Shown here: positions 1 to 64,000 of the stretch, piece by piece
How positions within the stretch are numbered: the first letter of the stretch is position 1
Layout of the letters: the number at the start of each line of letters is the position of its first letter
Assembly (NCBI RefSeq): GCF_021249345.1
Contig: NZ_CP089588.1
Location: 1,054,001 to 1,118,000, forward strand
DNA from: Halobacterium wangiae
Lineage (GTDB): Archaea > Halobacteriota > Halobacteria > Halobacteriales > Halobacteriaceae
Length of the DNA stretch: 64,000 nt
Direction: 5' to 3'
Notes under the pieces: generated by a model
Seen by the model: the letters and a program-made list of their open reading frames with translations, nothing else
Databases searched by the model: none
What the model was told of the DNA's origin: nothing
Made by a program: the position numbers and the translations under genes

Positions 1-651
1 GCTCTCCTCGGCGAAGACGACCAGCGGTTCGCCCGCCTCCTCGCTGTCGGCGACGCCGCCGTCCTCCGGGATGGAGCCCAGCAGCGGAACGTCGAGGTCC
101 GCCACCGAGTCCTCCGTGTCGACGCTCCCGGAGACCCGCGTCAACACGAGGCCCGCGACCTCGCCGCCGACGCGTTCGGCGAGCGCGAGCGTCTTCGCGG
201 TGTTCTCAAGGGCCGCGCCCTGCGGCGTCGACACCAGCAGCACGTCGTCGGCGAGGCCGAGTGGCACGGTCGTGTCGTGGCTCAGACCGCCGCCCGTGTC
301 CACGACCACCACGTCGTACGCCTCGCGGAGGTCCGCGGCCACGTCCCTGAGCTTCGAGGGGTCCGCGCGCCCGAAGTCCTCGATGTCCGTCCCGCCGACC
401 ATCACGTCCAGGTCGCCGGGCGCCGACCCGACGGCGTCCAGCGTCTCGGCGTCCCCCGCGAGAACGTCGTGCAGTGTCGCCGCGGCCGGTTCGACGGTGA
501 GGACGGCGCCGAGGTTCGCCATCCCGAGGTCGTAGTCCACGAGCACCACCGACCGACCCGACTCCGCCATCGCGGCCGCGGCGTTCACCGCGGTCGTCGT
601 CTTGCCGACGCCCCCTTTCCCGGAGGCGACGGCGAACACGTGCCCTGTCAT
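1..651 (-). CDS. MinD/ParA-family P-loop ATPase (3' end outside window)
   Basis: The first 217 codons of a deviant-Walker ATPase are present; the C-terminus lies beyond the left edge. The protein starts with a glycine-rich GKGGVGKT loop at residues 11-18, the deviant Walker A of the MinD/ParA/Mrp class. A VLVDYDLGMANLG stretch carries the switch I aspartates, and VVVDTGGG near residue 100 is the Walker B region. Such proteins dimerise on ATP and position or regulate other complexes (cell division, chemotaxis arrays, archaellum, Fe-S assembly). Haloarchaea have several MinD paralogues with differing roles, so the partner cannot be named. The start ATG at 649-651 is preceded by a TATA-like CTTTAAG about 25 nt upstream, which fits a leaderless transcript diverging from the release-factor gene. 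Confidence 0.88.
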   Translation of the reverse strand, partial: MTGHVFAVASGKGGVGKTTTAVNAAAAMAESGRSVVLVDYDLGMANLGAVLTVEPAAATLHDVLAGDAETLDAVGSAPGDLDVMVGGTDIEDFGRADPSKLRDVAADLREAYDVVVVDTGGGLSHDTTVPLGLADDVLLVSTPQGAALENTAKTLALAERVGGEVAGLVLTRVSGSVDTEDSVADLDVPLLGSIPEDGGVADSEEAGEPLVVFAEES

Positions 652-738
652 GTGCCCGCATACGCAGAGCGCGACTTAAAGCGTTGGGCGCGAGTGGGGT
701 CAAAGCTTACTTACCCGCTGGCCGGCTACTTCCGAGCA
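652..738. promoter_or_regulatory. Divergent promoter region, MinD-like gene and prf1
   Basis: The 87-nt gap carries two TATA-like elements back to back. CTTTAAG on the minus strand (about 674-680) lies about 25 nt before the MinD-like ATG. GCTTACTTA on the plus strand (about 706-714) lies about 27 nt before the prf1 ATG. The spacings match haloarchaeal leaderless promoters. Confidence 0.5.
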
Positions 739-1989
739 ATGAGCGAGCAGGAGGGCGTACCGTCCGAGGACCGTCGGAAGTACGAGTTCCAGAAGGTGAT
801 CGAGGAGCTCAAGGACTACTCCGGGAGCGGCACGCAACTCGTCACCATCTACATCCCCCCGGACAAGCAGGTCTCGGACGTCGTCGCCCACGTCACGCAG
901 GAGCACTCCGAGGCGTCGAACATCAAGTCGAAGCAGACCCGGACGAACGTCCAGGACGCACTCACCTCCATCAAGGACCGCCTCCGCTACTACGACACGT
1001 TCCCGCCGGACAACGGGATGGTCATCTTCTCCGGCGCCGTCGACTCCGGCGGCGGCCGCACCGACATGGTCACCGAGGTGCTGGAGTCCCCGCCCCAGCC
1101 CATCGAGTCGTTCCGCTACCACTGCGACAGCGAGTTCCTCACCGAACCGCTCCAGGAGATGCTCGGGGACAAGGGCCTGTACGGCCTCGTCGTCCTCGAC
1201 CGCCGGGAGGCCAACGTCGGCTGGCTGAAGGGCAAGCGCATTGAGGCCGTCAAGTCAGCGAGCAGCCTCGTCCCCGGCAAGCAGCGGAAGGGGGGCCAGT
1301 CTGCACAGCGGTTCGCCCGTCTCCGCCTCGAGGCCATCGACAACTTCTACCAGGAGATCGCGGAGATGGCCGACGACCTCTTCGTCCCGAAGCGCCACGA
1401 ACTCGACGGCATCCTCGTCGGCGGCCCCTCACCGACGAAGGACGAGTTCCTCGACGGCGACTACCTCCACCACGAACTCCAGGACCTCGTCCTCGGGAAG
1501 TTCGACGTCTCCTACACCGACGAGTCCGGCCTGAAGGAACTCGTCGACTCCGCACAGGAGACGCTCGCGGAAGCCGACCTGATGGACGACAAGGCGGACA
1601 TGGAGGAGTTCTTCAAGGAGCTCAACGGCGGCGACCTCGCCACCTACGGCTTCGACCAGACCCGCCAGAACCTCATCATGGGCTCCGTCGACCGCCTGCT
1701 CATCTCCGAGGACCTCCGCAAGGACGTCGTCACCTACGAGTGTCCGAACGACCACGACGAGCGCGAACTCATCAACCAGCGCGCCGACACCCCCGAACAC
1801 GAGTGCTCGGAGTGCGGCCAGGACGCCGAGGTCCTCGAACGCGAGGACGCCATCGACCACCTCATGAACATCGCCGAACAGCGCGGCACGGACACCCACT
1901 TCATCTCCACGGACTTCGAGAAGGGCGAACAGCTCCTCACCGCCTTCGGCGGGTTCGCGGGGCTGCTGCGGTACGGCACGGGCGTGTAA
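739..1989 (+). CDS. prf1: Peptide chain release factor aRF1
   Basis: This is the archaeal class I release factor, which reads all three stop codons in the ribosomal A site and triggers peptidyl-tRNA hydrolysis. The 416-residue protein has the full-length domain order: an N-domain with NIKS at residues 61-64 and YxCxxxF at 127-133 (stop-codon recognition), a middle domain with the catalytic GGQ at 185-187, and a C-domain with a Cys-rich insertion (two CxxxC/CxxC pairs around residues 335-360) that contacts ABCE1 or aRF3-like GTPases. I chose the ATG at 739 because it gives the usual N-terminus and sits 25-30 nt after a TATA-like box. An upstream in-frame extension lacks homology and would overlap the divergent gene. 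A run of five Ts follows the stop and may end transcription. Confidence 0.97.
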   Translation: MSEQEGVPSEDRRKYEFQKVIEELKDYSGSGTQLVTIYIPPDKQVSDVVAHVTQEHSEASNIKSKQTRTNVQDALTSIKDRLRYYDTFPPDNGMVIFSGAVDSGGGRTDMVTEVLESPPQPIESFRYHCDSEFLTEPLQEMLGDKGLYGLVVLDRREANVGWLKGKRIEAVKSASSLVPGKQRKGGQSAQRFARLRLEAIDNFYQEIAEMADDLFVPKRHELDGILVGGPSPTKDEFLDGDYLHHELQDLVLGKFDVSYTDESGLKELVDSAQETLAEADLMDDKADMEEFFKELNGGDLATYGFDQTRQNLIMGSVDRLLISEDLRKDVVTYECPNDHDERELINQRADTPEHECSECGQDAEVLEREDAIDHLMNIAEQRGTDTHFISTDFEKGEQLLTAFGGFAGLLRYGTGV

Positions 1990-2035
1990 AAGCACTTTTT
2001 CCAGCGCTCGCGGATGCTGCTGTCGACCTCCTTAC

Positions 2036-2683
2036 TTAGTCGTCTGCGTGCGCCAGTTCGAAGGGATACGGCGGGAGCCGTAGTTCGTCGAGACCCGGGA
2101 GGTGTTTGACGTCGTAGACGACTTTGAGTTCGTCCGTTACGGGGATGCCGTTGCAGGAGAGCCGGAACCCGCGGTCGAGGAGGTCCGTCGAGAGGACGTG
2201 GTCGACGGGCTGGGAGAGGTCGCCCTCGGCGACGGCGACCGCGCAGTTCGCGCACGCGCCACCGCGGCAGGCGTACGGCCATGCCCACCCGCGGCTCTCC
2301 GCGGCCTCGAGGAGGGACTCGCCGGGTTCGACGACGAACGTGCCGTGGTCGACCGGCCCGAGGTCGGCGTCGGCTGCCTTCTCGAAGAGGTCCGCGTCGT
2401 CGAGCGCCCAGCCGTGGTCGTCGAGGACCGCGTGGCTCAGGTACTCGACGGTCGTCTCCGCGGACACCGGCTGGTCGTCGACGCCGTCGGCGGTGTCGAC
2501 GTCGCGGGGTTCGAGGGCCTCGTCGCTCTCGATGGCCTCGTAGGCCGCACGGACCAGCTTGAACGCCTCGACGGAGCCACCCTGGTCGGGGTGGGTCTCG
2601 ATGACGCGGCGGCGGTAGGCTTCCCGGATCTCGTCGTCGTCCGCACCGGGGTCGACGCCGAGAATCTCGTGTGGGGAGTCCAC
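2036..2683 (-). CDS. J-domain [2Fe-2S] ferredoxin
   Basis: The 215-residue protein fuses two modules. The first 60 residues are a DnaJ-like domain with the HPD signature at residues 31-33. Residues about 75-215 form a plant/halobacterial-type [2Fe-2S] ferredoxin with ligands C139, C144, C147 and C177. This two-part ferredoxin is known in haloarchaea, where it serves as a soluble one-electron carrier; the J-domain role is not established and may recruit a chaperone for cluster assembly. The start is a GTG at 2683, immediately before the J-domain; no ATG exists between it and the previous gene. It lies about 40 nt after the SDR gene on the same strand, so it may be read through from the aldehyde dehydrogenase promoter. 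Confidence 0.93.
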   Translation of the reverse strand: MDSPHEILGVDPGADDDEIREAYRRRVIETHPDQGGSVEAFKLVRAAYEAIESDEALEPRDVDTADGVDDQPVSAETTVEYLSHAVLDDHGWALDDADLFEKAADADLGPVDHGTFVVEPGESLLEAAESRGWAWPYACRGGACANCAVAVAEGDLSQPVDHVLSTDLLDRGFRLSCNGIPVTDELKVVYDVKHLPGLDELRLPPYPFELAHADD

Positions 2684-2724
2684 AGAGAGGGTTACGGCCA
2701 GAGCAGAATAAGTCTCACCGCTGG

Positions 2725-3795
2725 CTACGTCATCGCGTCGCTGGAGACGCTGGGGTGGTCGCGGACGTACTCGACGAGACGGTCGACGTAGCTCTCGAAG
2801 GCGGGACAGGCGACGCCGCTGCCGGCGAGTGCACGACGGGCGTTCGGGTTCACGTACCGTGTGGGGTGCGTGAAGTAGTCCAGCGTCGCCGGCGGGATGC
2901 CGGTCAGCGACCGGCCGAACTCGGTGCCGAGCAGGCGCTTCGCGAGAGCGGGCGTCGACGGAACCGGGAGGACGTGGGTGCCGGTCGCGTCCGCGAGCAG
3001 GCGCGTGAGTTCCGGTATCGTCGACGGGTTCGGGTCGCAGAGCTGGTAGACCGCGCCGGCGTCGCCGTGCTCGGCGAGGTAGTCGACGGCGTCCACGACG
3101 AAGTTCCGGGGGACGACGTTGAGTTCCGTCGAGCGCGCACCGGGGAAGACGGGGAGCGGGGCGACGCCGGGACACCGGCGGAGCCACTGGAGGACGAAGT
3201 ACGGACCGTCGTACTTCTGGGTCTCGCCGGTCTCGCTGTCGCCGACCGTGATGGCGGGCCGGTAGACCGACGCCGGCAGTCCCTCGGCCATCCGGTCCTG
3301 GACGAGCACCTCCGCTTCGAACTTCGTCGCCTCGTAGTGGTTGTTGAACGACTGTCCGACGTCGAGGTCGGCCTCGCCGAACACGCCGTCGTGGCGCCCG
3401 CTGACGTAGCAGGTGCTGACGTACTGGAACCGTCGCAGGTCGCAGTCCGCGGCGAAGTCGAGGACGTGTCTCGTGCCGTCGACGTTGACCGCCTCGCCGA
3501 CCGCCCTGGTCACCGCGAGGTCGTAGACGGCGGCGAGGTGGAACAGCTCCTCGACGTCCCGCTGGAGGGCGTCCCGGCTGTCTGCACCGAGCCCGAGGTC
3601 CGGGTCCGTGACGTCGCCCTCGTGGAGGACGACGTGGTTCTCCCACTCCGCGCCCGCCAGTTCCCGAGCCCGGGCCGCCGCGGCGTCCCGGTACGTCGGC
3701 TGGACGAGACAGTGCACCGTGTCCGTCCGGTCGAGCAGTCGGTCGACGAGCGCGGACCCGAGGAACCCCGGGAAGCCGGTGAGGAAGACGCTCAC
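2725..3795 (-). CDS. SDR-family oxidoreductase, fatty acyl (thioester) reductase-like
   Basis: This 356-residue extended SDR belongs to the NAD_binding_4 (male-sterility / thioester-reductase) branch. It shows TGFPGFLG at residues 6-13 for NAD(P) binding and the catalytic YEATK (YxxxK) with an upstream STCYVSG serine region. Relatives reduce acyl thioesters to aldehydes or alcohols, or act as sugar epimerases, so acyl-aldehyde chemistry is an inference from the neighbour. The GTG start (3793-3795) overlaps the TGA of the aldehyde dehydrogenase as GTGA, which implies translational coupling with that gene. No signal peptide or membrane segment is visible. Confidence 0.85.
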   Translation of the reverse strand: MSVFLTGFPGFLGSALVDRLLDRTDTVHCLVQPTYRDAAAARARELAGAEWENHVVLHEGDVTDPDLGLGADSRDALQRDVEELFHLAAVYDLAVTRAVGEAVNVDGTRHVLDFAADCDLRRFQYVSTCYVSGRHDGVFGEADLDVGQSFNNHYEATKFEAEVLVQDRMAEGLPASVYRPAITVGDSETGETQKYDGPYFVLQWLRRCPGVAPLPVFPGARSTELNVVPRNFVVDAVDYLAEHGDAGAVYQLCDPNPSTIPELTRLLADATGTHVLPVPSTPALAKRLLGTEFGRSLTGIPPATLDYFTHPTRYVNPNARRALAGSGVACPAFESYVDRLVEYVRDHPSVSSDAMT

Positions 3796-5348
3796 CGCAG
3801 CCACCCCGGGAGTCGGGAGAGGACTCGCGTCCCCGCGGTCATCAGACGGGTCCACAGTTCCGTCGGGAGCGGCCCGGGGTCGACCCGGACGCCGCGCTGG
3901 ACGGCGACGGTCTGCGATTCGGTGTACTTCAGGAGGCCCTCGTCGCCGTGCCGCCGGCCGAGTCCCGAGTCGCCCATCCCGCCCATCGGCGCGTCCGTCG
4001 ACGCCCACGCGGCGGCGTACCCCTCGTTGACGTTGACGGTGCCGCAGTCGACGCGCCGGGCGACGCGCTCGCCCCGTGCCCGGTCGGCCGTCCAGACGGA
4101 GGCGTTCAGGCCGTACGGCGAGTCGTTCGCGCGTGCGACCGCCTCGTCGTCACCGTCGACGCGGTAGAGGCTCACCACCGGACCGAACGTCTCCTCGGCG
4201 TACGCCACCATCTCCGGGGTGACACCCTCCAGGACCGTCGGTTCGTAGACGTACGGGCCGAGGTCCTGGCGCTCGCGGCCACCGGTCAGCACCGACGCCC
4301 CATGCTCGACGGCGTCCTCGACGTGCCGCGTGGTCTTCGCCAGTTGGTCGGCGTTCTGGAGCGAGCCGACCTCCGGCCCGTAGTCGAAGCCGGTGCCCAG
4401 GCGGAGGGACCGGGTCGCGCCGACGAACGCGTCCCGGAACTCGTCGTAGACGGCGTCGTCGACGTACAGCCGTTCGGTGCTGATGCAGAGCTGTCCCGCG
4501 TTCGCGAAGCAGGCGCGGACCGCGCCGCTGGCGGCTCGCTCGGGGTCGGCGTCGTCGAGGACGAGCAGCGGGTTCTTCCCGCCGAGTTCCATCGAGCAGT
4601 CGACGAGGTTACGGCCGGCGCGCGCGGCGACCTCGCGGCCCGTGGCCGTCGACCCCGTGAAGCAGACGTAGTCCGTGTGGTCGACGAGCGCCGCGCCGAC
4701 GCGCTCGCCCGCCCCTGGGACGACGGCGAACAACGCCGGCGGCAGGCCGGCCTCGACGAGGAGCCGCCGGGCGAGCAGTGCGACGTGCGTGGTCTGCTGT
4801 GCGGGTTTGAGGACGACGCCGTTGCCCGCCGCGAGGGCGGGGAGCGCGTCGGAGACGGCCAGTGTCACCGGGTAGTTCCACGGCGAGATCGCGCCGACCA
4901 CGCCCACCGGCTGGCGGTGGACCGTGGTCTTCGTGAGGCCCGGGAGTGCGCCGCGGCGCCGCTCGCTCGCCACGAGTCCGGGCGCGACGTCGGCGTAGTG
5001 ACTCGCCGTCGTCGCCACGTCCAGCACCTCCTCGAAGGCGTCACGGCGAGCCTTCCCCGTCTCCACCTGCGCGAGGTCCAGCAGGTCGTCCTGCGCGTCG
5101 AGCACGCGGTCGGCGTACCGGTCGAGGACGGCGACGCGCTCGCCCACGGGGCGCTCGGCCCACGCGTCCTGGGTCTCCCGGACCTGTGCGACGGCGGCCT
5201 CGACGTCCGTCTCGGTTCCGGCGGGAATCTCGCCCAGCGGCTCGCCCGTGTACGGCGCCTCGACCGGGATGCGGGCGCGGTCGCCCGTGACGACGAGGTC
5301 CTCGCGGAGGTCGGCCAGCCGGTCGGCGTCCGCCCACTCCGTGTTCAT
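3792..5348 (-). CDS. NAD(P)-dependent aldehyde dehydrogenase
   Basis: A full-length 518-residue ALDH-superfamily enzyme that oxidises an aldehyde to the acid. The nucleophile C288 lies in FANAGQLCIS and the general base E254 in MELGGKNP; a PWNYP cofactor-site motif lies near residue 150. The length and the SPWNYP/ELGGKNP pair resemble the succinate-semialdehyde dehydrogenase-like group common in haloarchaea, but substrate cannot be deduced. It is the first gene of a coupled pair with the acyl reductase-like SDR (GTGA overlap), so the two may act on the same aldehyde in opposite or successive steps. The C-terminal 25 residues are Arg/Leu-rich and could be amphipathic. Confidence 0.93.
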   Translation of the reverse strand: MNTEWADADRLADLREDLVVTGDRARIPVEAPYTGEPLGEIPAGTETDVEAAVAQVRETQDAWAERPVGERVAVLDRYADRVLDAQDDLLDLAQVETGKARRDAFEEVLDVATTASHYADVAPGLVASERRRGALPGLTKTTVHRQPVGVVGAISPWNYPVTLAVSDALPALAAGNGVVLKPAQQTTHVALLARRLLVEAGLPPALFAVVPGAGERVGAALVDHTDYVCFTGSTATGREVAARAGRNLVDCSMELGGKNPLLVLDDADPERAASGAVRACFANAGQLCISTERLYVDDAVYDEFRDAFVGATRSLRLGTGFDYGPEVGSLQNADQLAKTTRHVEDAVEHGASVLTGGRERQDLGPYVYEPTVLEGVTPEMVAYAEETFGPVVSLYRVDGDDEAVARANDSPYGLNASVWTADRARGERVARRVDCGTVNVNEGYAAAWASTDAPMGGMGDSGLGRRHGDEGLLKYTESQTVAVQRGVRVDPGPLPTELWTRLMTAGTRVLSRLPGWLR

Positions 5349-5391
5349 ACCGGTCCTTTGGAGGCCAGCCTGTTAACTGCGGGCGCCGGGC

Positions 5392-5784
5392 TCAGATGAG
5401 CTGTTCGAGTTGCTCCCGGCGCCGCCCGACGTCCAGTTCCGGGTCGATAGACCCGTCGGCCGCGAGTCTGTCGAGGAACAGCAGGACGTCCACGCCCCGG
5501 CCCTCGGCGACGGCGGCCACCCTGTCGGCGTCCTCCCGGTGGAGGACGAGGCGGTCGAGGAGCGCGAGCAGCACGGCGAGGACCGCGCTCGTCTCGCCGT
5601 CGGTCGGGAACGCGTCGCTCACGGTCGTGAAGTCGGGGTAGTCCTCGGGGGCCTCGTCGGCCGGCGAGACGCGCAGGCAGTGCGTACAGATCGTCGCCCC
5701 GACGCGGTCGTCCGGCAGGTGCTCGTGGACCGTCTCGGGAACGGGGAAAACGAGTTCGTCGCCGCCGCAGTTCGGACAGGTCAT
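5392..5784 (-). CDS. Small haloarchaeal zinc-ribbon protein
   Basis: A 130-residue acidic protein beginning with CPNC at residues 3-6 and carrying CTHC at 33-36, a two-knuckle zinc ribbon. The rest (about 55-130) is predicted helical with no catalytic motif. It resembles conserved haloarchaeal hypothetical proteins (DUF6276-like, from memory, not verified). It sits 44 nt from the aldehyde dehydrogenase start and 40 nt from the atpD stop, all on one strand, so it may share read-through with either unit. Function is unknown. Confidence 0.75.
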   Translation of the reverse strand: MTCPNCGGDELVFPVPETVHEHLPDDRVGATICTHCLRVSPADEAPEDYPDFTTVSDAFPTDGETSAVLAVLLALLDRLVLHREDADRVAAVAEGRGVDVLLFLDRLAADGSIDPELDVGRRREQLEQLI

Positions 5785-5823
5785 GGCTCGACGTGGGACG
5801 CGCGGCGGTTTAGCCGACCCGGA

Positions 5824-6519
5824 CTAGTCGTCCGAGGGTAGCTCGGCCTCGGCAGCGGCTGCTTCCAGTTCGAGGCGCTCCTCTTCCTTCTCGCTCTCCT
5901 CTTTCTTCGCCTTCACCTTCTTCATGCGGAAGATCTCCTCGCGCTCCTGCTCCTCGAGTTTCTGCTCGATGTACTCCTGGCCGTCGTAGAGGTCCGGGAG
6001 GAGCTTGAACTCCAGGGCGTTGACGCGGCGCTTGGTCGTCTCGATCTCCGTGAGCATCTTCTTCATCGCGGTCTCGACCTCCGCCGCGAGCACGATGGAC
6101 TCGAGGAGTTCCTCGTAGGCCTCGGCGGCCTCGTCGATGCGGGCGCTCGTCCCGAGGATGCCGTAGCCGCGCTCGTCGAGGCTCTTCTTCACCTTCGAGG
6201 ACTCGATCTGGGGGACGACGACGCCCATGATGTTCCGGGACTCGACGGTGATCTCGGGGTGCTCCTCGAGGGCCGCCGCGGCGCCCCGGACCGTGATGTC
6301 GCCCTCCATCGCGCGCGCCATGTTGATCTTCTTCTGTGCGGTCTCGTAGTTCCCCTCCAGGTCCTCGCGGACGTCCTGGGCCTGGTCGAGGATGTCCATG
6401 AACTCCATGATGAGGCCGTCACGCTTCTGTTCGAGCGTGTCGTGGCCCCGCTCGGAGAGTTCGATGCGGTCCTCGATCTCCATCAGGTTCTTGCGGGTCG
6501 GCTTGATGTCCTGAGCCAT
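5824..6519 (-). CDS. atpD: A-type ATP synthase subunit D
   Basis: Central-stalk subunit D of the A1 sector, the coiled-coil rotor shaft inside the A3B3 hexamer. The 231-residue sequence opens with the family-typical [14 protein letters not shown] and has two long heptad-rich helices (about 5-75 and 120-205), followed by a charged haloarchaeal tail ending in an Asp-rich segment. It is the last gene of the atp cluster but is separated from atpB by 139 nt, unlike the overlapping genes upstream, so it may have its own promoter or an mRNA processing site. Confidence 0.96.
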
Positions 6520-6658
6520 GCGGTCTCTTGTCCGGGGCTAGTTCTCGCAGGGAGGTAAACGTTTTCAGTCGCACCCGCGCGAACCACCGCGAGGACGCGG
6601 ACTCGCGGCGAACGCGTCGCTGGCTACCAGAGAAAAAACGAAGAAAATCGTGTCCGAG

Positions 6659-8077
6659 TTAGTCCGCGGCCGCGGCTTCCTCTGCCTGCGCGTCCTCGAC
6701 GTAGTACTCCTCGATGAGCTCCTCGTCGATGCGGTTGAGCTCCTCCTTCGGGAAGATGGAGAGGAGATCCCAGCCGATGTCGAGGGTCTCCTCGACGGAG
6801 CGGTCCGTGTCGTAGCCCTGGTCGACGAACTCGTCCTCGAAGCTGTCCGCGAAGTCGAGGTAGAGGTTGTCGCGCTCGGAGAGCGCCTCGCGACCGACGA
6901 TGTTCACGAGGTCGCGGAGGTCCTCACCTTCCGCGTACGCCGCGTACAGCTGGTCGGAGACGTCGCCGTGGTCCTCGCGGGTGAGGCCCTCGCCGATCCC
7001 GTCGTCCATCAGCCGCGACAGACTCGGCAGGACGTTGACCGGCGGCGTCACGCCCTGGCTGTTCAGGTCGCGGTTCATCATAATCTGGCCCTCGGTGATG
7101 TAGCCGGTGAGGTCCGGGATCGGGTGCGTGTCGTCGTCACCCGGCATCGTGAGGATGGGGATCTGGGTGACGGAGCCGTCCCGGCCCTTGATGCGGCCGG
7201 CGCGCTCGTACAGCTGCGCCAGGTCCGTGTACATGTAGCCGGGGTAGCCACGCCGACCCGGCACCTCTTCGCGGGCCGCGCCGATCTCGCGGAGCGCCTC
7301 ACAGTAGTTCGTCATGTCCGTGAGGATGACGAGCACGTGGTAGCCCTTCTCGAAGGCGAGGTACTCGGCGGTCGTCAGCGCCAGCCGCGGCGTGATGGTC
7401 CGCTCGACGGCCGGGTCGTCCGCGAGGTTCATGAAAACGACGGAGCGCTCGAGTGCGCCGGTGCGCTCGAAGTCGTCCATGAACTCGTTGGCCTCCTCGG
7501 CGGTGATACCCATCGCGCCGAACACCACTGCGAACTCGCTGCCCTCCTCGTCGCCGCCCTCCTCCTCCTCCGGCACGGAGGCCTGGCGAGCGATCTGGAG
7601 TGCGAGGTCGTTGTGCGGCAGGCCGGACGCCGAGAAGATCGGCAGCTTCTGGCCGCGCACGAGCGTGTTCATCCCGTCGACCGCGGAGACGCCCGTCTGG
7701 ATGAACTCCTCGGGGTACTCGCGGGCGTGGGGGTTGATCGCCTCGCCGACGATGTCCTGGCGCTCCTCGGGGACGATGTCCGGACCGCCGTCGATGGGGT
7801 CGCCGGACCCGTCGAGGACGCGACCGAGGAGGTCCTCGGTCACGGGCATCTTCAGCGTCTCGCCCAGGAACCGGACGGACGCGTCCTGGCCGATACCTTC
7901 GGTGCCCTCGAAGACCTGGATGGCGACGAACTCGTCGCTGGACTCGAGCACCTGGCCGCGCTTCACTTCGCCGTTAGGTGCCTCGATCTCGACGATCTCG
8001 TCGTAGGCGACTGGCTCGTCGACGTCGACGAACACCAGCGGGCCACTGATCTCGGTGATTGTCTGGTACTCTTTCAT
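6659..8077 (-). CDS. atpB: A-type ATP synthase subunit B
   Basis: The non-catalytic nucleotide-binding subunit that alternates with subunit A in the A1 head. At 472 residues it has the expected length, an N-terminal beta-barrel (1-75), the central RecA-like domain and a C-terminal helical domain. Segments such as [18 protein letters not shown], the modified P-loop region of B subunits, and [11 protein letters not shown] are diagnostic. The start ATG overlaps the atpA TAA by one base, so translation is probably coupled. A short acidic tail rich in Glu and Ala closes the protein. Confidence 0.98.
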
Positions 8078-9828
8078 TAGTACTTGTCACGCAGTTGCTC
8101 GGTGAGCTCTGCCTTGAGGTCCTCGATGTACGTCTCCCAGTCCTCCTGGACGCCCATGCGGTTGAGCTTCGGCGCCGCGTCGACGTCCTGGATCTCCTCC
8201 GGTGGGACGCCGGCGTCGAGCGCGTCGAAGGCCTCCTCGCTGAACGTCTGGATGGCCGTGAGCATCTTGTACGTCTTGGCGGGCTCGCAGTTCGTGTCCA
8301 CGTCGTGGAGCGCGTTCTGCTGGAGCCACGCCTCGCGGAGGTAGCGAGCGACCTCCAGGGTGAGCTGCTGGTCGTCCGGCAGCGCGTCCTTGCCGACGAG
8401 CTGGACGATCTCCTGGAGTTCGGTCTCCTCGTCGAGGACGTCGACGGCCCACTGCCGGACCTCCGGGAAGTCCTCGGAGACGTTCTCGCGCCACCAGTCG
8501 TCGAGCTGGTCCTTGTACAGCGAGTACGACTCGGTCCAGTTGATGGCGGGGAAGTGACGCCGCTCGGCGAGGTCCGCGTCCAGCGCCCAGAACGTCTTCA
8601 CGATGCGCAGCGTGTTCTGGGTGACCGGCTCGGAGAAGTCGCCGCCCGGCGGGCTGACCGCACCGACGACCGACACCGACCCCTCCTCGTCGTTGAGGGT
8701 GGTGTAGAGGCCGGCGCGCTCGTAGAACTGCGCGAGGCGGGCGGCGAGGTACGCGGGGTACCCCTCCTCGCCCGGCATCTCCTCCAGTCGGGAGGAGATC
8801 TCGCGCATCGCCTCGGCCCACCGCGAGGTGGAGTCGGCCATCAGCGCCACGTCGTAGCCCATGTCGCGGTAGTACTCCGCGATGGTGATGCCCGTGTAGA
8901 TGCAGGACTCGCGGGCTGCCACCGGCATGTTCGACGTGTTCGCGATGAGGCAGGTGCGGGCCATCAGCGGGTTCCCGGTCTGGGGGTCCTCCAGTTCCGG
9001 AAAGTCCTCGATGACCTCCGTCATCTCGTTGCCGCGCTCACCGCAGCCGATGTAGACGACGATGTCCGCGTCGGACCACTTCGCCAGCTGCTGCTGGGTG
9101 ACGGTCTTCCCGGAGCCGAACGGCCCCGGAATCGCGGCCGTCCCGCCCTTCGCGAGCGGGAAGAGGCCGTCCTGGATTCGCTGGCCCGTCACCAGCGGCG
9201 TCTTCGGCGTGTGCTTGTCTGCGGTCGGTCGCGCGCGGCGGACCGGCCACTCCTGGTGCATCGAGATCTCCTCGCCGGAGTCCAGCACCGCGACCGGCTC
9301 CTCGACGGTGAACGAGCCGGCCTCGATCTCGGTGACCTCGCCGCCGTCGCTGCGGGGCGGCACGAGCACCTTGTGCTCGATGCTGATCGTCTCGTCGACG
9401 GTGCCGAGCACGTCGCCGGCTTCGACCTCGTCGCCGACCTCGACGGTGGGCTCGAACGCCCACTCCTTCTCGAGGTCGATGCCGGGTGCGTCGACACCGC
9501 GGTCGAGGAACGCACCCATCTCCTCCTCGAGGACGTCGAGGGGGCGCTGGACGCCGTCGTAGATGGAGTCCAGCATCCCCGGTCCGAGGTCTACGGTGAG
9601 GGGTTCGCCCGTGTTGTCCACGGGGCCGCCCGGGCTGACGCCCGAGGTCTCCTCGTACACCTGGATGGTTGTGATGTCGTCTTCGATTTCGATGACCTCG
9701 CCCATCAGACCCTCGTCGCCCACGTAGACGACGTCGTTCATCTGGGCGTCGAGGCCCGTGGCGGTCACGACCGGACCACTCACGCTCTCGATCTCGCCGG
9801 AGTCAGTGATTACTTCTGCTTGGCTCAT
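8077..9828 (-). CDS. atpA: A-type ATP synthase catalytic subunit A
   Basis: Catalytic subunit of the A1 head, making ATP from ADP and phosphate on rotation of the central stalk. The 583-residue protein shows the N-terminal barrel, the non-homologous insertion typical of A/V-type A subunits (about 110-190), the P-loop GPFGSGKT at 235-242 and the [18 protein letters not shown] block. No intein interrupts the P-loop. Its 5' end overlaps atpF by 4 nt (ATGA), in line with a single polycistronic mRNA. Confidence 0.98.
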
Positions 9829-10172
9829 TCGTTCTCACTCTCACCTTCCTCGTCCGCCATCAGGTCGATCCCGATGGCGCGCTTGATCTGGTCGCGCAGT
9901 CCACTGCCGCCGGCGGCGCCGCCGCCGATCGTCACGAACGTCGGTTCGACGCTCGTCTCGACGCTCTCGCGGACCTGCCGCGAGAGGAAGTCGAGGTCCT
10001 CGTCGTGCATCACGGCGATGCCCACGTCCTCGTCGCCGAGGACCGACTCGACTGCGTCGTCGAGGCTCTCGTCCTTGTCGTCCTGGGGGACGTTCTCGAA
10101 CTTCCGAACGCCCGCCAGTCGGAACCCGGTGGTGAACTCCGGGCTCCCGATGACGGCTATCTCCTGGCTCAT
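9825..10172 (-). CDS. atpF: A-type ATP synthase subunit F
   Basis: Small 115-residue central-stalk subunit that binds the coiled coil of subunit D. The N-terminus ([19 protein letters not shown]) is the typical Rossmann-like start of archaeal F subunits, followed by the Asp-rich [17 protein letters not shown] segment. It overlaps atpA by 4 nt downstream and atpC by 4 nt upstream. Confidence 0.95.
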
Positions 10173-11221
10173 AGGATGACGAGTTCCTCCTGAATTTCGT
10201 CCTCGCTCAGGCCGGCTTCCCGGCCGCGAGCGATGGCGCGGATGTTGTCTACTTCACGTTCCTTCGCGAGCACGTACGCGAGCACCGGACAGACCGACAG
10301 CGGGTAGACGTACGAGAGGTGGTCGGAGTACTCCAGCAGCGCCCGGTCGAGGGCGTGCTCGAACCCGATGAGGCTCTCTGCGGTCTCCAGTTCGTCCAGC
10401 GCTCCCGACAGCTCGTCGCCGTAGCGGCTCTCGCGGATGCGGGTGACGAGCTCCGAACGGTTGCCGACGAGCTGGTTCATCTCCGAGCGCGAGAACAGCG
10501 TCCCGCCCTCGATGAAGTACTCGCCGACGTCGACGTCGGCGCCCGAGCGGGCGAGTCGGAGCGCGTTCCGGGCGTTCCGGAAGTCGATCTCGGCGTGCAG
10601 GAACTCCGCGTACAGCGCCTGCGGGCTGTCGCTGTCGCCCACCGTCTGGGGAACGAGGTTCTCGTAGTACGCACGGTCCACTGCGTTCTCCAGCGGGACG
10701 AGTGTTCCGGTGGCCTCGTAGTCGGCGAACGCGGGTTCGAGGTACGGCCCGAACATCGTCCCGTCGAGCAGGTCGACGACCGCTTCGATGTTCTCGGCGG
10801 CGACCAGTCGGTCGAGGAACGCCTCGTCGAACTCGCCGGCGTCGATGAGGTCCGTGCTGATCTCCTCGTTGGTCGCGTCGGAGTACCGGCCGCGGAGCAC
10901 CGTCTTGACGTTCCACGCGTCGAACTTCCGGAGGTAGCGGGCGACCTGCTCGTACAGGCGACCCTCGCTCCAGCGCAGCAGGTCGTCGAACGTCCGTGCG
11001 AGCGTCTCGTTCAGCGCGTACTCGATCAGGTCGACGCCGCTGTGGCGCGACCCGAGCGCGTTCACCGCGTCCTCGTACACCGACTCCTCCATGAAGCGGG
11101 CGATCTCGCCCGTCCCCATGCGGAGGAGCTTCCGGTAGTCGTCGTCGCTGAAGAGGCTGGCGCGGCGGTGACGGACGCGGGCGACCACGTACTCGTAGTT
11201 TGCCGTGCCGGACGCGCTCAT
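10169..11221 (-). CDS. atpC: A-type ATP synthase subunit C
   Basis: The 350-residue subunit C (V-ATPase d-like) forms the funnel socket that links the rotor ring to the central stalk. The N-terminal YEYVVARVRHRRASLF and the repeated helical LRxxYDxAN-like repeats (for instance WNVKTVLRGRYSDATNEE) are family signatures. It overlaps the neighbouring genes atpF and atpE by 4 nt each. Confidence 0.95.
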   Translation of the reverse strand: MSASGTANYEYVVARVRHRRASLFSDDDYRKLLRMGTGEIARFMEESVYEDAVNALGSRHSGVDLIEYALNETLARTFDDLLRWSEGRLYEQVARYLRKFDAWNVKTVLRGRYSDATNEEISTDLIDAGEFDEAFLDRLVAAENIEAVVDLLDGTMFGPYLEPAFADYEATGTLVPLENAVDRAYYENLVPQTVGDSDSPQALYAEFLHAEIDFRNARNALRLARSGADVDVGEYFIEGGTLFSRSEMNQLVGNRSELVTRIRESRYGDELSGALDELETAESLIGFEHALDRALLEYSDHLSYVYPLSVCPVLAYVLAKEREVDNIRAIARGREAGLSEDEIQEELVIL

Positions 11222-11805
11222 TGGTCCTCGTCGAACAGTTGGGCGCTGATCTCCTTCAGGTTGTTCTCCCAGACGTCCTCGAGCACCGAGTCGAACGTGT
11301 TGTTCACTCGGACCCGTGACGCCTCGCTCTCTACCACGACGCCGCCGAGACAGTCGCGCTCGCCGGCGTACTCGTAGCCGTCGTAGTCGTCGAGGATCTC
11401 CGAGATGAGCGCCTCGTCGTCGGCGCGACCGTACACGCGGACGTCGACGCCCTCGTCGAACTCCACGGCGGCGGCGTCGAGCAGCTCGCGGGTGAGCTCC
11501 TCGCGCTCGTCGCCGTCGATGTCCGCGATCCGTTCGCGGACGGTCTCGCGGACCGTTTCGAGGGCGTCGCGGCGCGCTTCCAGACGCATCTGCTTGGCCT
11601 CCAGTTTCGCACTGGAGAGCTGCTGCTCGCGCTCGCGCTCGATCTCGCGGTCGGCCTCCGCTTCGGCCGCCTCGAGGGTGGCCTCCGCGTCCGCTTCGGC
11701 CTCCGCGACGAGGTCGTCGGCGCGCTCTTCGGCGTCTGCGCGAATCTCCTTCGCGCGCTCGCGGGCTTCGTCTCGGATGTCCTCAACTACTGTTTCCAGA
11801 CTCAT
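11218..11805 (-). CDS. atpE: A-type ATP synthase subunit E
   Basis: Peripheral-stalk subunit of 195 residues. Residues 1-110 form one long Glu/Ala/Arg-rich coiled coil that pairs with subunit H, and the C-terminal globular domain (about 115-195, containing the conserved GGVVVES-like strand) caps the A3B3 head. It overlaps atpC by 4 nt and starts 22 nt after atpK, keeping the usual haloarchaeal order. Confidence 0.95.
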   Translation of the reverse strand: MSLETVVEDIRDEARERAKEIRADAEERADDLVAEAEADAEATLEAAEAEADREIEREREQQLSSAKLEAKQMRLEARRDALETVRETVRERIADIDGDEREELTRELLDAAAVEFDEGVDVRVYGRADDEALISEILDDYDGYEYAGERDCLGGVVVESEASRVRVNNTFDSVLEDVWENNLKEISAQLFDEDQ

Positions 11806-11826
11806 GGAATGGGGAAAACGGGGGGG

Positions 11827-12087
11827 TTACGCTGCGAACACGACGACGAGCGCGAGAATGACGAGGGTCTCCGGGAGGACCGTCAGGATGAGGCCCGTAC
11901 CGAAGAGGTCGCGGTCCTCGGCGATGGCGCCGACGGCCGCGCTACCGATACCGCGCTCTGCGTAGCCCGCACCGAGAGCCGCGAGACCGACTGCGAGCGC
12001 CGCGGCGGCGTCGCCGGGGATAGCTGGAGCGTTAGCTGTACCTTCCTCTGCAAGGATCGTACCGATCTGGGCGAATATGTCGAACAT
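11827..12087 (-). CDS. atpK: A-type ATP synthase proteolipid subunit K (c-subunit)
   Basis: An 86-residue membrane rotor-ring subunit with a single two-helix hairpin. A short N-terminal periplasmic-side segment precedes TM1 (about 24-44, Ala/Gly-rich), a polar loop with RDLFG, and TM2 (about 60-86), which carries the ion-binding Glu in LPETLVIL. A single-hairpin ring subunit is typical for haloarchaea and gives a proton-type c-ring. The gene lies between atpE and atpI with short gaps. Confidence 0.94.
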   Translation of the reverse strand: MFDIFAQIGTILAEEGTANAPAIPGDAAAALAVGLAALGAGYAERGIGSAAVGAIAEDRDLFGTGLILTVLPETLVILALVVVFAA

Positions 12088-12092
12088 TTTAC

Positions 12093-14288
12093 TTAGTCCT
12101 CAGTGGTGTAGTTTCGCTGGTAACCGAACGGGTTGTACTTCTCGCCACCGCCCTCATAAAACTTGTTAAAGAACTCCACGTATTCGAGGCGTAGAGACTG
12201 TAAGCCGGCCGATGTGACGCCCAGCCCAAGTACGAGAGCGTGGCCTGCGACCAGCACGATGATGCCGCCGAGGATGCCGGCGGGACCCTGCCAGAGCAGA
12301 CCGGGGAACAGCACCTCGCCGTGCGAGACGCCGTCCAGCATGAAGTGAGTCGCGTGTTCGGGCACCTCGATGGTCCACAGCCCGAACAGGTAATCGATCT
12401 GTTCGCCCGCGTCAGCGGGCACCTCCTCGTAGGCGCCGAACACGAGCAGGTTCACGACGTACGCCATCGCCGCCTTGGCGAGGAGCACTGCCGCGAGCCG
12501 CGTGTACGACACCGTGTGGACGAGGGCGTACGTCGGGCTCTCGACGAACCCGACCGCGCCCTCGCCGATGGTGAGGAGCACGAGGCCGACGAGCGCCACG
12601 ACGAGGGCGGCGATCCCGACTTCCGGGGAGAACTCCGCGACCTCGTAAAGGAACTCGGGGCGAGGACCGCCCTCGCCCTGCACGTGCGTGCTGAACAGCC
12701 AGACGGTGACGCCGGCCATCAGCATGAGCTTCGCACCGGACTCCGTCATGGCCGTCTTCAGGCCGTGTGCACGGCTCTCGTTGACGATGCCGAACACGTA
12801 GGCGACGACCAGGTGGAGTGCGCCCGCGACGAGGCTGAGCGTCAGCCACAGGCTCGCGAAGGCGCCGACGTGCAGCCCCTTCTTCAGCGGCGCGTCCTCG
12901 AGGCCGACGACGCCGGTCCACAGGTACTCGGTGATGAGGTGGAGACCGAAGAACTCGCCGTACAGCACGCCGAAGATGCCCGTCGCGATGCCGGCGAGCA
13001 TCGCCACGCCACCGAGCTTGTTGATCATGTCGCTGTCGAAGCCCGCGTACAGCCAGTAGCCGATGGCCGTGTACAGGATGCCGTACCCGAGGTCCCCGAT
13101 CATGAAGCCGTAGAAGGCGGGGAACGTCAGGAACAGGACGATCGTCGGGTCGATCTCGGTGTACTTCGGCCGGTTGATGACCTCGGTGAGCGCCTCGAAC
13201 GGGCGCACCGGACCGGGGTTGTCCTGGACGACCGGCGGGCTGTCGTCACCCTGGAACTCGACGGTGGTGCCGCCGTCCGCGGCGGCAGCCGGAGCGTCAC
13301 CGTCCTCGGCGGCCTGCGCGGCCTCCTCGTCCGAGGGCTGGTGGTGCTCCTCCGGTTCGTAGTCCGCAACTTCGAGTTCCTCCACGGCGGCGTGCTCGCC
13401 GACCGCGGTCTGGATCGCGTCCTCGAACGTCGAGTACTCCTCGGTGGGGATCCAGCCCTCGGCGACGAACGCGTGCTCCGTCGTCGCGAACTGGAGTGGC
13501 ACCTCGGTCTTCTGGACGTCGATGGTGAGTTTCTCCTCGGCGGCCAGCAGGAAGCCGGCGTGCTCCCGCCGGAGCTCGTCGAGTTCGTCCTCGACGCCTT
13601 CGAGGTCCGCCTCGACGTCCCGGCGCTCGGCGCGCAGGTCGTCGAGGTACGCCTCGGGGCGTCCCTCCGCGTCGGGGATCTCCAGTCGGGCGAAGTCGAC
13701 GCCGACGAGCGCGTCGTCGAGCGCCTCCGGGTCGTCGTCGCTCGGGTAGACGAAGACGCCGACCGTCTCGTCCCCCTCGAACACCTCGTACGCCTCGACG
13801 GCGTCCGCGGCGTCCAGTTCCGCTCGGATGTCCCCGGCGTCGCCGTGGCCGACGGCGACCTGCAGGCTGTCGTAGCCCGACAGCAGGTCGAGGTCGAGTC
13901 CGAGGTCGGCGAACGGCGCGACGGCGTCGATGCGCTCCTCGACCGCCCGGAGGTCGTCCTCCAGTGCGGTGCGCTGGTCGTCGAGGTCGTTCACCTCGAC
14001 GCGGATCTCCTCGAGTTCCGTCTCGAGGGCCTCCTCGCTGACGATGCGGGTCGGTCCCGCGTCGTCCGGGGAGACGTCCAGGATGGACTCCAGCGAGCGG
14101 ACGGTGACGAGCTTGTCCGACGCTTCGTCGGCGCCCGCGAGCGGGTCGCCGACGTCGAACCCCTCGATGGAACCGTCGTAGTCCGAGAGGTGGACCAGGT
14201 CGAGGTCGTGGGTGGCCTCGATGACGTCGCCCAGCACGCGCTGGGAGCCCGCCACCGAGACCTTGCTCATCTGCTCAGGTCTGAGCAT
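12093..14288 (-). CDS. atpI: A-type ATP synthase subunit I (a-subunit)
   Basis: Membrane stator subunit of 731 residues forming the proton half-channels. The cytoplasmic N-half (1-about 350) holds coiled-coil segments and a low-complexity Glu/Ala/Asp insertion near 320-350. The C-half has seven to eight transmembrane helices, including PAFYGFMIGDLGYGILY and the GLRLEYVEFFNKFY-like end with the essential Arg region (SLRLEYVEFFNKFYEGGG). The ATG at 14288 overlaps the atpH 3' end by 14 nt; an internal ATG six codons later is an alternative start. Confidence 0.96.
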   Translation of the reverse strand: MLRPEQMSKVSVAGSQRVLGDVIEATHDLDLVHLSDYDGSIEGFDVGDPLAGADEASDKLVTVRSLESILDVSPDDAGPTRIVSEEALETELEEIRVEVNDLDDQRTALEDDLRAVEERIDAVAPFADLGLDLDLLSGYDSLQVAVGHGDAGDIRAELDAADAVEAYEVFEGDETVGVFVYPSDDDPEALDDALVGVDFARLEIPDAEGRPEAYLDDLRAERRDVEADLEGVEDELDELRREHAGFLLAAEEKLTIDVQKTEVPLQFATTEHAFVAEGWIPTEEYSTFEDAIQTAVGEHAAVEELEVADYEPEEHHQPSDEEAAQAAEDGDAPAAAADGGTTVEFQGDDSPPVVQDNPGPVRPFEALTEVINRPKYTEIDPTIVLFLTFPAFYGFMIGDLGYGILYTAIGYWLYAGFDSDMINKLGGVAMLAGIATGIFGVLYGEFFGLHLITEYLWTGVVGLEDAPLKKGLHVGAFASLWLTLSLVAGALHLVVAYVFGIVNESRAHGLKTAMTESGAKLMLMAGVTVWLFSTHVQGEGGPRPEFLYEVAEFSPEVGIAALVVALVGLVLLTIGEGAVGFVESPTYALVHTVSYTRLAAVLLAKAAMAYVVNLLVFGAYEEVPADAGEQIDYLFGLWTIEVPEHATHFMLDGVSHGEVLFPGLLWQGPAGILGGIIVLVAGHALVLGLGVTSAGLQSLRLEYVEFFNKFYEGGGEKYNPFGYQRNYTTED

Positions 14289-14607
14289 GTACCGCCTCCG
14301 TGAACCGTTCGAGGGCGAACTCGACCGCGTCGGAGACGTTCTCCTCGGCCTGCGCCCGCAGCGCCTCGCGCTCGGCTTCGCCCTCCTCGAGGATGCGATC
14401 GCGTTCGGCCTCGATGTCTTCCCGTGCCGATTCGAGCCGTTCGTCTCTCAGTTCGCGAGCCTCCGCCTCCGCGTCGCTGCGGATTTCATCGGCTCGCGAC
14501 CGGGCCTCGGACAGCCGCTGCTCGCGGTCCCCCTCGGCCTCCGCGACGATGTCGTCGGCGTCCGATTCTGCCGATTTGATGTCTTCGAGAACCTCTGCTC
14601 TTGGCAT
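14275..14607 (-). CDS. atpH: A-type ATP synthase subunit H
   Basis: The promoter-proximal gene of the atp operon encodes a 110-residue, almost entirely coiled-coil protein of the peripheral stalk that pairs with subunit E. Glu, Ala, Arg and Asp dominate and heptads run from about residue 5 to 100. The start ATG is placed about 31-39 nt after a CCATATAGC TATA element, so the mRNA has a very short or no leader. Confidence 0.93.
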   Translation of the reverse strand: MPRAEVLEDIKSAESDADDIVAEAEGDREQRLSEARSRADEIRSDAEAEARELRDERLESAREDIEAERDRILEEGEAEREALRAQAEENVSDAVEFALERFTEAVHAQT

Positions 14608-14637
14608 GCGCTCTACCGGTTGAGGGTTTGCCTACGG

Positions 14638-14646
14638 GCTATATGG
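14638..14646 (-). promoter_or_regulatory. TATA box of the atp operon
   Basis: CCATATAGC on the minus strand lies 31-39 nt upstream of the atpH ATG. It is the only clear TATA element before the nine-gene cluster and is back to back with the promoter of the methyltransferase gene. Confidence 0.6.
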
Positions 14647-14675
14647 TAGTTGCGAAGTCCAGGCCGTAACGCAAG

Positions 14676-14684
14676 CTATTATGC
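14676..14684 (+). promoter_or_regulatory. TATA box of the methyltransferase gene
   Basis: CTATTATGC on the plus strand ends 25 nt before the ATG at 14709, which predicts a leaderless transcript. Confidence 0.5.
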
Positions 14685-14708
14685 TGGTACGGAGTCAAAT
14701 CTCGGCCA

Positions 14709-15347
14709 ATGGGAGTCCTGGAGAACAAGTCGCGGGCCCGCACCTTCTACAAGTACCTCTCGAAGGTGTACGACCGCGTCAATCCGTTCGTCTGGAACGA
14801 GGCGATGCGCGACGAGGCGCTCGCGATGCTCGACATCGACGCCGACGACCGCGTCCTCGACGTCGGCTGTGGCACCGGTTTCGGCACCGAGGGGCTGCTC
14901 GAACACACCGAGCACGTCTACGGTCTCGACCAGAGCCCCCACCAGTTACAGCAGGCGTGGAAGAAACTCGGGAAGCACGACCCGGTGGCGTTCCACTTCG
15001 GCGACGCCGAGCGCCTGCCGTTCAAGGACGGGAGCTTCGACGTGGTCTGGTCATCGGGCTCCATCGAGTACTGGCCGAACCCCGTCACCGGCCTCCGAGA
15101 ACTCCGGCGCATCGTCGAACCCGGCGGCCAGGTGCTCGTCGTCGGCCCCGACTACCCGAACTCGGCGGTGTTCCAGAAGATCGCCGACGCCATCATGCTG
15201 TTCTACGACGAGGACGAGGCCGACCGGATGTTCGACGAGGCCGGCTTCGTCGACGTCGAACACCGGGTGCTGCAGGCCAAGCCCGGCAGTCCGCGGGCCA
15301 TCGCGACAGTGGCCCGCGCGCCCGACCAGCGTGAGGGCGCGGACTGA
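14709..15347 (+). CDS. SAM-dependent methyltransferase, UbiE/MPBQ-type
   Basis: A 212-residue class I methyltransferase. The SAM-binding motif I VLDVGCGTGFGTEG lies at about residues 46-59, motif II around FGDAERLPFKDGSFD (about 98-112), and the post-motif WSSGSIEYWPN region binds the acceptor. The fold resembles quinone or prenyl-benzoquinone methyltransferases (MPBQ/MSBQ family), so menaquinone methylation is possible but unproven. It diverges from the atp operon across a 101-nt region. Confidence 0.85.
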   Translation: MGVLENKSRARTFYKYLSKVYDRVNPFVWNEAMRDEALAMLDIDADDRVLDVGCGTGFGTEGLLEHTEHVYGLDQSPHQLQQAWKKLGKHDPVAFHFGDAERLPFKDGSFDVVWSSGSIEYWPNPVTGLRELRRIVEPGGQVLVVGPDYPNSAVFQKIADAIMLFYDEDEADRMFDEAGFVDVEHRVLQAKPGSPRAIATVARAPDQREGAD

Positions 15348-15444
15348 GCGAGCGGTGACCGGAGGGAACCGCGAGCCGCGCCTCCGAACGGGACGAAACG
15401 GCGGACGCCGCGTAGCCCGACGAGCGTACAGCGACGCACCGCGT

Positions 15445-15906
15445 CTACGACTGTTCTTCGACGGTAGTGCTCGCGCCGGCCACCGGGCGGCCCCGGACGC
15501 GTAGTTCCACCTCGACGTCGGCGCCAGCAGACAGCGCCGGGTCGTTCGTGGCGGCGACGCTGAACGCCGTGGACTCGCCGACCCGCCACGTCGAGTCGTC
15601 GGCGACGTTGAACGGTCCCGTCGGGCCGCCGTGGAACCCGCGAGCCGCGAAGAACGGCACCGGCGGCTGGTGGTCCAGCGGCTCGCCGTCGACGACGACG
15701 CGCACGTCCAGGTTCCCGACGGTTATCTCGGGCCCCGAGACGAGCGTCAGCGACACCCGGCCGTCGGCGGTCGCCTCGGCCACGACGCCGCGGTTCGGCG
15801 GTGGTTCGGCCGACAGCTCCGGGAGTGCGAGCGCGACGACGGCGGCGGCGACCACCGTGACGACGAGCAGGAGGACGACGGCGACCGGAGCGTACCCGCG
15901 AGCCAC
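15445..15906 (-). CDS. Archaeal type IV pilin-like protein
   Basis: A 153-residue protein with a class III (prepilin) signal: a short charged start ending in ARG, then one hydrophobic helix (about 5-30). Processing by PibD is expected near the RG-Y junction. The mature domain is a beta-rich haloarchaeal DUF1628-like pilin body (segments GPFNVADDSTWRVGES and PVPFFAARGFHGGPTG). It may be an adhesion pilin or minor pilin subunit. The start codon is GTG at 15906. Confidence 0.72.
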   Translation of the reverse strand: MARGYAPVAVVLLLVVTVVAAAVVALALPELSAEPPPNRGVVAEATADGRVSLTLVSGPEITVGNLDVRVVVDGEPLDHQPPVPFFAARGFHGGPTGPFNVADDSTWRVGESTAFSVAATNDPALSAGADVEVELRVRGRPVAGASTTVEEQS

Positions 15907-16030
15907 GTGACGGGGTGGTCCCGGCCTCGTACAAGAAGTCTCGCGTCGCTCGCGGGCGTGCAGAACATCGAGGCCACTGGGAGCCAGTGGGCCACTCGGG
16001 GTCAGTCTGGCGTGGCGGCCGGATGAGCCG

Positions 16031-17230
16031 TTACGGCGCGGGTCGCGCCGTCACGTTCACTTCGAGTTCGACGTCCTCGAAGGTCGCCGCCACCGCGTAC
16101 TCGCCGGCGGGGCTAAGCAGCCACAGCTTGCCGTCGGGGCCGGTAGAGCCGACCTCCGTTCCGTTCAGGGCGACCGTCGCGTCGACGGGCGCACCGGTCG
16201 AGTTCTCGACCCTGACCTGCACGGGGCCACCCGTGTACGTCCGCGAGACGAGCATCGTGGTGTTGTTCGCCGACGCGGTCGCCTCGACGTCGACCGGGTG
16301 CTGCGAGAGGGACTTCCACTGGCGTTCGACGAAGACCCGCTCGGTCGTCGGGTCGATGTACGCCACGAGGCGGCCGTGCGTGTGGTCGACGCTCGACTCG
16401 AAGGCGTAGCCCCGGAGGAGTCGGGTCGACGGTCCGCCGGAGTTGTTCCAGACCCACGGGTAGAACTCCTGGACGATGCCCCGGACGTCGGGGACGCTGT
16501 TCGCGACCTCGGGGTCGAGGTTCCCCGGCCGGTAGGTCTCCCGGACGTACTGGCCGTCGATCGTCGAGAGCATCACGCCGTCTCCCACGGCGACGTGGAC
16601 CCGGAGGCTGTCCCGGTCGCCGGTGACGACGTCGGCGACGCGGTCGCGAACGGGGCCTTGGACGGTCGCGAGCTGTGCGCGGAGGTGGCTGATTCGCGTC
16701 CGGGTAGCGTCGTCGATGATCGCGTACGCGTACAGCGTCTCGTCGGTCGTCGGGCGGCCGAGGTAGTTGCGCAGACTCTCGGCTTCGGCGTGGATCACGC
16801 CCAGCTGCGTGACGTACTCCCGGGCGCTACTTTCGCCGGCGGCGAACGCCGCACGGGCGTTCTGCTCGCGTTCGCGGAGCGAGGCGACGCGCTCTGCCGC
16901 CCACGTGGTGGCGTTGTCGAGGATAGCGCGCTTGGCGGCCTGGCTCTCGGCCGCGTCGAGGCGCTCCGAGACGGTCTCGATCCGGAGCGACGCGTCGAAG
17001 TCGTCGTAGCCGGCGTCGAGCGAGTCGGTCACCGACGCGTTCGGCGACTGGAACTGGGCGGCGTCGGCGTTCGTCAACAGTAGCACCCGAGTGGTGTTCT
17101 CGGAGACGCCGACGACCGGGTCGTCGCCGGGTTCGACGGGGGCCGTGACGGCCCCGCCGGCGGCGAGGGTGGCTGCCGCGCCAGCGACGACGAGGAGGAG
17201 CGCGGCGAGTAGCGGGGGGACGCGGGACAT
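16031..17230 (-). CDS. Secreted haloarchaeal protein of unknown function (DUF7096-like)
   Basis: A 399-residue exported protein: a Sec-type signal peptide (1-26), a helical Gln/Ala/Arg-rich middle (about 70-190) and a beta-rich C-terminus that looks like an Ig-like or carboxypeptidase-regulatory fold. Potential N-glycosylation sequons (NTT, NNS, NAS) are numerous. There is no C-terminal anchor. I chose the ATG at 17230 because it gives a clean signal peptide; an ATG nine codons upstream is possible. It faces the membrane-anchored winged-helix regulator across 104 nt, suggesting a functional pair; the family name is from memory. Confidence 0.75.
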   Translation of the reverse strand: MSRVPPLLAALLLVVAGAAATLAAGGAVTAPVEPGDDPVVGVSENTTRVLLLTNADAAQFQSPNASVTDSLDAGYDDFDASLRIETVSERLDAAESQAAKRAILDNATTWAAERVASLREREQNARAAFAAGESSAREYVTQLGVIHAEAESLRNYLGRPTTDETLYAYAIIDDATRTRISHLRAQLATVQGPVRDRVADVVTGDRDSLRVHVAVGDGVMLSTIDGQYVRETYRPGNLDPEVANSVPDVRGIVQEFYPWVWNNSGGPSTRLLRGYAFESSVDHTHGRLVAYIDPTTERVFVERQWKSLSQHPVDVEATASANNTTMLVSRTYTGGPVQVRVENSTGAPVDATVALNGTEVGSTGPDGKLWLLSPAGEYAVAATFEDVELEVNVTARPAP

Positions 17231-17334
17231 AGGGTGGCGTTCGTGGCGCCGGGTCAAAAACGATGCGGACGTGGCGGCGTTGAATTAACGTGGATGGAAA
17301 GGACTTTGCCCGAGCGGGGTGGACGCAAGGACGT

Positions 17335-18417
17335 ATGCGACAGGCCGCCCTCCTCGTCGCCCTCGTCTGTGTTGTCGCCGTGCCGGTGGCCGGTGCGGTG
17401 GGAGCGACGGGTGGACAGTCGGCGGTCCAGCAGGACGACCTGGTGACGAACGGGACGGAGATCTCGATCCACCTCCAGCCGAACGGGGACGCCCGCTGGA
17501 ACGTCTCCGCGAGGTACGAGCTGGACGACGAGAACGACACGGCGGCGTTCGGCCGCGTCGCCGAGCGATTCAAGGCCGGCGAGACGGACAACGGCTTCTC
17601 TATCGGCGTGTTCCGGGCGGCCGCGCCACAGGTGAGCGAGCAGGTCGGTCGCGAGATGGAGATCCGGGACGACCACCGGACCGCGACCCAGATCGACAAC
17701 GCGAACAACTCCACGGGCGTGCTCACCCTCCAGTTCACGTGGACGAACTTCACCCAGGTGGACAACGAGACGCTGGTCGTGGACTCGTTCGCGGGGTCGT
17801 GGTTCGGCGACCTCCGCGGGGGCCAGACGCTCACGATCCGGCCGCCCGAGGGGTACGACACACAGAGCGTCCAGCCGGCACACAGCACGGTCGGCGGCGC
17901 CTACCAGTGGGTCGGCCCACAGGCGTTCGAGGACGGTGAGCCGGTCGCCGAGTTCGCGGTCGCGGGGTCGGGTAACAGCTTCACCTTCGACAGCGTGACG
18001 ATGGTGCTGCTTGGCGTCGGAGGGGCCGTCGTGCTACTCGGCGGTATCGTGGCGTGGACGTACGTCCGACGGCAACCTCCGTGGTCCGACACCGGGGACG
18101 ACGAGCTGCCGGCGAGTGGCGAGGAGGCGGCGGCCGGCGCAACAGCGGGCGCAGCCGGCTCGGGTACCACGAGCGGCGACGGCGGGGACGCCGCCATCGA
18201 CCCCGAGCTACTGAGCGACGAGGAGCGCGTCGAGCGCCTGCTCCGCGAGCACGGTGGCCGGATGAAGCAGTCGAAGATCGTCGAGGAGACGCGGTGGTCG
18301 ACGGCGAAGGTCTCGCAGTTGCTGTCAGCGATGGACGACGAGGGGCGCATCGAGAAGCTCCGCATCGGCCGGGAGAACCTCATCTCGCTGCCGGGCGAGG
18401 GCGTCAACGACGAGTAA
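17335..18417 (+). CDS. Membrane-anchored winged-helix regulator (DUF7345/DUF7343-like)
   Basis: A 360-residue protein with extracellular and intracellular parts. A signal peptide (1-about 22) precedes a beta-rich external domain (about 30-215) with sequons NVS, NDT, NNS and NFT, one transmembrane helix near 222-244, an Ala/Gly/Ser-rich linker (about 255-290) and a C-terminal winged helix (about 297-355, with the recognition-helix stretch TRWSTAKVSQLLSAMDD). This architecture lets an outside signal act on DNA binding without a kinase. I chose the ATG at 17335 for its signal peptide. Targets are unknown; the divergent exported protein is a natural candidate. Confidence 0.82.
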   Translation: MRQAALLVALVCVVAVPVAGAVGATGGQSAVQQDDLVTNGTEISIHLQPNGDARWNVSARYELDDENDTAAFGRVAERFKAGETDNGFSIGVFRAAAPQVSEQVGREMEIRDDHRTATQIDNANNSTGVLTLQFTWTNFTQVDNETLVVDSFAGSWFGDLRGGQTLTIRPPEGYDTQSVQPAHSTVGGAYQWVGPQAFEDGEPVAEFAVAGSGNSFTFDSVTMVLLGVGGAVVLLGGIVAWTYVRRQPPWSDTGDDELPASGEEAAAGATAGAAGSGTTSGDGGDAAIDPELLSDEERVERLLREHGGRMKQSKIVEETRWSTAKVSQLLSAMDDEGRIEKLRIGRENLISLPGEGVNDE

Positions 18418-18480
18418 ACCCGTCGCGTCGCCCCGACGGTTCCGAAAACGTTTACGTCCGTCCTACCGATTCACGGAGTG

Positions 18481-19280
18481 ATGAAGGTTCTCGTCACCGT
18501 CAAGGAGGTGGCTACCGTCGAGGACGACTTCGAGATCGCCGGCACCGAGATCGACAGTACGTACCTCGACTACGACCTCAACGAGTGGGACGACTACGCC
18601 GTCGAGGAGGGCGTACAGCTGGCCGAGGCCGGCGACGACGTTGAAGTCGTCGCGGTCACCATCGGCCCGGAGCGCTCCGAGGAGACCATCCGGATGGCGC
18701 TCGCGAAGGGGCGGACCGCGCGGTCCGCGTCTGGGACGACGCCATCGCGGACGTGGAACTGCTCGACGTGGAGACGAAGGCCCGTCTGCTCGGCGCGGTC
18801 GTCGAGGCCGAGGAGCCCGACGTCGTGCTGTCGGGCGTGCAGGCCAACGACGACAGCTTCGGCGCGACCGGCGTCGCGCTCGCCGAACAGGTCGGGTTCC
18901 AGTGGGCGGCGGTCGTGAACGCCCTCGACACCGAGAAGGTGCTCGAGGAGGGCGTCGCGTCCGTCCGCCGCGAACTGGAGGGTGGCGTCGAGGAACTCAC
19001 AGACGTCGAGCTCCCGGCCGTGCTCACCATCCAGACCGGTATCAACGAGCCGCGGTACGCCAGCCTGCGGGGCATCCGGCAGGCCCAGTCCAAGGAGATC
19101 GACCCCCAGAGCCTCGACGACCTCGGCCTCGACGCGAGCGCCGTCGAGAGCAGCTTCGACGTCACCGCGATGTACGAACCCGAGAGCGAGAGCGACGCCC
19201 AGTACCTCGAGGGCGACGCCGGCGAGCAGGCCGCGAAGCTCGCTGACGTCCTCCGCGAGAAGGGGGTGGTCGGCGAATGA
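18481..19280 (+). pseudogene. etfB: Electron transfer flavoprotein subunit beta, frameshifted
   Basis: The reading frame starts as a normal EtfB (MKVLVTVKEVATVEDDFEI) and is intact to codon 76. Around 18709-18711 one base is missing: codon AAG (18706-18708) is followed by GG then GCG, and the true family sequence resumes in another frame as ADRAVRVWDDAIADVELL and runs to the TGA at 19278-19280. Restoring one base gives 266 residues, the expected EtfB length, with the FAD/AMP-binding GVQANDDSFGATG region present. The rest of the gene and etfA are undamaged, and coupling to etfA (ATGA overlap) is kept. A sequencing or assembly error is as likely as a true mutation. EtfB with EtfA would carry electrons from acyl-CoA dehydrogenases to the quinone pool. 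Confidence 0.9.
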
Positions 19281-20245
19281 CCGTCCTGGCCGTCGCCGAC
19301 CACCGCCGCGGCGAACTGCGCGACGTGAGCTTCGAACTGCTGACCGCGGGCCGCGAACTCGCCGACGCCGCCGACACGGAGCTCCACGTCGCCGTGGTCT
19401 CCGGCGAGACCGAGACGTTCGCCGACGAGTTGAACCGCGAGGGCGTCGACGCCGTCCACACCGTCGACTACGGCGAGGAGTTCAACCACGACGTGTACGC
19501 GCAGGCCGTCACCGCGCTCACGGAGGACCTCGACGCGGAGTTCCTGCTCGTCCCGAACAGCGTCAACGGCCTCGACTACGCGCCCGCCGTGGCGACGCGA
19601 CTCGACCGCCCGTACGCCTCCGATGCGGTCGGCCTCGCCTACGACGGCACGCTCGAGGTCACCCGCGAGATGTACGGCTCGAAGGTCGAGACCACCGTCG
19701 ACGTCACCGAGGGCCCCTACGTGGTGTCCATCCGGAGCGGCGAGTGGCCGCCCGCGGAGGGCGTCGGCGAGGCCGAGATCTCGGCGTTCGACTTCGCACC
19801 CGACGAGGACGCCATCGGCTCGACCGTGCGCGGCTTCGAGGAGGTCGGCGGCGGCGACGTCGACATCAGCGACGCGGACTTCCTCGTCTCCATCGGCCGC
19901 GGCATCGAGGAGGAGGAGAACCTCCCGCTCGTCGAGGCGCTGGTCGAGGCGACCGGCGCGACGCTCTCCTCCTCGCGGCCCATCGTGGACAACGAGTGGC
20001 TCCCGAAGAACCGGCAGGTCGGCCAGTCCGGCAAGCACGTCACGCCCGACGTCTACCTCGCCATCGGCATCTCGGGCGCCGTCCAGCACGTCGCCGGGAT
20101 GAAGGGCGCCGAGACGATCATCGCCATCAACACGGACCCGAACGCGCCCATCTTCGACATCGCTGACTACGGCGTCGTCGGCGACCTCTTCGAGGTCGTC
20201 CCGGCACTCATCGAGGAGTTCGGCGGCGAACCACCGAGCGTCTGA
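19277..20245 (+). CDS. etfA: Electron transfer flavoprotein subunit alpha
   Basis: A 322-residue EtfA that binds FAD and, with EtfB, moves electrons from flavin dehydrogenases to a membrane oxidoreductase. The C-terminal FAD domain shows SRPIVDNEWLP, the RQVGQSGKHVTPDVYLAIGISGAVQH-type flavin site (split here at residues about 265-290) and the final AINTDPNAPIFDIADYG segment. The N-terminal domain is diverged, as usual. Its ATG overlaps the etfB stop (ATGA). The last 32 nt of the gene are repeated 157 nt downstream. Confidence 0.95.
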   Translation: MTVLAVADHRRGELRDVSFELLTAGRELADAADTELHVAVVSGETETFADELNREGVDAVHTVDYGEEFNHDVYAQAVTALTEDLDAEFLLVPNSVNGLDYAPAVATRLDRPYASDAVGLAYDGTLEVTREMYGSKVETTVDVTEGPYVVSIRSGEWPPAEGVGEAEISAFDFAPDEDAIGSTVRGFEEVGGGDVDISDADFLVSIGRGIEEEENLPLVEALVEATGATLSSSRPIVDNEWLPKNRQVGQSGKHVTPDVYLAIGISGAVQHVAGMKGAETIIAINTDPNAPIFDIADYGVVGDLFEVVPALIEEFGGEPPSV

Positions 20246-20246
20246 G
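20215..20246 (+). repeat. Direct repeat, copy 1 (3' end of etfA)
   Basis: The last 32 nt including the etfA stop codon and one base beyond. The second copy lies at 20372-20403 and differs by one base (A to G in the Pro-encoding triplet). Confidence 0.85.
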
Positions 20247-20254
20247 GGTAGTCT

Positions 20255-20322
20255 GCGGCCGGAGGCCGCGGTTCACTCGCCGGAACGCAGTGACGGCGAG
20301 GGGTTTTTAGTCCAGATTTTTG
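20255..20322 (+). terminator. Hairpins plus T-runs downstream of etfA
   Basis: GCGGCC-GGA-GGCCGC (20255-20269) forms a perfect six-base-pair stem. It is followed by CTCGCCG (20276-20282) pairing with CGGCGAG (20294-20300) directly before GGGTTTTT, and a second T5 at 20317-20321. This resembles an intrinsic terminator for the etf operon, although archaeal termination usually relies on the T-run. Confidence 0.5.
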
Positions 20323-20330
20323 CGAGGAGT

Positions 20331-20347
20331 GGTCGCCGCAGGCGACC
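20331..20347. other. Perfect hairpin, etfA-downstream gap
   Basis: GGTCGCC-GCA-GGCGACC. On the minus strand it is preceded by a T5 run (complement of AAAAA near 20356-20360), so the gap may stop transcription from both sides. Confidence 0.4.
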
Positions 20348-20371
20348 CGACGAGTAAAAAGGTGGTTGACC

Positions 20372-20403
20372 GGAGTTCGGCGGCGAACCGCCGAGCGTCT
20401 GAG
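20372..20403 (+). repeat. Direct repeat, copy 2 (duplicated etfA 3' end)
   Basis: A 32-nt near-identical copy of the etfA 3' end with stop codon, in the non-coding gap before the convergent hydrolase gene; 31 of 32 bases match. Confidence 0.85.
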
Positions 20404-20420
20404 ACAGCAGACGGTCCTTC

Positions 20421-21602
20421 TTACTCGCGCAGTCCCGTTTCGAGACAGTCCAGCACCGCCGGCCAGGCGTCTTCGCCCGCTCTGGCGGTGGCTCGCTGGC
20501 GCGTCTCGTCGCCGAACCCGCCGAGCGGCGCGTACGGCGTGCCGATCAGGTGGCCGACGTCGTCGTAGGTACGATGCTCGAAGTCGTGCGGGAACTCGTG
20601 TTCGCGGAGACGGTCGGCGACGGCCTCGGAGAGCCGCCGGGAGTTCCACACCTGGTCGTCGCCGCCGGAGAGCAGGAGAACCGGGCCATCGGTCTCCTCG
20701 ACGGCGGGCGTCACGTCGGCGACCGGTTCCTCGTCGAGGTCCTCGAAGCGCGGCGCCTCCTCGGCGGTGAGGTGGGGGACCACCTCGCCGTCGTCGAGCC
20801 AGGCGGGGTCGTCGCGCGGGGTGTCCCAGGGGACGCTCCCCGAGTAGGAGACGACGGCGCCGACCCAGTCGCGGCGGGCGCCGAGGAGGAGCGCGAGTTC
20901 GGCGCCGCGGGAGACGCCGACGCCGCCGAACTGCTCGCCCGCGACCGCGTCCTGGTCGCGGAGCCAGTCGGCGGCGTCGTCGACGTACGACAGTGGGACG
21001 TTCGCGAGTTCGTCGGGGAGCGCGTCGTGCTCGCCGGCGTAGTGGAGTGCGAGCGTGGCGAACCCCTCGGTCGCGAGGCGGCGAGCGCCGTCGTCGGACA
21101 GCCTGCCGGCGGAGCCGTGGAGGTCGACGACGCCGGGGTGTGGGCCGTCGCCCGGCGGGCAGTAGAGCGTGCCGGCGACGCCGTCGCGGTCGACGTCGCG
21201 TGCGGTGACGTCGTCGCTCCACCGGACGCGCGTGACGGTGCGGGTGGCGCTGTCGTCTTCGGTCGCGGCGTGGAGGTCGACCGTGTAGCTGGGGCCGCCG
21301 AGTGCCGGGAAGCGAACGTCCTCGTCGTCGGGCCGCATCGACCAGAGCCACGCCATCGGTTCGGCGCCGGACCAGGTGCCGGCGTCGGGGGCGTCGGTCG
21401 CGAGGTCGACGACGCCGTCGTCGTCGCTGGTGAGCGTCGCCGTAGAGCGCCACTCGACGCCGTCTTCGGCGGTGAGTGTAGCGTCGAAGTCGACGGTCGC
21501 GTTCGGTGGTGCGCCGGTGACGCGGATGGGCGTCGGTTCGTCGTTGGGAGCGCGGTCGGGTGCGTCGATGGCGAGCGTGCCGGAGTTGTCGTCTGTTGTC
21601 AT
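20421..21602 (-). CDS. Acyl-CoA thioesterase / BAAT-like hydrolase
   Basis: A 393-residue protein with the two-domain layout of the acyl-CoA thioester hydrolase/bile acid-CoA:amino acid N-acyltransferase family. An N-terminal beta-sandwich (about 1-120) precedes an alpha/beta-hydrolase domain. The nucleophile is the Ser of GVGVSRGAEL, the acid is probably an Asp in LSGGDDQVW and the base the His of DDVGHLIG. Ser in place of Cys at the nucleophile points to hydrolysis rather than amino-acid conjugation. It converges on etfA, so a link to acyl-CoA metabolism is plausible but not shown. Confidence 0.85.
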   Translation of the reverse strand: MTTDDNSGTLAIDAPDRAPNDEPTPIRVTGAPPNATVDFDATLTAEDGVEWRSTATLTSDDDGVVDLATDAPDAGTWSGAEPMAWLWSMRPDDEDVRFPALGGPSYTVDLHAATEDDSATRTVTRVRWSDDVTARDVDRDGVAGTLYCPPGDGPHPGVVDLHGSAGRLSDDGARRLATEGFATLALHYAGEHDALPDELANVPLSYVDDAADWLRDQDAVAGEQFGGVGVSRGAELALLLGARRDWVGAVVSYSGSVPWDTPRDDPAWLDDGEVVPHLTAEEAPRFEDLDEEPVADVTPAVEETDGPVLLLSGGDDQVWNSRRLSEAVADRLREHEFPHDFEHRTYDDVGHLIGTPYAPLGGFGDETRQRATARAGEDAWPAVLDCLETGLRE

Positions 21603-21794
21603 GAGGGAGTCGTGACTGTTCGGTCTGCGAACCGTACGTCGGCGGGTATCGGCCGACTCGTGGCTGGTGAGTCGGGAACAGTTGCTACTGGAGAATCGGC
21701 AAAGAGAGTTGTGGTTTCGATTAAGTTTACTGCTTGCTTACATATTCGCAGGGCTGCGGGTTAACGTTTTTCCAGAGAACGTTGACACGTCTCG
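21603..21794. other. Gene-free gap between BAAT-like and PCNA genes
   Basis: A 192-nt stretch that is clearly AT-richer than its surroundings (for example GATTAAGTTTACTGCTTGCTTACATATTC at about 21719-21747 in part). I see no coding sequence or strong hairpin. It probably holds the promoter of the BAAT-like gene and the 3' region of the PCNA gene. Confidence 0.4.
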
Positions 21795-22604
21795 TCAGTT
21801 CACCGTCATCCGCGGCGAGACGACGAAGGTGACAGTGCCGTCACCGTCGGCGATGTCGAACGCCGCCTCGACGGGCGCCTCCTCGCCGAAGCGCAGGCGA
21901 ACAGGGCGGTCGGTGGGGACGGCGCGGTTCACCGACGCGAGGTAGTCCAGCGAGAACAGCGAGTGTGCGGGGCCGGCGTCGAACGCCGCGCAGTCCTCGC
22001 TCGGGAACTCGACTTCGATGGAGTCGGTGTCGCCCTCCGCTCGGACGTAGAGCGCGTCGTCCTCGACGCCGAGCGCGAGGTAGTCCGCGACCATCTCGGC
22101 GGCGTCGACGGCGCGAGCGAACCCCGCGCCGGGGAGCGTAGCCGACGCCGTGTACTGGTCCGCGAGGTCGACGCGGTCCGGTGGCGAGCGGATGGCGTCG
22201 GGGTCGACGAGCGCGAGCGTGTAGGCGAGTTCGCCGACGCGGACGTGGAGCATCCTGGTCTCGGCGTCGAACGCGAGGCGCACGGCCTGCCCGCTGTCGG
22301 CGATGCCGACGACGTCGCGGAGGCGGTCGAGGGCGATTCCGAGCCGGAGGTCGGTATCCGCCGCGTCGTACGCCTCGAAGGCGTCGGCGTCGAGGGACAG
22401 CGACACCATGCCGACGGTCGCCGGATCCATCGCGTCGACCGCGATGCCGTCGTCCTCGGTGCGGACGACACACTCGTCGACGAGGACCGAGAGGGCGTCG
22501 AGGGTGGTGCCGAGCGTGTCCGCGGAGACGACGGCGGAGAACGCGGGGTCGGTGGGCGTCTGCGAGTCGGTCGAGGAAGCGCGTGTGGCCGTGTTCTGGG
22601 TCAT
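21795..22604 (-). CDS. pcn: DNA polymerase sliding clamp (PCNA), diverged
   Basis: The 269-residue protein is PCNA by many conserved segments: VSADTL, LVDEC, MDPATVGMVSL, DSGQAVRL, LAYTLALVDPDAIR, AEGDTDSIEVEF, GPAHSLFSLDYL and the C-terminal VTFVVSPRM. PCNA trimers encircle DNA and tether polymerase, ligase and nucleases. Two features differ from haloarchaeal PCNAs that I know: a 20-residue Thr/Ser/Gln-rich N-terminal extension and clear divergence of many surface positions. Whether this is the only clamp or a paralogue cannot be decided within the window. The priL gene often found beside haloarchaeal pcn is absent here. Confidence 0.9.
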   Translation of the reverse strand: MTQNTATRASSTDSQTPTDPAFSAVVSADTLGTTLDALSVLVDECVVRTEDDGIAVDAMDPATVGMVSLSLDADAFEAYDAADTDLRLGIALDRLRDVVGIADSGQAVRLAFDAETRMLHVRVGELAYTLALVDPDAIRSPPDRVDLADQYTASATLPGAGFARAVDAAEMVADYLALGVEDDALYVRAEGDTDSIEVEFPSEDCAAFDAGPAHSLFSLDYLASVNRAVPTDRPVRLRFGEEAPVEAAFDIADGDGTVTFVVSPRMTVN

Positions 22605-22751
22605 GGTCCGTGGGTCCGCGCTCCGGGGCGTGCGCTCCGACGAGCGGTCGGTCCCGGCGAACGCGTCTGTCCAGAGACACTCCCAGACCGTCCTTAAGCG
22701 TTATCTAGGAAATCGACAACGAATCGCCATCGATAATCCGAAGTGAGTTAT

Positions 22752-22759
22752 CTTTATAT
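22752..22759 (+). promoter_or_regulatory. TATA box of the 22793 gene
   Basis: CTTTATAT in an AT-rich tract, about 34 nt before the ATG at 22793; predicts a leaderless or near-leaderless mRNA. Confidence 0.55.
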
Positions 22760-22792
22760 CCCTCTTCCACAGTTCGTAATCCGTATCAAGTT

Positions 22793-23359
22793 ATGTCCGG
22801 TTCCAGCGAGCGCGGGCGCGGCGTCCTCACCGAGGCCGACCGCGCGTTCCTCCGCGGCGACCGAGCACTGTCGAGCGTGCAGGCCGAGCGGAACGCCCGG
22901 GCGCGCATTCGGGATCGAGTGTACGACGCGCTGCTGGACTTCGAGGTGCTCGTCGAACACCTCGCGGCCCGCGACGTCCAACTCGTCTTCGGGAAGCGCG
23001 CCGACGAGGCGGACGGCGCGGAGGCCTTCGACGCGTTCGTCTCGACGCTCGCGTTCCTCTACGGCGGCGTCGACCACACCGACCTCGACTTCGAGACGGT
23101 GCTCCGGGAGGGTGTGAACCTCGCGGAGGCGACCGAGGACCGCGGCGCGACCGTCGACTTCGACGTGACCTACCACGCCCTCGACGTCGACCACCTCCGG
23201 GAGAAACTCGACGACGGCGAGTCGCTGTCGCTGACCGAGATCGCGTACCTCTACGAGTCCGACGACGTGAGTCCGGAGGAACTCGCCGAACTCGTCGGGG
23301 AGTCGCGGGCCGCGGACGTCGACGACGGCCGCGTCCAGTCGAAAGTGACCGAGTTCTGA
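22793..23359 (+). CDS. Conserved haloarchaeal protein, function unknown
   Basis: A 188-residue acidic protein that I recognise only as a haloarchaeal hypothetical. It begins with GVLTEADRAFLRGD and continues with a VQAERNARARIRDRVYDALLDFEVLVEHL helix. The whole chain is predicted alpha-helical with no Cys and no catalytic motif; the second half (about 125-188) is very acidic. It diverges from the PCNA gene and precedes the prenyl synthase by 99 nt. A regulatory or scaffold role is possible but there is no direct evidence. Confidence 0.75.
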   Translation: MSGSSERGRGVLTEADRAFLRGDRALSSVQAERNARARIRDRVYDALLDFEVLVEHLAARDVQLVFGKRADEADGAEAFDAFVSTLAFLYGGVDHTDLDFETVLREGVNLAEATEDRGATVDFDVTYHALDVDHLREKLDDGESLSLTEIAYLYESDDVSPEELAELVGESRAADVDDGRVQSKVTEF

Positions 23360-23458
23360 GCGAAGTTCTGTCCCGTGGTAGCCGACGCGGCGTCCGCTGG
23401 CCGCGCTCGCGGGCGAATCCCGTCATATATTTCCGCGCGAGTCCCCGAGAGGCGGGTA

Positions 23459-24301
23459 ATGGAGTACGTGGAGGCGCGGCGCGCGGCCATCGAGGAGCGC
23501 CTCGAGGAGACCGTCGCCGCGGTCGAGCCCCCGGAACTCGGCGCGGAACTCGAACACGTCGTGCTGGCGGGCGGGAAGCGCGTCCGGCCGACGCTCACGG
23601 TGCTCGTCTGTGAGGCCGCGGGCGGCGATGGCGAGGACGCCCTGGACTTCGCGGTCGGCGTCGAACTCGTCCACAACGCCTCGCTGGTCGTCGACGACAT
23701 CATCGACCAGTCGGACGTCCGCCGCGGCGAGCCGAGCGCGTGGGCGGCCTTCGACTACGGCCCCGCCATCGTCGCGTCGAACGGCCTGCTCGGGGAGGCG
23801 TTCGCGCTGTTCTCGCGGGACCCCCGGGCGATGGAGTGTGTCACCGACGCGCTCGTCGACCTCGGCGAGGGCGAGGCCATCGAACTCGTCGACCGGCCGG
23901 AGACCGAGGCCGAGTACATGGAACTCGCGCGCCGGAAGACGGGGGCGCTGTTCCGCGCCGCTGCTGAGCTCGGTGCCATCGCGGCGAACGCCGACGGCCG
24001 CACGATAGAGGCGCTGGGCGAGTACGCCGAGCGCGTCGGCGTCGCGTTCCAGATCCGGGACGACGTGCTGGACGCGACGGCCACCCCCGAGGACCTGGGG
24101 AAGCCGGCGGGCATCGACGAGGCGATGGACCGCCCGAGCATCGTGCGCGTCACCGACCGCTCACCCGCGGAACTGAACGCGCTCGCGGAGGCCGAGGCCG
24201 AGCGCGCGATGGGAGCCCTCGACAGCCTCGACCTCCCCTCGGGCGAGGCCTACGACTACCTGGAGTACCTCGCGGAGTTCGTCGTCTCCCGGGAGACCTG
24301 A
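23459..24301 (+). CDS. Polyprenyl (geranylgeranyl) diphosphate synthase
   Basis: A 280-residue trans-prenyltransferase that elongates allylic diphosphates with IPP for archaeal lipid, carotenoid or quinone chains. The first Asp-rich motif DDIID is at residues 79-83, immediately followed by QSDVRRG. The second, DDVLD, is near 201-205, and the KRVRPTL helix (40-46) binds diphosphate. The protein is shorter than many IdsA-type synthases (about 320-350 residues). Two residues upstream of the first DDxxD are small or hydrophobic (L, V), so product length cannot be predicted with confidence. A TATA element, CATATATTT, lies 27-35 nt before the ATG. Confidence 0.9.
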   Translation: MEYVEARRAAIEERLEETVAAVEPPELGAELEHVVLAGGKRVRPTLTVLVCEAAGGDGEDALDFAVGVELVHNASLVVDDIIDQSDVRRGEPSAWAAFDYGPAIVASNGLLGEAFALFSRDPRAMECVTDALVDLGEGEAIELVDRPETEAEYMELARRKTGALFRAAAELGAIAANADGRTIEALGEYAERVGVAFQIRDDVLDATATPEDLGKPAGIDEAMDRPSIVRVTDRSPAELNALAEAEAERAMGALDSLDLPSGEAYDYLEYLAEFVVSRET

Positions 24302-24305
24302 CGCC

Positions 24306-25391
24306 TCAGGCCGCCTCGGGGTTGCCACGCCACGACTCGACGACGGCGAACGTCAGCGTCGAGAGCACGCTTACCAGCGTCCCCGCCGTCAGTACGGCGG
24401 CGAGTTCCGTCAGCGTGACGTAGTCGAGGAAGAACGCCGACAGCATGTGGAGCACCGCAGCTATCGAGAGCACGTAGAACGGTGCGTTGAGGTAGCGCCA
24501 GCGGAAACGGTCCGCGAGGTACTCGTCGGTGACCTGGCCGAGACTCGTCGTGAGGCCCGCGGCCGCGAACCACCGGACGGCGCCGAACGTGAGCGCGGCG
24601 AGCACCGTCGACGGCGCGATCGGTCCGTCCGCGGCGCGACGCACCTCCTCTAACTGGTTCATGCCCTCGACACCGCCGATGACGAGCAGCGCCGCCGCGA
24701 CGACGTACGTGATGAGCGTGACGCGGCCCGTGTACAGCCCCGAGCGCACGCGCTCGACGGTCTCGTCCACCGTCGATTCGAGGCCCAGCCCCCGGAACAG
24801 GACGTAGAGCCCGAACACCGCCGAGGAGACGCCGAGCACCGCCCCCGGCAACCCGAGCAGGTCCGCGAGCACCGCGAGCGGGTAGATGAGCAGTAACACC
24901 CCCAGCGGGACGAGGATGGTCCCCCGCGTCTCGGGGTCGTTCATCACCTGCTTCAGCGTGTAGTACATCGACTCGAGGTCCTGGGCCTGGCGCACGACGA
25001 CGCGCTTGACTGCGTCGATGGGTACCCGCGAGCGGATGACCGGGACCACGGACTCGTCCTGGGCGCCGTCGGTGACGACGACCGCGCGCACGGGTTCGTC
25101 GGTGCGGATGGTGGCCAGCACTTCGTCGACTTCGCGACCGACCTTCCGGTTGGCGGCGACGTCCCCGCGTTCGAGGCCAGTGACGGCCGCGACTTCGACC
25201 GTCTCGTCGGTGCTGTACTGGTCGTGGAGGTGGACACCCTCGAAGAGGACATTCACGTCGCTGTCCTCGGGGTCGGCCTCCGCGAGCGAGACCGCGGCGT
25301 GTTCGACCTCGTTGCGGCCGACTACGGGCGTCGGCACTCCCGTCTTGCGCCCGAGGTCGTCGTCGAGGTCGACACACAACACCAGCAGCAT
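24306..25391 (-). CDS. DUF373 family membrane protein
   Basis: A 361-residue archaeal DUF373 protein. The soluble N-half (about 1-150) starts with LLVLCVDLDDDLGRK and contains a phosphoesterase-like Asp-rich strand, with TDGAQDESVVPVI further on. The C-half has about six transmembrane helices between residues 160 and 350. The biochemical role of the family is unknown. It converges on the prenyl synthase with 4 nt between the stops. Confidence 0.9.
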   Translation of the reverse strand: MLLVLCVDLDDDLGRKTGVPTPVVGRNEVEHAAVSLAEADPEDSDVNVLFEGVHLHDQYSTDETVEVAAVTGLERGDVAANRKVGREVDEVLATIRTDEPVRAVVVTDGAQDESVVPVIRSRVPIDAVKRVVVRQAQDLESMYYTLKQVMNDPETRGTILVPLGVLLLIYPLAVLADLLGLPGAVLGVSSAVFGLYVLFRGLGLESTVDETVERVRSGLYTGRVTLITYVVAAALLVIGGVEGMNQLEEVRRAADGPIAPSTVLAALTFGAVRWFAAAGLTTSLGQVTDEYLADRFRWRYLNAPFYVLSIAAVLHMLSAFFLDYVTLTELAAVLTAGTLVSVLSTLTFAVVESWRGNPEAA

Positions 25392-25531
25392 CTGTCCGCC
25401 GCTACGCGACAGCGGTATATCTGTTTTCGGGAGTCGCCAGTTTTCGGCGTCGAGCGGCGCGCTCTCCGGCGGTCGGTTCCCGCGAAGGCCTTAACTCTCC
25501 GGGAGGCGTACCACTGTACTGGTGACAGAGA

Positions 25532-25906
25532 ATGGCAACCCAACAGCGACTGCTATCCGGTGCGACCGCACTGCTCGGGGCGTGGATCCTCGCCTCCGCG
25601 TTCGTCTACGAGCTCGGTGACAGCCACTACCTGAACAACATCGTCGTCGGCGCGGCCATCGCCGCGCTCGGGGCGTACGCGCTCTGGCGCGCGGTGACGC
25701 GGGACGACCGGCGGTACGCCCTCGGACTGGCGGCCCTCCTCGGCCTCTGGATGATCGCCGTGCCGTTCGTGCTGGACGCGGCGACGGCGCCGTCCTGGAG
25801 CGACATCGTCTCGGGCCTGCTGGTGTTCGCACTCGCCGGCTACGACGCCTACCGGTCCGGGCGCCGGGCGCCGACGACGCGCACCGAACAGGAACCGGCC
25901 CGGTAA
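25532..25906 (+). CDS. SPW-repeat membrane protein
   Basis: A 124-residue integral membrane protein with two SPW-type repeats, each a pair of transmembrane helices: LLGAWILASAFV plus NNIVVGAAIAALG, and LLGLWMIAVPFVL plus SDIVSGLLVFALA. The Trp-containing helix followed by a polar loop with Asn or Ser-Asp is the repeat signature. Function is unknown. A short Arg/Thr-rich tail ends the protein. Confidence 0.8.
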   Translation: MATQQRLLSGATALLGAWILASAFVYELGDSHYLNNIVVGAAIAALGAYALWRAVTRDDRRYALGLAALLGLWMIAVPFVLDAATAPSWSDIVSGLLVFALAGYDAYRSGRRAPTTRTEQEPAR

Positions 25907-25970
25907 CACCAACCTACCCGTATTTTCGCTCGCCGTAACGGTCATAACCGTCGAGTCCTCGGTGTACTGT

Positions 25971-26222
25971 GTGACGCGAGCCGAACCGTCGTTCCGGGAG
26001 ATGTTCCGCGCGTTCCCACAGCGGACGCTGGTGCTCTCCGTCGTCCCCGTCCTCGTTGCCGTTCTGCAGTCCGTGAACGTCGTCGTCCACGACCTCCCCG
26101 TGCTGTACGGCTCGGGGTTCGCCGTGGTACTGCTGGGCTGTTCGGCGGTGTTGACTCGCCAGCAGCTCGCCGCGTTCCGGACGCGGACCCTCGAGGACGA
26201 GTGGCTGGACCGGACGAAGTAG
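25971..26222 (+). CDS. Small membrane protein, function unknown
   Basis: An 83-residue protein with two predicted transmembrane helices (about 18-38 and 44-62) and a charged C-terminus. The start is uncertain: GTG at 25971 is favoured, but GTG at 25962 and ATG at 26001 are possible. Same-strand position after the SPW gene suggests possible co-transcription. Confidence 0.55.
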   Translation: MTRAEPSFREMFRAFPQRTLVLSVVPVLVAVLQSVNVVVHDLPVLYGSGFAVVLLGCSAVLTRQQLAAFRTRTLEDEWLDRTK

Positions 26223-26392
26223 GACGGGGTTGTCCGCGTGGTGACGTTCGTACGCCGGCGTTACCCCGAGGTAGCGGGTGCAGACGCGACAGTTCCCGCC
26301 CCCGATTCGAGGGTGGAACGGTTTCGCAGTGCCGTCCGTCGCGGCCTTTCGCACGCTTTTTGAGTCTCCGCGGAGTACGACTGTTCCAACGA

Positions 26393-27388
26393 ATGATCTC
26401 CAAGGGCTGTGAGCAGTGCGCGGAAGGGGGGAAGATGGTCCTCTTCGTCTACGGCTACTGCGACCAGCGCGACTGCTTCTACTGCCCGCTGGGGGAGAAC
26501 CGGAAGAACGTCCGGCAGGTGTACGCCAACGAGCGCCCCGTCGAGGAGGACGCGGACGTGATTCGCGAGGCGAAGGCGATGGACGCCCTCGGGACCTCCA
26601 TCACCGGCGGCGAGCCACAGGAGGCGATGAACAAGACCTGCCGGTACCTCCGCCTCCTCAAAGAGGAGTTCGGCGAGGACCACCACACCCACCTCTACAC
26701 GGGCATCACGGGCGGCCGCGAGAACATGCGGCGCCTGAGCGAGGCGGGCCTCGACGAGATCCGGTTCCACCCGCCGTACGAGCAGTGGGGGGACCTCCAC
26801 GGCACCGAGTGGGAGGAGATCCTCTACGTCGCCCGCGAGGAGGGACTCACGCCCGCCTTCGAGATCCCCGGCATCCGCGCCGAGGAGGAGTTCCTCGAGT
26901 TCCTCGACGAGGGCGCCGCGGACTTTTGCAACGTCAACGAGTTCGAGATGAGCGACGGGAACTACGAGCGCATGCAGGAGGAGGGATACGAACTCCAGGA
27001 GGACCACATGAGCGCCGTCGACGGGTCGAAGGCGGCCATCCTCGAGGAGATGGGCGACCACGAGCGCGTCTACTTCTGCACGAGCGTGTTCAAGGACGCC
27101 GCGCAGCACCGCTCGCGCCTGAAGCGGATGGCCCGGAACGTCCGCCGGGAGTTCGACGAGGTGACCGAGGACGGCACGCTCGTCTACGGGAAGACGACGG
27201 TCAGCCCCGACCGCATCGCGAACCTCGGCGTCCCCGAGGAGTTCTACACGGTGAAGACGAACCACGTCGAGGTGGCGTGGTGGCTCCTTGAGGAGATGGT
27301 CGAGAACGGCGACATCGACGACGGGGAGATCGTCGAGCAGTACCCAACCTACGACGGCCAAGTCGTCGAGCGGACGCCGCTGGCGTAG
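26393..27388 (+). CDS. Radical SAM protein, COG2108 family
   Basis: A 331-residue protein related to pyruvate formate-lyase activating enzyme. The iron-sulfur site reads C23-x4-C28-x2-C31 (YCDQRDCFYCP), one residue longer in the first spacer than the canonical CX3CX2C. An extra CEQC pair lies at residues 6-9. Downstream motifs of the radical SAM barrel are present: GTSITGGEPQEA (the GGE motif contacting SAM) and the HLYTGITGG and EIRFHPP strands. COG2108 members are widespread in archaea and their substrate is unknown. I chose the ATG at 26393, which gives the family N-terminus MISKGCEQC. It appears monocistronic. Confidence 0.88.
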   Translation: MISKGCEQCAEGGKMVLFVYGYCDQRDCFYCPLGENRKNVRQVYANERPVEEDADVIREAKAMDALGTSITGGEPQEAMNKTCRYLRLLKEEFGEDHHTHLYTGITGGRENMRRLSEAGLDEIRFHPPYEQWGDLHGTEWEEILYVAREEGLTPAFEIPGIRAEEEFLEFLDEGAADFCNVNEFEMSDGNYERMQEEGYELQEDHMSAVDGSKAAILEEMGDHERVYFCTSVFKDAAQHRSRLKRMARNVRREFDEVTEDGTLVYGKTTVSPDRIANLGVPEEFYTVKTNHVEVAWWLLEEMVENGDIDDGEIVEQYPTYDGQVVERTPLA

Positions 27389-27546
27389 CGGGTTCTGGTG
27401 CAGGGTTTCGCGGCGAGAGTTCCACAACTCGTCAGAAACGGGTACGCTCGGGAGCAGAATCCGGTCCGGAACGGCGCGCAAGCGGACACGAACCGCTAGT
27501 ATCGTTTTATCGCCTCTTCGAGCGTCTGTAGTAGTGGTGATTGAGA

Positions 27547-28110
27547 ATGTCAACCACGGACAGAGTGATGGTGAACGGTGTCGACGTCTCCGCCCTCGAG
27601 GGGGCCGTCGAGACGATTAGCAACGACCACGACGTGGGTTCGTTCGCGTTCCGGGCCGAGACGGAGTGGCAGGACGCCCTCCGGAGCGTGACCACGATCG
27701 ACGAGTTCGACCAGGCGGGCGAGACCGTCCACACCCGGGAGTTCACGCTCCAGGGTGACGAGCCAGAGCAGATCCTCGGCGAGCGGATGGGACCGAACGC
27801 CGTCGAACTCCTGCTCGGCGCGCTCGGCTCCTGCCTGACCGTCGGCTACGCGGCCAACGCCGCCGCGATGGGAATCGAGCTCGAGGACCTGCGCTTCGAG
27901 ATGGAGGGCGATGTCGACCTCCGCGGGTTCCTCGGCATCGACGAGGACGTCCGCCCCGGCTACGAGTCGGTCAGTTGCACGGTGCACGTCGACGCCGACG
28001 CCACCGAGGAGCAACTCCAGGAGCTGCACGACCGCGTCGAATCCACCTCCCCGCTCGTGGACGCGATCAGGAACGAGGTCGCACTCGACACCCACCTCGT
28101 CGTCGAGTGA
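27547..28110 (+). CDS. OsmC-like protein
   Basis: A 187-residue OsmC/Ohr-superfamily protein. The conserved cysteine C96 lies in the helix ALGSCLTVGYAANA, and a second cysteine, C144, is in SVSCTV. In classical OsmC proteins a Cys pair reduces organic hydroperoxides; here the second Cys is not in the usual helix, so peroxidase activity is uncertain. A GGTGA element 6 nt before the ATG could act as ribosome binding site, and TTTTAT around 27504-27510 is a TATA candidate. Confidence 0.85.
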   Translation: MSTTDRVMVNGVDVSALEGAVETISNDHDVGSFAFRAETEWQDALRSVTTIDEFDQAGETVHTREFTLQGDEPEQILGERMGPNAVELLLGALGSCLTVGYAANAAAMGIELEDLRFEMEGDVDLRGFLGIDEDVRPGYESVSCTVHVDADATEEQLQELHDRVESTSPLVDAIRNEVALDTHLVVE

Positions 28111-28126
28111 ACACCCCCTTCTTCTC

Positions 28127-29473
28127 TCAGCCAGTCGGACGGAGCACTCGCCACAGCACGCTCGGCCGGAGCAGCGACGTCGGTGGGTCCTCCATCGTGA
28201 GGACCCGGCCGTACGCAGACGCGACCTCGCCGTCCGAGTGGGCGGTCCGGACGAGTCTCGAGCGGTAGCGGTCAAACAGGTCGGTGCCCCGGGGTCTCTC
28301 GCCCTCGGTCTGGGGGAACGCGAAGTCCGCGCCGACGGCCAGCAGCCACGCGCCGTCGACGACGTCGGCGGCCCGGCCGAAGAACCGGCGCGGGAGGTCC
28401 CGGGTGCCCTCCGCGGCGAGCGCGTGGTGGAGCTGGAGCGCCTCCAGCGCGGCGACGGACATCCCCTGGCCGTAGACCGGGTTGAAGCTGGCGAGAGCGT
28501 CGCCGACCACGACGAGGCCGTCCGGGAACCGGTCGAGCGACTCGTAGCGGCGGCGCTGGTTCGACGGGAACGGGTACTGCGCGATTTCCGTCGAGCGCCA
28601 CTCCCGGTCGTCGAGGAGCGCCGCGAGTTCGGGGACGGGGAGGCTGGCGGCGAACTCCCGGAACCCCTCGGGGTCTGTCGGCGGGTCGTCGCCGTGGACG
28701 CCCTGCATCGTGACGAGCCAGCGGCCGTCCTCCACGGGGAACGCGCCGCCGCCCCGAGTGCGTGGTGGCGACGGCGGGACGAAGACGGTTCGACGGTCGC
28801 CCGGCGGTCGGTCGACGACCGCGGTGCTGTAGGTCACGTCGACGGTGACGGCGTCGACCGGCGGGGCCTCGTAGCCGTGGCCGGCCAGCCAGTCGGGCGT
28901 TCGACTGGTCCGCCCCGTCGCGTCGACGACGAGGTCCGCGCGGAGGTCCGCGCGCGTCCCGTCGTCGCCGTCGCGGACGACCACGCCCTCGACGGCGGCC
29001 GCGTCGTCGGTCGCGAGGTAGTCGACGAACCGGCAGTTCCGGTGGACGACGACCGCGTCGCGCTCGGTGACTCGGTCGCGGAGCGTCCGCTCGAACAGCG
29101 GTCGGCTGGCGGCGTACATCGACCGGCGGCGGGGGCCGTCCGCGAGGAAGCCACCGCCCTCGTAGTGGTGGAGGTCGGTCGTCCAGTCGACGAGCAGGCC
29201 GCCCGCCGACAGCAGCGCCTCGCCGTAGCCGGGGAGGAGGTCCGCGATGGTCGCGCGCCCGGCCTCGAGGAGGACGTGTGGCTGTCGGGACTGTGGGGCG
29301 CCGCGTCGCTCGTCGTCGAGGGAGTCGCGCTCGACGACCGTGACGCGGTCGTAGCTATCGGCGAGCACGCGCGCCGCGAGCAGTCCCGCCACGCTCGCAC
29401 CCACGACCACCGCGTGCCCGCCGAGGTCTGGCGCGCGGTCGGGGTCGTACCGGGGGAGCGTGGAGAGCGTCAT
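28127..29473 (-). CDS. FAD-dependent monooxygenase / geranylgeranyl-reductase-like flavoprotein
   Basis: A 448-residue flavoprotein of the group A monooxygenase fold. The N-terminal dinucleotide motif reads VVVGASVAGLLAA (residues about 22-34, with Ser-Val in place of the usual Gly-x-x). ATGRTSRTP (DG-type NADPH/FAD region) lies near 190, and GDALASFNPVYGQGM near 325-340 is the second FAD motif. Substrate is unknown; hydroxylation or reduction of a hydrophobic compound is likely for the family. It converges on the OsmC gene and precedes nothing on the same strand within the operon distance except the DUF2298 gene 58 nt upstream. Confidence 0.83.
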   Translation of the reverse strand: MTLSTLPRYDPDRAPDLGGHAVVVGASVAGLLAARVLADSYDRVTVVERDSLDDERRGAPQSRQPHVLLEAGRATIADLLPGYGEALLSAGGLLVDWTTDLHHYEGGGFLADGPRRRSMYAASRPLFERTLRDRVTERDAVVVHRNCRFVDYLATDDAAAVEGVVVRDGDDGTRADLRADLVVDATGRTSRTPDWLAGHGYEAPPVDAVTVDVTYSTAVVDRPPGDRRTVFVPPSPPRTRGGGAFPVEDGRWLVTMQGVHGDDPPTDPEGFREFAASLPVPELAALLDDREWRSTEIAQYPFPSNQRRRYESLDRFPDGLVVVGDALASFNPVYGQGMSVAALEALQLHHALAAEGTRDLPRRFFGRAADVVDGAWLLAVGADFAFPQTEGERPRGTDLFDRYRSRLVRTAHSDGEVASAYGRVLTMEDPPTSLLRPSVLWRVLRPTG

Positions 29474-29531
29474 CGGCTGTACGCTCGGAGAACGACGGTC
29501 GGTCCACGTAGTGGTGTCGCTTCCGCGGGCG

Positions 29532-31817
29532 TCAGTCCGAGTAACAGGTGAGGTCCGTCGCCGCGCAGGCCGCCTCCGCGTCGACGCGGTAGATGGTCAC
29601 CGCGTCGTTCCGGAACACTTCTTCGACGCCGGGGCCGCCGAAGGTGGCGTCCGGGTAGCGCTCGCGCTCGACGGGGCCGTAGTAGACGTACTGGACGTCG
29701 TACTTGTCGTACAGTAGCGCCTGCGTCGCGCGGTCGCCGGCGTAGAGGAACCCGACGTCGTTCGCGCGCTCCTCGTAGGCGCCCTCGGGGCGGTACCCCT
29801 TCTCGTGTTCCCAGCCGACGACGGTCGGGATGCCGGTGAACACCGACGGCGCGCTCACCCACGTGTAGATGGGTTCGCCGACAGCCGTCACCATCGCCGG
29901 CTGGCCGTCGACGTTCGCGCGGAGCCACCTGAACGCCTCGGCCTCCTGGGGGTGGTAGGTCTCGACGAACTGCGTGGCGTCGAGGGTGCCGTCCGCCGGT
30001 TCGCGGACGGGGTCGCCGAAGTGGTCCGACAGCGCGAGCGCGGGGAACGTCACCGCCGAGAGGACGACGAGCACGGCGACGGCGGCGCCCGCGGCGTCGG
30101 CCGCCGAGAACCGGGTGGTGGCGCCGCGGAGGCGCCCGGTGACGGGTTCGAGGAGCGCGGCGGCGGCGACGCCCGCACCCAGTCCCCAGAGCACCGAAAT
30201 CTGCATCGAGACCTTGTAGACGGTGTTCCAGCGGATGGCGTTCGGGTCGTGGGGCCACACCTTCGCGTACGCCAGTTCGATGGCGACGAGGAGGCCGACG
30301 CCTGCGGCGGCGAGCACGGCGGCGAACCCCGCGTGGTCCGTGCGTCGGAGGTACCACGCGCCGGCCAGCAGGGGGAGCAGGACGGCGACGGAGGCCGCGT
30401 CGAGCAACAGGCCCACGACGGTGACGGCGACCCAGCCGACGGTCGCGAGCGCCGTGCGGCGACCTGTGAGGCGGGCGCTACGGGCGAGGTAGGCGGCGAA
30501 GACGGCGACGAACGCGCCCCACGCGAGCAGGTAGGGCGCGAGCGGACTGCGCGGCGGGAGCCAGCCGACGCCGTCGTTCGGCGGCGCCTGGAACAGCAGG
30601 AACGGCGAGGCGAGCGCGGCGCCGCCGAGTGCGACCAGTACGCCGGCGACGACGGCGAGCGCGTACCGCGACAGTTCGCCGCCCGGGCCGGTCGTCGGCA
30701 CCCGGTCGCGGAACCGTGCGGGCAGCGAGGCTGCCGGGTGCGCGGTGGCGAGCGCGACGGCGAGGAAGCCGACGCCCGCGGCCGTCGGGAGACTCCACGT
30801 GCTCGTGATGGCGAGCGCGCCGGCGAACACCGGGAGAGCGCCGAACAGGAGCGTGACGCGGCGCCGACGGTCGGTCGCGCGCCACCCCGCGAACGCGACG
30901 GCGACGGCGGGCAGCAGGAATGTCGGCGCGAGGACGTGGGCGTGGAGGTCGCCGTTGAGGTACGACCAGAACGGGTTGACGACGATGGTGTCCGGGACGA
31001 CGTAGCGGCCGATCCAGTAGTTCCACGGTCCGAGCGTGGTGGCCTCGCGGAACGCGTCCTCGGTCGGTGCGCGGATGCCGGCGACGAGGAACCGCCCCCA
31101 CTCGGTGACCAGCGACTCCGGGAAGAACCCGGCGAGTACGCGGAGCGGCGTGGCGAGGAAGCCGCCGAGGCAGACGAACAGGACACCGAGCGTCCCCGCG
31201 AGCGAGCGGGAGCGTCCGCGGTCGTCCGCGATGGCCGCGGCGAGACCGTAGGCGCCGGACGCGAGCGCGGCGTAGAACGTCGCCAGGCCGAGGTTGTAGG
31301 CGTACTGCGGGGCGACACCGACGGCGTCGGCGAACGCGGCGACCGAGAGGATGCCGCCGTAGTAGTAGCGCACCGGGCGACCGGCGAACCAGATGTCCGG
31401 CGGCGGCAGGCGGTCGGCGAGCGTCATCGAACGCAGCAGTCCGAAGTCGAGGAACTTCTCGCCCGCCGCGGCGTGGGCGGCCGGGTCGACGGCGCGCACC
31501 GCGACGAAGAACGCGAACGCCAGGACGAAGACGGCGAGCGGTGTGGCGACCGTACGCGGGTCCGGCAGGTCGGCGCCGCGTGCGGCGATGGCGCCCGCAG
31601 CGAAGACGGCGAGGATACAGAGCGCGGCGACTGCCGTCCCCCAGCGGACGTGGCCGACCCAGTAGGCGAGCAACGCGAGGAGGGCGAAGGCGACGCCCGG
31701 CGCGAGCGCGGCGCCGCGGTCGGGGAACCCGGCGAACAGGCGCGCACAGATGGGGACCGCGGCCGCGGCGAACGCGAGCGTCGTGAGTAGCCAGTAGGCG
31801 GCGGTGACGTACTCCAT
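29532..31817 (-). CDS. DUF2298 (YYY) multispanning membrane protein
   Basis: A 761-residue integral membrane protein of the DUF2298 family, named after its YYY motif, seen here in RPVRYYYGGILS. About 14-16 transmembrane helices span residues 5-560, with a soluble C-terminal segment (about 600-761). An acidic loop with TLADRLPPPDIWFAGRPVRYYYGG resembles the catalytic loop of GT-C glycosyltransferases, so lipid-linked sugar transfer at the outer face is a fair guess, not proven. Gene order gives no clear partner. Confidence 0.88.
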   Translation of the reverse strand: MEYVTAAYWLLTTLAFAAAAVPICARLFAGFPDRGAALAPGVAFALLALLAYWVGHVRWGTAVAALCILAVFAAGAIAARGADLPDPRTVATPLAVFVLAFAFFVAVRAVDPAAHAAAGEKFLDFGLLRSMTLADRLPPPDIWFAGRPVRYYYGGILSVAAFADAVGVAPQYAYNLGLATFYAALASGAYGLAAAIADDRGRSRSLAGTLGVLFVCLGGFLATPLRVLAGFFPESLVTEWGRFLVAGIRAPTEDAFREATTLGPWNYWIGRYVVPDTIVVNPFWSYLNGDLHAHVLAPTFLLPAVAVAFAGWRATDRRRRVTLLFGALPVFAGALAITSTWSLPTAAGVGFLAVALATAHPAASLPARFRDRVPTTGPGGELSRYALAVVAGVLVALGGAALASPFLLFQAPPNDGVGWLPPRSPLAPYLLAWGAFVAVFAAYLARSARLTGRRTALATVGWVAVTVVGLLLDAASVAVLLPLLAGAWYLRRTDHAGFAAVLAAAGVGLLVAIELAYAKVWPHDPNAIRWNTVYKVSMQISVLWGLGAGVAAAALLEPVTGRLRGATTRFSAADAAGAAVAVLVVLSAVTFPALALSDHFGDPVREPADGTLDATQFVETYHPQEAEAFRWLRANVDGQPAMVTAVGEPIYTWVSAPSVFTGIPTVVGWEHEKGYRPEGAYEERANDVGFLYAGDRATQALLYDKYDVQYVYYGPVERERYPDATFGGPGVEEVFRNDAVTIYRVDAEAACAATDLTCYSD

Positions 31818-31988
31818 TCAGCTATTTTTCCGGTCGTATCGGGTATGTGTTTTCTGGCACGGGTCGACGATGGAAGCCGATTCGCGGGGGTCGCTCGTCG
31901 GGTCGCCGCCTCGTCGAGTGCGACCCGGACAGCGGTGTTCACGACCACGTGCCGCAAGGGTTTAGGCTGCCGGCCAGCTATCGCCTCT

Positions 31989-32441
31989 ATGGCAGACTGC
32001 CCACTCGCCGACGAATGCCCCAGTTTCCAGGAACAGATCGAGGGGATGGGGTGCCAGCACTACGGAGACCGCGGGGGGATGGAGTGGTGCAACCACTACA
32101 GCCAGCCCATCTCGGACCTGAAGACCGCGCCCGTGGTGCACGGCGAGGAGGTCGTCGTCGAGGTCGACGACATGCACGAGAGCGGCGCCGGCGTCGGTCG
32201 GCAGGCCGACAGCGGGTTCATCGTGATGGTCGACGGCGTGCTGCCGCCGGCCCGCGTCCGCGTCGAGATCTCGGAGGTGAAGTCGAACTACGCCCGTGCC
32301 GACCTCATCGAGAAGCTCCCCGAGGAACCCGACGACGAGGAGGGCGAGGAGGCCGAGGCCGACGGCGAGGACGACGAGGACGACTCCGACGGCGTGGAAC
32401 GCCAGCGCCTCGGCAGTCGGGACAACTTCTGGGGCAACTAG
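31989..32441 (+). CDS. TRAM-domain protein with N-terminal Cys/His motif
   Basis: A 150-residue protein. Residues about 50-105 form a TRAM domain, a small beta-barrel that binds RNA (GEEVVVEVDDMHESGAGVGR and FIVMVDGVLPPARVRVEISEV regions). The N-terminus has C4, C10, C22, H24, C34 and H36, which could bind zinc. The C-terminus is a Glu/Asp-rich tail. TRAM proteins in archaea are thought to act as cold- or RNA-chaperones or to assist tRNA modification. Translation start is the ATG at 31989. Its TAG stop shares the palindrome CTAG with the stop of the convergent CHAT gene. Confidence 0.85.
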   Translation: MADCPLADECPSFQEQIEGMGCQHYGDRGGMEWCNHYSQPISDLKTAPVVHGEEVVVEVDDMHESGAGVGRQADSGFIVMVDGVLPPARVRVEISEVKSNYARADLIEKLPEEPDDEEGEEAEADGEDDEDDSDGVERQRLGSRDNFWGN

Positions 32442-34513
32442 CGGAACTCCTCCATCGAGAGGTCGTCGGTGAGGCGCAGGGCGCCGTCTACTAACGTCGG
32501 CATCGGGTCGATTCGGAGGTAGCGTTCGAGTTCTTCGCGAGTGATGTTCGTCGACCGTTCGGTCGCCGCCAGGAGACGGTTGTCGGCGGTCGTGTGGTTC
32601 GGCGTCACGAACGCGCCGAGACCGTTAGCTCCGTACGGGTAGTCGTGGGTCGTTAACGGGAACGGAGCGTCCTCTCCCGCGAAGTCCGCCGTGTCGAAGT
32701 CGTAGAACACCGGGGCGCCGGACAACGCCGCTCGCAACGCCAGCACGCTACTCCCGAGAATCGTGTACCGACTCGTGTCCAATCCGGCGTCCTCGAGGAC
32801 GTCCAGGACGGCGTACATCGGGAACCCCGCGTCGAGGAGCATCGCTGCCTGTCGCCCGAATCTGCTGGCGTTCGCGTCGAGGACGTCGTCGACGGTGACG
32901 ATACCCGCGACGCTCCCGGCGGTCAGGAGCGCGTACCCCTGCTCGTAGGAGCGACAGCCGTTGAGGAAGAACGCGCTGACGCCCGTCCCGACGAGCGTCC
33001 GGACGTCGAGCTGGCCGTCCGGGCACACCATCCCGCTGTCCGTGACGTGGCCGACGAAGTGCAGGAAGTCGGTGTCCTCGTGTAGCGCCTCGCGGAGTTC
33101 CCCGGTCGTCAGCGAGTGGGAGGTCCGGACCGTTGTCTCCGCGGTCGGGTGGAAGCCGTAGGGCGTCTCGTCCGGGTCGTCGATGCGAGCGTCGTTGTAG
33201 ACGACGTGGACGTCGAGGGGGTCGGTGCCACTCGGCCAGTCGAGGGCGCGGCGGAACGACCCGAGCGTCGGGTTCGCGGCGTCGACCGCGAAGCCGTCTG
33301 CGGCCCACACGTGTCCGGGCGTGCCGGGGTCGTCGGGGACCACGACGCCCGTGGACTGCGACGACGCGTCGGCGACCGAGGGGGCTCGAACGTCGCTGGC
33401 GTCCGGCGCGGAGAGCGCGTCCGGACTCGGCGAGAGTGTCGCCTGCTCGACGGGCGGCGGCGGGCTACGGACGATGGCGAGTTCGTTCACCACGTAGGGG
33501 AGCACGGAGGCGTACGCCGGGTCGGGGGCGACGTCGGCGGTGACATGCCAGTCCACCAGCCCCTCGGTGGCGGACCGCGGAACGTCGAGGTAGGCGGCGG
33601 TCCGCTCGTCGAGCGGTGACTCGAAGAGCGCCTCGTAGTCGATCGTGACGCGCTCGTCGAGGGTGTCCGCCTGCGTGCTGCGGAACGGGTAGCGGCCGGT
33701 CGACCTGACGACGCCGTCGAGCGTGAAGACGTGTTCGAGGCAGTCCCGCACGTCGGCGACGAACGCGTCCGGGTCGAACTCGTGGACGTGGCCGGCCGCC
33801 CGGAGTGTTGGCTCGGTCCCGGATTCGACGGTCGCGCCGAGGTAGTACGCGAGCGGCGCCACCGTGTAGATCGGGCCGTACTCCGGCGGCACTTCGAGCG
33901 TGACGCCGGTGTCTGGTGGTGCGACCGCGTCGGGAACGTCCAGGTCGATGCCGCGTTCGATCTCGGGTGGGTGGCCCCGTAGCGTCGGCCACGAGCGGTC
34001 CGGCGTGTGGGTCTTGAGCGCCGACCCGAACGTGGAGACGGCGCGCATCAGGTCGCGGGGGTCGTCGGTCGTGGTGACGGTCGCTGCGGGCCGCTCGTGG
34101 TGGGAGCGCACGCCGACGACCAGGCGAGTGGCGGGCGCGACGTCGAGGTAGAGGTGGTCGTCGGTGTACCGCGCGGCGACGCTGGCCCCACACACCTTCA
34201 CGTACGTCTTCGCGACGGGCGGCGAGACGTCGACCTCGTAGGTGCCACGGTCGAGCACCTCGACGGTGTCCGGGGACTCCGTCCGGTGGACCACCTCGCC
34301 GTCGGCGAGGAACTCCGCGGTCCCGAACTGTGGCAGGTGGAGTGTCTCGGCCTCGATGGCCACGGCCGCGTCGACCGGCACCCCGAACTCGTCGGGTGAC
34401 GCAGGGCTCGGGTCGACGTGGCGGTCGGTCCGCAGGACGAACTGCTCCCCCTCGGCGGCGTCCCGGATCGCGAGCGCGTCGCCGTCGCCGAGTGGTTCGA
34501 TTTCGATCGTCAC
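32438..34513 (-). CDS. CHAT-domain caspase-like protease
   Basis: A 691-residue protein whose C-terminal third is a CHAT domain (caspase HetF associated with TPRs), a clan CD cysteine peptidase fold. The predicted dyad is H489 in LHFVGHVTDSG and C520 in FFLNGCRSYEQG, in the order and spacing expected of CHAT and separase proteases. The N-terminal 440 residues are beta-rich and lack TPRs or coiled coils; a low-complexity Pro/Ser/Asp linker sits at about 370-410. No membrane segment or signal peptide is visible. CHAT proteases work in defence or programmed death when activated by partners such as gRAMP/TPR effectors; none of those is adjacent here, so the trigger is unknown. Confidence 0.88.
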   Translation of the reverse strand: MTIEIEPLGDGDALAIRDAAEGEQFVLRTDRHVDPSPASPDEFGVPVDAAVAIEAETLHLPQFGTAEFLADGEVVHRTESPDTVEVLDRGTYEVDVSPPVAKTYVKVCGASVAARYTDDHLYLDVAPATRLVVGVRSHHERPAATVTTTDDPRDLMRAVSTFGSALKTHTPDRSWPTLRGHPPEIERGIDLDVPDAVAPPDTGVTLEVPPEYGPIYTVAPLAYYLGATVESGTEPTLRAAGHVHEFDPDAFVADVRDCLEHVFTLDGVVRSTGRYPFRSTQADTLDERVTIDYEALFESPLDERTAAYLDVPRSATEGLVDWHVTADVAPDPAYASVLPYVVNELAIVRSPPPPVEQATLSPSPDALSAPDASDVRAPSVADASSQSTGVVVPDDPGTPGHVWAADGFAVDAANPTLGSFRRALDWPSGTDPLDVHVVYNDARIDDPDETPYGFHPTAETTVRTSHSLTTGELREALHEDTDFLHFVGHVTDSGMVCPDGQLDVRTLVGTGVSAFFLNGCRSYEQGYALLTAGSVAGIVTVDDVLDANASRFGRQAAMLLDAGFPMYAVLDVLEDAGLDTSRYTILGSSVLALRAALSGAPVFYDFDTADFAGEDAPFPLTTHDYPYGANGLGAFVTPNHTTADNRLLAATERSTNITREELERYLRIDPMPTLVDGALRLTDDLSMEEFR

Positions 34514-34628
34514 GTCGTGTCTCGCCCAGTGCCCGGCGCCCGGTGCATGCTCGCACGTCGCCGCGTTTCAGCAAAAACGTTCTGCCCTCGGCCCCGGGGT
34601 TTTTGCCGAGCGGCGACGAGCAACGGGT

Positions 34629-35108
34629 ATGGACGGGGAGGTTCCGGACGCGGACGCGGTGCTGGCACGGGTCGGCTTCGACGCCGACGAGAGCGTGCTG
34701 ACGCGACGGCAGGCGGAGGTGCTGGCGCTCCGGGAACGGGGCGCCTCGCAGGCGGCGATCGCCGACAGCCTCGGGACGTCGCGGGCGAACATCTCGAAGG
34801 TGGAGTCCAGCGCCCGCGAGAACGTCCGGAAGGCTCGCGAGACGGTGGCGTTCGCGGAGGCGCTGGGCGCGCCGGTCCACGTCGAGATCGAACCTGGGAC
34901 GGACCTCTACGACGTGCCGGACGCGGTGTACGCGGCGGCCGACGACGCCGACGTGAAGGTGCCGCTGTCGGCGCCCGAGGTGATGAAGCGCGTGAGCGAC
35001 GTCGACGAGGACGCGGTGACCGACCGCGAGGTCCACAGCCACCTGCTGGTCACGGTCACCGCCAACGACGAACTCCGCGTGCGGGTCGGCCCCGACGAAG
35101 CGCCTTAG
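34629..35108 (+). CDS. Tfx-family transcriptional regulator
   Basis: A 159-residue DNA-binding protein of the archaeal Tfx family, named for the Methanothermobacter activator of the fmdECB operon. The helix-turn-helix (about 17-65: LTRRQAEVLALRERG followed by QAAIADSLGTSRANISKVE) is sigma-like and the C-terminal Tfx domain (about 75-159) may sense a ligand. The start ATG at 34629 gives the family N-terminus. It diverges from the CHAT gene across 115 nt; whether it regulates it is untested. Confidence 0.87.
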   Translation: MDGEVPDADAVLARVGFDADESVLTRRQAEVLALRERGASQAAIADSLGTSRANISKVESSARENVRKARETVAFAEALGAPVHVEIEPGTDLYDVPDAVYAAADDADVKVPLSAPEVMKRVSDVDEDAVTDREVHSHLLVTVTANDELRVRVGPDEAP

Positions 35109-35166
35109 GCCGCCGCCCGCCGAGAGTGGGTATGGCACTCGTACGCGACGGGGAGTGCAGTTGGCG

Positions 35167-35826
35167 ATGATCGCCGTCTCGTGGAGCGGCGGGAAGGACT
35201 GCGCGGTGGCCCTCCGGGAACTGCGCGCGGACCCCGACGTGGTCGTCGCGGGACTCCTGACGACCGTCCGCGAGGACGTCCAGCGCTCCTCGATGCACGG
35301 CGTGCGCCGCGAGCACCACGAGGCGCAGGCCGACGCCCTCGGCCTGCCGCTCCGCGTCGTCGAACTGCCGGCAGACGTCGGCAACGACGAGTACGAGGCG
35401 AGGATGCGGACTGCCCACGACGCGATGGCCAGCGACGGCGTCGAGCGCGTGGTGTTCGCGGACCTGTTCCTGGCGGACGTCCGCGCCTACCGCGAGGCGA
35501 ACCTCGCCGACACCCCGCTAGATGGGTGCTGGCCGCTGTGGGGCCGCGACACGACCGACCTGGCCCGCGAGTTTGCTGAGGACTTCGACGCGGTCGTGGT
35601 CTGCGTGGACGACGACGCACTCGACGCCTCGTTCGTCGGCCGGACCTTCGACCGCGCGTTCCTCGCGGACCTCCCAGGCGACGTCGACCCCTGTGGCGAG
35701 CACGGGGAGTTCCACACGTTCGTCCGGGACGGCCCGGGGTTCGACGAGCCAGTCGCGGTCGAACCGACCGACTGCGTCACGAAGACGGTCGGCGACGGGA
35801 CGTTCCACTACTGTGAGCTAAAATAG
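35167..35826 (+). CDS. dph6: Diphthine-ammonia ligase (ATP pyrophosphatase)
   Basis: A 219-residue PP-loop ATPase that completes diphthamide on elongation factor 2 by amidating diphthine. The nucleotide loop reads SGGKDC (residues 7-12), with Cys where Ser is usual. The family HGVRREHHEAQADALGLPL and GRDTTDLAREF segments and the C-terminal CGEHGEFHTFV with its zinc-like Cys/His pattern are present. I favour the ATG at 35167; a GTG four codons earlier is an alternative. It overlaps the convergent nucleotidyltransferase by 9 nt. Confidence 0.9.
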   Translation: MIAVSWSGGKDCAVALRELRADPDVVVAGLLTTVREDVQRSSMHGVRREHHEAQADALGLPLRVVELPADVGNDEYEARMRTAHDAMASDGVERVVFADLFLADVRAYREANLADTPLDGCWPLWGRDTTDLAREFAEDFDAVVVCVDDDALDASFVGRTFDRAFLADLPGDVDPCGEHGEFHTFVRDGPGFDEPVAVEPTDCVTKTVGDGTFHYCELK

Positions 35827-36810
35827 CCCGTCCGCGCGGAGTTCGGCGACGACTTCGCGGACGCGCTGGGCGTCGTCTATCGGCACGACCAGCACGCGGT
35901 CGTCGAACGCCGCGACGACAAGGTCGTCTGCGCCGACGACGGAGACGTGTTTGTCGTCGCTGGCGAGCACGTTCCCCGACGCGTCGATGGTCAGTGAATC
36001 GCCCATCGTGGCGTTCTCGCCGTCGAGCAGGCGGGCGAGCGCGTCCCACGCGCCGACGTCGTCCCAGTCGAAGGCCGCGGGGACGACGCGCACGTCCGCT
36101 GCGCGCTCCAGCACTGCGTAGTCGACGCTCACGGGGTCGACAGCGTCGAACGCCGCGTCGGGGTCGCCCGATTCGAGCGATTCGACCACCGGTTCGAGCG
36201 GCCCGTCGCGGGCGGCGGCGAGGAACGCTTCTGGCGTCCACGCGAACATCCCCGCGTTCCAGAGACAGCCCCGGTCGAGCAGGCGCTCGGCGGTTGCTTC
36301 GTCCGGTTTCTCCCGGAACTGCTCGACGGCGAAGTGGTCGCCCTGGTCCGCCCCCGGTTCGACGTAGCCGTAGCCCGTCGCCGGTCGGTCGGGTTCGACG
36401 CCCAGCGTGACGAGCGTGCCGGTGCGTGCGGCGACGTCGACGGCCGTCTCGGCCGTCTCGCGGAAGCCGTCGCCGACGACGTGGTCGCTCGGGAGACAGA
36501 GCATCGCCGCGTCGGATGCCCGTTTTCGGACCTCCTGGGCGGCGTAGGCGAGCGCCGGCCCCGTGTCCCGGCCCGCGGGTTCGACGAGGACCGTCGCCTC
36601 CGGAACCTCCTCGCGGACGCGGTCGGCGTACGACTCGCGGGTGACGACGAAGATGTCGTCGGCGAACGCGGCGCGGTCGGCGGTCCGGCGGAGCAGACTC
36701 CGGTCGTCGTCGCCGAGCGCGAGGAACTGCTTCGGGCGGTGGCTGCGGCTCGCGGGGTAGAGCCGGGTGCCGGTGCCGCCGGCGAGCAGGACGGCCGCAG
36801 TCCGGGTCAC
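35818..36810 (-). CDS. Mannose-1-phosphate guanylyltransferase
   Basis: A 330-residue sugar nucleotidyltransferase that makes GDP-mannose for glycans and exopolysaccharide. The N-terminal GTP-binding loop is LLAGGTGTRLYPASR (residues 8-22), the lysine of the PKQF motif follows, and VEQFREKPD supplies the sugar-phosphate-binding motif. FAWTPEAFL and DWDDVGAWDAL complete the family pattern. It lacks the C-terminal phosphomannose isomerase domain found in bifunctional forms. A second, C-terminal beta-barrel half is shorter than in bacterial enzymes. Confidence 0.93.
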   Translation of the reverse strand: MTRTAAVLLAGGTGTRLYPASRSHRPKQFLALGDDDRSLLRRTADRAAFADDIFVVTRESYADRVREEVPEATVLVEPAGRDTGPALAYAAQEVRKRASDAAMLCLPSDHVVGDGFRETAETAVDVAARTGTLVTLGVEPDRPATGYGYVEPGADQGDHFAVEQFREKPDEATAERLLDRGCLWNAGMFAWTPEAFLAAARDGPLEPVVESLESGDPDAAFDAVDPVSVDYAVLERAADVRVVPAAFDWDDVGAWDALARLLDGENATMGDSLTIDASGNVLASDDKHVSVVGADDLVVAAFDDRVLVVPIDDAQRVREVVAELRADGLF

Positions 36811-36920
36811 GAACCGACGCCTCCGCGGGATTCGAAGGTCACGCCGGGACGTTCGCGGGCCCGGGTCAAAGGGCTGTCTCCAGCGCTCGCCACCTTCACT
36901 TTCACCCCGCTACCAAGGGA

Positions 36921-36928
36921 TTAAATAC
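36921..36928 (+). promoter_or_regulatory. TATA box of the rpa3 operon
   Basis: TTAAATAC, 60-67 nt upstream of the rpa3 ATG, so the mRNA should have a 5' leader of roughly 35-40 nt, unlike most genes in the window. Confidence 0.5.
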
Positions 36929-36987
36929 GATAGGGAACCAACCCCGATACGTCTCCCATCGAAAACACGCGGAGACGGAATACGACC

Positions 36988-37920
36988 ATGAGCGACCTTT
37001 CAGACACCGCTCAGGAGATCCACGACGAGTTCTCCGAGCACGTCGACGCCACAGTCGACGACGTAGAAGAACGGCTACAGACACTGGTTACCGAGTACAA
37101 AGTCCCGGTCGACGAGGCCCGGCGCTCCGTCGAGAACCACTACCTCGACGAGGCTGGCCTCGACCGCGACGACCTCGCCGGCGGGGGCGGCAACGAGACC
37201 GTCCAGGTCGAGGACGTCGACGAACCCGAGCAGTGGGTGGACCTCACCGCGAAGGTCGTCGAACTCTGGGAGCCACGTTCGGACTCCGTCGGGCAGGTCG
37301 GCCTGCTCGGTGACCCGACCGGCACCATCAAGTTCACGAAGTGGGCCAAGTCCGACCTCGCGAACCTCGAGGAGGGGAAGACCTACCGTCTCGGCAACGT
37401 CGTCACCGACGAGTACCAGGGACGGTACTCCGTGAAGCTGAACAAGACCACGTCCATCGAGGAGGTCGACGAGGAGTTCGAAGTCGGCGACAACGAGGAC
37501 GAGGTCGAGGGCGCGCTGGTGGACATCCAGTCCGGCAGCGGCCTCATCAAGCGCTGCCCGAACGAGGACTGCACGCGCGTCCTCCAGAACGGCCGCTGTT
37601 CGGAACACGGCGAAGTCGAGGGCGAGTTCGACCTCCGCATCAAGGCCGTCCTCGACGACGGCCGCGACGTCCACGAGGTCATCTTCGACGAGGAGGCCAC
37701 CGAGGCCCTCACGGGCATCGACCTCGAATCGGCCAAGCAGATGGCGAAGGACGCACTCGACACCACCGTCGTCGCCGACGAGATGCGCGACTCGGTGCTC
37801 GGGCGCTACTACCGCGTCACCGGCCCGACGTTCGGCCGGTACGTGCTCGCCAACGACACCGAGGAACTGGACGCGCCGGCCGACCCGGAGGCCGTGCTGA
37901 TCAAAGCGAGGTCGATGTGA
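36988..37920 (+). CDS. rpa3: Replication protein A, RPA3 type
   Basis: A 310-residue single-strand DNA binding protein for replication and repair. The N-terminal helical part (1-60) precedes an OB fold (about 78-165, with WVDLTAKVVELWEPRSDSVGQVGLLGDPTGTIKFTKWA in parts) and a second OB-like region interrupted by a zinc finger with C190, C195, C204 and H207. It matches the Haloferax Rpa3 type. The following rpap3 gene begins 1 nt after its stop, and the pair is co-transcribed in characterised haloarchaea. Confidence 0.94.
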   Translation: MSDLSDTAQEIHDEFSEHVDATVDDVEERLQTLVTEYKVPVDEARRSVENHYLDEAGLDRDDLAGGGGNETVQVEDVDEPEQWVDLTAKVVELWEPRSDSVGQVGLLGDPTGTIKFTKWAKSDLANLEEGKTYRLGNVVTDEYQGRYSVKLNKTTSIEEVDEEFEVGDNEDEVEGALVDIQSGSGLIKRCPNEDCTRVLQNGRCSEHGEVEGEFDLRIKAVLDDGRDVHEVIFDEEATEALTGIDLESAKQMAKDALDTTVVADEMRDSVLGRYYRVTGPTFGRYVLANDTEELDAPADPEAVLIKARSM

Positions 37921-37921
37921 A

Positions 37922-38512
37922 ATGAGCAACGCACCCACCCGCGAAGTCGCCCGCCGCGCCTTCGCCAGCGAGTTCAACGACGCCGAGTTCACGTTCAAGG
38001 AGTCCGACGACGAGCGCGCGCCGCTGTACGCGCTCCTGCCGACGGGAGAGCGCGCCAACCGCGTGTTCGTCGTCGGCACGCTCACCGAGACGGAGGACAT
38101 CGGCGAGGACTCCGAGTACTGGCGGGGCCGCGTCGTCGACCCCACCGGGACGTTCTTCGTGTACGCCGGGCAGTACCAGCCGGACGCCGCGTCGGCGCTC
38201 CGCGAGCTGGAGACGCCGACGTACGTCGCCGTGGTCGGGAAGCCGCGGACCTTCGAGACGGACGACGGGTCCGTCAACGTCTCCCTCCGGCCCGAGTCCA
38301 TCACGCCGGTGAGCGAGGCCACCCGCGACCGCTGGGTCGTGGAGACCGCCGAGCGCACGATGGAGCGACTCGAGGCCTTCGACGAGGAGGGCAACGAGTA
38401 CGCCGAGCGCGCGAGAGCCGAGTACGGCGAGGACGTCTCCGAGTACCGGCAGGCCGTCCTCGGGGCCCTCGAGGACTTCGATGCGGAAGCGGAAGCAGCG
38501 CCGGACGCCTGA
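37922..38512 (+). CDS. rpap3: RPA-associated protein (COG3390)
   Basis: A 196-residue OB-fold protein of COG3390 that partners RPA3; in Haloferax the two genes form one operon and their products interact. Features are the opening TREVARRAFASEFNDAEFTFKES and the OB strands VVDPTGTFFVYAGQYQPDA. The last 20 residues are acidic. The 1-nt spacing from rpa3 implies translational coupling. Confidence 0.93.
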   Translation: MSNAPTREVARRAFASEFNDAEFTFKESDDERAPLYALLPTGERANRVFVVGTLTETEDIGEDSEYWRGRVVDPTGTFFVYAGQYQPDAASALRELETPTYVAVVGKPRTFETDDGSVNVSLRPESITPVSEATRDRWVVETAERTMERLEAFDEEGNEYAERARAEYGEDVSEYRQAVLGALEDFDAEAEAAPDA

Positions 38513-38550
38513 TCGCCGCCCGACCGCCGGGCGTGCGAGCGTCTGACAAA

Positions 38551-38579
38551 TCCTTATTACGCTTCGCTCGCATAGCGTA
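38551..38579 (+). promoter_or_regulatory. TATA box overlapping an inverted repeat (likely autoregulatory operator)
   Basis: A TATA-like CCTTATTA (about 38552-38559) merges with TACGCT (38558-38563) facing AGCGTA (38574-38579) over a 10-nt spacer. The pair lies between the TATA box and the ATG at 38588, where a repressor would block transcription. The downstream gene encodes a ribbon-helix-helix protein, a class that typically binds short palindromes at its own promoter. Confidence 0.5.
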
Positions 38580-38587
38580 GTAGACAG

Positions 38588-38992
38588 ATGGGGAACAAGA
38601 ACAAGACCATCTCGTTCCGCGTGAACGAGGACACGTTCGACGCGCTCCGCGACATCGCGGAGGAGCGCGACCTCTCGCTGTCCGCGGTGTTCCGGGACTA
38701 CGTCGACTCGCTCGTCGCCCACGACGGCAAGGTCCGGGTCGTACCCGAGAACCAGGCCGAACCGACGGATGGCGAGGAGTTCCCGCCGAGAGTCGAAGTC
38801 CCGAAGAGCTTCGTGCGCGAACACGAGCGCCTCGAACTCGAGGCCCAGCACCTGCGCGACCAGCTAGAGGAGCACAAGGCGTACGTCGACCACCTCCGCA
38901 GTCGGGTCGAGTCCGACGGCGACGTCGAGGAGGTCATCCAGCTCGAAGAGCTCGACGAACAGAACGACGACGAACCGTACCAACTGGGCTGA
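38588..38992 (+). CDS. Ribbon-helix-helix (CopG-like) regulator with C-terminal coiled coil
   Basis: A 134-residue protein. Residues about 5-45 form the ribbon-helix-helix domain (KTISFRVNEDTFDALRDIAEERDLSLSAVFRDYVDSLV). The rest is a coiled-coil helix (about 80-120, heptads of Leu/Val with Glu/Lys) and an acidic tail. RHH dimers bind DNA palindromes; the inverted repeat between its TATA box and start codon is a candidate target. No toxin or other partner gene is adjacent. Confidence 0.85.
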   Translation: MGNKNKTISFRVNEDTFDALRDIAEERDLSLSAVFRDYVDSLVAHDGKVRVVPENQAEPTDGEEFPPRVEVPKSFVREHERLELEAQHLRDQLEEHKAYVDHLRSRVESDGDVEEVIQLEELDEQNDDEPYQLG

Positions 38993-39009
38993 GGTCGCCG
39001 GGCGACCGG

Positions 39010-39192
39010 TCAGGCGAACACGGTCCTGTTTCTGGCCTTCAGCGCGACGAACGCGAGCAGCAGCGCTGCCGTGAGTCCGAGCAGCAGCGACACCCACCAG
39101 TTCTGTGGGGACGCGAGGTAGGCGCTGGTCGCGGCGGCCGTCGAGAGGAAGGCCGTCCCGAGAGCCATCACGGAGAACGTCTCGAACTCCAT
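39010..39192 (-). CDS. Small two-helix membrane protein
   Basis: A 60-residue membrane protein with two hydrophobic helices (about 8-25 and 33-52) joined by a short PQNWW loop and ending in Lys/Arg. No family assignment. It converges on the RHH gene with 17 nt between stops. Confidence 0.6.
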   Translation of the reverse strand: MEFETFSVMALGTAFLSTAAATSAYLASPQNWWVSLLLGLTAALLLAFVALKARNRTVFA

Positions 39193-39441
39193 CGTCTACG
39201 GGTCTGGCAGCCACCGGTAAAACGTTGTCCAGTTGTCGATACGCTACCGGCAGGTTGGTTGTCAGTGTCACGGTCGGGGAACACTTTTGGGTCGCCGGCC
39301 GAGACGAACTGACGCGATGACGTCGAAACACCGAGGGTCGGAGACGGCCCGTGGACGCGTTCCGAGCGACGAATAGCCACTTCTCGACGACTGTAGACGC
39401 GATACCCGACAGCGACGGCGCCGCGAACGGGGGTGAGGTGC
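39193..39441. other. Gene-free gap before the ProRS-like gene
   Basis: A 249-nt stretch without a convincing gene. Small reading frames here are short and lack codon bias. It presumably holds promoters for the divergent 39010-39192 gene and the ProRS-like gene. Confidence 0.5.
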
Positions 39442-40707
39442 GTGCGGCGTAGCGAGGCGTTCCTCCCCACCAGTCGCGAGACCGTCGGCGCCGGCAGCGA
39501 CGCGGCGAAACTGCTGGTCCGCGCGGGGCTGGTACGGCCCTTCGGGAGCGGGCTCTGGGGCGTCTCGCCCGCCGGCCAGCGCGTCCGCGAGAAACTGATC
39601 GCACGAATTCGCGCGGGGATGGACGCGATCGGCGGGCAGGCCGTCAGCCTCCCCGGCCTCCAGTACCGCGAGCGCTGGGCGCAGAGCGGCCGCTGGGGGA
39701 GTTTCGAGGGCGAGATGTTCACCCTCGAGAACCGCGACGGCCAGGCGATGTGTCTCGCGCCCAGCCACGAGGAGGGGATGGTCCACCTCGTCGACGGCCA
39801 GGTGCGCTCGCACGCCGACCTCCCCCTCCTGCTCTACCAGGTCGAGTCGAAGTTCCGCGACGACCACGCGCGCAACGGCCTCGTCCGCACGAAGGAGTTC
39901 ACGATGAAGGACGCCTACAGCTTCCACGTCGACGAAACCGGCCTAGACGAGACGTACCGCGAGGTGCGCGCGGCCTACGACCGCATCCTCGCGGACGTCG
40001 GTCTCGACTTCGCCGTCGTGAGCGCGGACAACAGCGTGATGGGCGGCACGGCCTCCGAGGAGTTCGTCGCGCCCGTCGCCGACGGCAGCGACCGCCTCGT
40101 CTACTGTACGGTCGGCGACTGCCGGTTCGGCGTGACCGACGAACACGACGGCTTCGCCGCCCACGACTCGGGCGGGGAGTGCCCCGACTGTGGCGGTACG
40201 CTCGCGGAGAGCGACGGCATCGAGGTGGCCCACGTGTTCGAACTCGGCACGCGGTACTCCTCGGCAATGGACCTGACCGTCGACGACGCGTCGGGCGAGA
40301 GCCGGGACGTCGTGATGGGGAGCTACGGACTGGGCGTCGACCGCCTGCTCCAGACGCTCGTCCAGCAGCACGGCGGCGAGACGTGTGCGTGGCCCGTCAC
40401 CGACTGGGGCTGCGTCGCCCCCTACCGCGCCGCCGTGATCCCCGTCGGCGACGGTGGGGTGCAGGACGTCGCCGAGGAGATATTCGAGGCCTGCGGCCGC
40501 GAGGACGTGTTGTTCTACGACGATCTCTCCGTCGGCGAGCGCTTCGCGGAGAGCGACCTGCTCGGGATTCCCGCGAAAGTGGTCGTCGGGAACACGTACC
40601 GCGAGGAGGGCGTCGTGGACCTGGAGACGAGCGAGGGGACCCGGCAGTTGGCGCCCGAGAACGTGGCCGACGCCGTCGAGCGGTTCGCCGCGGGCGCTAC
40701 CGAGTGA
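39442..40707 (+). CDS. Bacterial-type prolyl-tRNA synthetase-like protein, editing domain absent
   Basis: A 421-residue class II aminoacyl-tRNA synthetase of the bacterial (not archaeal/eukaryal) ProRS branch. Motif 2 is at about 138-162 (FRDDHARNGLVRTKEFTMKDAYSFH in parts) and motif 3 at 291-303 (VMGSYGLGVDRLL). A zinc-like knuckle with C222, C227, C247 and C250 replaces the roughly 180-residue INS editing domain that bacterial enzymes carry between motifs 2 and 3. The C-terminal anticodon-binding domain (about 325-421) is complete. Such INS-lacking forms occur in alpha-proteobacteria. Start: GTG at 39442 gives MRRSEAFLP; GTG at 39433 is possible. It may be a second, functional or repurposed ProRS. 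Confidence 0.85.
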   Translation: MRRSEAFLPTSRETVGAGSDAAKLLVRAGLVRPFGSGLWGVSPAGQRVREKLIARIRAGMDAIGGQAVSLPGLQYRERWAQSGRWGSFEGEMFTLENRDGQAMCLAPSHEEGMVHLVDGQVRSHADLPLLLYQVESKFRDDHARNGLVRTKEFTMKDAYSFHVDETGLDETYREVRAAYDRILADVGLDFAVVSADNSVMGGTASEEFVAPVADGSDRLVYCTVGDCRFGVTDEHDGFAAHDSGGECPDCGGTLAESDGIEVAHVFELGTRYSSAMDLTVDDASGESRDVVMGSYGLGVDRLLQTLVQQHGGETCAWPVTDWGCVAPYRAAVIPVGDGGVQDVAEEIFEACGREDVLFYDDLSVGERFAESDLLGIPAKVVVGNTYREEGVVDLETSEGTRQLAPENVADAVERFAAGATE

Positions 40708-41155
40708 GTTCGCGTTTCCGCTCGGTCGCGCGCTGGCGTTCGTCCTGCCGGCCGTCGACCTCCGAGAGGTCCTCGACGGCCTCGAGCGTTCGCACCGCGT
40801 CGTCGAGGAACGAGTAGAGGTCGCCGGGGTAGGCGTACACCATGTAGTCGTCGGTCATCACGTTCACCATCGACTCGGGGTCGAGGCCCTCCGCGCGCAA
40901 CTCGAGGAGGTAGCGCACGAACTTCCGTTCGGGGTGGCCGCAGTACGGGTTCGACTGGCAGTCGCAGTCGAGGAAGTCCTGAGAGAAGTCCAGGACCTTG
41001 TCCCGGGTCGCCTCGTTCAGCTCCGAGAGGTCGCCGCTGAACAGCACGTCGAGGGTCGCGCCGCTGAACGCGCTCTTCGGGAACCGGGTGTCGAGCTGGG
41101 AGGCGATCTGCCGGTGGTTCTTGACGTAGATCTTGTCCGTGACGGCCACAGTCAC
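40697..41155 (-). CDS. DUF5814-like haloarchaeal protein
   Basis: A 152-residue protein with a DFLDCDCQSNPYCGHPERKFVRYLLELRA motif block (given in parts) carrying three Cys and a His that could bind zinc. It begins with DKIYVKNHRQIASQL, a segment I associate with DUF5814 proteins that accompany helicases in archaea, although the family name is from memory. It overlaps the 3' end of the convergent ProRS-like gene by 11 nt. Confidence 0.7.
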   Translation of the reverse strand: MTVAVTDKIYVKNHRQIASQLDTRFPKSAFSGATLDVLFSGDLSELNEATRDKVLDFSQDFLDCDCQSNPYCGHPERKFVRYLLELRAEGLDPESMVNVMTDDYMVYAYPGDLYSFLDDAVRTLEAVEDLSEVDGRQDERQRATERKRELTR

Positions 41156-41245
41156 CTCGGAGTAGGCCGCTGGCGTGGAAAAGCGTGTCGTCTACGTGTT
41201 TGCCGGCCTGGCGACTCGTTCGCACGGTCGCCCCCATGTCGTAAC

Positions 41246-41253
41246 GTATTTGA
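41246..41253 (+). promoter_or_regulatory. TATA box of the tRNA-His gene
   Basis: GTATTTGA lies 29-36 nt upstream of the tRNA 5' end. Confidence 0.5.
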
Positions 41254-41281
41254 ATTTCAGTACGCTACCGTTGGATGCAGT

Positions 41282-41355
41282 GTCCGGGTTGGGGTAGTGG
41301 CCTATCCTTCAGCCTTGTGGAGGCTGAGACGCGGGTTCAATTCTCGCACCTGGAC
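41282..41355 (+). tRNA. tRNA-His (anticodon GTG)
   Basis: A 74-nt cloverleaf: acceptor stem TCCGGGT pairing with ACCTGGA, an encoded G at position -1 pairing with C73, a D arm with GGG and G18-G19, an anticodon stem CAGCC/GGCTG around loop TTGTGGA (anticodon GTG), and a T arm GCGGG/CTCGC with the TTCAATT loop. CCA is not encoded. An encoded G-1 removes the need for Thg1-type addition. A T6 run at about 41434-41439 follows. Confidence 0.93.
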
Positions 41356-41466
41356 CTTCTCTCGCGGCGAACCGGGGAGCGACCGCGCAGCGTGTCGCGA
41401 CTCGTTCGCAACCCGTGAAGGCCAGCAGGTGGGCGTTTTTTGTGGGTTCCCGAAGAACAGTTTCGT

Positions 41467-42132
41467 ATGAGCGTCCAGCACGACGACCTGACGTTCGATC
41501 GACTCGGCCACGCGAGCGTACGGATAGAGACCGGCGACGGCCTCGTCGTCTACGTCGACCCGTGGAGCGAGGTCATCGAGGAGGACCGCCGAGACGGCGA
41601 CGTCGTGTTCGTGACCCACGACGACTTCGACCACTACGACCCCGACGCCATCGACGCGGTCGCCGACGACGACGCCACCGTCGTGGTGTACGAGGGAATC
41701 GACACGGCCGACCTCGACCGGGACGAGACCCTGCTGGCCTACGACGAGTCCATCACTGTCCGGGGCATCGACGTGCAGGCGGTCCCGGCCCACAACCGCG
41801 CCGACGGCGAGCACGTCGACGAGGACGGCGAACCGTTCCACGCCGAACACGAGGGCGTTGGCCTCCTGCTCGGCTTCGACGGAACGACCGTCTACTTCAC
41901 CAGCGACACGGACTTCCTCCAGGCGCACAACCACCTCGAGGCAGATGTATTCGTCCCGCCCATCGGCGGCCACTACACGATGGACCGCCACGAAGCCGCG
42001 GAGTTCGCGGAGTCCGTCGACCCCGACCTCGTGTTGCCGGTCCACTACGACACCTTCGACGCCATCGAGACGGACGCGGGGGCGTTCGTCGAGGACGTGG
42101 AGGCCAGGGGCATCTACGTCGAACTGTTCTGA
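41467..42132 (+). CDS. Metallo-beta-lactamase-fold hydrolase (UPF0173-like)
   Basis: A 221-residue MBL-fold protein. The metal motif reads THDDFDHYD with H51, D53, D55 and H56, where the canonical HxHxDH has His at position 53. Later metal ligands are plausible (HNRADGEH, the Asp of TSDTDF and the HYDTFDA His). Substrate is unknown. The start chosen is the ATG at 41467. Confidence 0.83.
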   Translation: MSVQHDDLTFDRLGHASVRIETGDGLVVYVDPWSEVIEEDRRDGDVVFVTHDDFDHYDPDAIDAVADDDATVVVYEGIDTADLDRDETLLAYDESITVRGIDVQAVPAHNRADGEHVDEDGEPFHAEHEGVGLLLGFDGTTVYFTSDTDFLQAHNHLEADVFVPPIGGHYTMDRHEAAEFAESVDPDLVLPVHYDTFDAIETDAGAFVEDVEARGIYVELF

Positions 42133-42240
42133 CGGCGCCTCACACGCGTTCGGTCGAGCGCCCCGACGTTCGCCACGTTCGAGGTAGAACCCCGGGCGCA
42201 CGTCGAAACACCTAATCGGGCCGCCACAATTGGTGGGGGC

Positions 42241-43008
42241 GTGATACACCGCAGAGCCCTCCTGGCCAGTGTCACGACTGGCGTGACCGCCGCACTCGCC
42301 GGCTGTACCGGCCTGTTCGGCGACGAAGTGGTCCAGAACGACAGCCACACCTACGACGTGTCCGGCGACGACCCGCTGGCAGTCCGGAACCGGAACGGCG
42401 ACGTCTCGGTCGAGCGCCACGACGGGAGCCAGGTCGAGGTGGACGTCGAAATGCGCGGTCCTTCGGAGGACGCCGTCGACAGCGTGTCCGTCAGCGGCGA
42501 GCAACGCGACGACGCGTTCGTCGTGGACGTCCGGGGCGACGGCTCCTCCGAGTGGTGGACGAGCGTGAGTGTCGACCTCTCCGTCCGCGTGCCGGGGTCG
42601 CTACCCGTCGAGACGGTGCGCACGACGAACGGCGACGTCGACGTGAACGACGTGGCTGGCGCGGGCGCGTTCCACACGATGAACGGCGGGGTGACCGTCC
42701 GGGGCGTCGAGGCGTTCGCGAGCGCGGTCACGACGAACGGCGACGTGAACGTGGACGTCCCCGCACCACTGGACGGCGACGCGACGATCGAGACGGAGAA
42801 CGGCGACGTGGACGCCTCGCTCTCGCAGGATCTGGACGCCACGGTGTCGGCGACGACGACCAACGGCAGCGTCGAGGTCCACGAACTGGACATGGCGGAC
42901 GCGGACGTGAGTGGCAGGAGCGTCTCGGGGACGCTCGGCGAGGGGACGTACGACCTCTCGGTGGAGACGACGAACGGCGACGTCGACCTCCGGGCGCTCG
43001 AGGAGTAG
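42241..43008 (+). CDS. DUF4097-like beta-helix lipoprotein
   Basis: A 255-residue exported lipoprotein. The signal has twin Arg at 4-5 and a lipobox LAGC with C22, so Tat export and lipid anchoring are likely. Repeats of a NGDVxV type (RNGDVSV, TNGDVDV, MNGGVTV, TNGDVNV, ENGDVDA, TNGSVEV, TNGDVDL) build a beta-helix-like fold as in DUF4097 proteins. Function is unknown. The start is GTG at 42241. Confidence 0.85.
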   Translation: MIHRRALLASVTTGVTAALAGCTGLFGDEVVQNDSHTYDVSGDDPLAVRNRNGDVSVERHDGSQVEVDVEMRGPSEDAVDSVSVSGEQRDDAFVVDVRGDGSSEWWTSVSVDLSVRVPGSLPVETVRTTNGDVDVNDVAGAGAFHTMNGGVTVRGVEAFASAVTTNGDVNVDVPAPLDGDATIETENGDVDASLSQDLDATVSATTTNGSVEVHELDMADADVSGRSVSGTLGEGTYDLSVETTNGDVDLRALEE

Positions 43009-43009
43009 T

Positions 43010-44053
43010 CTACTCGTCGGTGCGCTCGACGCCGTCCAGTGAGAGCACGAAGTCGGCGCCGAACGCCGACGACGGCGTCTGGAAGCCCACCGGGGCGTCG
43101 CCGTCGAGCGCGCGCTGGGCTGCCGTGGTCGCAGCGTCGACGGTGAGCGCGTACGTCTCCGGGGTCACGAGTCGAGAGACGACCGTCTCCCCGGTCCGCT
43201 CGTTCCTGGCTTCGCCCCAGACGAAGGCCCGCCCCGACGCGCGCGCCTCGGCATCGGGGCCGGAGACGAACCGGCGGACGGCGCGCTGGAGGAGGGCGTT
43301 CACGGGATCGGCGTCCAGGACGGGGCCGAGGTGGCGGACGGCCCTGAGGGCGCGGCGCGCGTTCGCCGGCACCGGCACGTACACCTCGACGTTCTCGACG
43401 CCCGTCGAGTGGTAGGCCGTCGAGACGTCGCCCCACGGGAACGTGACTGCGGTGCGCTCGCCGTTCCCGAAGTCGATGCGGCGCTCGCGGTGAGCGGGCG
43501 GCACGGAGACGACGCGGCCGTCCCGACGGACCGCCCCGCCGTCGCCGATCTGACGGAGTGCGGTCGCGGCCGTCCCCGGTGAGAGGCCGCCGTGCGGTTC
43601 GAAGCCGAGGGCGAGGTGCGTGGCGCTCGGGAGGCGGTCGACGAGGTGCGCCGCGAGGCAGTCGGTCGGCACCACGTCGAAGCCCACCCCCGGCAGGAGC
43701 GCCATCCCGGCGTCCGCGGCGTCGGCGTCGTGGGCCGCCAGCGACTCGAAGACGGGGAGTTCGCCGGTGATGTCGAGGTAGTCAGTCCCCGTGGCGAGAC
43801 AGGCGCTCGCCAGCGGGCCGGCGGTGTCGACGAACGGCCCGGCACAGTTCAGCGCGACGTCGACGTCGTCGAGATGCGTCGCGGGGTCGTCGTCGAGGGA
43901 GAACGCTCGCGTCTCACAGTCCAGTCGCGTGCCGACGCGACCGAGTTCCGCGGCGTTCCGCCCCGCGAGCACGGGGTCGAGGCCGCGCTCGACGGCCTCC
44001 TCGGCGACCAGTTCGCCCGTGTAGCCGTACGCGCCGTAGACGAGCAGCGTCAT
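43010..44053 (-). CDS. Saccharopine dehydrogenase-like oxidoreductase
   Basis: A 347-residue NAD(P)-dependent enzyme of the saccharopine dehydrogenase / trans-acting enoyl reductase family. The Rossmann fold starts at VYGAYGYTGELVAEE (residues 4-18), and DYLDITGELPVFE plus GVGFDVVPTDCLA are family segments. Relatives reduce enoyl groups of lipids or polyketides; the substrate here is unknown. The start ATG at 44053 was preferred to a longer upstream extension lacking homology. Confidence 0.85.
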   Translation of the reverse strand: MTLLVYGAYGYTGELVAEEAVERGLDPVLAGRNAAELGRVGTRLDCETRAFSLDDDPATHLDDVDVALNCAGPFVDTAGPLASACLATGTDYLDITGELPVFESLAAHDADAADAGMALLPGVGFDVVPTDCLAAHLVDRLPSATHLALGFEPHGGLSPGTAATALRQIGDGGAVRRDGRVVSVPPAHRERRIDFGNGERTAVTFPWGDVSTAYHSTGVENVEVYVPVPANARRALRAVRHLGPVLDADPVNALLQRAVRRFVSGPDAEARASGRAFVWGEARNERTGETVVSRLVTPETYALTVDAATTAAQRALDGDAPVGFQTPSSAFGADFVLSLDGVERTDE

Positions 44054-44078
44054 GTCACCGCGTATGCTCTCGGACTCC

Positions 44079-46325
44079 TTACAGTTGTGCGTGCTCGACC
44101 GCGTCCATCCCGGTGAGCGCCTCGTAGAGCGCGGCGTACGTGTCGGCGCAACTCTCCTCGGGGCTGCGGTGGGACGCACGGGTCGTCAGGGTGTCCCAGT
44201 CGCCGACGAGCGCGAGATGCTTCCGGGCTCGGGTGAGCGCGACGTTGAGACGCCGTGGCCCCTCTTTGGGGTGTTCGAGGAAGCCCGCGTTCCCCGCGGG
44301 GTTGCTGCGCGCGAACGAGACGACGACGGCCTCGCGCTCGCCGCCCTGGAAGGAGTCCACGGTGTCCACCGTCAGGCCGTGCGTGTCCCGGTCCAGGTTG
44401 CCGAGTCGCGAGCGGATTTCGCGCACCTGACCGCTGTACGCCGCGATGACGCCGACGTCCGCGGGAGCGACGCCAGAGTCGAGCAGGCTGGCGACGCGGT
44501 CTGCGACGACCGTTGCCTCCCGTGGGTTCCGCACCGACGCGCCGCGCTCCTCCCGCCGTTCGTCGCCTGCGACGTCCACGACCGAGACGGGCGGGAAGCC
44601 GTCGAGCGTCCAGTCAGCGTTCCGGTCGGCGGTCTCCAGTCGCCCGTCGTAGAACGTCTCGTTCGGGAACGTCGCGATGGCCTCGTGCATCCGGTACTGG
44701 CGGCGGAGTAGGACGGCCACGCGGTCCCCGTAGCGGGCGACGAGCGTCTCGAACAGCGACGGCCGCATCTCCCCCTCGCCGGCCTCCGTGACGCTGTACG
44801 GTGGGAGCTGGCGGTGGTCGCCCGCGAGCACGAGTTTCTCCGCACAGTTGTGCGCGATGGCGGTCGCGGCGCGACTCGCCTGCGTCGCCTCGTCGACGAC
44901 GGCCACGTCGAAGGCGTCCTGGTCGAACGCGGCCGCGCCGTTCGTCGTCGCCGCCACCACGTCGGCGTCGTCCACGGGCGTCTGGCGGTAGTGCTCGGCG
45001 ACGACGCGGTTCCGCGAGTGACGGCCGTAACGCGCGACGGTGACGTCCGGGTCGTCGGCGACGGCCGCGTGCAGCGTGCCCTCCTCGGCGTCGTCGAGCG
45101 TGCTGTCGCCGACGAGGAGGTTGTCCACGGCCTGGTTCGAGTGCGCGGTGACGAGCACGCGCTCGCCGCGTGCGACGGCGTGGGCGACGAACGCGACGAG
45201 CGTCCGCGTCTTCCCGGTGCCCGGCGGCCCGTGGATGCAGACCACGTCGTCGGCGGCGACGGCCCACCCGAGCGCCCGCAACTGGTAGTCGTTCAGGGCG
45301 ACGTCGGAGCGTCGCGCGCTCGGCAGGGCGCCGAACGAGAGGTCGCGCTCGCCGGTGAGCAGGCGGCGCTTCGCTGGGGTCTCCCACACCGCGTCGAGGG
45401 CGTCCCGGCGCCGGTCGTACGGCACGGGGTTCAACAGCGTGCGAAGCCAGAACGGCTCTGCGTCCGCGACGGCCACCGCGACTCGCCCGGGGTCGGCCAC
45501 GCGCTCCCACGCTGGCTGGAGCGTCACCGTCGGGCCGTCGACGTCCGTGACTCGCGCCGGAATCGGGAACGCCGCGTCGAAGGCGTCCACCACGACGCTG
45601 TTGTCGGGGTAGAGGCCGAGGTCGGCGACGAGGTCCACGTCCGCCGGGACGTCGTCGTCTGGCGCGTACTGGACGAGGAGTTCGGCTGGCCGGTCCGCGC
45701 CGTACGCGGTGGTGCTCACGAGGACGAACGGGCCGTCGACGGCGCCCTCGCCGACCAGTCGGCCGAGGTCGGCGTCCGCGTGGTCGGCCCAGTTCGCCGC
45801 TCGCTCGGCGTCGCGTTCGTCCGCGACGACCCCGCGGAGGTCCTCAAAGAAGGCGCGACGCTCCGGGCCGGCGAGCGGGTCGGCCGCCGCGACGGAGTCG
45901 GGTGGTGCGTCGACGCCCCCGAACGGGTCGCCGTCGGGTGCGTGCGCGGGGTGCCAGAAGCGGACGCGCCACGCGACCGCCGTCGCGACGACGTCGTCGA
46001 GCGCGCTGTACCGCTCCGTGCCGTCGAGTCCGAACGACTCGTCGTGCCACCCCACCGTCTCCGCGTCCGGGTTCCAGCGCACGTACTCGCCGGAGGGCGA
46101 GGGGCCGTCCTCGTCGTGCAGCGGGACGACGCGCCCCCGGCCGTCCGGGGCGTCCACGTCGACGACGCTCGCCGCGTGGTCGAGGCACGCGCGCACCTCG
46201 TCGGCGTCCGCGCCGTAGTACGCGCTCTCCGGCCGGAGCGTCCGCTCGGACGCGGCGAAGAGGGTGGCGTCGTGCAGCGACCACGCCTGGTAGAGCGGCG
46301 TCGTGTCCGGCGGAGACGAGGGCAT
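44079..46325 (-). CDS. DNA2/UPF1-like superfamily 1 helicase
   Basis: A 748-residue SF1 helicase of the UPF1/DNA2/SMBP2 group. A 360-residue N-terminal extension with no recognised motif precedes the motor: Walker A GPPGTGKT (about 365-372), motif II DEATQ (about 476-480), motif III GDHRQLPP, motif IV RQYRMHEAI and motif VI VALTRARKHL. It probably unwinds RNA or DNA 5' to 3'. The long N-terminal part is unusually rich in Asp and Val and is beta-rich, possibly an RNA-binding domain. Confidence 0.9.
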   Translation of the reverse strand: MPSSPPDTTPLYQAWSLHDATLFAASERTLRPESAYYGADADEVRACLDHAASVVDVDAPDGRGRVVPLHDEDGPSPSGEYVRWNPDAETVGWHDESFGLDGTERYSALDDVVATAVAWRVRFWHPAHAPDGDPFGGVDAPPDSVAAADPLAGPERRAFFEDLRGVVADERDAERAANWADHADADLGRLVGEGAVDGPFVLVSTTAYGADRPAELLVQYAPDDDVPADVDLVADLGLYPDNSVVVDAFDAAFPIPARVTDVDGPTVTLQPAWERVADPGRVAVAVADAEPFWLRTLLNPVPYDRRRDALDAVWETPAKRRLLTGERDLSFGALPSARRSDVALNDYQLRALGWAVAADDVVCIHGPPGTGKTRTLVAFVAHAVARGERVLVTAHSNQAVDNLLVGDSTLDDAEEGTLHAAVADDPDVTVARYGRHSRNRVVAEHYRQTPVDDADVVAATTNGAAAFDQDAFDVAVVDEATQASRAATAIAHNCAEKLVLAGDHRQLPPYSVTEAGEGEMRPSLFETLVARYGDRVAVLLRRQYRMHEAIATFPNETFYDGRLETADRNADWTLDGFPPVSVVDVAGDERREERGASVRNPREATVVADRVASLLDSGVAPADVGVIAAYSGQVREIRSRLGNLDRDTHGLTVDTVDSFQGGEREAVVVSFARSNPAGNAGFLEHPKEGPRRLNVALTRARKHLALVGDWDTLTTRASHRSPEESCADTYAALYEALTGMDAVEHAQL

Positions 46326-46756
46326 CTGGGGATGTGGACTGGGCGCCCGGGAGCCAAGTGCGTAGTGGTTTCCTCACAGCCGCCGGAGCGACCACCGGGT
46401 TCCGACGCACGGTTCCACGGCCACCGTGTTTAGATAAGGAATGAGACAGTTCATCGTTCTATTCTGTTATCTTATATTTTCCAGATTGAAGAACTGGACA
46501 CAGACTAACGGGAATATTTTCGCACCAGAGCACCAGAGAGCGCGTAATTAGTCACAGAACCGCTTCGTTGCAGAGCCCGAGAGCAGAGGTTGCACGAGAA
46601 CCCCGATACAGCCACATTCGAGAGCTCAATCTGGTATTTTCTGCACAAAATGGCTGAGAGACGGGAGATAGTTATGTCGAGTATGAATAATACCTCGTGG
46701 ACTGGTTGCTTGTGAGTGTTGGCGAGGAGAGTGCGACCCTGGGACGACCACAGGCC

Positions 46757-46778
46757 GTTACAAACATATCTTTGTAAC
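46757..46778. promoter_or_regulatory. Perfect inverted repeat, operator-like
   Basis: GTTACAAA and TTTGTAAC face each other over CATATC. The 8-bp arms with a 6-nt spacer are typical of dimeric helix-turn-helix operators. It lies about 378 nt before the hydrolase ATG and 432 nt before the helicase start, so its target gene is unclear. Confidence 0.5.
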
Positions 46779-47122
46779 GTCGAAGTCGTGGCAGATGTTG
46801 TCAGGATCGTTCGGCAGGCCCGAACAGAAATTCACGTGTGGTCGAGCGATACCACTGCGAGTCGGTAGAGGTGAACAGGTGGCGTTGGTTTCCCCGCCGG
46901 TACGCGGTATTTTTCGGATTTCTCGGTGGTGGCCCGATCTCCTGGTGGTCGGCCGGCGAATCGTTCCGGCGTGGCGAACAGATACGCGCGCATCTCGACG
47001 GCGCCAAATTATCGTTCCGTCGTGGTGAATCACGGGGTAGAGCCCCCGTTTCTGTGTTCTGTCGTACCTTCACGATTCGGTGCCGAGAGTCGCGACGGTG
47101 GCGAACACCGGGGTGACCAGCA

Positions 47123-47130
47123 GTTATTTG
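47123..47130 (+). promoter_or_regulatory. TATA box of the hydrolase gene
   Basis: GTTATTTG, 26-33 nt before the ATG at 47156; consistent with a leaderless mRNA. Confidence 0.5.
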
Positions 47131-47155
47131 GCGGCCGCTACAGACAGTTCTGGTG

Positions 47156-48067
47156 ATGACGCAGACAGCCTGGGTTCACATGCTCGGCGGCAGCGTCGAG
47201 TACGTCGAGAGCGAGAACTACCGGACGCGCACGCTGAAGGCCGGCGACGGCGAGAAGCCGCCGCTCGTGCTCCTGCACGGCATCGGCGGCCACGCCGAGA
47301 CGTACGTCAGGAACATGCTCCCGCTCGCGGAGGCCCTCGACGACCGCGCCGTCTACGCGATCGACTTCGTCGGGCACGGCTACTCCTCGCGGCCGACGGA
47401 CATCGACTACCACATCACGGACTACATGGACCACGTCGAGGAGTTCGTCCACGCGCTCGGCCACGACTCCGCGCACATCCACGGCGAGTCCCTCGGTGGC
47501 TGGGTCGCCGGCCGCCTCGGCCTCGACCGGCCGGAACTCGTCGAGACGGTGGGGCTCATCACGACCAGCGGCGTCTACCACATCGACACCTCCGGCGACG
47601 TCGAGGAGGACGCCAAGGCCGAGAGCATCGAGGGCATCGAGGACCTCTACGAGCGCAGCATGGAGATGCTCGACGAGGAACTCACCCGCGAGCGCGTCGC
47701 CGACCGCCTCCAGTGGCTGTTCGTCGAGGACGTCGACGAGGAACTCGTCGACATTCGCCAGGAGATCTACTCCCAGCAGGCCAACCAGGACGCGATGCGC
47801 CTCATCTACGAGACGTTCGTCGAGGACGTCAAGGACGAGGAGATGTACTTCACGACGGCGGAACTCCGGGAGATGGACCTCCCGACGCTCGTCATCCACA
47901 CCGAGCACAACCCGAGCGCGCAGAAGGAGCTCGTGGAGTACGTCCACGAACAGCTCCCGAACTCCGAGTACCACCTCTACGAGCACTCGGCGCACTGGCC
48001 GCAGTGGGAAGAACAGGACCGCTACCACGAGCACACCATCGACTTCCTGCAGAAGCACGGCGACTGA
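47156..48067 (+). CDS. Meta-cleavage product (ring-fission) hydrolase
   Basis: A 303-residue alpha/beta hydrolase with the signature of C-C hydrolases acting on extradiol ring-fission products (BphD, CumD, XylF type). The nucleophile S112 is in HIHGESLGGWVAG and the catalytic His, H280, in HSAHWPQWEEQDRYHEHTIDFL (family GHWAQWEH). In BphD the acid is the Asp of a WGRDD motif; here the corresponding stretch reads IHTEHNPS, so the acid has no obvious counterpart. It would split a 2-hydroxy-6-oxo-dienoate to 2-hydroxypenta-2,4-dienoate plus a carboxylic acid. The gene lies tail to tail with the extradiol dioxygenase on the other strand. Confidence 0.86.
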   Translation: MTQTAWVHMLGGSVEYVESENYRTRTLKAGDGEKPPLVLLHGIGGHAETYVRNMLPLAEALDDRAVYAIDFVGHGYSSRPTDIDYHITDYMDHVEEFVHALGHDSAHIHGESLGGWVAGRLGLDRPELVETVGLITTSGVYHIDTSGDVEEDAKAESIEGIEDLYERSMEMLDEELTRERVADRLQWLFVEDVDEELVDIRQEIYSQQANQDAMRLIYETFVEDVKDEEMYFTTAELREMDLPTLVIHTEHNPSAQKELVEYVHEQLPNSEYHLYEHSAHWPQWEEQDRYHEHTIDFLQKHGD

Positions 48068-48118
48068 CCCGCGGTCGCTCCGGCGCCGTTCTGCCGCCCC
48101 GGTTCCACCGCCCCGCCG

Positions 48119-49048
48119 TCACTCGAACTCGTCGCTGTGCTCGTGTGAGTCGCTGAACTTCCGTCCCTTCCCCCACCAGTAGAGCGCCTCGGGCATGTCC
48201 TCCTCCGTCCACGTCACCGGCTCCCAGTCGGGTTCGAAGATGAGGTAGCCGCCTGCGAATATCTCGACCTCGTGGCCCGCGGGGTCGTCCTGGTAGATGT
48301 AGTTCGCCTGGCTGATGCCGTGGTGGCCCGGCCCGCCCTTGATCTCGACGTCGTGTTCTTTCAGCACGTCCGCCGCGCGGAACAGGTCGCCGCGGGACTT
48401 CAGGTAGTACGCCACGTGGTTGAGCGACGGTTCCTCCGCCTCGACGAACGCGATCTCGTGGACGAGCGGCGACACACTCAGCCACTTCCCGACGTCGTCG
48501 CCCTCGATGAGCAGTTCCTCGCGGAGTTCGAAGTCGAGGACGTCCTGGAACCACTCCGAGCACTCCGCGACGTTCGGCACGTAGCAGTTCACGTGGTCGA
48601 TACGGCGCGCGCCCACGCCGCGGTCGACGAGCTTCTGGGGCTGGTTCTTCAGGCGCGAGCGCTGCTCCTTCGGGACGTCGGGCTCCTCGATGTCGTAGAA
48701 CAGTTCGAACGTCTGGTCGGCCGGCCCCGTGAACCGGATGGACTCGCCCTGTCCGGGTTCGACGCCGGCGTCCTGCCAGTCGACGTCGTAGCCGGAGTCC
48801 TCGACGCGCTCGGCGTACCGTTCGAGGTCCGCGGGCTCCTCGACGCGGAACGCGATGTGGCCGACGCCAGCCTCCTCGTCCTCCGTGAGGGTGAGCGAGA
48901 ACTTGTTGAAGTCACCCCAGCCGCGCAGGTAGACGCTGTCTCCCTCCCGGCACTCCTCCTCCAGTCCGAGGACGTCGTGGTAGTAGTCGTACGTCTCCGC
49001 GAGGTTCGGCACTAGTAGCTCTACGTGACCGAGGGTGCACACAGCCAT
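48119..49048 (-). CDS. Extradiol (catechol 2,3-) dioxygenase
   Basis: A 309-residue two-domain type I extradiol dioxygenase. The Fe(II) ligands H152, H211 and E262 match H153, H214 and E265 of XylE almost exactly in spacing; H242-H243 in GPGHHGIS and Tyr near 250 fit the active-site acid-base and substrate residues. The N-terminal domain (about 1-135) is a degenerate VOC copy. It cleaves a catechol next to the hydroxyls to a yellow muconic semialdehyde or ketone. The start ATG at 49048 follows a GATATATGCG box by 22-32 nt. Confidence 0.92.
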   Translation of the reverse strand: MAVCTLGHVELLVPNLAETYDYYHDVLGLEEECREGDSVYLRGWGDFNKFSLTLTEDEEAGVGHIAFRVEEPADLERYAERVEDSGYDVDWQDAGVEPGQGESIRFTGPADQTFELFYDIEEPDVPKEQRSRLKNQPQKLVDRGVGARRIDHVNCYVPNVAECSEWFQDVLDFELREELLIEGDDVGKWLSVSPLVHEIAFVEAEEPSLNHVAYYLKSRGDLFRAADVLKEHDVEIKGGPGHHGISQANYIYQDDPAGHEVEIFAGGYLIFEPDWEPVTWTEEDMPEALYWWGKGRKFSDSHEHSDEFE

Positions 49049-49179
49049 GGCAGAGAGTGTTCGACACGGGCGCATATATCTTACTCCGAGTCCAGAACGC
49101 CGGGACAGCGGGGGACGACAGCCGTCGGCGCGTCGGGGGAGGGCGAACCTATTTGTCGGCGCCGCCGCCAGTCCAGAGT
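49049..49179. promoter_or_regulatory. Divergent promoters, dioxygenase and hydratase
   Basis: CGCATATATC (49071-49080, reverse GATATATGCG) for the dioxygenase and CTATTTG (49149-49155) for the hydratase, each 22-31 nt before its start. Both predict leaderless mRNAs. No clear palindrome lies between them. Confidence 0.55.
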
Positions 49180-49959
49180 ATGTCACTGGGAGACGACGCG
49201 GTGGCCGACATCGCCGACGACCTCTACGACGCGCTCCGCTCCGGCGACCCCATCGCACCGCCGACGGACGAGTACGACATGGACATCTCGGACGCGTACG
49301 CCGTCCAGTCCGCGTTCGTGGACCGGCGGCTCGCCGACGGCGCGTCCGTTGTCGGCCACAAGGTCGGGCTGACGAACGAGGCCATCCAGGACCAGCTGGG
49401 CGTCGACGAACCGGACTTCGGACGCCTGCTGGACACGATGGTCGTCGAGGACGGGGTGGTCGACACCGACGACCTGCTGGCGCCGCGCGTGGAACCCGAA
49501 CTCGGCTTCCTGCTCGCCGAGGACCTGGCAGCGCCCGTCTCCTCGCTCGACGTCCTGCGCGCGACCGAGGCGGTCGTCCCCGTCGTGGAGGTCATCGACA
49601 GCCGCGTCCGGGACTGGAACATCGGCATCGAGGACACCGTCGCGGACAACGCGTCGAGCGCACTGTACGCGACCGGCGAGTCGACCCACCCGGTGGCGGG
49701 TCGGGACCTCTCCCTGGAGGCCGTGAAGCTGTACCGGAACGGGGAGGTAGTGGACTCGGGCGTCGGGGCGGCGGTGCTCGGTCACCCGGCGCGCGCCGTC
49801 GCGTGGCTGGCGAACACACTCGCGGACGTGGACGACAGCCTCCAGGCGGGCGAGATCGTCCTCAGCGGGTCGATGACGCCGGCCGTCGACGTCGAGGCCG
49901 GCAACGTGGTGACCGCGGAGTTCGGCGCGAGCGGGTCGGTCACGCTCACCGTCGACTGA
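49180..49959 (+). CDS. 2-oxopent-4-enoate hydratase
   Basis: A 259-residue fumarylacetoacetase-superfamily hydratase. It adds water to 2-hydroxypenta-2,4-dienoate to give 4-hydroxy-2-oxovalerate. Signatures are GHKVGLTNEAIQDQLG, EPELGFLLAEDL with the metal-binding Glu pair, and the PVVEVIDSRVRDWNIGIEDTVADNASS region (in parts). The protein is of normal MhpD/XylJ length. It is the first plus-strand gene of the block that also encodes the monooxygenase, aldolase and dehydrogenase. Confidence 0.9.
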   Translation: MSLGDDAVADIADDLYDALRSGDPIAPPTDEYDMDISDAYAVQSAFVDRRLADGASVVGHKVGLTNEAIQDQLGVDEPDFGRLLDTMVVEDGVVDTDDLLAPRVEPELGFLLAEDLAAPVSSLDVLRATEAVVPVVEVIDSRVRDWNIGIEDTVADNASSALYATGESTHPVAGRDLSLEAVKLYRNGEVVDSGVGAAVLGHPARAVAWLANTLADVDDSLQAGEIVLSGSMTPAVDVEAGNVVTAEFGASGSVTLTVD

Positions 49960-50013
49960 ATTCGGCGTCCTGCGGGGATGAATCGACTGCCCTGCCCGAG
50001 AAATCAGCCACTA

Positions 50014-50020
50014 GGTATAA
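50014..50020 (+). promoter_or_regulatory. TATA box of the hydroxylase operon
   Basis: GGTATAA, about 30-36 nt before the ATG at 50050. It supports that start over an ATG 15 nt upstream, whose distance to the box would be too short. Confidence 0.5.
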
Positions 50021-50049
50021 GTGAACGACCGTGAATGATACAGTCGCGT

Positions 50050-51570
50050 ATGCCAGTTAGAACCAAGGAGGAGTACCGGCAAGGTCTCCGAGACGGACGA
50101 GAGGTCTACTACAAGGGCGAACTCGTCGAGGACGTCACGGAGCACCCGGCCACGCGGGGGATGGTCGAGACGCAGGGCGAGCTGTTCGACCTGCAGAGCG
50201 ACCCCGAACACGAGGACCTGCTCACGTTCGAGTCGCCGTCGACCGGCGACCGGGTCCCCATCTTCTACGAGAAACCCACCTCGAAGGAGGACCTCGCGCA
50301 GCGCCGGAAGGCGTCGAAGCTCTGGATGGACTACACGTGCGGGATGTCCGGGCGCGCCAACGACTTCCTCGCGAACGGCGTGACGGGGATGGCAATCGGC
50401 CACGAACTGTTCGCCGACGAGGACGCCGACCACGACTTCTCGGAGAACGTCGAGGACTACTACGAGTACTGCCGCGAGAACGACGTCTGCCTCACGCACG
50501 CGCTCATCGACCCCCAGATCGACCGCTCGGAGGCGTCGTCGTTCCGCCTCGAGGACGACTCCGCCGACCGCCCGGGCGCTGTCCGGAAGGTCGACGAGGA
50601 CGACGAGGGCATCGTCGTCAGCGGCGCGCGCATGCTCGCCACGCTCGGCCCGCAGGCCGACGAGATACTGCTCTACCCGTTCGGCTACTACGGCGAGGAC
50701 GAGGAGGACCAGGCGCTGGCGTTCGCCGTCTCCGCCGACGCCGACGGCGTCCGCCAGATCTGCCGGCCACAGCTCTCGCGCAACGACGAGCGCAACCACC
50801 CGCTGTCCAGCCGGTTCGACGAGATGGACACGTTCGTCGTGCTCGACGAGGTACACGTCCCGTGGGAGCGCGTGTTCATCGACGGCGACATCGAAGCTGC
50901 GAACGCGTGGCGGGACAAGACCCAGACCGCGTACGCGGGACTCACGTACCACCAGACCGCCGTGAAGGACCTCGCGAAGGCGGAGTTCTGTTTCGGCGTG
51001 GCGACGATGCTCGCCGAGAGTACGGGCATCGAGGAGTACTTCCACGTCCAGGCGAAGCTCGGCGAGATATCCACGATGGTCGAGCAGATCCGGGCCTGCG
51101 TGCAGGCCGCGGAGGCACAGGCCTACGAGTTCGGCGACTACGTGATTCCGGAGCCACGGCCGCTGTTCGCGGTGACGGCGTCGTTCCCGGACCAGTTCCC
51201 GCGCATCGTCGACATCATCCGCGACCTCGGCGGCAGCGGCCTCATCGGCGTCCCCCACTGGGAGGACCTCGAGGCAGAGAACCCGCTGGGCGGCGACGTG
51301 GAGACGTACTTCCGCGGGAAGGACATCGAGGCCAACGAGCGCCTCGGCGTCCAGAAGCTCGCCTACGAGATCGCCATCGGCTCGCTGGGCAGCCGCGAGG
51401 AACTGTACGAGCGGTTCTACACGGGCGGCCCGATGCGCGTGAAGTCGAACATGTGGAAGAACCACCCGGAGAAGGAGGCACTGAAAGAGCGCGTCCGGGA
51501 GTACGGACTCCAGGGCGCCGACGAACCTGCGGCGTCCGCCGCGGAGCAGTCCGCCGCGGACGACGACTGA
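50050..51570 (+). CDS. 4-hydroxyphenylacetate 3-hydroxylase (HpaB)-family monooxygenase
   Basis: A 506-residue FADH2-dependent flavin monooxygenase with acyl-CoA dehydrogenase fold. Relatives (HpaB, phenol and 2,4,6-trichlorophenol hydroxylases) add a hydroxyl ortho to a phenol to give a catechol. Segments such as KLWMDYTCGMSGRANDF, HALIDPQIDRS, SGARMLATLGPQADEI, LDEVHVPWERVFI and GGSGLIGVPHW fit the family over its length. Such enzymes need reduced flavin from a separate reductase (HpaC); none is encoded next to it. It is followed by the acetaldehyde dehydrogenase after 11 nt, so one transcript is likely. Confidence 0.9.
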   Translation: MPVRTKEEYRQGLRDGREVYYKGELVEDVTEHPATRGMVETQGELFDLQSDPEHEDLLTFESPSTGDRVPIFYEKPTSKEDLAQRRKASKLWMDYTCGMSGRANDFLANGVTGMAIGHELFADEDADHDFSENVEDYYEYCRENDVCLTHALIDPQIDRSEASSFRLEDDSADRPGAVRKVDEDDEGIVVSGARMLATLGPQADEILLYPFGYYGEDEEDQALAFAVSADADGVRQICRPQLSRNDERNHPLSSRFDEMDTFVVLDEVHVPWERVFIDGDIEAANAWRDKTQTAYAGLTYHQTAVKDLAKAEFCFGVATMLAESTGIEEYFHVQAKLGEISTMVEQIRACVQAAEAQAYEFGDYVIPEPRPLFAVTASFPDQFPRIVDIIRDLGGSGLIGVPHWEDLEAENPLGGDVETYFRGKDIEANERLGVQKLAYEIAIGSLGSREELYERFYTGGPMRVKSNMWKNHPEKEALKERVREYGLQGADEPAASAAEQSAADDD

Positions 51571-51581
51571 CCACACCACGA

Positions 51582-52511
51582 ATGTCACAACTGAGCGCAG
51601 CAATCGTCGGTCCCGGCAACATCGGGACCGACCTGATGTACAAGATACTCGACCGCGGTGAACACGTCGAACTGGAGGCGATGGTCGGCATCCTCCCGGT
51701 CGAGGAGTCCGACGGCCTCCAGGCCGCCCAGGAGGCGGGCGTCGACGTCGGGACGGAGGGCATCGAGAGCGTCAGAGAGCGCGCCGGCGACCTCGATATC
51801 GTCTTCGAGGCGACGAGCGCGAGCATCCACACCGACCACGCGCCCGTCTACGACGAACTCGGCCTGTTCGCCGTCGACATGACGCCCGCCGCCGTCGGCC
51901 CGCTCGCGGTCCCCGTCGTGAACCTCGACGACGTGGCCGACGACGTGAACAACGTGAACATGATCACCTGCGGGGGCCAGGCGACGATCCCCCTCGTCCA
52001 CGCCGTCGACCGGGTCGCCGACGTGCAGTACGCGGAGATCGTGGCGACCATCGCGTCGAAGAGCGCAGGACCAGGCACCCGACACAACATCGACGAGTTC
52101 ACGCAGACGACGGCGAACGGCATCGAGCGGGTCGGCGGCGCCGACGAGGGGAAGGCCATCATCGTGTTGAACCCCGCGGAGCCACCCATCATGATGCGCA
52201 ACACCGTCTATACGGAGGTGCCGGCCGACGCGGACGTCGAGGAGATCCGGGACTCCGTCTCGCGCATCGAGGCGGAGGTGCAGTCGTACGTGCCCGGCTA
52301 CGAGGTGACCCTCGACCCGCTCGTGAAGGAGAACCACGACCTCGACCTCGACGACACGAAGGTGCTCACGACGATGCTCCAGGTCGAGGGCGAGGGCCAG
52401 CACCTCCCCGAGTACGCTGGCAACCTCGACATCATGACGAGCGCCGCGCTCGGGGCAGCGGAGCGAATCGCTGAGCGCCGCGGCGCCGACGTCGCGGAGG
52501 TGGTAGAGTGA
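51582..52511 (+). CDS. Acetaldehyde dehydrogenase, acetylating
   Basis: A 309-residue DmpF/MhpF-type enzyme converting acetaldehyde, CoA and NAD+ to acetyl-CoA. The GPGNIGTDL dinucleotide motif is at residues 10-18, the catalytic C130 in MITCGGQATIPLVHA, and SKSAGPGTRHNIDEFTQTT and GKAIIVLNPAEPP are family blocks. It normally channels acetaldehyde from the aldolase encoded next; the two genes overlap by 4 nt (GTGA). Confidence 0.96.
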   Translation: MSQLSAAIVGPGNIGTDLMYKILDRGEHVELEAMVGILPVEESDGLQAAQEAGVDVGTEGIESVRERAGDLDIVFEATSASIHTDHAPVYDELGLFAVDMTPAAVGPLAVPVVNLDDVADDVNNVNMITCGGQATIPLVHAVDRVADVQYAEIVATIASKSAGPGTRHNIDEFTQTTANGIERVGGADEGKAIIVLNPAEPPIMMRNTVYTEVPADADVEEIRDSVSRIEAEVQSYVPGYEVTLDPLVKENHDLDLDDTKVLTTMLQVEGEGQHLPEYAGNLDIMTSAALGAAERIAERRGADVAEVVE

Positions 52512-53551
52512 CCGACGACGTCCGACTGGTGGACATGACGCTGCGGGACGGCATGCACGCCGTCGACCACCAGTTCACGCCCGACCAGATGGCGGACGTC
52601 GCGGGCGCGCTCGACGCCGCGAACATGGACGTGGTGGAGGTGTCCCACGGCGACGGCATGGGTGGGTCCTCCATCAACTACGGCTTCGCGGCCGCGTCCA
52701 CGGAGGAGTACCTCGACGCCGTCCGCCCGGAACTGACGGACACGGAACTGTCCGTGCTCCTGCTGCCGGGTATCGGCACCGTCGAGGACCTCGAACTCGC
52801 GGCGAGCAAGGGCGCAGACGTGCTCCGCATCGCGACGCACGTCACGGAGGCCGACGTCTCCGCGGAGCACTTCGACTACGCGACGGACATGGGCCTGGAG
52901 GCCAACGGCCTCCTGATGCTCTCGCACATGGCCGACCCCGAGACCGTCCTCGAACAGGCCAGCCTGATGGAGGAGTACGGCGCGGACGCCGTCTACGTGA
53001 TGGACTCCGCGGGCGCGTTGCTCCCGGACGGCGTCCGGGACCGCGTCGGCCTGCTCGCCGACGAACTGTCCATCGACGTCGGGTTCCACGCGCACAACAA
53101 CCTCGGCCTGGGCATCGGGAACACGCTCGCCGGCCTCGACGCGGGCGCCGTCACCGTCGACGGCTGCCTGCGGGGCCTCGGCGCTGGCTCCGGGAACGCC
53201 CAGATGGAGGTGCTCGTCGGCACGCTCGAGAAGGCGGGCTACGACGTCGGCCCCGACCTGTTCGGGACGATGGACGCCGCCTCGGACGTGCTCGAACCGA
53301 TGCTGACCGCAGAGACGATGCCGGAACTCGACAACGACTCGCTCATCCTCGGCTACGCCGGGGTGTACTCGTCGTTCCTCCGGCACACCCGACGCGCCGC
53401 CGAACAGTTCGACATCGACCCGCGGGACATCCTCGTGGAACTCGGCGAACTCGGCGTCGTCGGCGGACAGGAAGACATGATCACGGACGTCGCGGCGCGA
53501 CTCGCGGCGGAGCGAGCGGACGCCGCGGAGGCTAACAATGCAAATACCTAA
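52508..53551 (+). CDS. 4-hydroxy-2-oxovalerate aldolase
   Basis: A 347-residue DmpG/MhpE-type class II aldolase that splits 4-hydroxy-2-oxovalerate to pyruvate and acetaldehyde. The metal and substrate site shows MTLRDGMHAV (residues about 9-18), HGDGMGGSSINYG, and the metal-binding AHNNLGLGIGNTLAG. GTG at 52508 overlaps the acetaldehyde dehydrogenase stop as GTGA. The last 60 residues form the communication domain that docks to the dehydrogenase. Completes the lower meta-cleavage pathway. Confidence 0.96.
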   Translation: MTDDVRLVDMTLRDGMHAVDHQFTPDQMADVAGALDAANMDVVEVSHGDGMGGSSINYGFAAASTEEYLDAVRPELTDTELSVLLLPGIGTVEDLELAASKGADVLRIATHVTEADVSAEHFDYATDMGLEANGLLMLSHMADPETVLEQASLMEEYGADAVYVMDSAGALLPDGVRDRVGLLADELSIDVGFHAHNNLGLGIGNTLAGLDAGAVTVDGCLRGLGAGSGNAQMEVLVGTLEKAGYDVGPDLFGTMDAASDVLEPMLTAETMPELDNDSLILGYAGVYSSFLRHTRRAAEQFDIDPRDILVELGELGVVGGQEDMITDVAARLAAERADAAEANNANT

Positions 53552-53565
53552 GATTACAGGAACGA

Positions 53566-53578
53566 TTTCGTCACGAAA
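53566..53578. promoter_or_regulatory. Inverted repeat before the transporter operon
   Basis: TTTCG-TCA-CGAAA, perfect 5-bp arms, flanked by GA and ATC that extend the symmetry. It lies about 11 nt upstream of a TATA element CTATAATAC (53588-53596), a position where an activator or repressor would contact the basal factors. Confidence 0.45.
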
Positions 53579-53587
53579 ATCCAGTAA

Positions 53588-53596
53588 CTATAATAC
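53588..53596 (+). promoter_or_regulatory. TATA box of the liv-type transporter operon
   Basis: CTATAATAC, 24-32 nt before the ATG at 53620. A GGAGGTG sequence at 53608-53614 would serve as Shine-Dalgarno if the mRNA starts upstream of it. Confidence 0.5.
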
Positions 53597-53619
53597 CGGC
53601 CCCACGGGAGGTGTGTCGT

Positions 53620-54930
53620 ATGCCAACACGGCGTAGACAGTTCCTCAAGTCCGGACTAGCGGGTACAGCTGCAGCGCTCGTCGCGGGCTGCACGACGGGG
53701 ACCACGGAGGAGGAGACCACGACCACCGACAGCGGCGGCGACACGACGACCACCACGAGCGGCGGCGACCCCGACGGCGACAGCGACGAGCAGATCCGCA
53801 TCGGGTTCATCCACCCGCTCTCGGGCGGCTACTCGACGCTCGGCGAACCCCAGGAGCTCGGTGGCCAGCTCGCCGTCGAACAGCTCAACGCGAACGGCGG
53901 CATCGACGGCAAGGAGGTCGTCGGCTTCCACGAGGACTCCGCGGGCGACGCGACCACCGCCCAGCAGAAGGCCCGCCTCCTCATCAACGACCGCGACGTC
54001 GACGTGCTGACCGGCGAAGCACAGAGCTCCGCGGCGCTCGCCATCCAGCAGGTCGCCGACGAGGAGGGCATCGTCTTCGGGAACCAGGCCGGCGCCGACC
54101 CGATCACGAAGTCCCGGTGCAACCGGTACACGTTCCGCTACGAACTGCGCACCGGCCAGGTCGCCCGCGCCACCGCGCCGTGGGCCGTCGAGAACCTCGG
54201 CACCAAGATCTGGTTCCACGTCGCCGACTACGCGTACGGCAACGCGTTCCTCGACGGCTGGAAGGAGGTGCTCTCGGACTACGACTACGAGGAGGTCAAC
54301 ACCACGAAGTCCGACCTCGGTGCGAACGACTTCTCCTCGTACATCACCCAGATCCAGAACTCCGACGCGGACTTCCTCGCGCTCGGCATGGCGGGCGGCG
54401 ACCTCGTGAAGTTCAACCAGCAGGCCTCGTCGTACAACCTGCGTGACGCCGTCGACATCGTCGCCGGGACGAACGACTTCCGCTCCGTGCGCCTCGGCGG
54501 CGGCAGCGGCGTGGTCGGCACGTACTCCGGCGTGCGCTACTTCGAGGGGTACGACAACGAGCTGAACCGCCAGTTCGTCACGAGCTTCATCGACGCGTAC
54601 GACCAGATCCCGGCCAACCACGCGGAGTCCCAGTGGACGATGGTCCACGAGATCCTCGCGCCCGCCATCGAGGCCGCCGGGTCGACGAACGCCGACGACC
54701 TCATCGCGGAGCTCGAGGGGATGGAGTTCGACTCGCCGATGGGCGGCGGGACGATGCGCGCCTGCGACCACCAGGCCGAACGCCCAGTGCCGGTCGCGCA
54801 GATCAGCGAGCCCCAGGACCTCGAGGTGCTGCAGGGTAAGGGCACCGAGATTCCGAGCCTCGACATCAAACAGACCATCTCCGGCGCCGACGCCATCGAG
54901 GCCTGCGACAGTATCGACTGCTCGCTATAA
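53620..54930 (+). CDS. Branched-chain-type ABC transporter substrate-binding lipoprotein
   Basis: A 436-residue type I periplasmic-binding-fold lipoprotein. The twin-arginine signal RRRQFLK (4-10) and lipobox VAGC (C24) indicate Tat export and anchoring. After a Thr/Ser/Gly-rich linker (25-60), residues 62-430 form the two-lobe fold of LivK/AmiC-like proteins (IRIGFIHPLSGGYSTLGEPQELGGQLAVEQLNANGG in parts). Family members bind amino acids, amides or aromatic acids. Placement directly after the meta-cleavage genes suggests an aromatic substrate. ATG at 53620, after a GGAGGTG element. Confidence 0.9.
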   Translation: MPTRRRQFLKSGLAGTAAALVAGCTTGTTEEETTTTDSGGDTTTTTSGGDPDGDSDEQIRIGFIHPLSGGYSTLGEPQELGGQLAVEQLNANGGIDGKEVVGFHEDSAGDATTAQQKARLLINDRDVDVLTGEAQSSAALAIQQVADEEGIVFGNQAGADPITKSRCNRYTFRYELRTGQVARATAPWAVENLGTKIWFHVADYAYGNAFLDGWKEVLSDYDYEEVNTTKSDLGANDFSSYITQIQNSDADFLALGMAGGDLVKFNQQASSYNLRDAVDIVAGTNDFRSVRLGGGSGVVGTYSGVRYFEGYDNELNRQFVTSFIDAYDQIPANHAESQWTMVHEILAPAIEAAGSTNADDLIAELEGMEFDSPMGGGTMRACDHQAERPVPVAQISEPQDLEVLQGKGTEIPSLDIKQTISGADAIEACDSIDCSL

Positions 54931-56990
54931 TGAGCGGGCTGGCCTCCGGCGCGGCACGTCGAGCGGGAGTGGCCGCAGCCGGGTCGCTCGCCGGTCTCGT
55001 GGCCATCTTCGCAGTGGTGACGCTGGCCGGTATCGACCCCGTGACGTTCGGCGTCCAGGTACTCAACGGACTCACACTCGGCGGTATCTACGTCCTCATC
55101 GCCATCGGCCTGTCGCTCATCTTCGGCGTGATGAACGTCGTGAACTTCGCCCACGGGTCGCTGTGGATGCTCGGGGCGTACCTCGCGTTCGCCGTCGTCG
55201 GCGCGAGCGTCACGGTGCCGGGGTTCGGCGTAATCGCCGGGTCGTTCTGGCTCGCGCTGCTCGTCGCACCGCTGCTCGTCGGCGCCGTCGGTTTCGGCAT
55301 CGAGTACGCGACGTTCCGACCGCTGTACGGGCGGAACCCGCTCTACCACATCCTGCTGACGTTCGGGTTCACGCTCGTCTTCGTGGACGTCGTCGAGTAC
55401 TTCTGGGGGAGTGGCTTCAACTCCGTCGCGCCCCCGGAGCTGTTCCTCGGTGCGATACAGCTCGGCCCCGCGTACTTCCCGAAGTACCGGCTGTTCGTCC
55501 TCGGCGCGGCGCTCGGACTGTCCGGGCTCGTGTGGGTCGTCCTGAAGTTCACGAACTTCGGGCTCATCGTCCGCGCTGGCTCGCAGAACCGCCAGATGGC
55601 GCGCTCGCTGGGCATCAACGTCACGTGGTACTACACGGGCGTGTTCGTCCTCGGCGCGGCGCTCGCGGGCGTCGCCGGCGCGCTGTCGGCGCCGCTGTTC
55701 CCCATCGTCCCGTCGATGTGGACGCGGGCCATCATCCTGGCGTTCATCGTCGTCATCGTCGGCGGCCTCGGCTCGTTTCGGGGCGCCGTCGTCGCCGGTC
55801 TCGGCGTCGGGGTCGTCGAGAGCCTCGGGTCGACGTACCTCCCCGAGTTCTCCGGCTACCTCGTCTACATCCTGATGTTCACCGTGTTGCTCGTGCGGCC
55901 GTACGGCATCTTCGGCCGCGAGGAGTCCGTCGAGGCGGCCGAGACGAACGTCGAGATCGACCGGGCGCTGCCGACCATCGGCGCGAAGAGCCCGATATTC
56001 CTGGGCGCGCTCGCGCTGTTCGCGGTGTTCCCGTTCCTCACCCAGACGTTCCTCTCGTCGTACTACCTCGGCGTGATGGTGCAGGCGCTGGCGCTGGCGA
56101 CGCTCGTGCTGGGCCTGGACCTCGTCACGGGGTACACGGGCCTCATCTCGTTCGGCCACGCGATGTTCATCGGCCTGGGCGCGTACGTCACCGCGCTCGT
56201 GCTCGTGAACGTCACGGGGCTGCTCCCGGTCGCCATCCTGGTCGCCGTCGTCGTCACGGCGCTGCTGGCGTGGGCGGTCGGCTTCCTCGGCGTGCGCGTC
56301 GGAGGTGTCTACTTCGCGATGCTCACGCTCGCGGTCGCCCAGATCGTCCACCAGATGGTCTTCGACTTCCCGAGCCTCACGGGGAGCAACGACGGGCTCG
56401 GCTTCGCGCTGCCGCCCGTTCCGTTCCTCAACCTCGGGGACACCACGACGCTCTACTACGTCAGCCTGCTGACGCTCGCCGCGCTGTACCTGCTCGCAGT
56501 GCGCGTGCTCAGGTCGCCGTTCGGCACGTCGCTGGTCGCCATCCGCGACAGCGAACACCGCATGGAGGCGCTGGGCTACGACGTTGACAAGTACAAGCGC
56601 CGCGCGTTCATGCTCTCCGGTGCCTACGGCGGCATCGGGGGCGTGCTGTACGCGATGTACTTCACGTTCGTCGACCCCACCGTGCTCAAATGGACGGTGA
56701 GCGGCGACGCCATCGTGATGATGGTGCTCGGCGGCATGGGGACGCTGTACGGCCCCATCGTCGGCGCCATCGCGTTCGTCTTCCTGCGCAACGGGCTCTC
56801 CATCTACGTCTCCCACTGGGAGTTCGTCGCAGGCGCCATCTTCATCTTCGCGGTCATCTTCATGCCGCGCGGCCTCGTCTCGCTCCCGTTCGACGCCCTC
56901 CGCGGCGACGGCGCCGGGGGGTCGAGCACCGAGGAGCCACCGGAGCCGGCGGCGAACCCCCAGTCCGGAGGTGACGGCGATGTCGAGTGA
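54930..56990 (+). CDS. Fused LivH-LivM-type ABC transporter permease
   Basis: A 686-residue protein joining the two permeases of a branched-chain-type importer. The LivH half (about 1-330) contains GLTLGGIYVLIAIGLSLIFGVMNVVNFAHGS (in parts) and SLGINVTWYY. The LivM half (about 345-640) contains DLVTGYTGLISFGHAMFIGLGAY and SPFGTSLVAIRDSEHRMEALGYDVDKYK. About 8 plus 10 transmembrane helices are predicted, and the tail is Gly/Ser/Pro-rich. In most organisms these are separate genes. The ATG overlaps the substrate-binding protein stop (TAATG). Confidence 0.92.
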   Translation: MSGLASGAARRAGVAAAGSLAGLVAIFAVVTLAGIDPVTFGVQVLNGLTLGGIYVLIAIGLSLIFGVMNVVNFAHGSLWMLGAYLAFAVVGASVTVPGFGVIAGSFWLALLVAPLLVGAVGFGIEYATFRPLYGRNPLYHILLTFGFTLVFVDVVEYFWGSGFNSVAPPELFLGAIQLGPAYFPKYRLFVLGAALGLSGLVWVVLKFTNFGLIVRAGSQNRQMARSLGINVTWYYTGVFVLGAALAGVAGALSAPLFPIVPSMWTRAIILAFIVVIVGGLGSFRGAVVAGLGVGVVESLGSTYLPEFSGYLVYILMFTVLLVRPYGIFGREESVEAAETNVEIDRALPTIGAKSPIFLGALALFAVFPFLTQTFLSSYYLGVMVQALALATLVLGLDLVTGYTGLISFGHAMFIGLGAYVTALVLVNVTGLLPVAILVAVVVTALLAWAVGFLGVRVGGVYFAMLTLAVAQIVHQMVFDFPSLTGSNDGLGFALPPVPFLNLGDTTTLYYVSLLTLAALYLLAVRVLRSPFGTSLVAIRDSEHRMEALGYDVDKYKRRAFMLSGAYGGIGGVLYAMYFTFVDPTVLKWTVSGDAIVMMVLGGMGTLYGPIVGAIAFVFLRNGLSIYVSHWEFVAGAIFIFAVIFMPRGLVSLPFDALRGDGAGGSSTEEPPEPAANPQSGGDGDVE

Positions 56991-57738
56991 CGCCATCCTC
57001 GAGACCCACGAACTGACGAAGGCGTACGGCGGACTGCTCGCCGTGGACAACGTCGACCTCACCGTCGGCCGCACGGAGGTCCGGAGCGTCATCGGACCGA
57101 ACGGCGCCGGGAAGTCGACGCTGTTCAACCTCGTCAACGGCTTCCTCGAACCGACCGCGGGCACCGTCGAGTTCGACGGCCGCGACGTGACCGGACTCCC
57201 CGCCTACGAGCGCTGTCAACTCGGCATGGGGCGGTCGTTCCAGGTGAACGACTTCTTCGGGAGCCTCACGGTCCGCGAGAACGTGCGGATCGGCGTGCAG
57301 GCGACGTCGAACAAGCGGACGAATCCGCTGACGCCTGCGAGCGGCCTCTCACCGGTCAACGAACGAACCGATGAGATCCTCGAACGCGTCGAACTCGCAC
57401 AGTTCGCCGAGGAGCAGGCGAGTGCGCTCTCCTACGGGGACCAGCGCAAGCTGGAACTCGCGCTCGCGCTCTCCTCGGACCCCGAGTTGCTGTTGCTCGA
57501 CGAACCGACCGCGGGCATCGGCCCCGACCAGACCCGCGAGATCGCGAACCTCATCCAGCGGATCGCCGCGGACAAGGCAGTGCTGCTCACCGAACACGAC
57601 ATCGACATGGTCATGTCCACCTCCGACCGCATCACCGTCATCCACCTCGGCCAGGTCATCGCCGAGGGCACGCCCGAAGAGATCGCCGCGAACGAGGACG
57701 TCCAGCAGGCGTACATCGGGGGGATGGACGATGAGTGA
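56980..57738 (+). CDS. ABC transporter ATPase, LivG type
   Basis: A 252-residue ATPase. Walker A is GPNGAGKS (39-46), the signature-like LSYGDQRKLELALAL is near 150, Walker B is LLLLDEPTAG and the switch His follows in LLTEHDIDMV. The start ATG at 56980 follows an internal GGAGGTGA in the permease gene, which it overlaps by 11 nt; a GTG nine nt earlier is an alternative. The long loop at about 110-120 is typical for LivG. Confidence 0.93.
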   Translation: MSSDAILETHELTKAYGGLLAVDNVDLTVGRTEVRSVIGPNGAGKSTLFNLVNGFLEPTAGTVEFDGRDVTGLPAYERCQLGMGRSFQVNDFFGSLTVRENVRIGVQATSNKRTNPLTPASGLSPVNERTDEILERVELAQFAEEQASALSYGDQRKLELALALSSDPELLLLDEPTAGIGPDQTREIANLIQRIAADKAVLLTEHDIDMVMSTSDRITVIHLGQVIAEGTPEEIAANEDVQQAYIGGMDDE

Positions 57739-58444
57739 CTCCCTGCTCGAAGTGGAGGGAATCACCGCCGGCTACGAGACCAACGTCGTCCTCCGGGACG
57801 TCTCACTCGACGTCGACGAGGGCGAAGTCGTCTCCATCGTCGGCCGCAACGGCGCCGGGAAGACGACGACGCTGCGCACCATCATGGGCCAGCTCGCCGT
57901 CGACTCGGGGCACATCCGCTACCGCGGCGAGGAGATCACGAACGCCCCACCGAACGAGGTGTACCGCCGGGGCATCGGTCTCGTCCCCGAACACCGGGAG
58001 ATCTTCCCCGACCTCACCGTCGAGGAGAACCTGGAGGTCGGGGGCGTGACGACCGACGACAACTGGCTCTCGGTGGCGGGCGCCTACGACTACTTCCCCC
58101 GGCTCCGGGAGCGCCGCACGAACCGCGGCGCGCAGCTCTCGGGTGGCGAACAGCAGATGCTCGCCATCGCGCGGAGCCTCCGCGGCGCGACCGACCTGCT
58201 GTTGCTCGACGAACCGACCGAGGGGCTCGCCCCCCAGATCGTCGAGTCCATCCTCGACATCATCGACCAGTTGCGCGCGGACGGCGTCACCGTCCTGCTG
58301 GTCGAGCAGAACCTCCAGGCCGTCCTCGAGGTCGCGGACCGCCACTACGTGCTGGCGGACGGCAACATCGTCTTCGAGGGAACCACTGCAGAACTGGAGG
58401 CCGCAGACGACGTCCGACAGCGCTACCTCGGCGTCTCCGAGTAA
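57731..58444 (+). CDS. ABC transporter ATPase, LivF type
   Basis: A 237-residue ATPase pairing with the LivG-type subunit. Walker A is GRNGAGKT (38-45), the signature LSGGEQQMLAIARSL near 137-151, and Walker B LLLLDEPTEGLAP. The start overlaps the livG-type gene by 8 nt. The block ends 65 nt before a convergent gene. Confidence 0.93.
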   Translation: MSDSLLEVEGITAGYETNVVLRDVSLDVDEGEVVSIVGRNGAGKTTTLRTIMGQLAVDSGHIRYRGEEITNAPPNEVYRRGIGLVPEHREIFPDLTVEENLEVGGVTTDDNWLSVAGAYDYFPRLRERRTNRGAQLSGGEQQMLAIARSLRGATDLLLLDEPTEGLAPQIVESILDIIDQLRADGVTVLLVEQNLQAVLEVADRHYVLADGNIVFEGTTAELEAADDVRQRYLGVSE

Positions 58445-58509
58445 TCAGAGCGGCTCGCTGTCAGCGCTTCTTCAGTTTTGAACGGCGATCCGCGAGGTAG
58501 CGCGAGAAG

Positions 58510-58989
58510 TCAGAGTGGGCGCTGCCGGAGCGTCGGCGGTCGCATCCGCGCGGCCGACGCGTGCTGGCGCGCGTCGAGGATTCTACGCAGTATCGTACTC
58601 GTCGAGAGCACCGCACCCTCGAAGTCGACGTCGGCGGGGTCCGCCCGCTCGACGGTGCAGTCGAGGCCGTGGGCGTCGAGGGCCGCCGCGAGGTCGGCCT
58701 CGTCGTGGTGCTGGTCGTGGCCGAGGACGACGACGTCGGGGTCAATCTCCTCGAGTGGGACGAAGATGTCCGAGGGGTGGCCGACGTGGGCCTCGTCGAC
58801 GGGGTCGAGGGCGGCGACCATGCGGCGACGCTGTTCGTCGCCGAGCACTGGCGACGGCTTGTGCGTCACGTTCTCCGAACGGGCGACGATGACGTGGAGT
58901 TCGTCGCCACGAGCGGCCGCCTGTTCGAGGTAGTCCACGTGCCCGGGGTGGAGCACGTCGAAGGTCCCCTGTGCGAGTACGGTGGTCAT
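58510..58989 (-). CDS. ribL: FAD synthase
   Basis: A 159-residue archaeal FMN adenylyltransferase making FAD from FMN and ATP (or CTP). The nucleotidyltransferase motif HPGH is at residues 14-17 ([13 protein letters not shown]), followed by [16 protein letters not shown] and [10 protein letters not shown]. Archaeal RibL is separate from riboflavin kinase. Its placement between the importer genes and the IclR regulator may reflect the demand for FAD of the flavin hydroxylase, but this is inference. Confidence 0.9.
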
Positions 58990-59047
58990 GGGGCTGTGTG
59001 TGCGTATCGAGTACGCCGCGGGCCCATTTCACGATTGCGGTGTGTTG

Positions 59048-59815
59048 TCACGTGTACGTCGCGTTGATCTCGATGATGTTCGCGACGCTGACGACGCGGT
59101 CCGGGAGTTCCTCGCGGAAGTAGTCGCCCTTCAGTCGACCGGCCGGTCCGGAGACGCTGATTGCGCCCGCGACGCGGCCGTCGGTCGTGGTGAGCGGGGC
59201 GGCGACACAACGCATGCTGTCGAGGCGCTCCTCGTCGTCGAAGGCGTAGCCGCGCGCACGGATCTCCTCGAGTTCGCCCTCCAGTTCGTCGCGGTCCGTC
59301 GTCGTCCGGGGGGTGACGGCGGGGAGGCCGTGGCGCTCGTAGATGGCCTCGCGGTCCGCCTCGTCCATGTGTGCGAGCATCGCCTTCCCGAACCCCGTCG
59401 TGTGGAGGTACACTCGCTTGCCCGGGTAGGAGTCGAGTTTGACCGCCTTCTCGCCGGTCGCCTTGTAGACGTAGACGCCGTAGCCGTGTTCGTGCATCGC
59501 GAGGTTGGCGTGCTCGCCGGTCTCCGCCGCGAGTTCACGGATCTCGGGTTTCGCGATCTGGTAGAGCGTCTGGTTGCGCGCGTGCTCCCCGAACGTCAGG
59601 TGTCGCAGGCCGATCCGGTACTCGTTTCTCGTCTCGTCCTTGACGACGTACTCCTCCTCGACGAGCGTCCGCAGGTGGTTGTGGACGGTGCTCTTCGGCA
59701 GGTCGAGGTGGTTGGCGAGCTCGGTGACGCGCGCGCCGCCGAGAGCCTCCAACCCCTCGAGGACGCGGAACGTCGTGCGGACGGCGTCGACTGTGTTCTT
59801 GCCCCGGGTTGTCAT
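59048..59815 (-). CDS. IclR-family transcriptional regulator
   Basis: A 255-residue regulator. An N-terminal winged helix-turn-helix (about 10-70, TELANHLDLPKSTVHNHLRTL) is followed by the IclR effector domain (about 85-250) with the HTTGFGKAMLAHM and GRVAGAISVSGPAGRL segments. IclR proteins often respond to aromatic or short acids and control catabolic operons. It is the only specific regulator near the meta-cleavage island and the most probable controller of it. It diverges from the lactonase-like gene. Confidence 0.91.
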   Translation of the reverse strand: MTTRGKNTVDAVRTTFRVLEGLEALGGARVTELANHLDLPKSTVHNHLRTLVEEEYVVKDETRNEYRIGLRHLTFGEHARNQTLYQIAKPEIRELAAETGEHANLAMHEHGYGVYVYKATGEKAVKLDSYPGKRVYLHTTGFGKAMLAHMDEADREAIYERHGLPAVTPRTTTDRDELEGELEEIRARGYAFDDEERLDSMRCVAAPLTTTDGRVAGAISVSGPAGRLKGDYFREELPDRVVSVANIIEINATYT

Positions 59816-59906
59816 GGTACGGAACTACCTGTACAATCGGTCACCACCCCTATGAATGTTCGGCCATACTGAACGATGTCGGCGGTCGAAGCGTCACTGA
59901 CCCTAG

Positions 59907-59913
59907 ATTTATC
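59907..59913 (+). promoter_or_regulatory. TATA box of the lactonase-like gene
   Basis: ATTTATC, 25-31 nt before the ATG at 59938. Upstream, GTTC (59858-59861) and GAAC (59871-59874) form a weak inverted repeat in the IclR/lactonase intergenic region. Confidence 0.45.
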
Positions 59914-59937
59914 GGGTGTCGAACTGTCCCTCGACGT

Positions 59938-60756
59938 ATGGACGTCGACACCACCGCAGACGGCATCTACCGGTTCAACTCCGCCGACTGGACGCTCGAC
60001 TACAGCATGATGGTCCAGCTGCAGCGACCCGGCGAACCGTACGCCGGGCCGTGTCCCTTCTACCTCGTCGACCACCCCGAGGGCACCGTCCTCTTCGACA
60101 CGGGCGTGAGCTACGAGATGGTCCAGGACCCCGAGAGCTACGGCCAGCACGGCGCGCCCCACATGACCGACTTCGTCCAGACCTGCGACATCGACGAGTC
60201 CCGCACACCGGTCGCGCAACTGGCGGACGTCGGCTACGACCCCGGGGACGTCGACTACGTCGTGATGAGCCACCTCCACACCGACCACGCGGGCAACGTC
60301 TCCGCGTTCCCGGACGCCGAGTTCCTCGTCCACGAGGACGAACTCGAGTACGCAATGTGGCCGACGGCGACCGCACAGCGACTGTTCTACCTGGACGGCG
60401 ACCTCGCACCGTTGCGCAGCCACGAGTACGACGTCACGGCGCTCACCGGCCGCCACGACGTGTTCGGCGACGGCAGCGTCGAGGTGTTCCCGACCCCGGG
60501 CCACTCGCCCGGCCACCAGTCGCTGCGGGTCGAACTCCCGGAGTCGGGGACGGTCGTGCTCGCGGGCGACGTGGCGAACCTCCGCGCGGGCTACGAAGCG
60601 GAGCTCCCGGCGGCGTTCAGCTGGTCGCTCGACGAGGCCACCCACTCGATTCGAGCGGTCCGCCGGGAGGAAGAACAGCACGACGCCGACGTCTTCTTCC
60701 ACCACGACCAGGAGGACGGGGCTCGCTTCCCCGACCCACCCGAGAAACTGCAGTAG
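59938..60756 (+). CDS. AHL-lactonase-like metallo-beta-lactamase-fold hydrolase
   Basis: A 272-residue MBL-fold enzyme. The metal motif HLHTDH has H112, H114, D116 and H117, with later ligands in TPGHSPGHQS and the AGDVAN Asp. The overall arrangement is like N-acyl-homoserine lactonases (AttM/AiiA type). Beyond quorum quenching, such enzymes open muconolactone-type or other lactones, which would suit an aromatic catabolic setting. The start ATG at 59938 was chosen for the TATA spacing and family N-terminus. Confidence 0.85.
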   Translation: MDVDTTADGIYRFNSADWTLDYSMMVQLQRPGEPYAGPCPFYLVDHPEGTVLFDTGVSYEMVQDPESYGQHGAPHMTDFVQTCDIDESRTPVAQLADVGYDPGDVDYVVMSHLHTDHAGNVSAFPDAEFLVHEDELEYAMWPTATAQRLFYLDGDLAPLRSHEYDVTALTGRHDVFGDGSVEVFPTPGHSPGHQSLRVELPESGTVVLAGDVANLRAGYEAELPAAFSWSLDEATHSIRAVRREEEQHDADVFFHHDQEDGARFPDPPEKLQ

Positions 60757-60759
60757 GTC

Positions 60760-61389
60760 TCAGCCGAAGTTCTCAGCCTTCGCCTCGTCCAGGTCGCGGT
60801 CCGCCGCCGCGAGCACGTCCTGCACCTCGTCGAGGAAGTCCGCGAACCCGTAGACGAACACCTGGGCGTCCTCGGGGAGCGCGACATCCGCGGCCGCGAC
60901 GTCCGCGTCGGCGTCGAGTACCTCGACGGTGGCGCCGTCGGCTTCGAGCGCCGACAGTCGGCTCTCGTGGACCGGTTCGTCGTCCTGGTAGACCAGCACC
61001 ACGTCGCCGTCCGCCTCCGACACCCGTTCCGCGATGCCGACGCACGGACCGATTCCGGGCCCGCCCGCGAACAACGCGACGGAGCCCTCGCCCTCGTAGT
61101 GCGTCTCGCCGAGCGGCCCGAACAGGTCGACTTCGTCGCCGACGTCCCGCTCTGCGAGCCACTGCCCGAGCGTCGCGTCCTCGTCCGCGCCGACGGTGAT
61201 CTCGAACGTGTCCGTCACTCGCGGCGAGGAGATGGTGTAGAACGCGTTCTCCGTCTCGCCCGCGAGTTCCGCCGAGAGCTTGACGAACTGCCCCGGTTCG
61301 GCGTCGAACTCCGGGGGTGTGTCCAGTTCCACGACGACGGTGTCCGTGCCGACCTGCGCGACGCTGGCTACGCTGACCGCTGTCTCCAT
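60760..61389 (-). CDS. FNR-like FAD/NAD(P) oxidoreductase
   Basis: A 209-residue ferredoxin-NADP reductase-type flavoprotein: FAD-binding barrel (about 1-100, with FYTISSPRVTDTFEITV) and NAD(P)-binding domain (about 103-209, with GGPGIGPCVG). There is no [2Fe-2S] domain, so it should exchange electrons with a separate ferredoxin or reduce free flavin. Electron supply to the FADH2-dependent hydroxylase is one possible role. The start ATG at 61389 is preferred to the GTG at 61395. Converges on the lactonase-like gene with a 3-nt gap. Confidence 0.85.
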   Translation of the reverse strand: METAVSVASVAQVGTDTVVVELDTPPEFDAEPGQFVKLSAELAGETENAFYTISSPRVTDTFEITVGADEDATLGQWLAERDVGDEVDLFGPLGETHYEGEGSVALFAGGPGIGPCVGIAERVSEADGDVVLVYQDDEPVHESRLSALEADGATVEVLDADADVAAADVALPEDAQVFVYGFADFLDEVQDVLAAADRDLDEAKAENFG

Positions 61390-61793
61390 ACGCACGCACT
61401 CTCGGCCACCCTCAAAGGCGTTCCGTCGACGGCCACCGCCGGGCCATTCCAGATAGTCGATATCCTGATAGGAATTGATTGTTGGCAGCTGACGAACTAT
61501 TTACCACGTAGCAGAAACTCTCGGTGAGAAGTTCTGATTTAGTCGGCTTGAGCGCCGGTGAGGCGCAGATTCCACCCCGGGACCCGAGACCGAGAATGGA
61601 GAGACAGAGAACGCCCAAACCCACCATTAAACCCCCTGAAATCCCGAATTCGTCAGAATTCCAGCCCTGGAACAGAGCGTACCGGCGATAACGTATGTCT
61701 GATTTCGAGTATACTACGTTAGTTTTGATTAGTCGGGGCATCGCGACAGTTTCCACGACTGTTCGTCGCGGCGGAGTCGTCGGCGACGGCGCG
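61390..61793. other. Gene-free AT-richer stretch with palindromes
   Basis: A 404-nt stretch with no convincing gene. It contains GAATTC-GTCA-GAATTC (61646-61661), an inverted repeat, and a hexamer-rich AT tract. On the minus strand a reading frame of 114 codons exists but lacks the acidic codon bias of its neighbours. It may be non-coding or a decayed mobile element. Confidence 0.5.
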
Positions 61794-62963
61794 TCAGTCC
61801 GAGCGCGCGTCGATGGGCGGCGACGCGCCGCTCGACCCGGTGGACTGGATGATGTCGAAGGCGGTCATGAGGTCCGTGCGGGAGATGAGGCCGGCCATCT
61901 CGCCGTTGGCGTCCACGACGACGAGGCGGCCGATACCGTGTCGCTGGAGCGCTTCGAGCGCGTCCATCGCGTCGCTGAACTGGGGGATGCTGTGGACCTC
62001 GCCGGTCATCACGTCCTCGACGCGGATGGCGTCGCGCTCGACGGGTCTGGCGGTTCGCGCGTCGTCCAGCGTCACCATCCCGACGACGTCGCCGCCGCGC
62101 GTGACCGGGTAGCCAGTGTGGCGCTCCTCGAACATCCGCTCCATCAGTTCGGCGACCGAGGCGGAGGCCTCGACCGTGTGGACGTCCTCGACGGGCGTCA
62201 TCACGTCCTCGACGGTGACGTTCTCGAACGCGGCGTTCATCACCGTGCGCTGGGCCTCGCTGGACGCGCCGATGTAGATGAAGAAGGCGACGGCGATGAG
62301 GATGAGGTTGAAGCCGATGAGGCCGACGATGCCGAGCACGAGCGCGAACGCCTTCCCCACCTCGGCGGCGATCTGGGTCGCGCGAGCGAACGGCCGGTTG
62401 CGCGCGAGCAGCGCGCGGAGGACGCGACCGCCGTCCATCGGGAACCCGGGGAGGAGGTTGAACGCGGCGAGCGCGACGTTCATCAGCGCGAGGTAGCCGA
62501 CGACGAACCGCACGAGCGGTAGCGTATCCGGGAGCACGAGCAGCGCAGCGAAGGAGGCGACGCCGAGCGTGACGCTCACGATGGGGCCGGCGATGGCGAT
62601 GAGGAACTCCTGGCTCCACTCCTCCGGTTGCTCGGAGAGGCTGGCGATGCCACCGAGCAGCCACAGCGTGATGGAGTCGATGGGGAAGCCGTAGCGCATC
62701 GCGACCAGCGAGTGACCGAGTTCGTGGAGTACGACGCTGCCGAACAGCCCGACGGCGGCGACGGCGCCGAGCACCCACTCCGTGTTGCCGGTGGTGAGCG
62801 GGTCTGCGTCGAGGCCCGCCTCGAACGGCACCGCGTTCAGGGTCTCCGTCCAGAGTTCGACCTGCGTACCGATGAGGTAGGCGAACACCGGGAGGATGAG
62901 CAGGAACGTGACGTCGAGTTTGATCGGAATGCCGAACGCGCTTCCGATCCTGAAACTGCGCAT
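61794..62963 (-). CDS. Site-2 protease (M50) with C-terminal CBS domains
   Basis: A 389-residue intramembrane zinc metalloprotease. HELGH (80-84) in TM2 and LLPGFPMDGGR (near 168-178) supply the zinc ligands. Five to six transmembrane helices span residues 15-235, and two CBS domains (about 245-375) follow. CBS domains bind adenosyl ligands and may gate activity by energy state. Targets in haloarchaea are unknown. Confidence 0.92.
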   Translation of the reverse strand: MRSFRIGSAFGIPIKLDVTFLLILPVFAYLIGTQVELWTETLNAVPFEAGLDADPLTTGNTEWVLGAVAAVGLFGSVVLHELGHSLVAMRYGFPIDSITLWLLGGIASLSEQPEEWSQEFLIAIAGPIVSVTLGVASFAALLVLPDTLPLVRFVVGYLALMNVALAAFNLLPGFPMDGGRVLRALLARNRPFARATQIAAEVGKAFALVLGIVGLIGFNLILIAVAFFIYIGASSEAQRTVMNAAFENVTVEDVMTPVEDVHTVEASASVAELMERMFEERHTGYPVTRGGDVVGMVTLDDARTARPVERDAIRVEDVMTGEVHSIPQFSDAMDALEALQRHGIGRLVVVDANGEMAGLISRTDLMTAFDIIQSTGSSGASPPIDARSD

Positions 62964-63059
62964 ACGCCACGTTGGGACGAAACACGCTTAAAAGCGGGGG
63001 CGGCAGGGGGTTCCCGCCGCCGAGTGAACTGTTAACGGGTTGCGCACCGAAGCGCCGGT

Positions 63060-63251
63060 ATGACCTGTCCGTACCTGGCGTACCGCAGCGAGGCCGGCGG
63101 CGAGTCCTTCGACACCGAGCGGGCGTACTGCACCGCCGCCGACCGGTTCGTACAGGCGATGCGCGCGGACGTCTGCAACGACCGCTACGACCTCGACCAC
63201 GCCGAGGACTGTGAGATATACCTGGCCCACGCCGACGGTGGGACGTCGTGA
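63060..63251 (+). CDS. Small Cys-containing haloarchaeal protein
   Basis: A 63-residue acidic protein with C3, C24, C39 and C50, spaced as if for a metal site or disulfides. Function unknown. It overlaps the next gene by 4 nt (GTGA), so the two are translationally coupled. Confidence 0.65.
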   Translation: MTCPYLAYRSEAGGESFDTERAYCTAADRFVQAMRADVCNDRYDLDHAEDCEIYLAHADGGTS

Positions 63252-64000
63252 GTTACGAGGCGTTCCTCGCCGGCGAACCCGTGGTCGTCACGGCGGCGCT
63301 GACCGGCGGCGTCCACGGGAAGGAGGCCAACCCCAACCTCCCCGAGACGCCCGAGGAGATCGGGAGCGCGGCGGCCGCTGCGGAGGACGCGGGGGCGTCG
63401 GTCGTCCACGTCCACGCCCGGGAGCCCAACGGTGAGCGGTCGTTCTCGACGGAGCGCTTCCAGGCCATCGACGACGCCATCCGGGAGCACGCCGACAACG
63501 TGGTGATCCAGCACTCGACGGGCGGCACAGGCGCGCCCGACGACGTCCGTCACCAGCCGCTGCGGACGGACCCGCCGCCGGAGATGGCGAGCCTCGACAT
63601 GGGGCCGCTGAACCGCTACGACCACCTCACGAGCGAGAACACCCGGGGGCTCGTTGACTCGCTGTACGACGAGATGCGCGAGCGCGGCATCAAGCCCGAA
63701 CTGGAGGTGTTCAACGACGGCCACGTGAACGAGGTGTACGGCCTCCTGGAGCGCCGTGACCTGGCGGACCCCGTCTACGCCACCCTCATCTTCGGCCCGG
63801 GGACGCTCACCCGTCCGCGCCCGGAGAACTTCCTGAACGCCGTCTCGAACCTGCCGGAGGGCGCGCAGTTCAACACGCTCGGGTTCGGCCGCCACCAGCT
63901 CCCGTTCGCCACGATGGGCGTGCTGTTCGGCGGGCACGTCCGCGTCGGCCTGGAGGACAACGTCTACTACCGGCGCGGCGAACTCGCCGAGAGCAACGCC
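63248..64000 (+). CDS. Beta-keto acid cleavage enzyme (BKACE), partial
   Basis: The first 251 codons of a BKACE-family (DUF849) enzyme; the 3' end is outside the window. The family cleaves a beta-keto acid with acetyl-CoA to a CoA ester and acetoacetate; the type member acts on 3-keto-5-aminohexanoate in lysine fermentation. The metal-binding and active-site motifs VVTAALTGGVHG, VVHVHARE (two His of the metal site), QHSTGGTG and the ELEVFNDGH region are present. Substrate cannot be inferred. Start is GTG, overlapping the previous gene. Confidence 0.88.
   Translation, partial: MSYEAFLAGEPVVVTAALTGGVHGKEANPNLPETPEEIGSAAAAAEDAGASVVHVHAREPNGERSFSTERFQAIDDAIREHADNVVIQHSTGGTGAPDDVRHQPLRTDPPPEMASLDMGPLNRYDHLTSENTRGLVDSLYDEMRERGIKPELEVFNDGHVNEVYGLLERRDLADPVYATLIFGPGTLTRPRPENFLNAVSNLPEGAQFNTLGFGRHQLPFATMGVLFGGHVRVGLEDNVYYRRGELAESNA

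Follow-up and report, generated by a model that had tools for sequence, protein, structure and literature searches.

Meta-cleavage of aromatic rings is already known in archaea from the phenol pathway of Saccharolobus solfataricus (PMC3859572, PMC7820114). This archaeon possesses a catechol 2,3-dioxygenase, as is predicted for the locus described below, but it carries a multi-subunit monooxygenase cluster, unlike the HpaB-family oxygenase found here, and its ring-fission-product steps were not assignable by homology, whereas our locus has a homologue for each step (PMC3859572, PMC7820114). The gentisate pathway of Haloferax D1227 and Haloarcula D1 is also a case of aerobic aromatic catabolism in haloarchaea, but it differs in both ring-cleavage chemistry and genes (PMC4005966). 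In bacteria, the Aph alkylphenol pathway of Rhodococcus likewise resides on a genomic island and, as here, leads from an HpaB-family two-component hydroxylase through an extradiol dioxygenase to a lower meta pathway (PMC6710988). Nevertheless, the Aph ring-fission product is oxidised by a dehydrogenase (AphD), whereas our locus has a hydrolase, and AphA keeps the catalytic Tyr and is encoded next to its reductase AphB, neither of which applies to the HpaB described here (PMC6710988). The meta cluster that we found more commonly in haloarchaea (C23O, a PF04909 protein, aldehyde DH, two FAH-family genes, AcDH and aldolase) is similar to the protocatechuate 2,3-cleavage (pra) pathway of Paenibacillus; our locus has a hydrolase and HpaB, without the dehydrogenase and decarboxylase genes of the pra pathway (PMC12455638). 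We also noticed uncharacterised clusters on plasmids of Sulfitobacter alexandrii (NZ_CP018081) and Priestia aryabhattai (NZ_CP072474) and in Paraburkholderia, in which a Phe-type HpaB, a hydrolase of the same family, a hydratase, an acetylating acetaldehyde dehydrogenase and an aldolase are encoded side by side, as in our locus; the same functional set recurs in Rhodobacteraceae as well. These bacterial clusters, however, use a LigB/MhpB-type dioxygenase whereas ours is of the VOC type, their hydrolase has Asp, and their proteins are just about 34–53% identical to ours. In Sulfitobacter and Paraburkholderia, unlike in our locus, a gene of a PF01613-like flavin reductase family adjoins the cluster.

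The locus lies in a 64,000-nucleotide stretch of the Halobacterium wangiae genome (contig NZ_CP089588.1; hereafter the window). Six adjacent genes at 47156–53551, all with intact ORFs, belong to the families named in the original prediction (HpaB-type hydroxylase, extradiol dioxygenase, ring-fission hydrolase, hydratase, aldolase and acetylating acetaldehyde dehydrogenase). Five are on the plus strand, and the dioxygenase gene, on the minus strand, is divergent from the hydratase gene. The six-gene cluster was correctly called, but the module is larger: it extends to about 61.4 kb on a genomic island of ~15.4 kb (46326–61793), which holds all six genes together with those for a Liv-type ABC transporter, an IclR protein, lactonase-like and RibL-like proteins and a duplicated FAD oxidoreductase. 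The island lies between a helicase gene (44079–46325) and an M50 protease gene (61794–62963). When the same site was compared in three congeners, these two genes adjoin with no island genes between them, the gap being 48 bp in one (G005) and about 2 kb in two (G003 and G008). The entire island is present in a sister species (G001) with a common gene order. The six genes are under purifying selection, with protein identities of 85–96% and dN/dS values of 0.09–0.22 between the two species. Judging from the retained gene order and these dN/dS values, the cluster is therefore not a chance assembly. TATA-like boxes are conserved 5' of the hydrolase, dioxygenase, hydratase, HpaB and transporter genes.

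The dioxygenase (48119–49048, minus strand) is predicted to be a type I (VOC) catechol 2,3-dioxygenase cleaving a catechol ring. It scored narrowly over the catechol 2,3-dioxygenase cut-off in NCBIfam (TIGR03211, 321.0 against 320.2), and has the two-domain VOC fold and the 2-His-1-Glu iron ligands (H152, H211 and E262). As a single-sequence query against genome contigs, it retrieved no relatives. For the putative 2-hydroxypenta-2,4-dienoate (2-oxopent-4-enoate) hydratase (49180–49959, plus strand), a FAH-family protein, the best family was DmpE (258 against an equivalog cut-off of 409 in NCBIfam), and in the tree it grouped with the haloarchaeal hydratases, whose clade is separate from that of decarboxylase-like paralogues. 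The acetylating acetaldehyde dehydrogenase (51582–52511, plus strand; TIGR03215, 399 against 282) retains C130. Its gene overlaps by 4 bases that of the 4-hydroxy-2-oxovalerate aldolase (52508–53551, plus strand; TIGR03217, 463 against 286), which bears the DmpG communication domain (PF07836) and, when aligned to DmpG, has R13, D14, H17, H194, H196 and Y283 in place. With equivalog scores, catalytic residues and communication domain all present, the two form a DmpFG-type pair. The original statement that the catalytic residues of the dioxygenase, dehydrogenase and aldolase are in place agrees with these findings.

The alpha/beta hydrolase (47156–48067, plus strand) is predicted from its modelled fold, its Ser and His residues and the gene context to act on the C–C bond of a meta-cleavage product. 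In NCBIfam it matched general alpha/beta-hydrolase models only, the top one being HsaD (88 against a cut-off of 400). A cholesterol Hsa-type pathway was ruled out by this score, far under the cut-off, and by HsaA, which belongs to a family other than HpaB. The AF2 model of the hydrolase (pLDDT 92.5) found its top structural matches in CarC (Z 34.1), DxnB2 (33.6) and BphD (32.8), other alpha/beta hydrolases scoring just slightly below these; CumD was also matched. A search with the hydrolase alignment returned relatives from bacteria only. Among 79 bacterial relatives, which were picked by motif alone, 64 have an extradiol dioxygenase gene beside the hydrolase gene (within 2.5 kb in 57), and the two are also encoded together in the window and in genomes G240 and G307.

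The HpaB-family FADH2-dependent oxygenase of the 'GRxxDF' type (50035–51570, plus strand) carries both superfamily domains over the gathering score (PF11794, 300 bits; PF03241, 152 bits) and matched PDB 2yyg with an E value of 3.5e-95. Because of a TATA-like box at about 50016 and the HpaB alignment, translation more likely starts at ATG 50050 than at 50035. The protein is of the right family but below both HpaB equivalog cut-offs (NCBIfam, 400 against 480). R107 and H155 of the Arg-Tyr-His set are kept and F111 replaces the catalytic Tyr, a Phe shared by all 15 complete hydrolase-linked HpaBs examined; F216-G217 occupies the place of the Ser-Thr pair for the 4-HPA carboxylate. As, in addition, the six genes include no reductase, the label 'phenol hydroxylase' given in the original prediction is too specific. 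A search of the 3.11-Mb genome assembly gave no match to an HpaC/PheA2-type flavin reductase (PF01613). By co-location, an FAD-binding oxidoreductase (60760–61395, minus strand; PF00970) is the strongest candidate for this missing partner. The window genome (G000) and G001 carry its gene as an extra copy, in addition to the one that their relatives have; among the genomes searched, this extra copy is limited to these two island-bearing ones. Its AF2 model was poor (pLDDT 52) and was left out of the analysis.

Downstream of the aldolase gene, four genes on the plus strand (53620–58444; PF13458, NCBIfam Liv/Urt families), conserved in G001, encode a Liv-type ABC transporter: a substrate-binding protein (53620–54930), a fused permease (54930–56990) and two ATPases (56971–57738 and 57734–58444). 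They are followed by a cytidylyl/adenylyltransferase-family nucleotidyltransferase (58510–58989, minus strand), which has a TIGR00125 domain and 3glv as its nearest solved relative, and which we presume may be a RibL-like FAD synthase. The IclR-family protein (59048–59815, minus strand; PF01614/PF09339), 96% identical in G001, is the presumed regulator of the island, and inspection of the aligned promoter regions by eye revealed no shared IclR operator. A further gene encodes a putative MBL-fold AttM/AiiA-like lactonase (59938–60756, plus strand; NF045700, 166 bits, under the cut-off of 390).

The island probably constitutes a self-contained module for the catabolism of a substituted phenol. 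In the order of reactions that we infer, the Liv-type transporter would bring in the aromatic substrate (its cargo could instead be amino acids or urea-like compounds), HpaB would hydroxylate it to a catechol with FADH2 from a distinct reductase, possibly the product of 60760–61395, and the VOC dioxygenase would cleave the ring adjacent to the hydroxyls. The hydrolase would then break a C–C bond to give 2-hydroxypenta-2,4-dienoate and a carboxylic acid, whose length (formate, acetate or more) would be set by the ring substituent, the hydratase would produce 4-hydroxy-2-oxovalerate, and the aldolase-dehydrogenase pair would yield pyruvate and acetyl-CoA, with acetaldehyde channelled. Expression would be under IclR control. 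A meta-cleavage route with these two end products, as predicted from the enzyme families, is well supported and was foreseen in the original prediction, which did not mention that formate or a side-chain acid would be released as well. This third product is expected because a hydrolase is present and a semialdehyde dehydrogenase absent. For the same reason a phenol bearing a substituent is the probable natural substrate; pathways with the hydrolytic branch alone, such as those of XylF, BphD and MhpC, usually handle substituted catechols.

The substrate might alternatively be a hydroxyphenyl-alkanoate or similar acid with its side chain beside the hydroxyl, so that hydrolysis would free a dicarboxylate, as happens in the Mhp route. 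In favour of this possibility, the bacterial clusters that share this HpaB type and hydrolase family have MhpB-like dioxygenases; we nonetheless regard it as rather unlikely, since the dioxygenase in the window is not of the LigB type and neither a CoA ligase nor matching transporter evidence was found. Plain phenol, degraded through catechol and 2-hydroxymuconic semialdehyde to formate and then pyruvate and acetyl-CoA, is close to the version originally proposed, and we judge it improbable: the dioxygenase does just exceed the cut-off for catechol 2,3-dioxygenases, but breakdown through the hydrolytic branch alone is typical of substituted catechols. Some HpaB-family enzymes, such as PheA, do hydroxylate phenol, but the characterised AphA, PheA, NphA and HpaB of Rhodococcus all keep the catalytic Arg-Tyr-His, in contrast to the Phe in the window (PMC6710988). 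It is very improbable that HpaB acts on a non-phenol, for instance in detoxification or biosynthesis, and merely lies beside a lower pathway fed by another upper route. The hydrolase homologues of G240 and G307, which adjoin genes for Rieske ring-hydroxylating dioxygenases instead of HpaB, would fit such a case; against it, the HpaB gene lies directly upstream of the dehydrogenase and aldolase genes and reads into them, its product is conserved like the rest of the six (95% identity in the sister species), and no other ring hydroxylase was recognised within the island. Least probable of all is a hydrolase that is inactive or has a different role owing to its incomplete Ser-His-Asp triad, in which Ser113 and His281 are kept and Asn takes the Asp position in all four haloarchaeal sequences, as the Ser and His are invariant among the relatives, the dN/dS is 0.125, and Asn also occurs in 30 of the 79 bacterial relatives, 19 of them with a dioxygenase gene within 2.5 kb. 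The enzyme may still work as a meta-cleavage-product hydrolase with Asn. The neighbouring dioxygenase is VOC in 16 and LigB in 3 of the Asn cases, against 4 VOC and 30 LigB with Asp, but this link rests on just two changes in the tree and is therefore not independent evidence.

Of 391 haloarchaeal genomes, 23 have genes of the meta-cleavage lower pathway, which fall into a single clade, and just two have the hydrolytic, HpaB-fed version. The original prediction that such a gene set is poorly described in archaea holds for this rare version, but not for archaeal meta-cleavage as a whole, given Saccharolobus and the wider occurrence of the lower genes. It had also raised the question of whether the cluster is shared by haloarchaea or was acquired from bacteria. 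A recent import from bacteria was ruled out, as the aldolases constitute a single haloarchaeal clade on a long branch with bacterial counterparts only 45–53% identical, and GC3 (0.92–0.96 in the island) and acidity are equal to or above those of the flanking genes. Since Rieske genes replace HpaB in G240 and G307, the upper routes have been swapped.

The enzymes are of known kinds, and a complete predicted set of this sort has scarcely been described in archaea, where aerobic ring cleavage is known mainly as the haloarchaeal gentisate route and the partly unassigned Saccharolobus phenol route. It is attractive, if doubtful, to speculate that this mobile haloarchaeal island represents a new branch of aromatic catabolism, with a distinct 'DF' HpaB subfamily, an unrelated PF00970-type flavin reductase, an archaeal meta-cleavage clade, a C–C hydrolase working with Asn, and a substrate outside the known HpaB pathways. 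A complete hydrolytic meta pathway, readable by homology on one island, offers a testable archaeal system that is relevant to cleaning up saline oil and phenol waste. It also shows that a lower pathway of long standing in haloarchaea has had its upper pathway, HpaB or Rieske, exchanged.

The six adjacent genes that the original prediction assigned to an aromatic meta-cleavage pathway were located at 47156-53551 as described, and the catalytic residues quoted for their products were found in place. The genome of Halobacterium wangiae, a single contig of 3.11 Mb, is archaeal, with a high GC content and acidic proteins. In searches against NCBIfam, the extradiol dioxygenase, the acetylating acetaldehyde dehydrogenase and the 4-hydroxy-2-oxovalerate aldolase scored above the curated cut-offs; the hydratase and the HpaB-type oxygenase matched the correct families with scores below cut-off, and general models were the only matches of the hydrolase. 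Comparison of H. wangiae with its sister species gave dN/dS values of 0.09 to 0.22 for the six genes, which indicates purifying selection. Taken together, sequence, structure models and gene context suggest that the six genes would encode a meta-cleavage pathway.

Because a hydrolase gene is present and no gene for a semialdehyde dehydrogenase or decarboxylase adjoins it, the pathway would follow the hydrolytic branch. The best structural matches of the predicted hydrolase model (pLDDT 92.5) were CarC, DxnB2, BphD and CumD. The strongest evidence for the predicted role comes from the neighbourhood of the hydrolase's relatives. A hydrolase-motif scan of bacterial and archaeal genomes, in which the dioxygenase was not a search criterion, yielded 79 loci; an extradiol dioxygenase gene was found at 64 of these, at a distance of 2.5 kb or less in 57 cases. 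Ser and His of the catalytic triad are invariant, but the acid position is Asn in the H. wangiae hydrolase; among its relatives at these loci (L097-L175), this position is occupied by Asp in 48, Asn in 30 and Ser in one. The Asp-type hydrolases are mostly accompanied by LigB-type dioxygenases, and the Asn-type by VOC-type ones; on the tree of the hydrolase relatives, two changes suffice for the Asp/Asn pattern.

The same functional gene set occurs in bacteria, albeit with a LigB-type dioxygenase. The Aph pathway of Rhodococcus shares the HpaB-type first step with H. wangiae but takes the dehydrogenase branch (PMC6710988). Meta-cleavage of phenol has been shown in Saccharolobus, but homology did not suffice there to assign the steps that convert the ring-fission product (PMC7820114). 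We found no description of a haloarchaeal meta-cleavage gene set in the open-access literature searched, outside which most subscription journals lie.

The unit extends beyond the six genes. The same gene order continues in the sister species with genes for a Liv-type ABC transporter, a nucleotidyltransferase, an IclR regulator, a lactonase-like MBL protein and an FAD oxidoreductase. As the helicase and M50 protease genes on either side adjoin each other in three congeners (G003, G005 and G008), with none of these genes between them, 46326-61793 is an island; the helicase and protease genes are separated by 48 bp in G005 and by about 2 kb in G003 and G008. The island was either gained by the lineage of H. 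wangiae and its sister species or lost by the other congeners. The BKACE-family gene next to the M50 protease gene (63248-64000, forward strand) lies outside the island, since it is conserved in the island-free congeners. Within the island, an MBL-fold AttM/AiiA-like lactonase gene (59938-60756, forward strand) is divergent from the IclR gene; a Sulfitobacter cluster also has an MBL-fold gene downstream.

Among 391 haloarchaeal genomes, aldolase homologues with 78-96% identity were detected in 23, spanning nine genera; the hydrolase was found in four, and HpaB of the H. wangiae kind in two. Two of the genomes with hydrolase homologues (G240 and G307) carry them beside genes for a Rieske dioxygenase and catechol 2,3-dioxygenase (C23O). 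In most other genomes, the lower-pathway genes lie together with C23O paralogues and genes for a PF04909 protein and an aldehyde dehydrogenase, along with a second gene of the FAH family; this commoner meta cluster looks like a protocatechuate-2,3-cleavage route. Seen at L065-L081, this cluster resembles the protocatechuate 2,3-cleavage (pra) pathway; it occurs in haloarchaea of several families, and an AOR-family gene is often close by. A second H. wangiae locus (L027, G000:C1:2820500-2840400) pairs a 42%-identical C23O with a PF04909 protein and also encodes IclR, an AMP-binding ligase and a DASS-type transporter, but it has no aldolase gene in its vicinity.

Acquisition from bacteria, raised with the original prediction, finds little favour in the aldolase tree, in which the haloarchaeal sequences group into a single, fully supported clade set off by a long branch. 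Instead, because the H. wangiae aldolase clusters with species of another family, apart from its congeners G011 and G012, the tree suggests transfer between haloarchaea.

HpaB retains two members of the catalytic set, Arg and His; Phe replaces Tyr, and the Ser-Thr pair for binding the 4-HPA carboxylate is missing (the functions of these residues are as given in PMC6710988 with reference to the Thermus structure). Phe stands in place of Tyr in each of the 15 complete hydrolase-linked HpaBs examined, whereas a Deinococcus HpaB adjoining hpaD has both Tyr and the Ser-Thr pair; hence, the hydrolase-linked HpaBs form a separate subfamily, the substrate of which is not readable from sequence. A search of the H. 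wangiae assembly, which may lack plasmids, gave no PF01613 flavin reductase. The FAD oxidoreductase at the island end is an extra copy found, among 14 genomes searched, only in the two island-bearing ones, every other genome with a match having a single copy; this is suggestive only, as both genomes come from sister species that have the island in common. The island also encodes the nucleotidyltransferase (58510-58989, reverse strand), which we take to be RibL-like and which, if an extra FAD synthase, would suit the FADH2-dependent HpaB.
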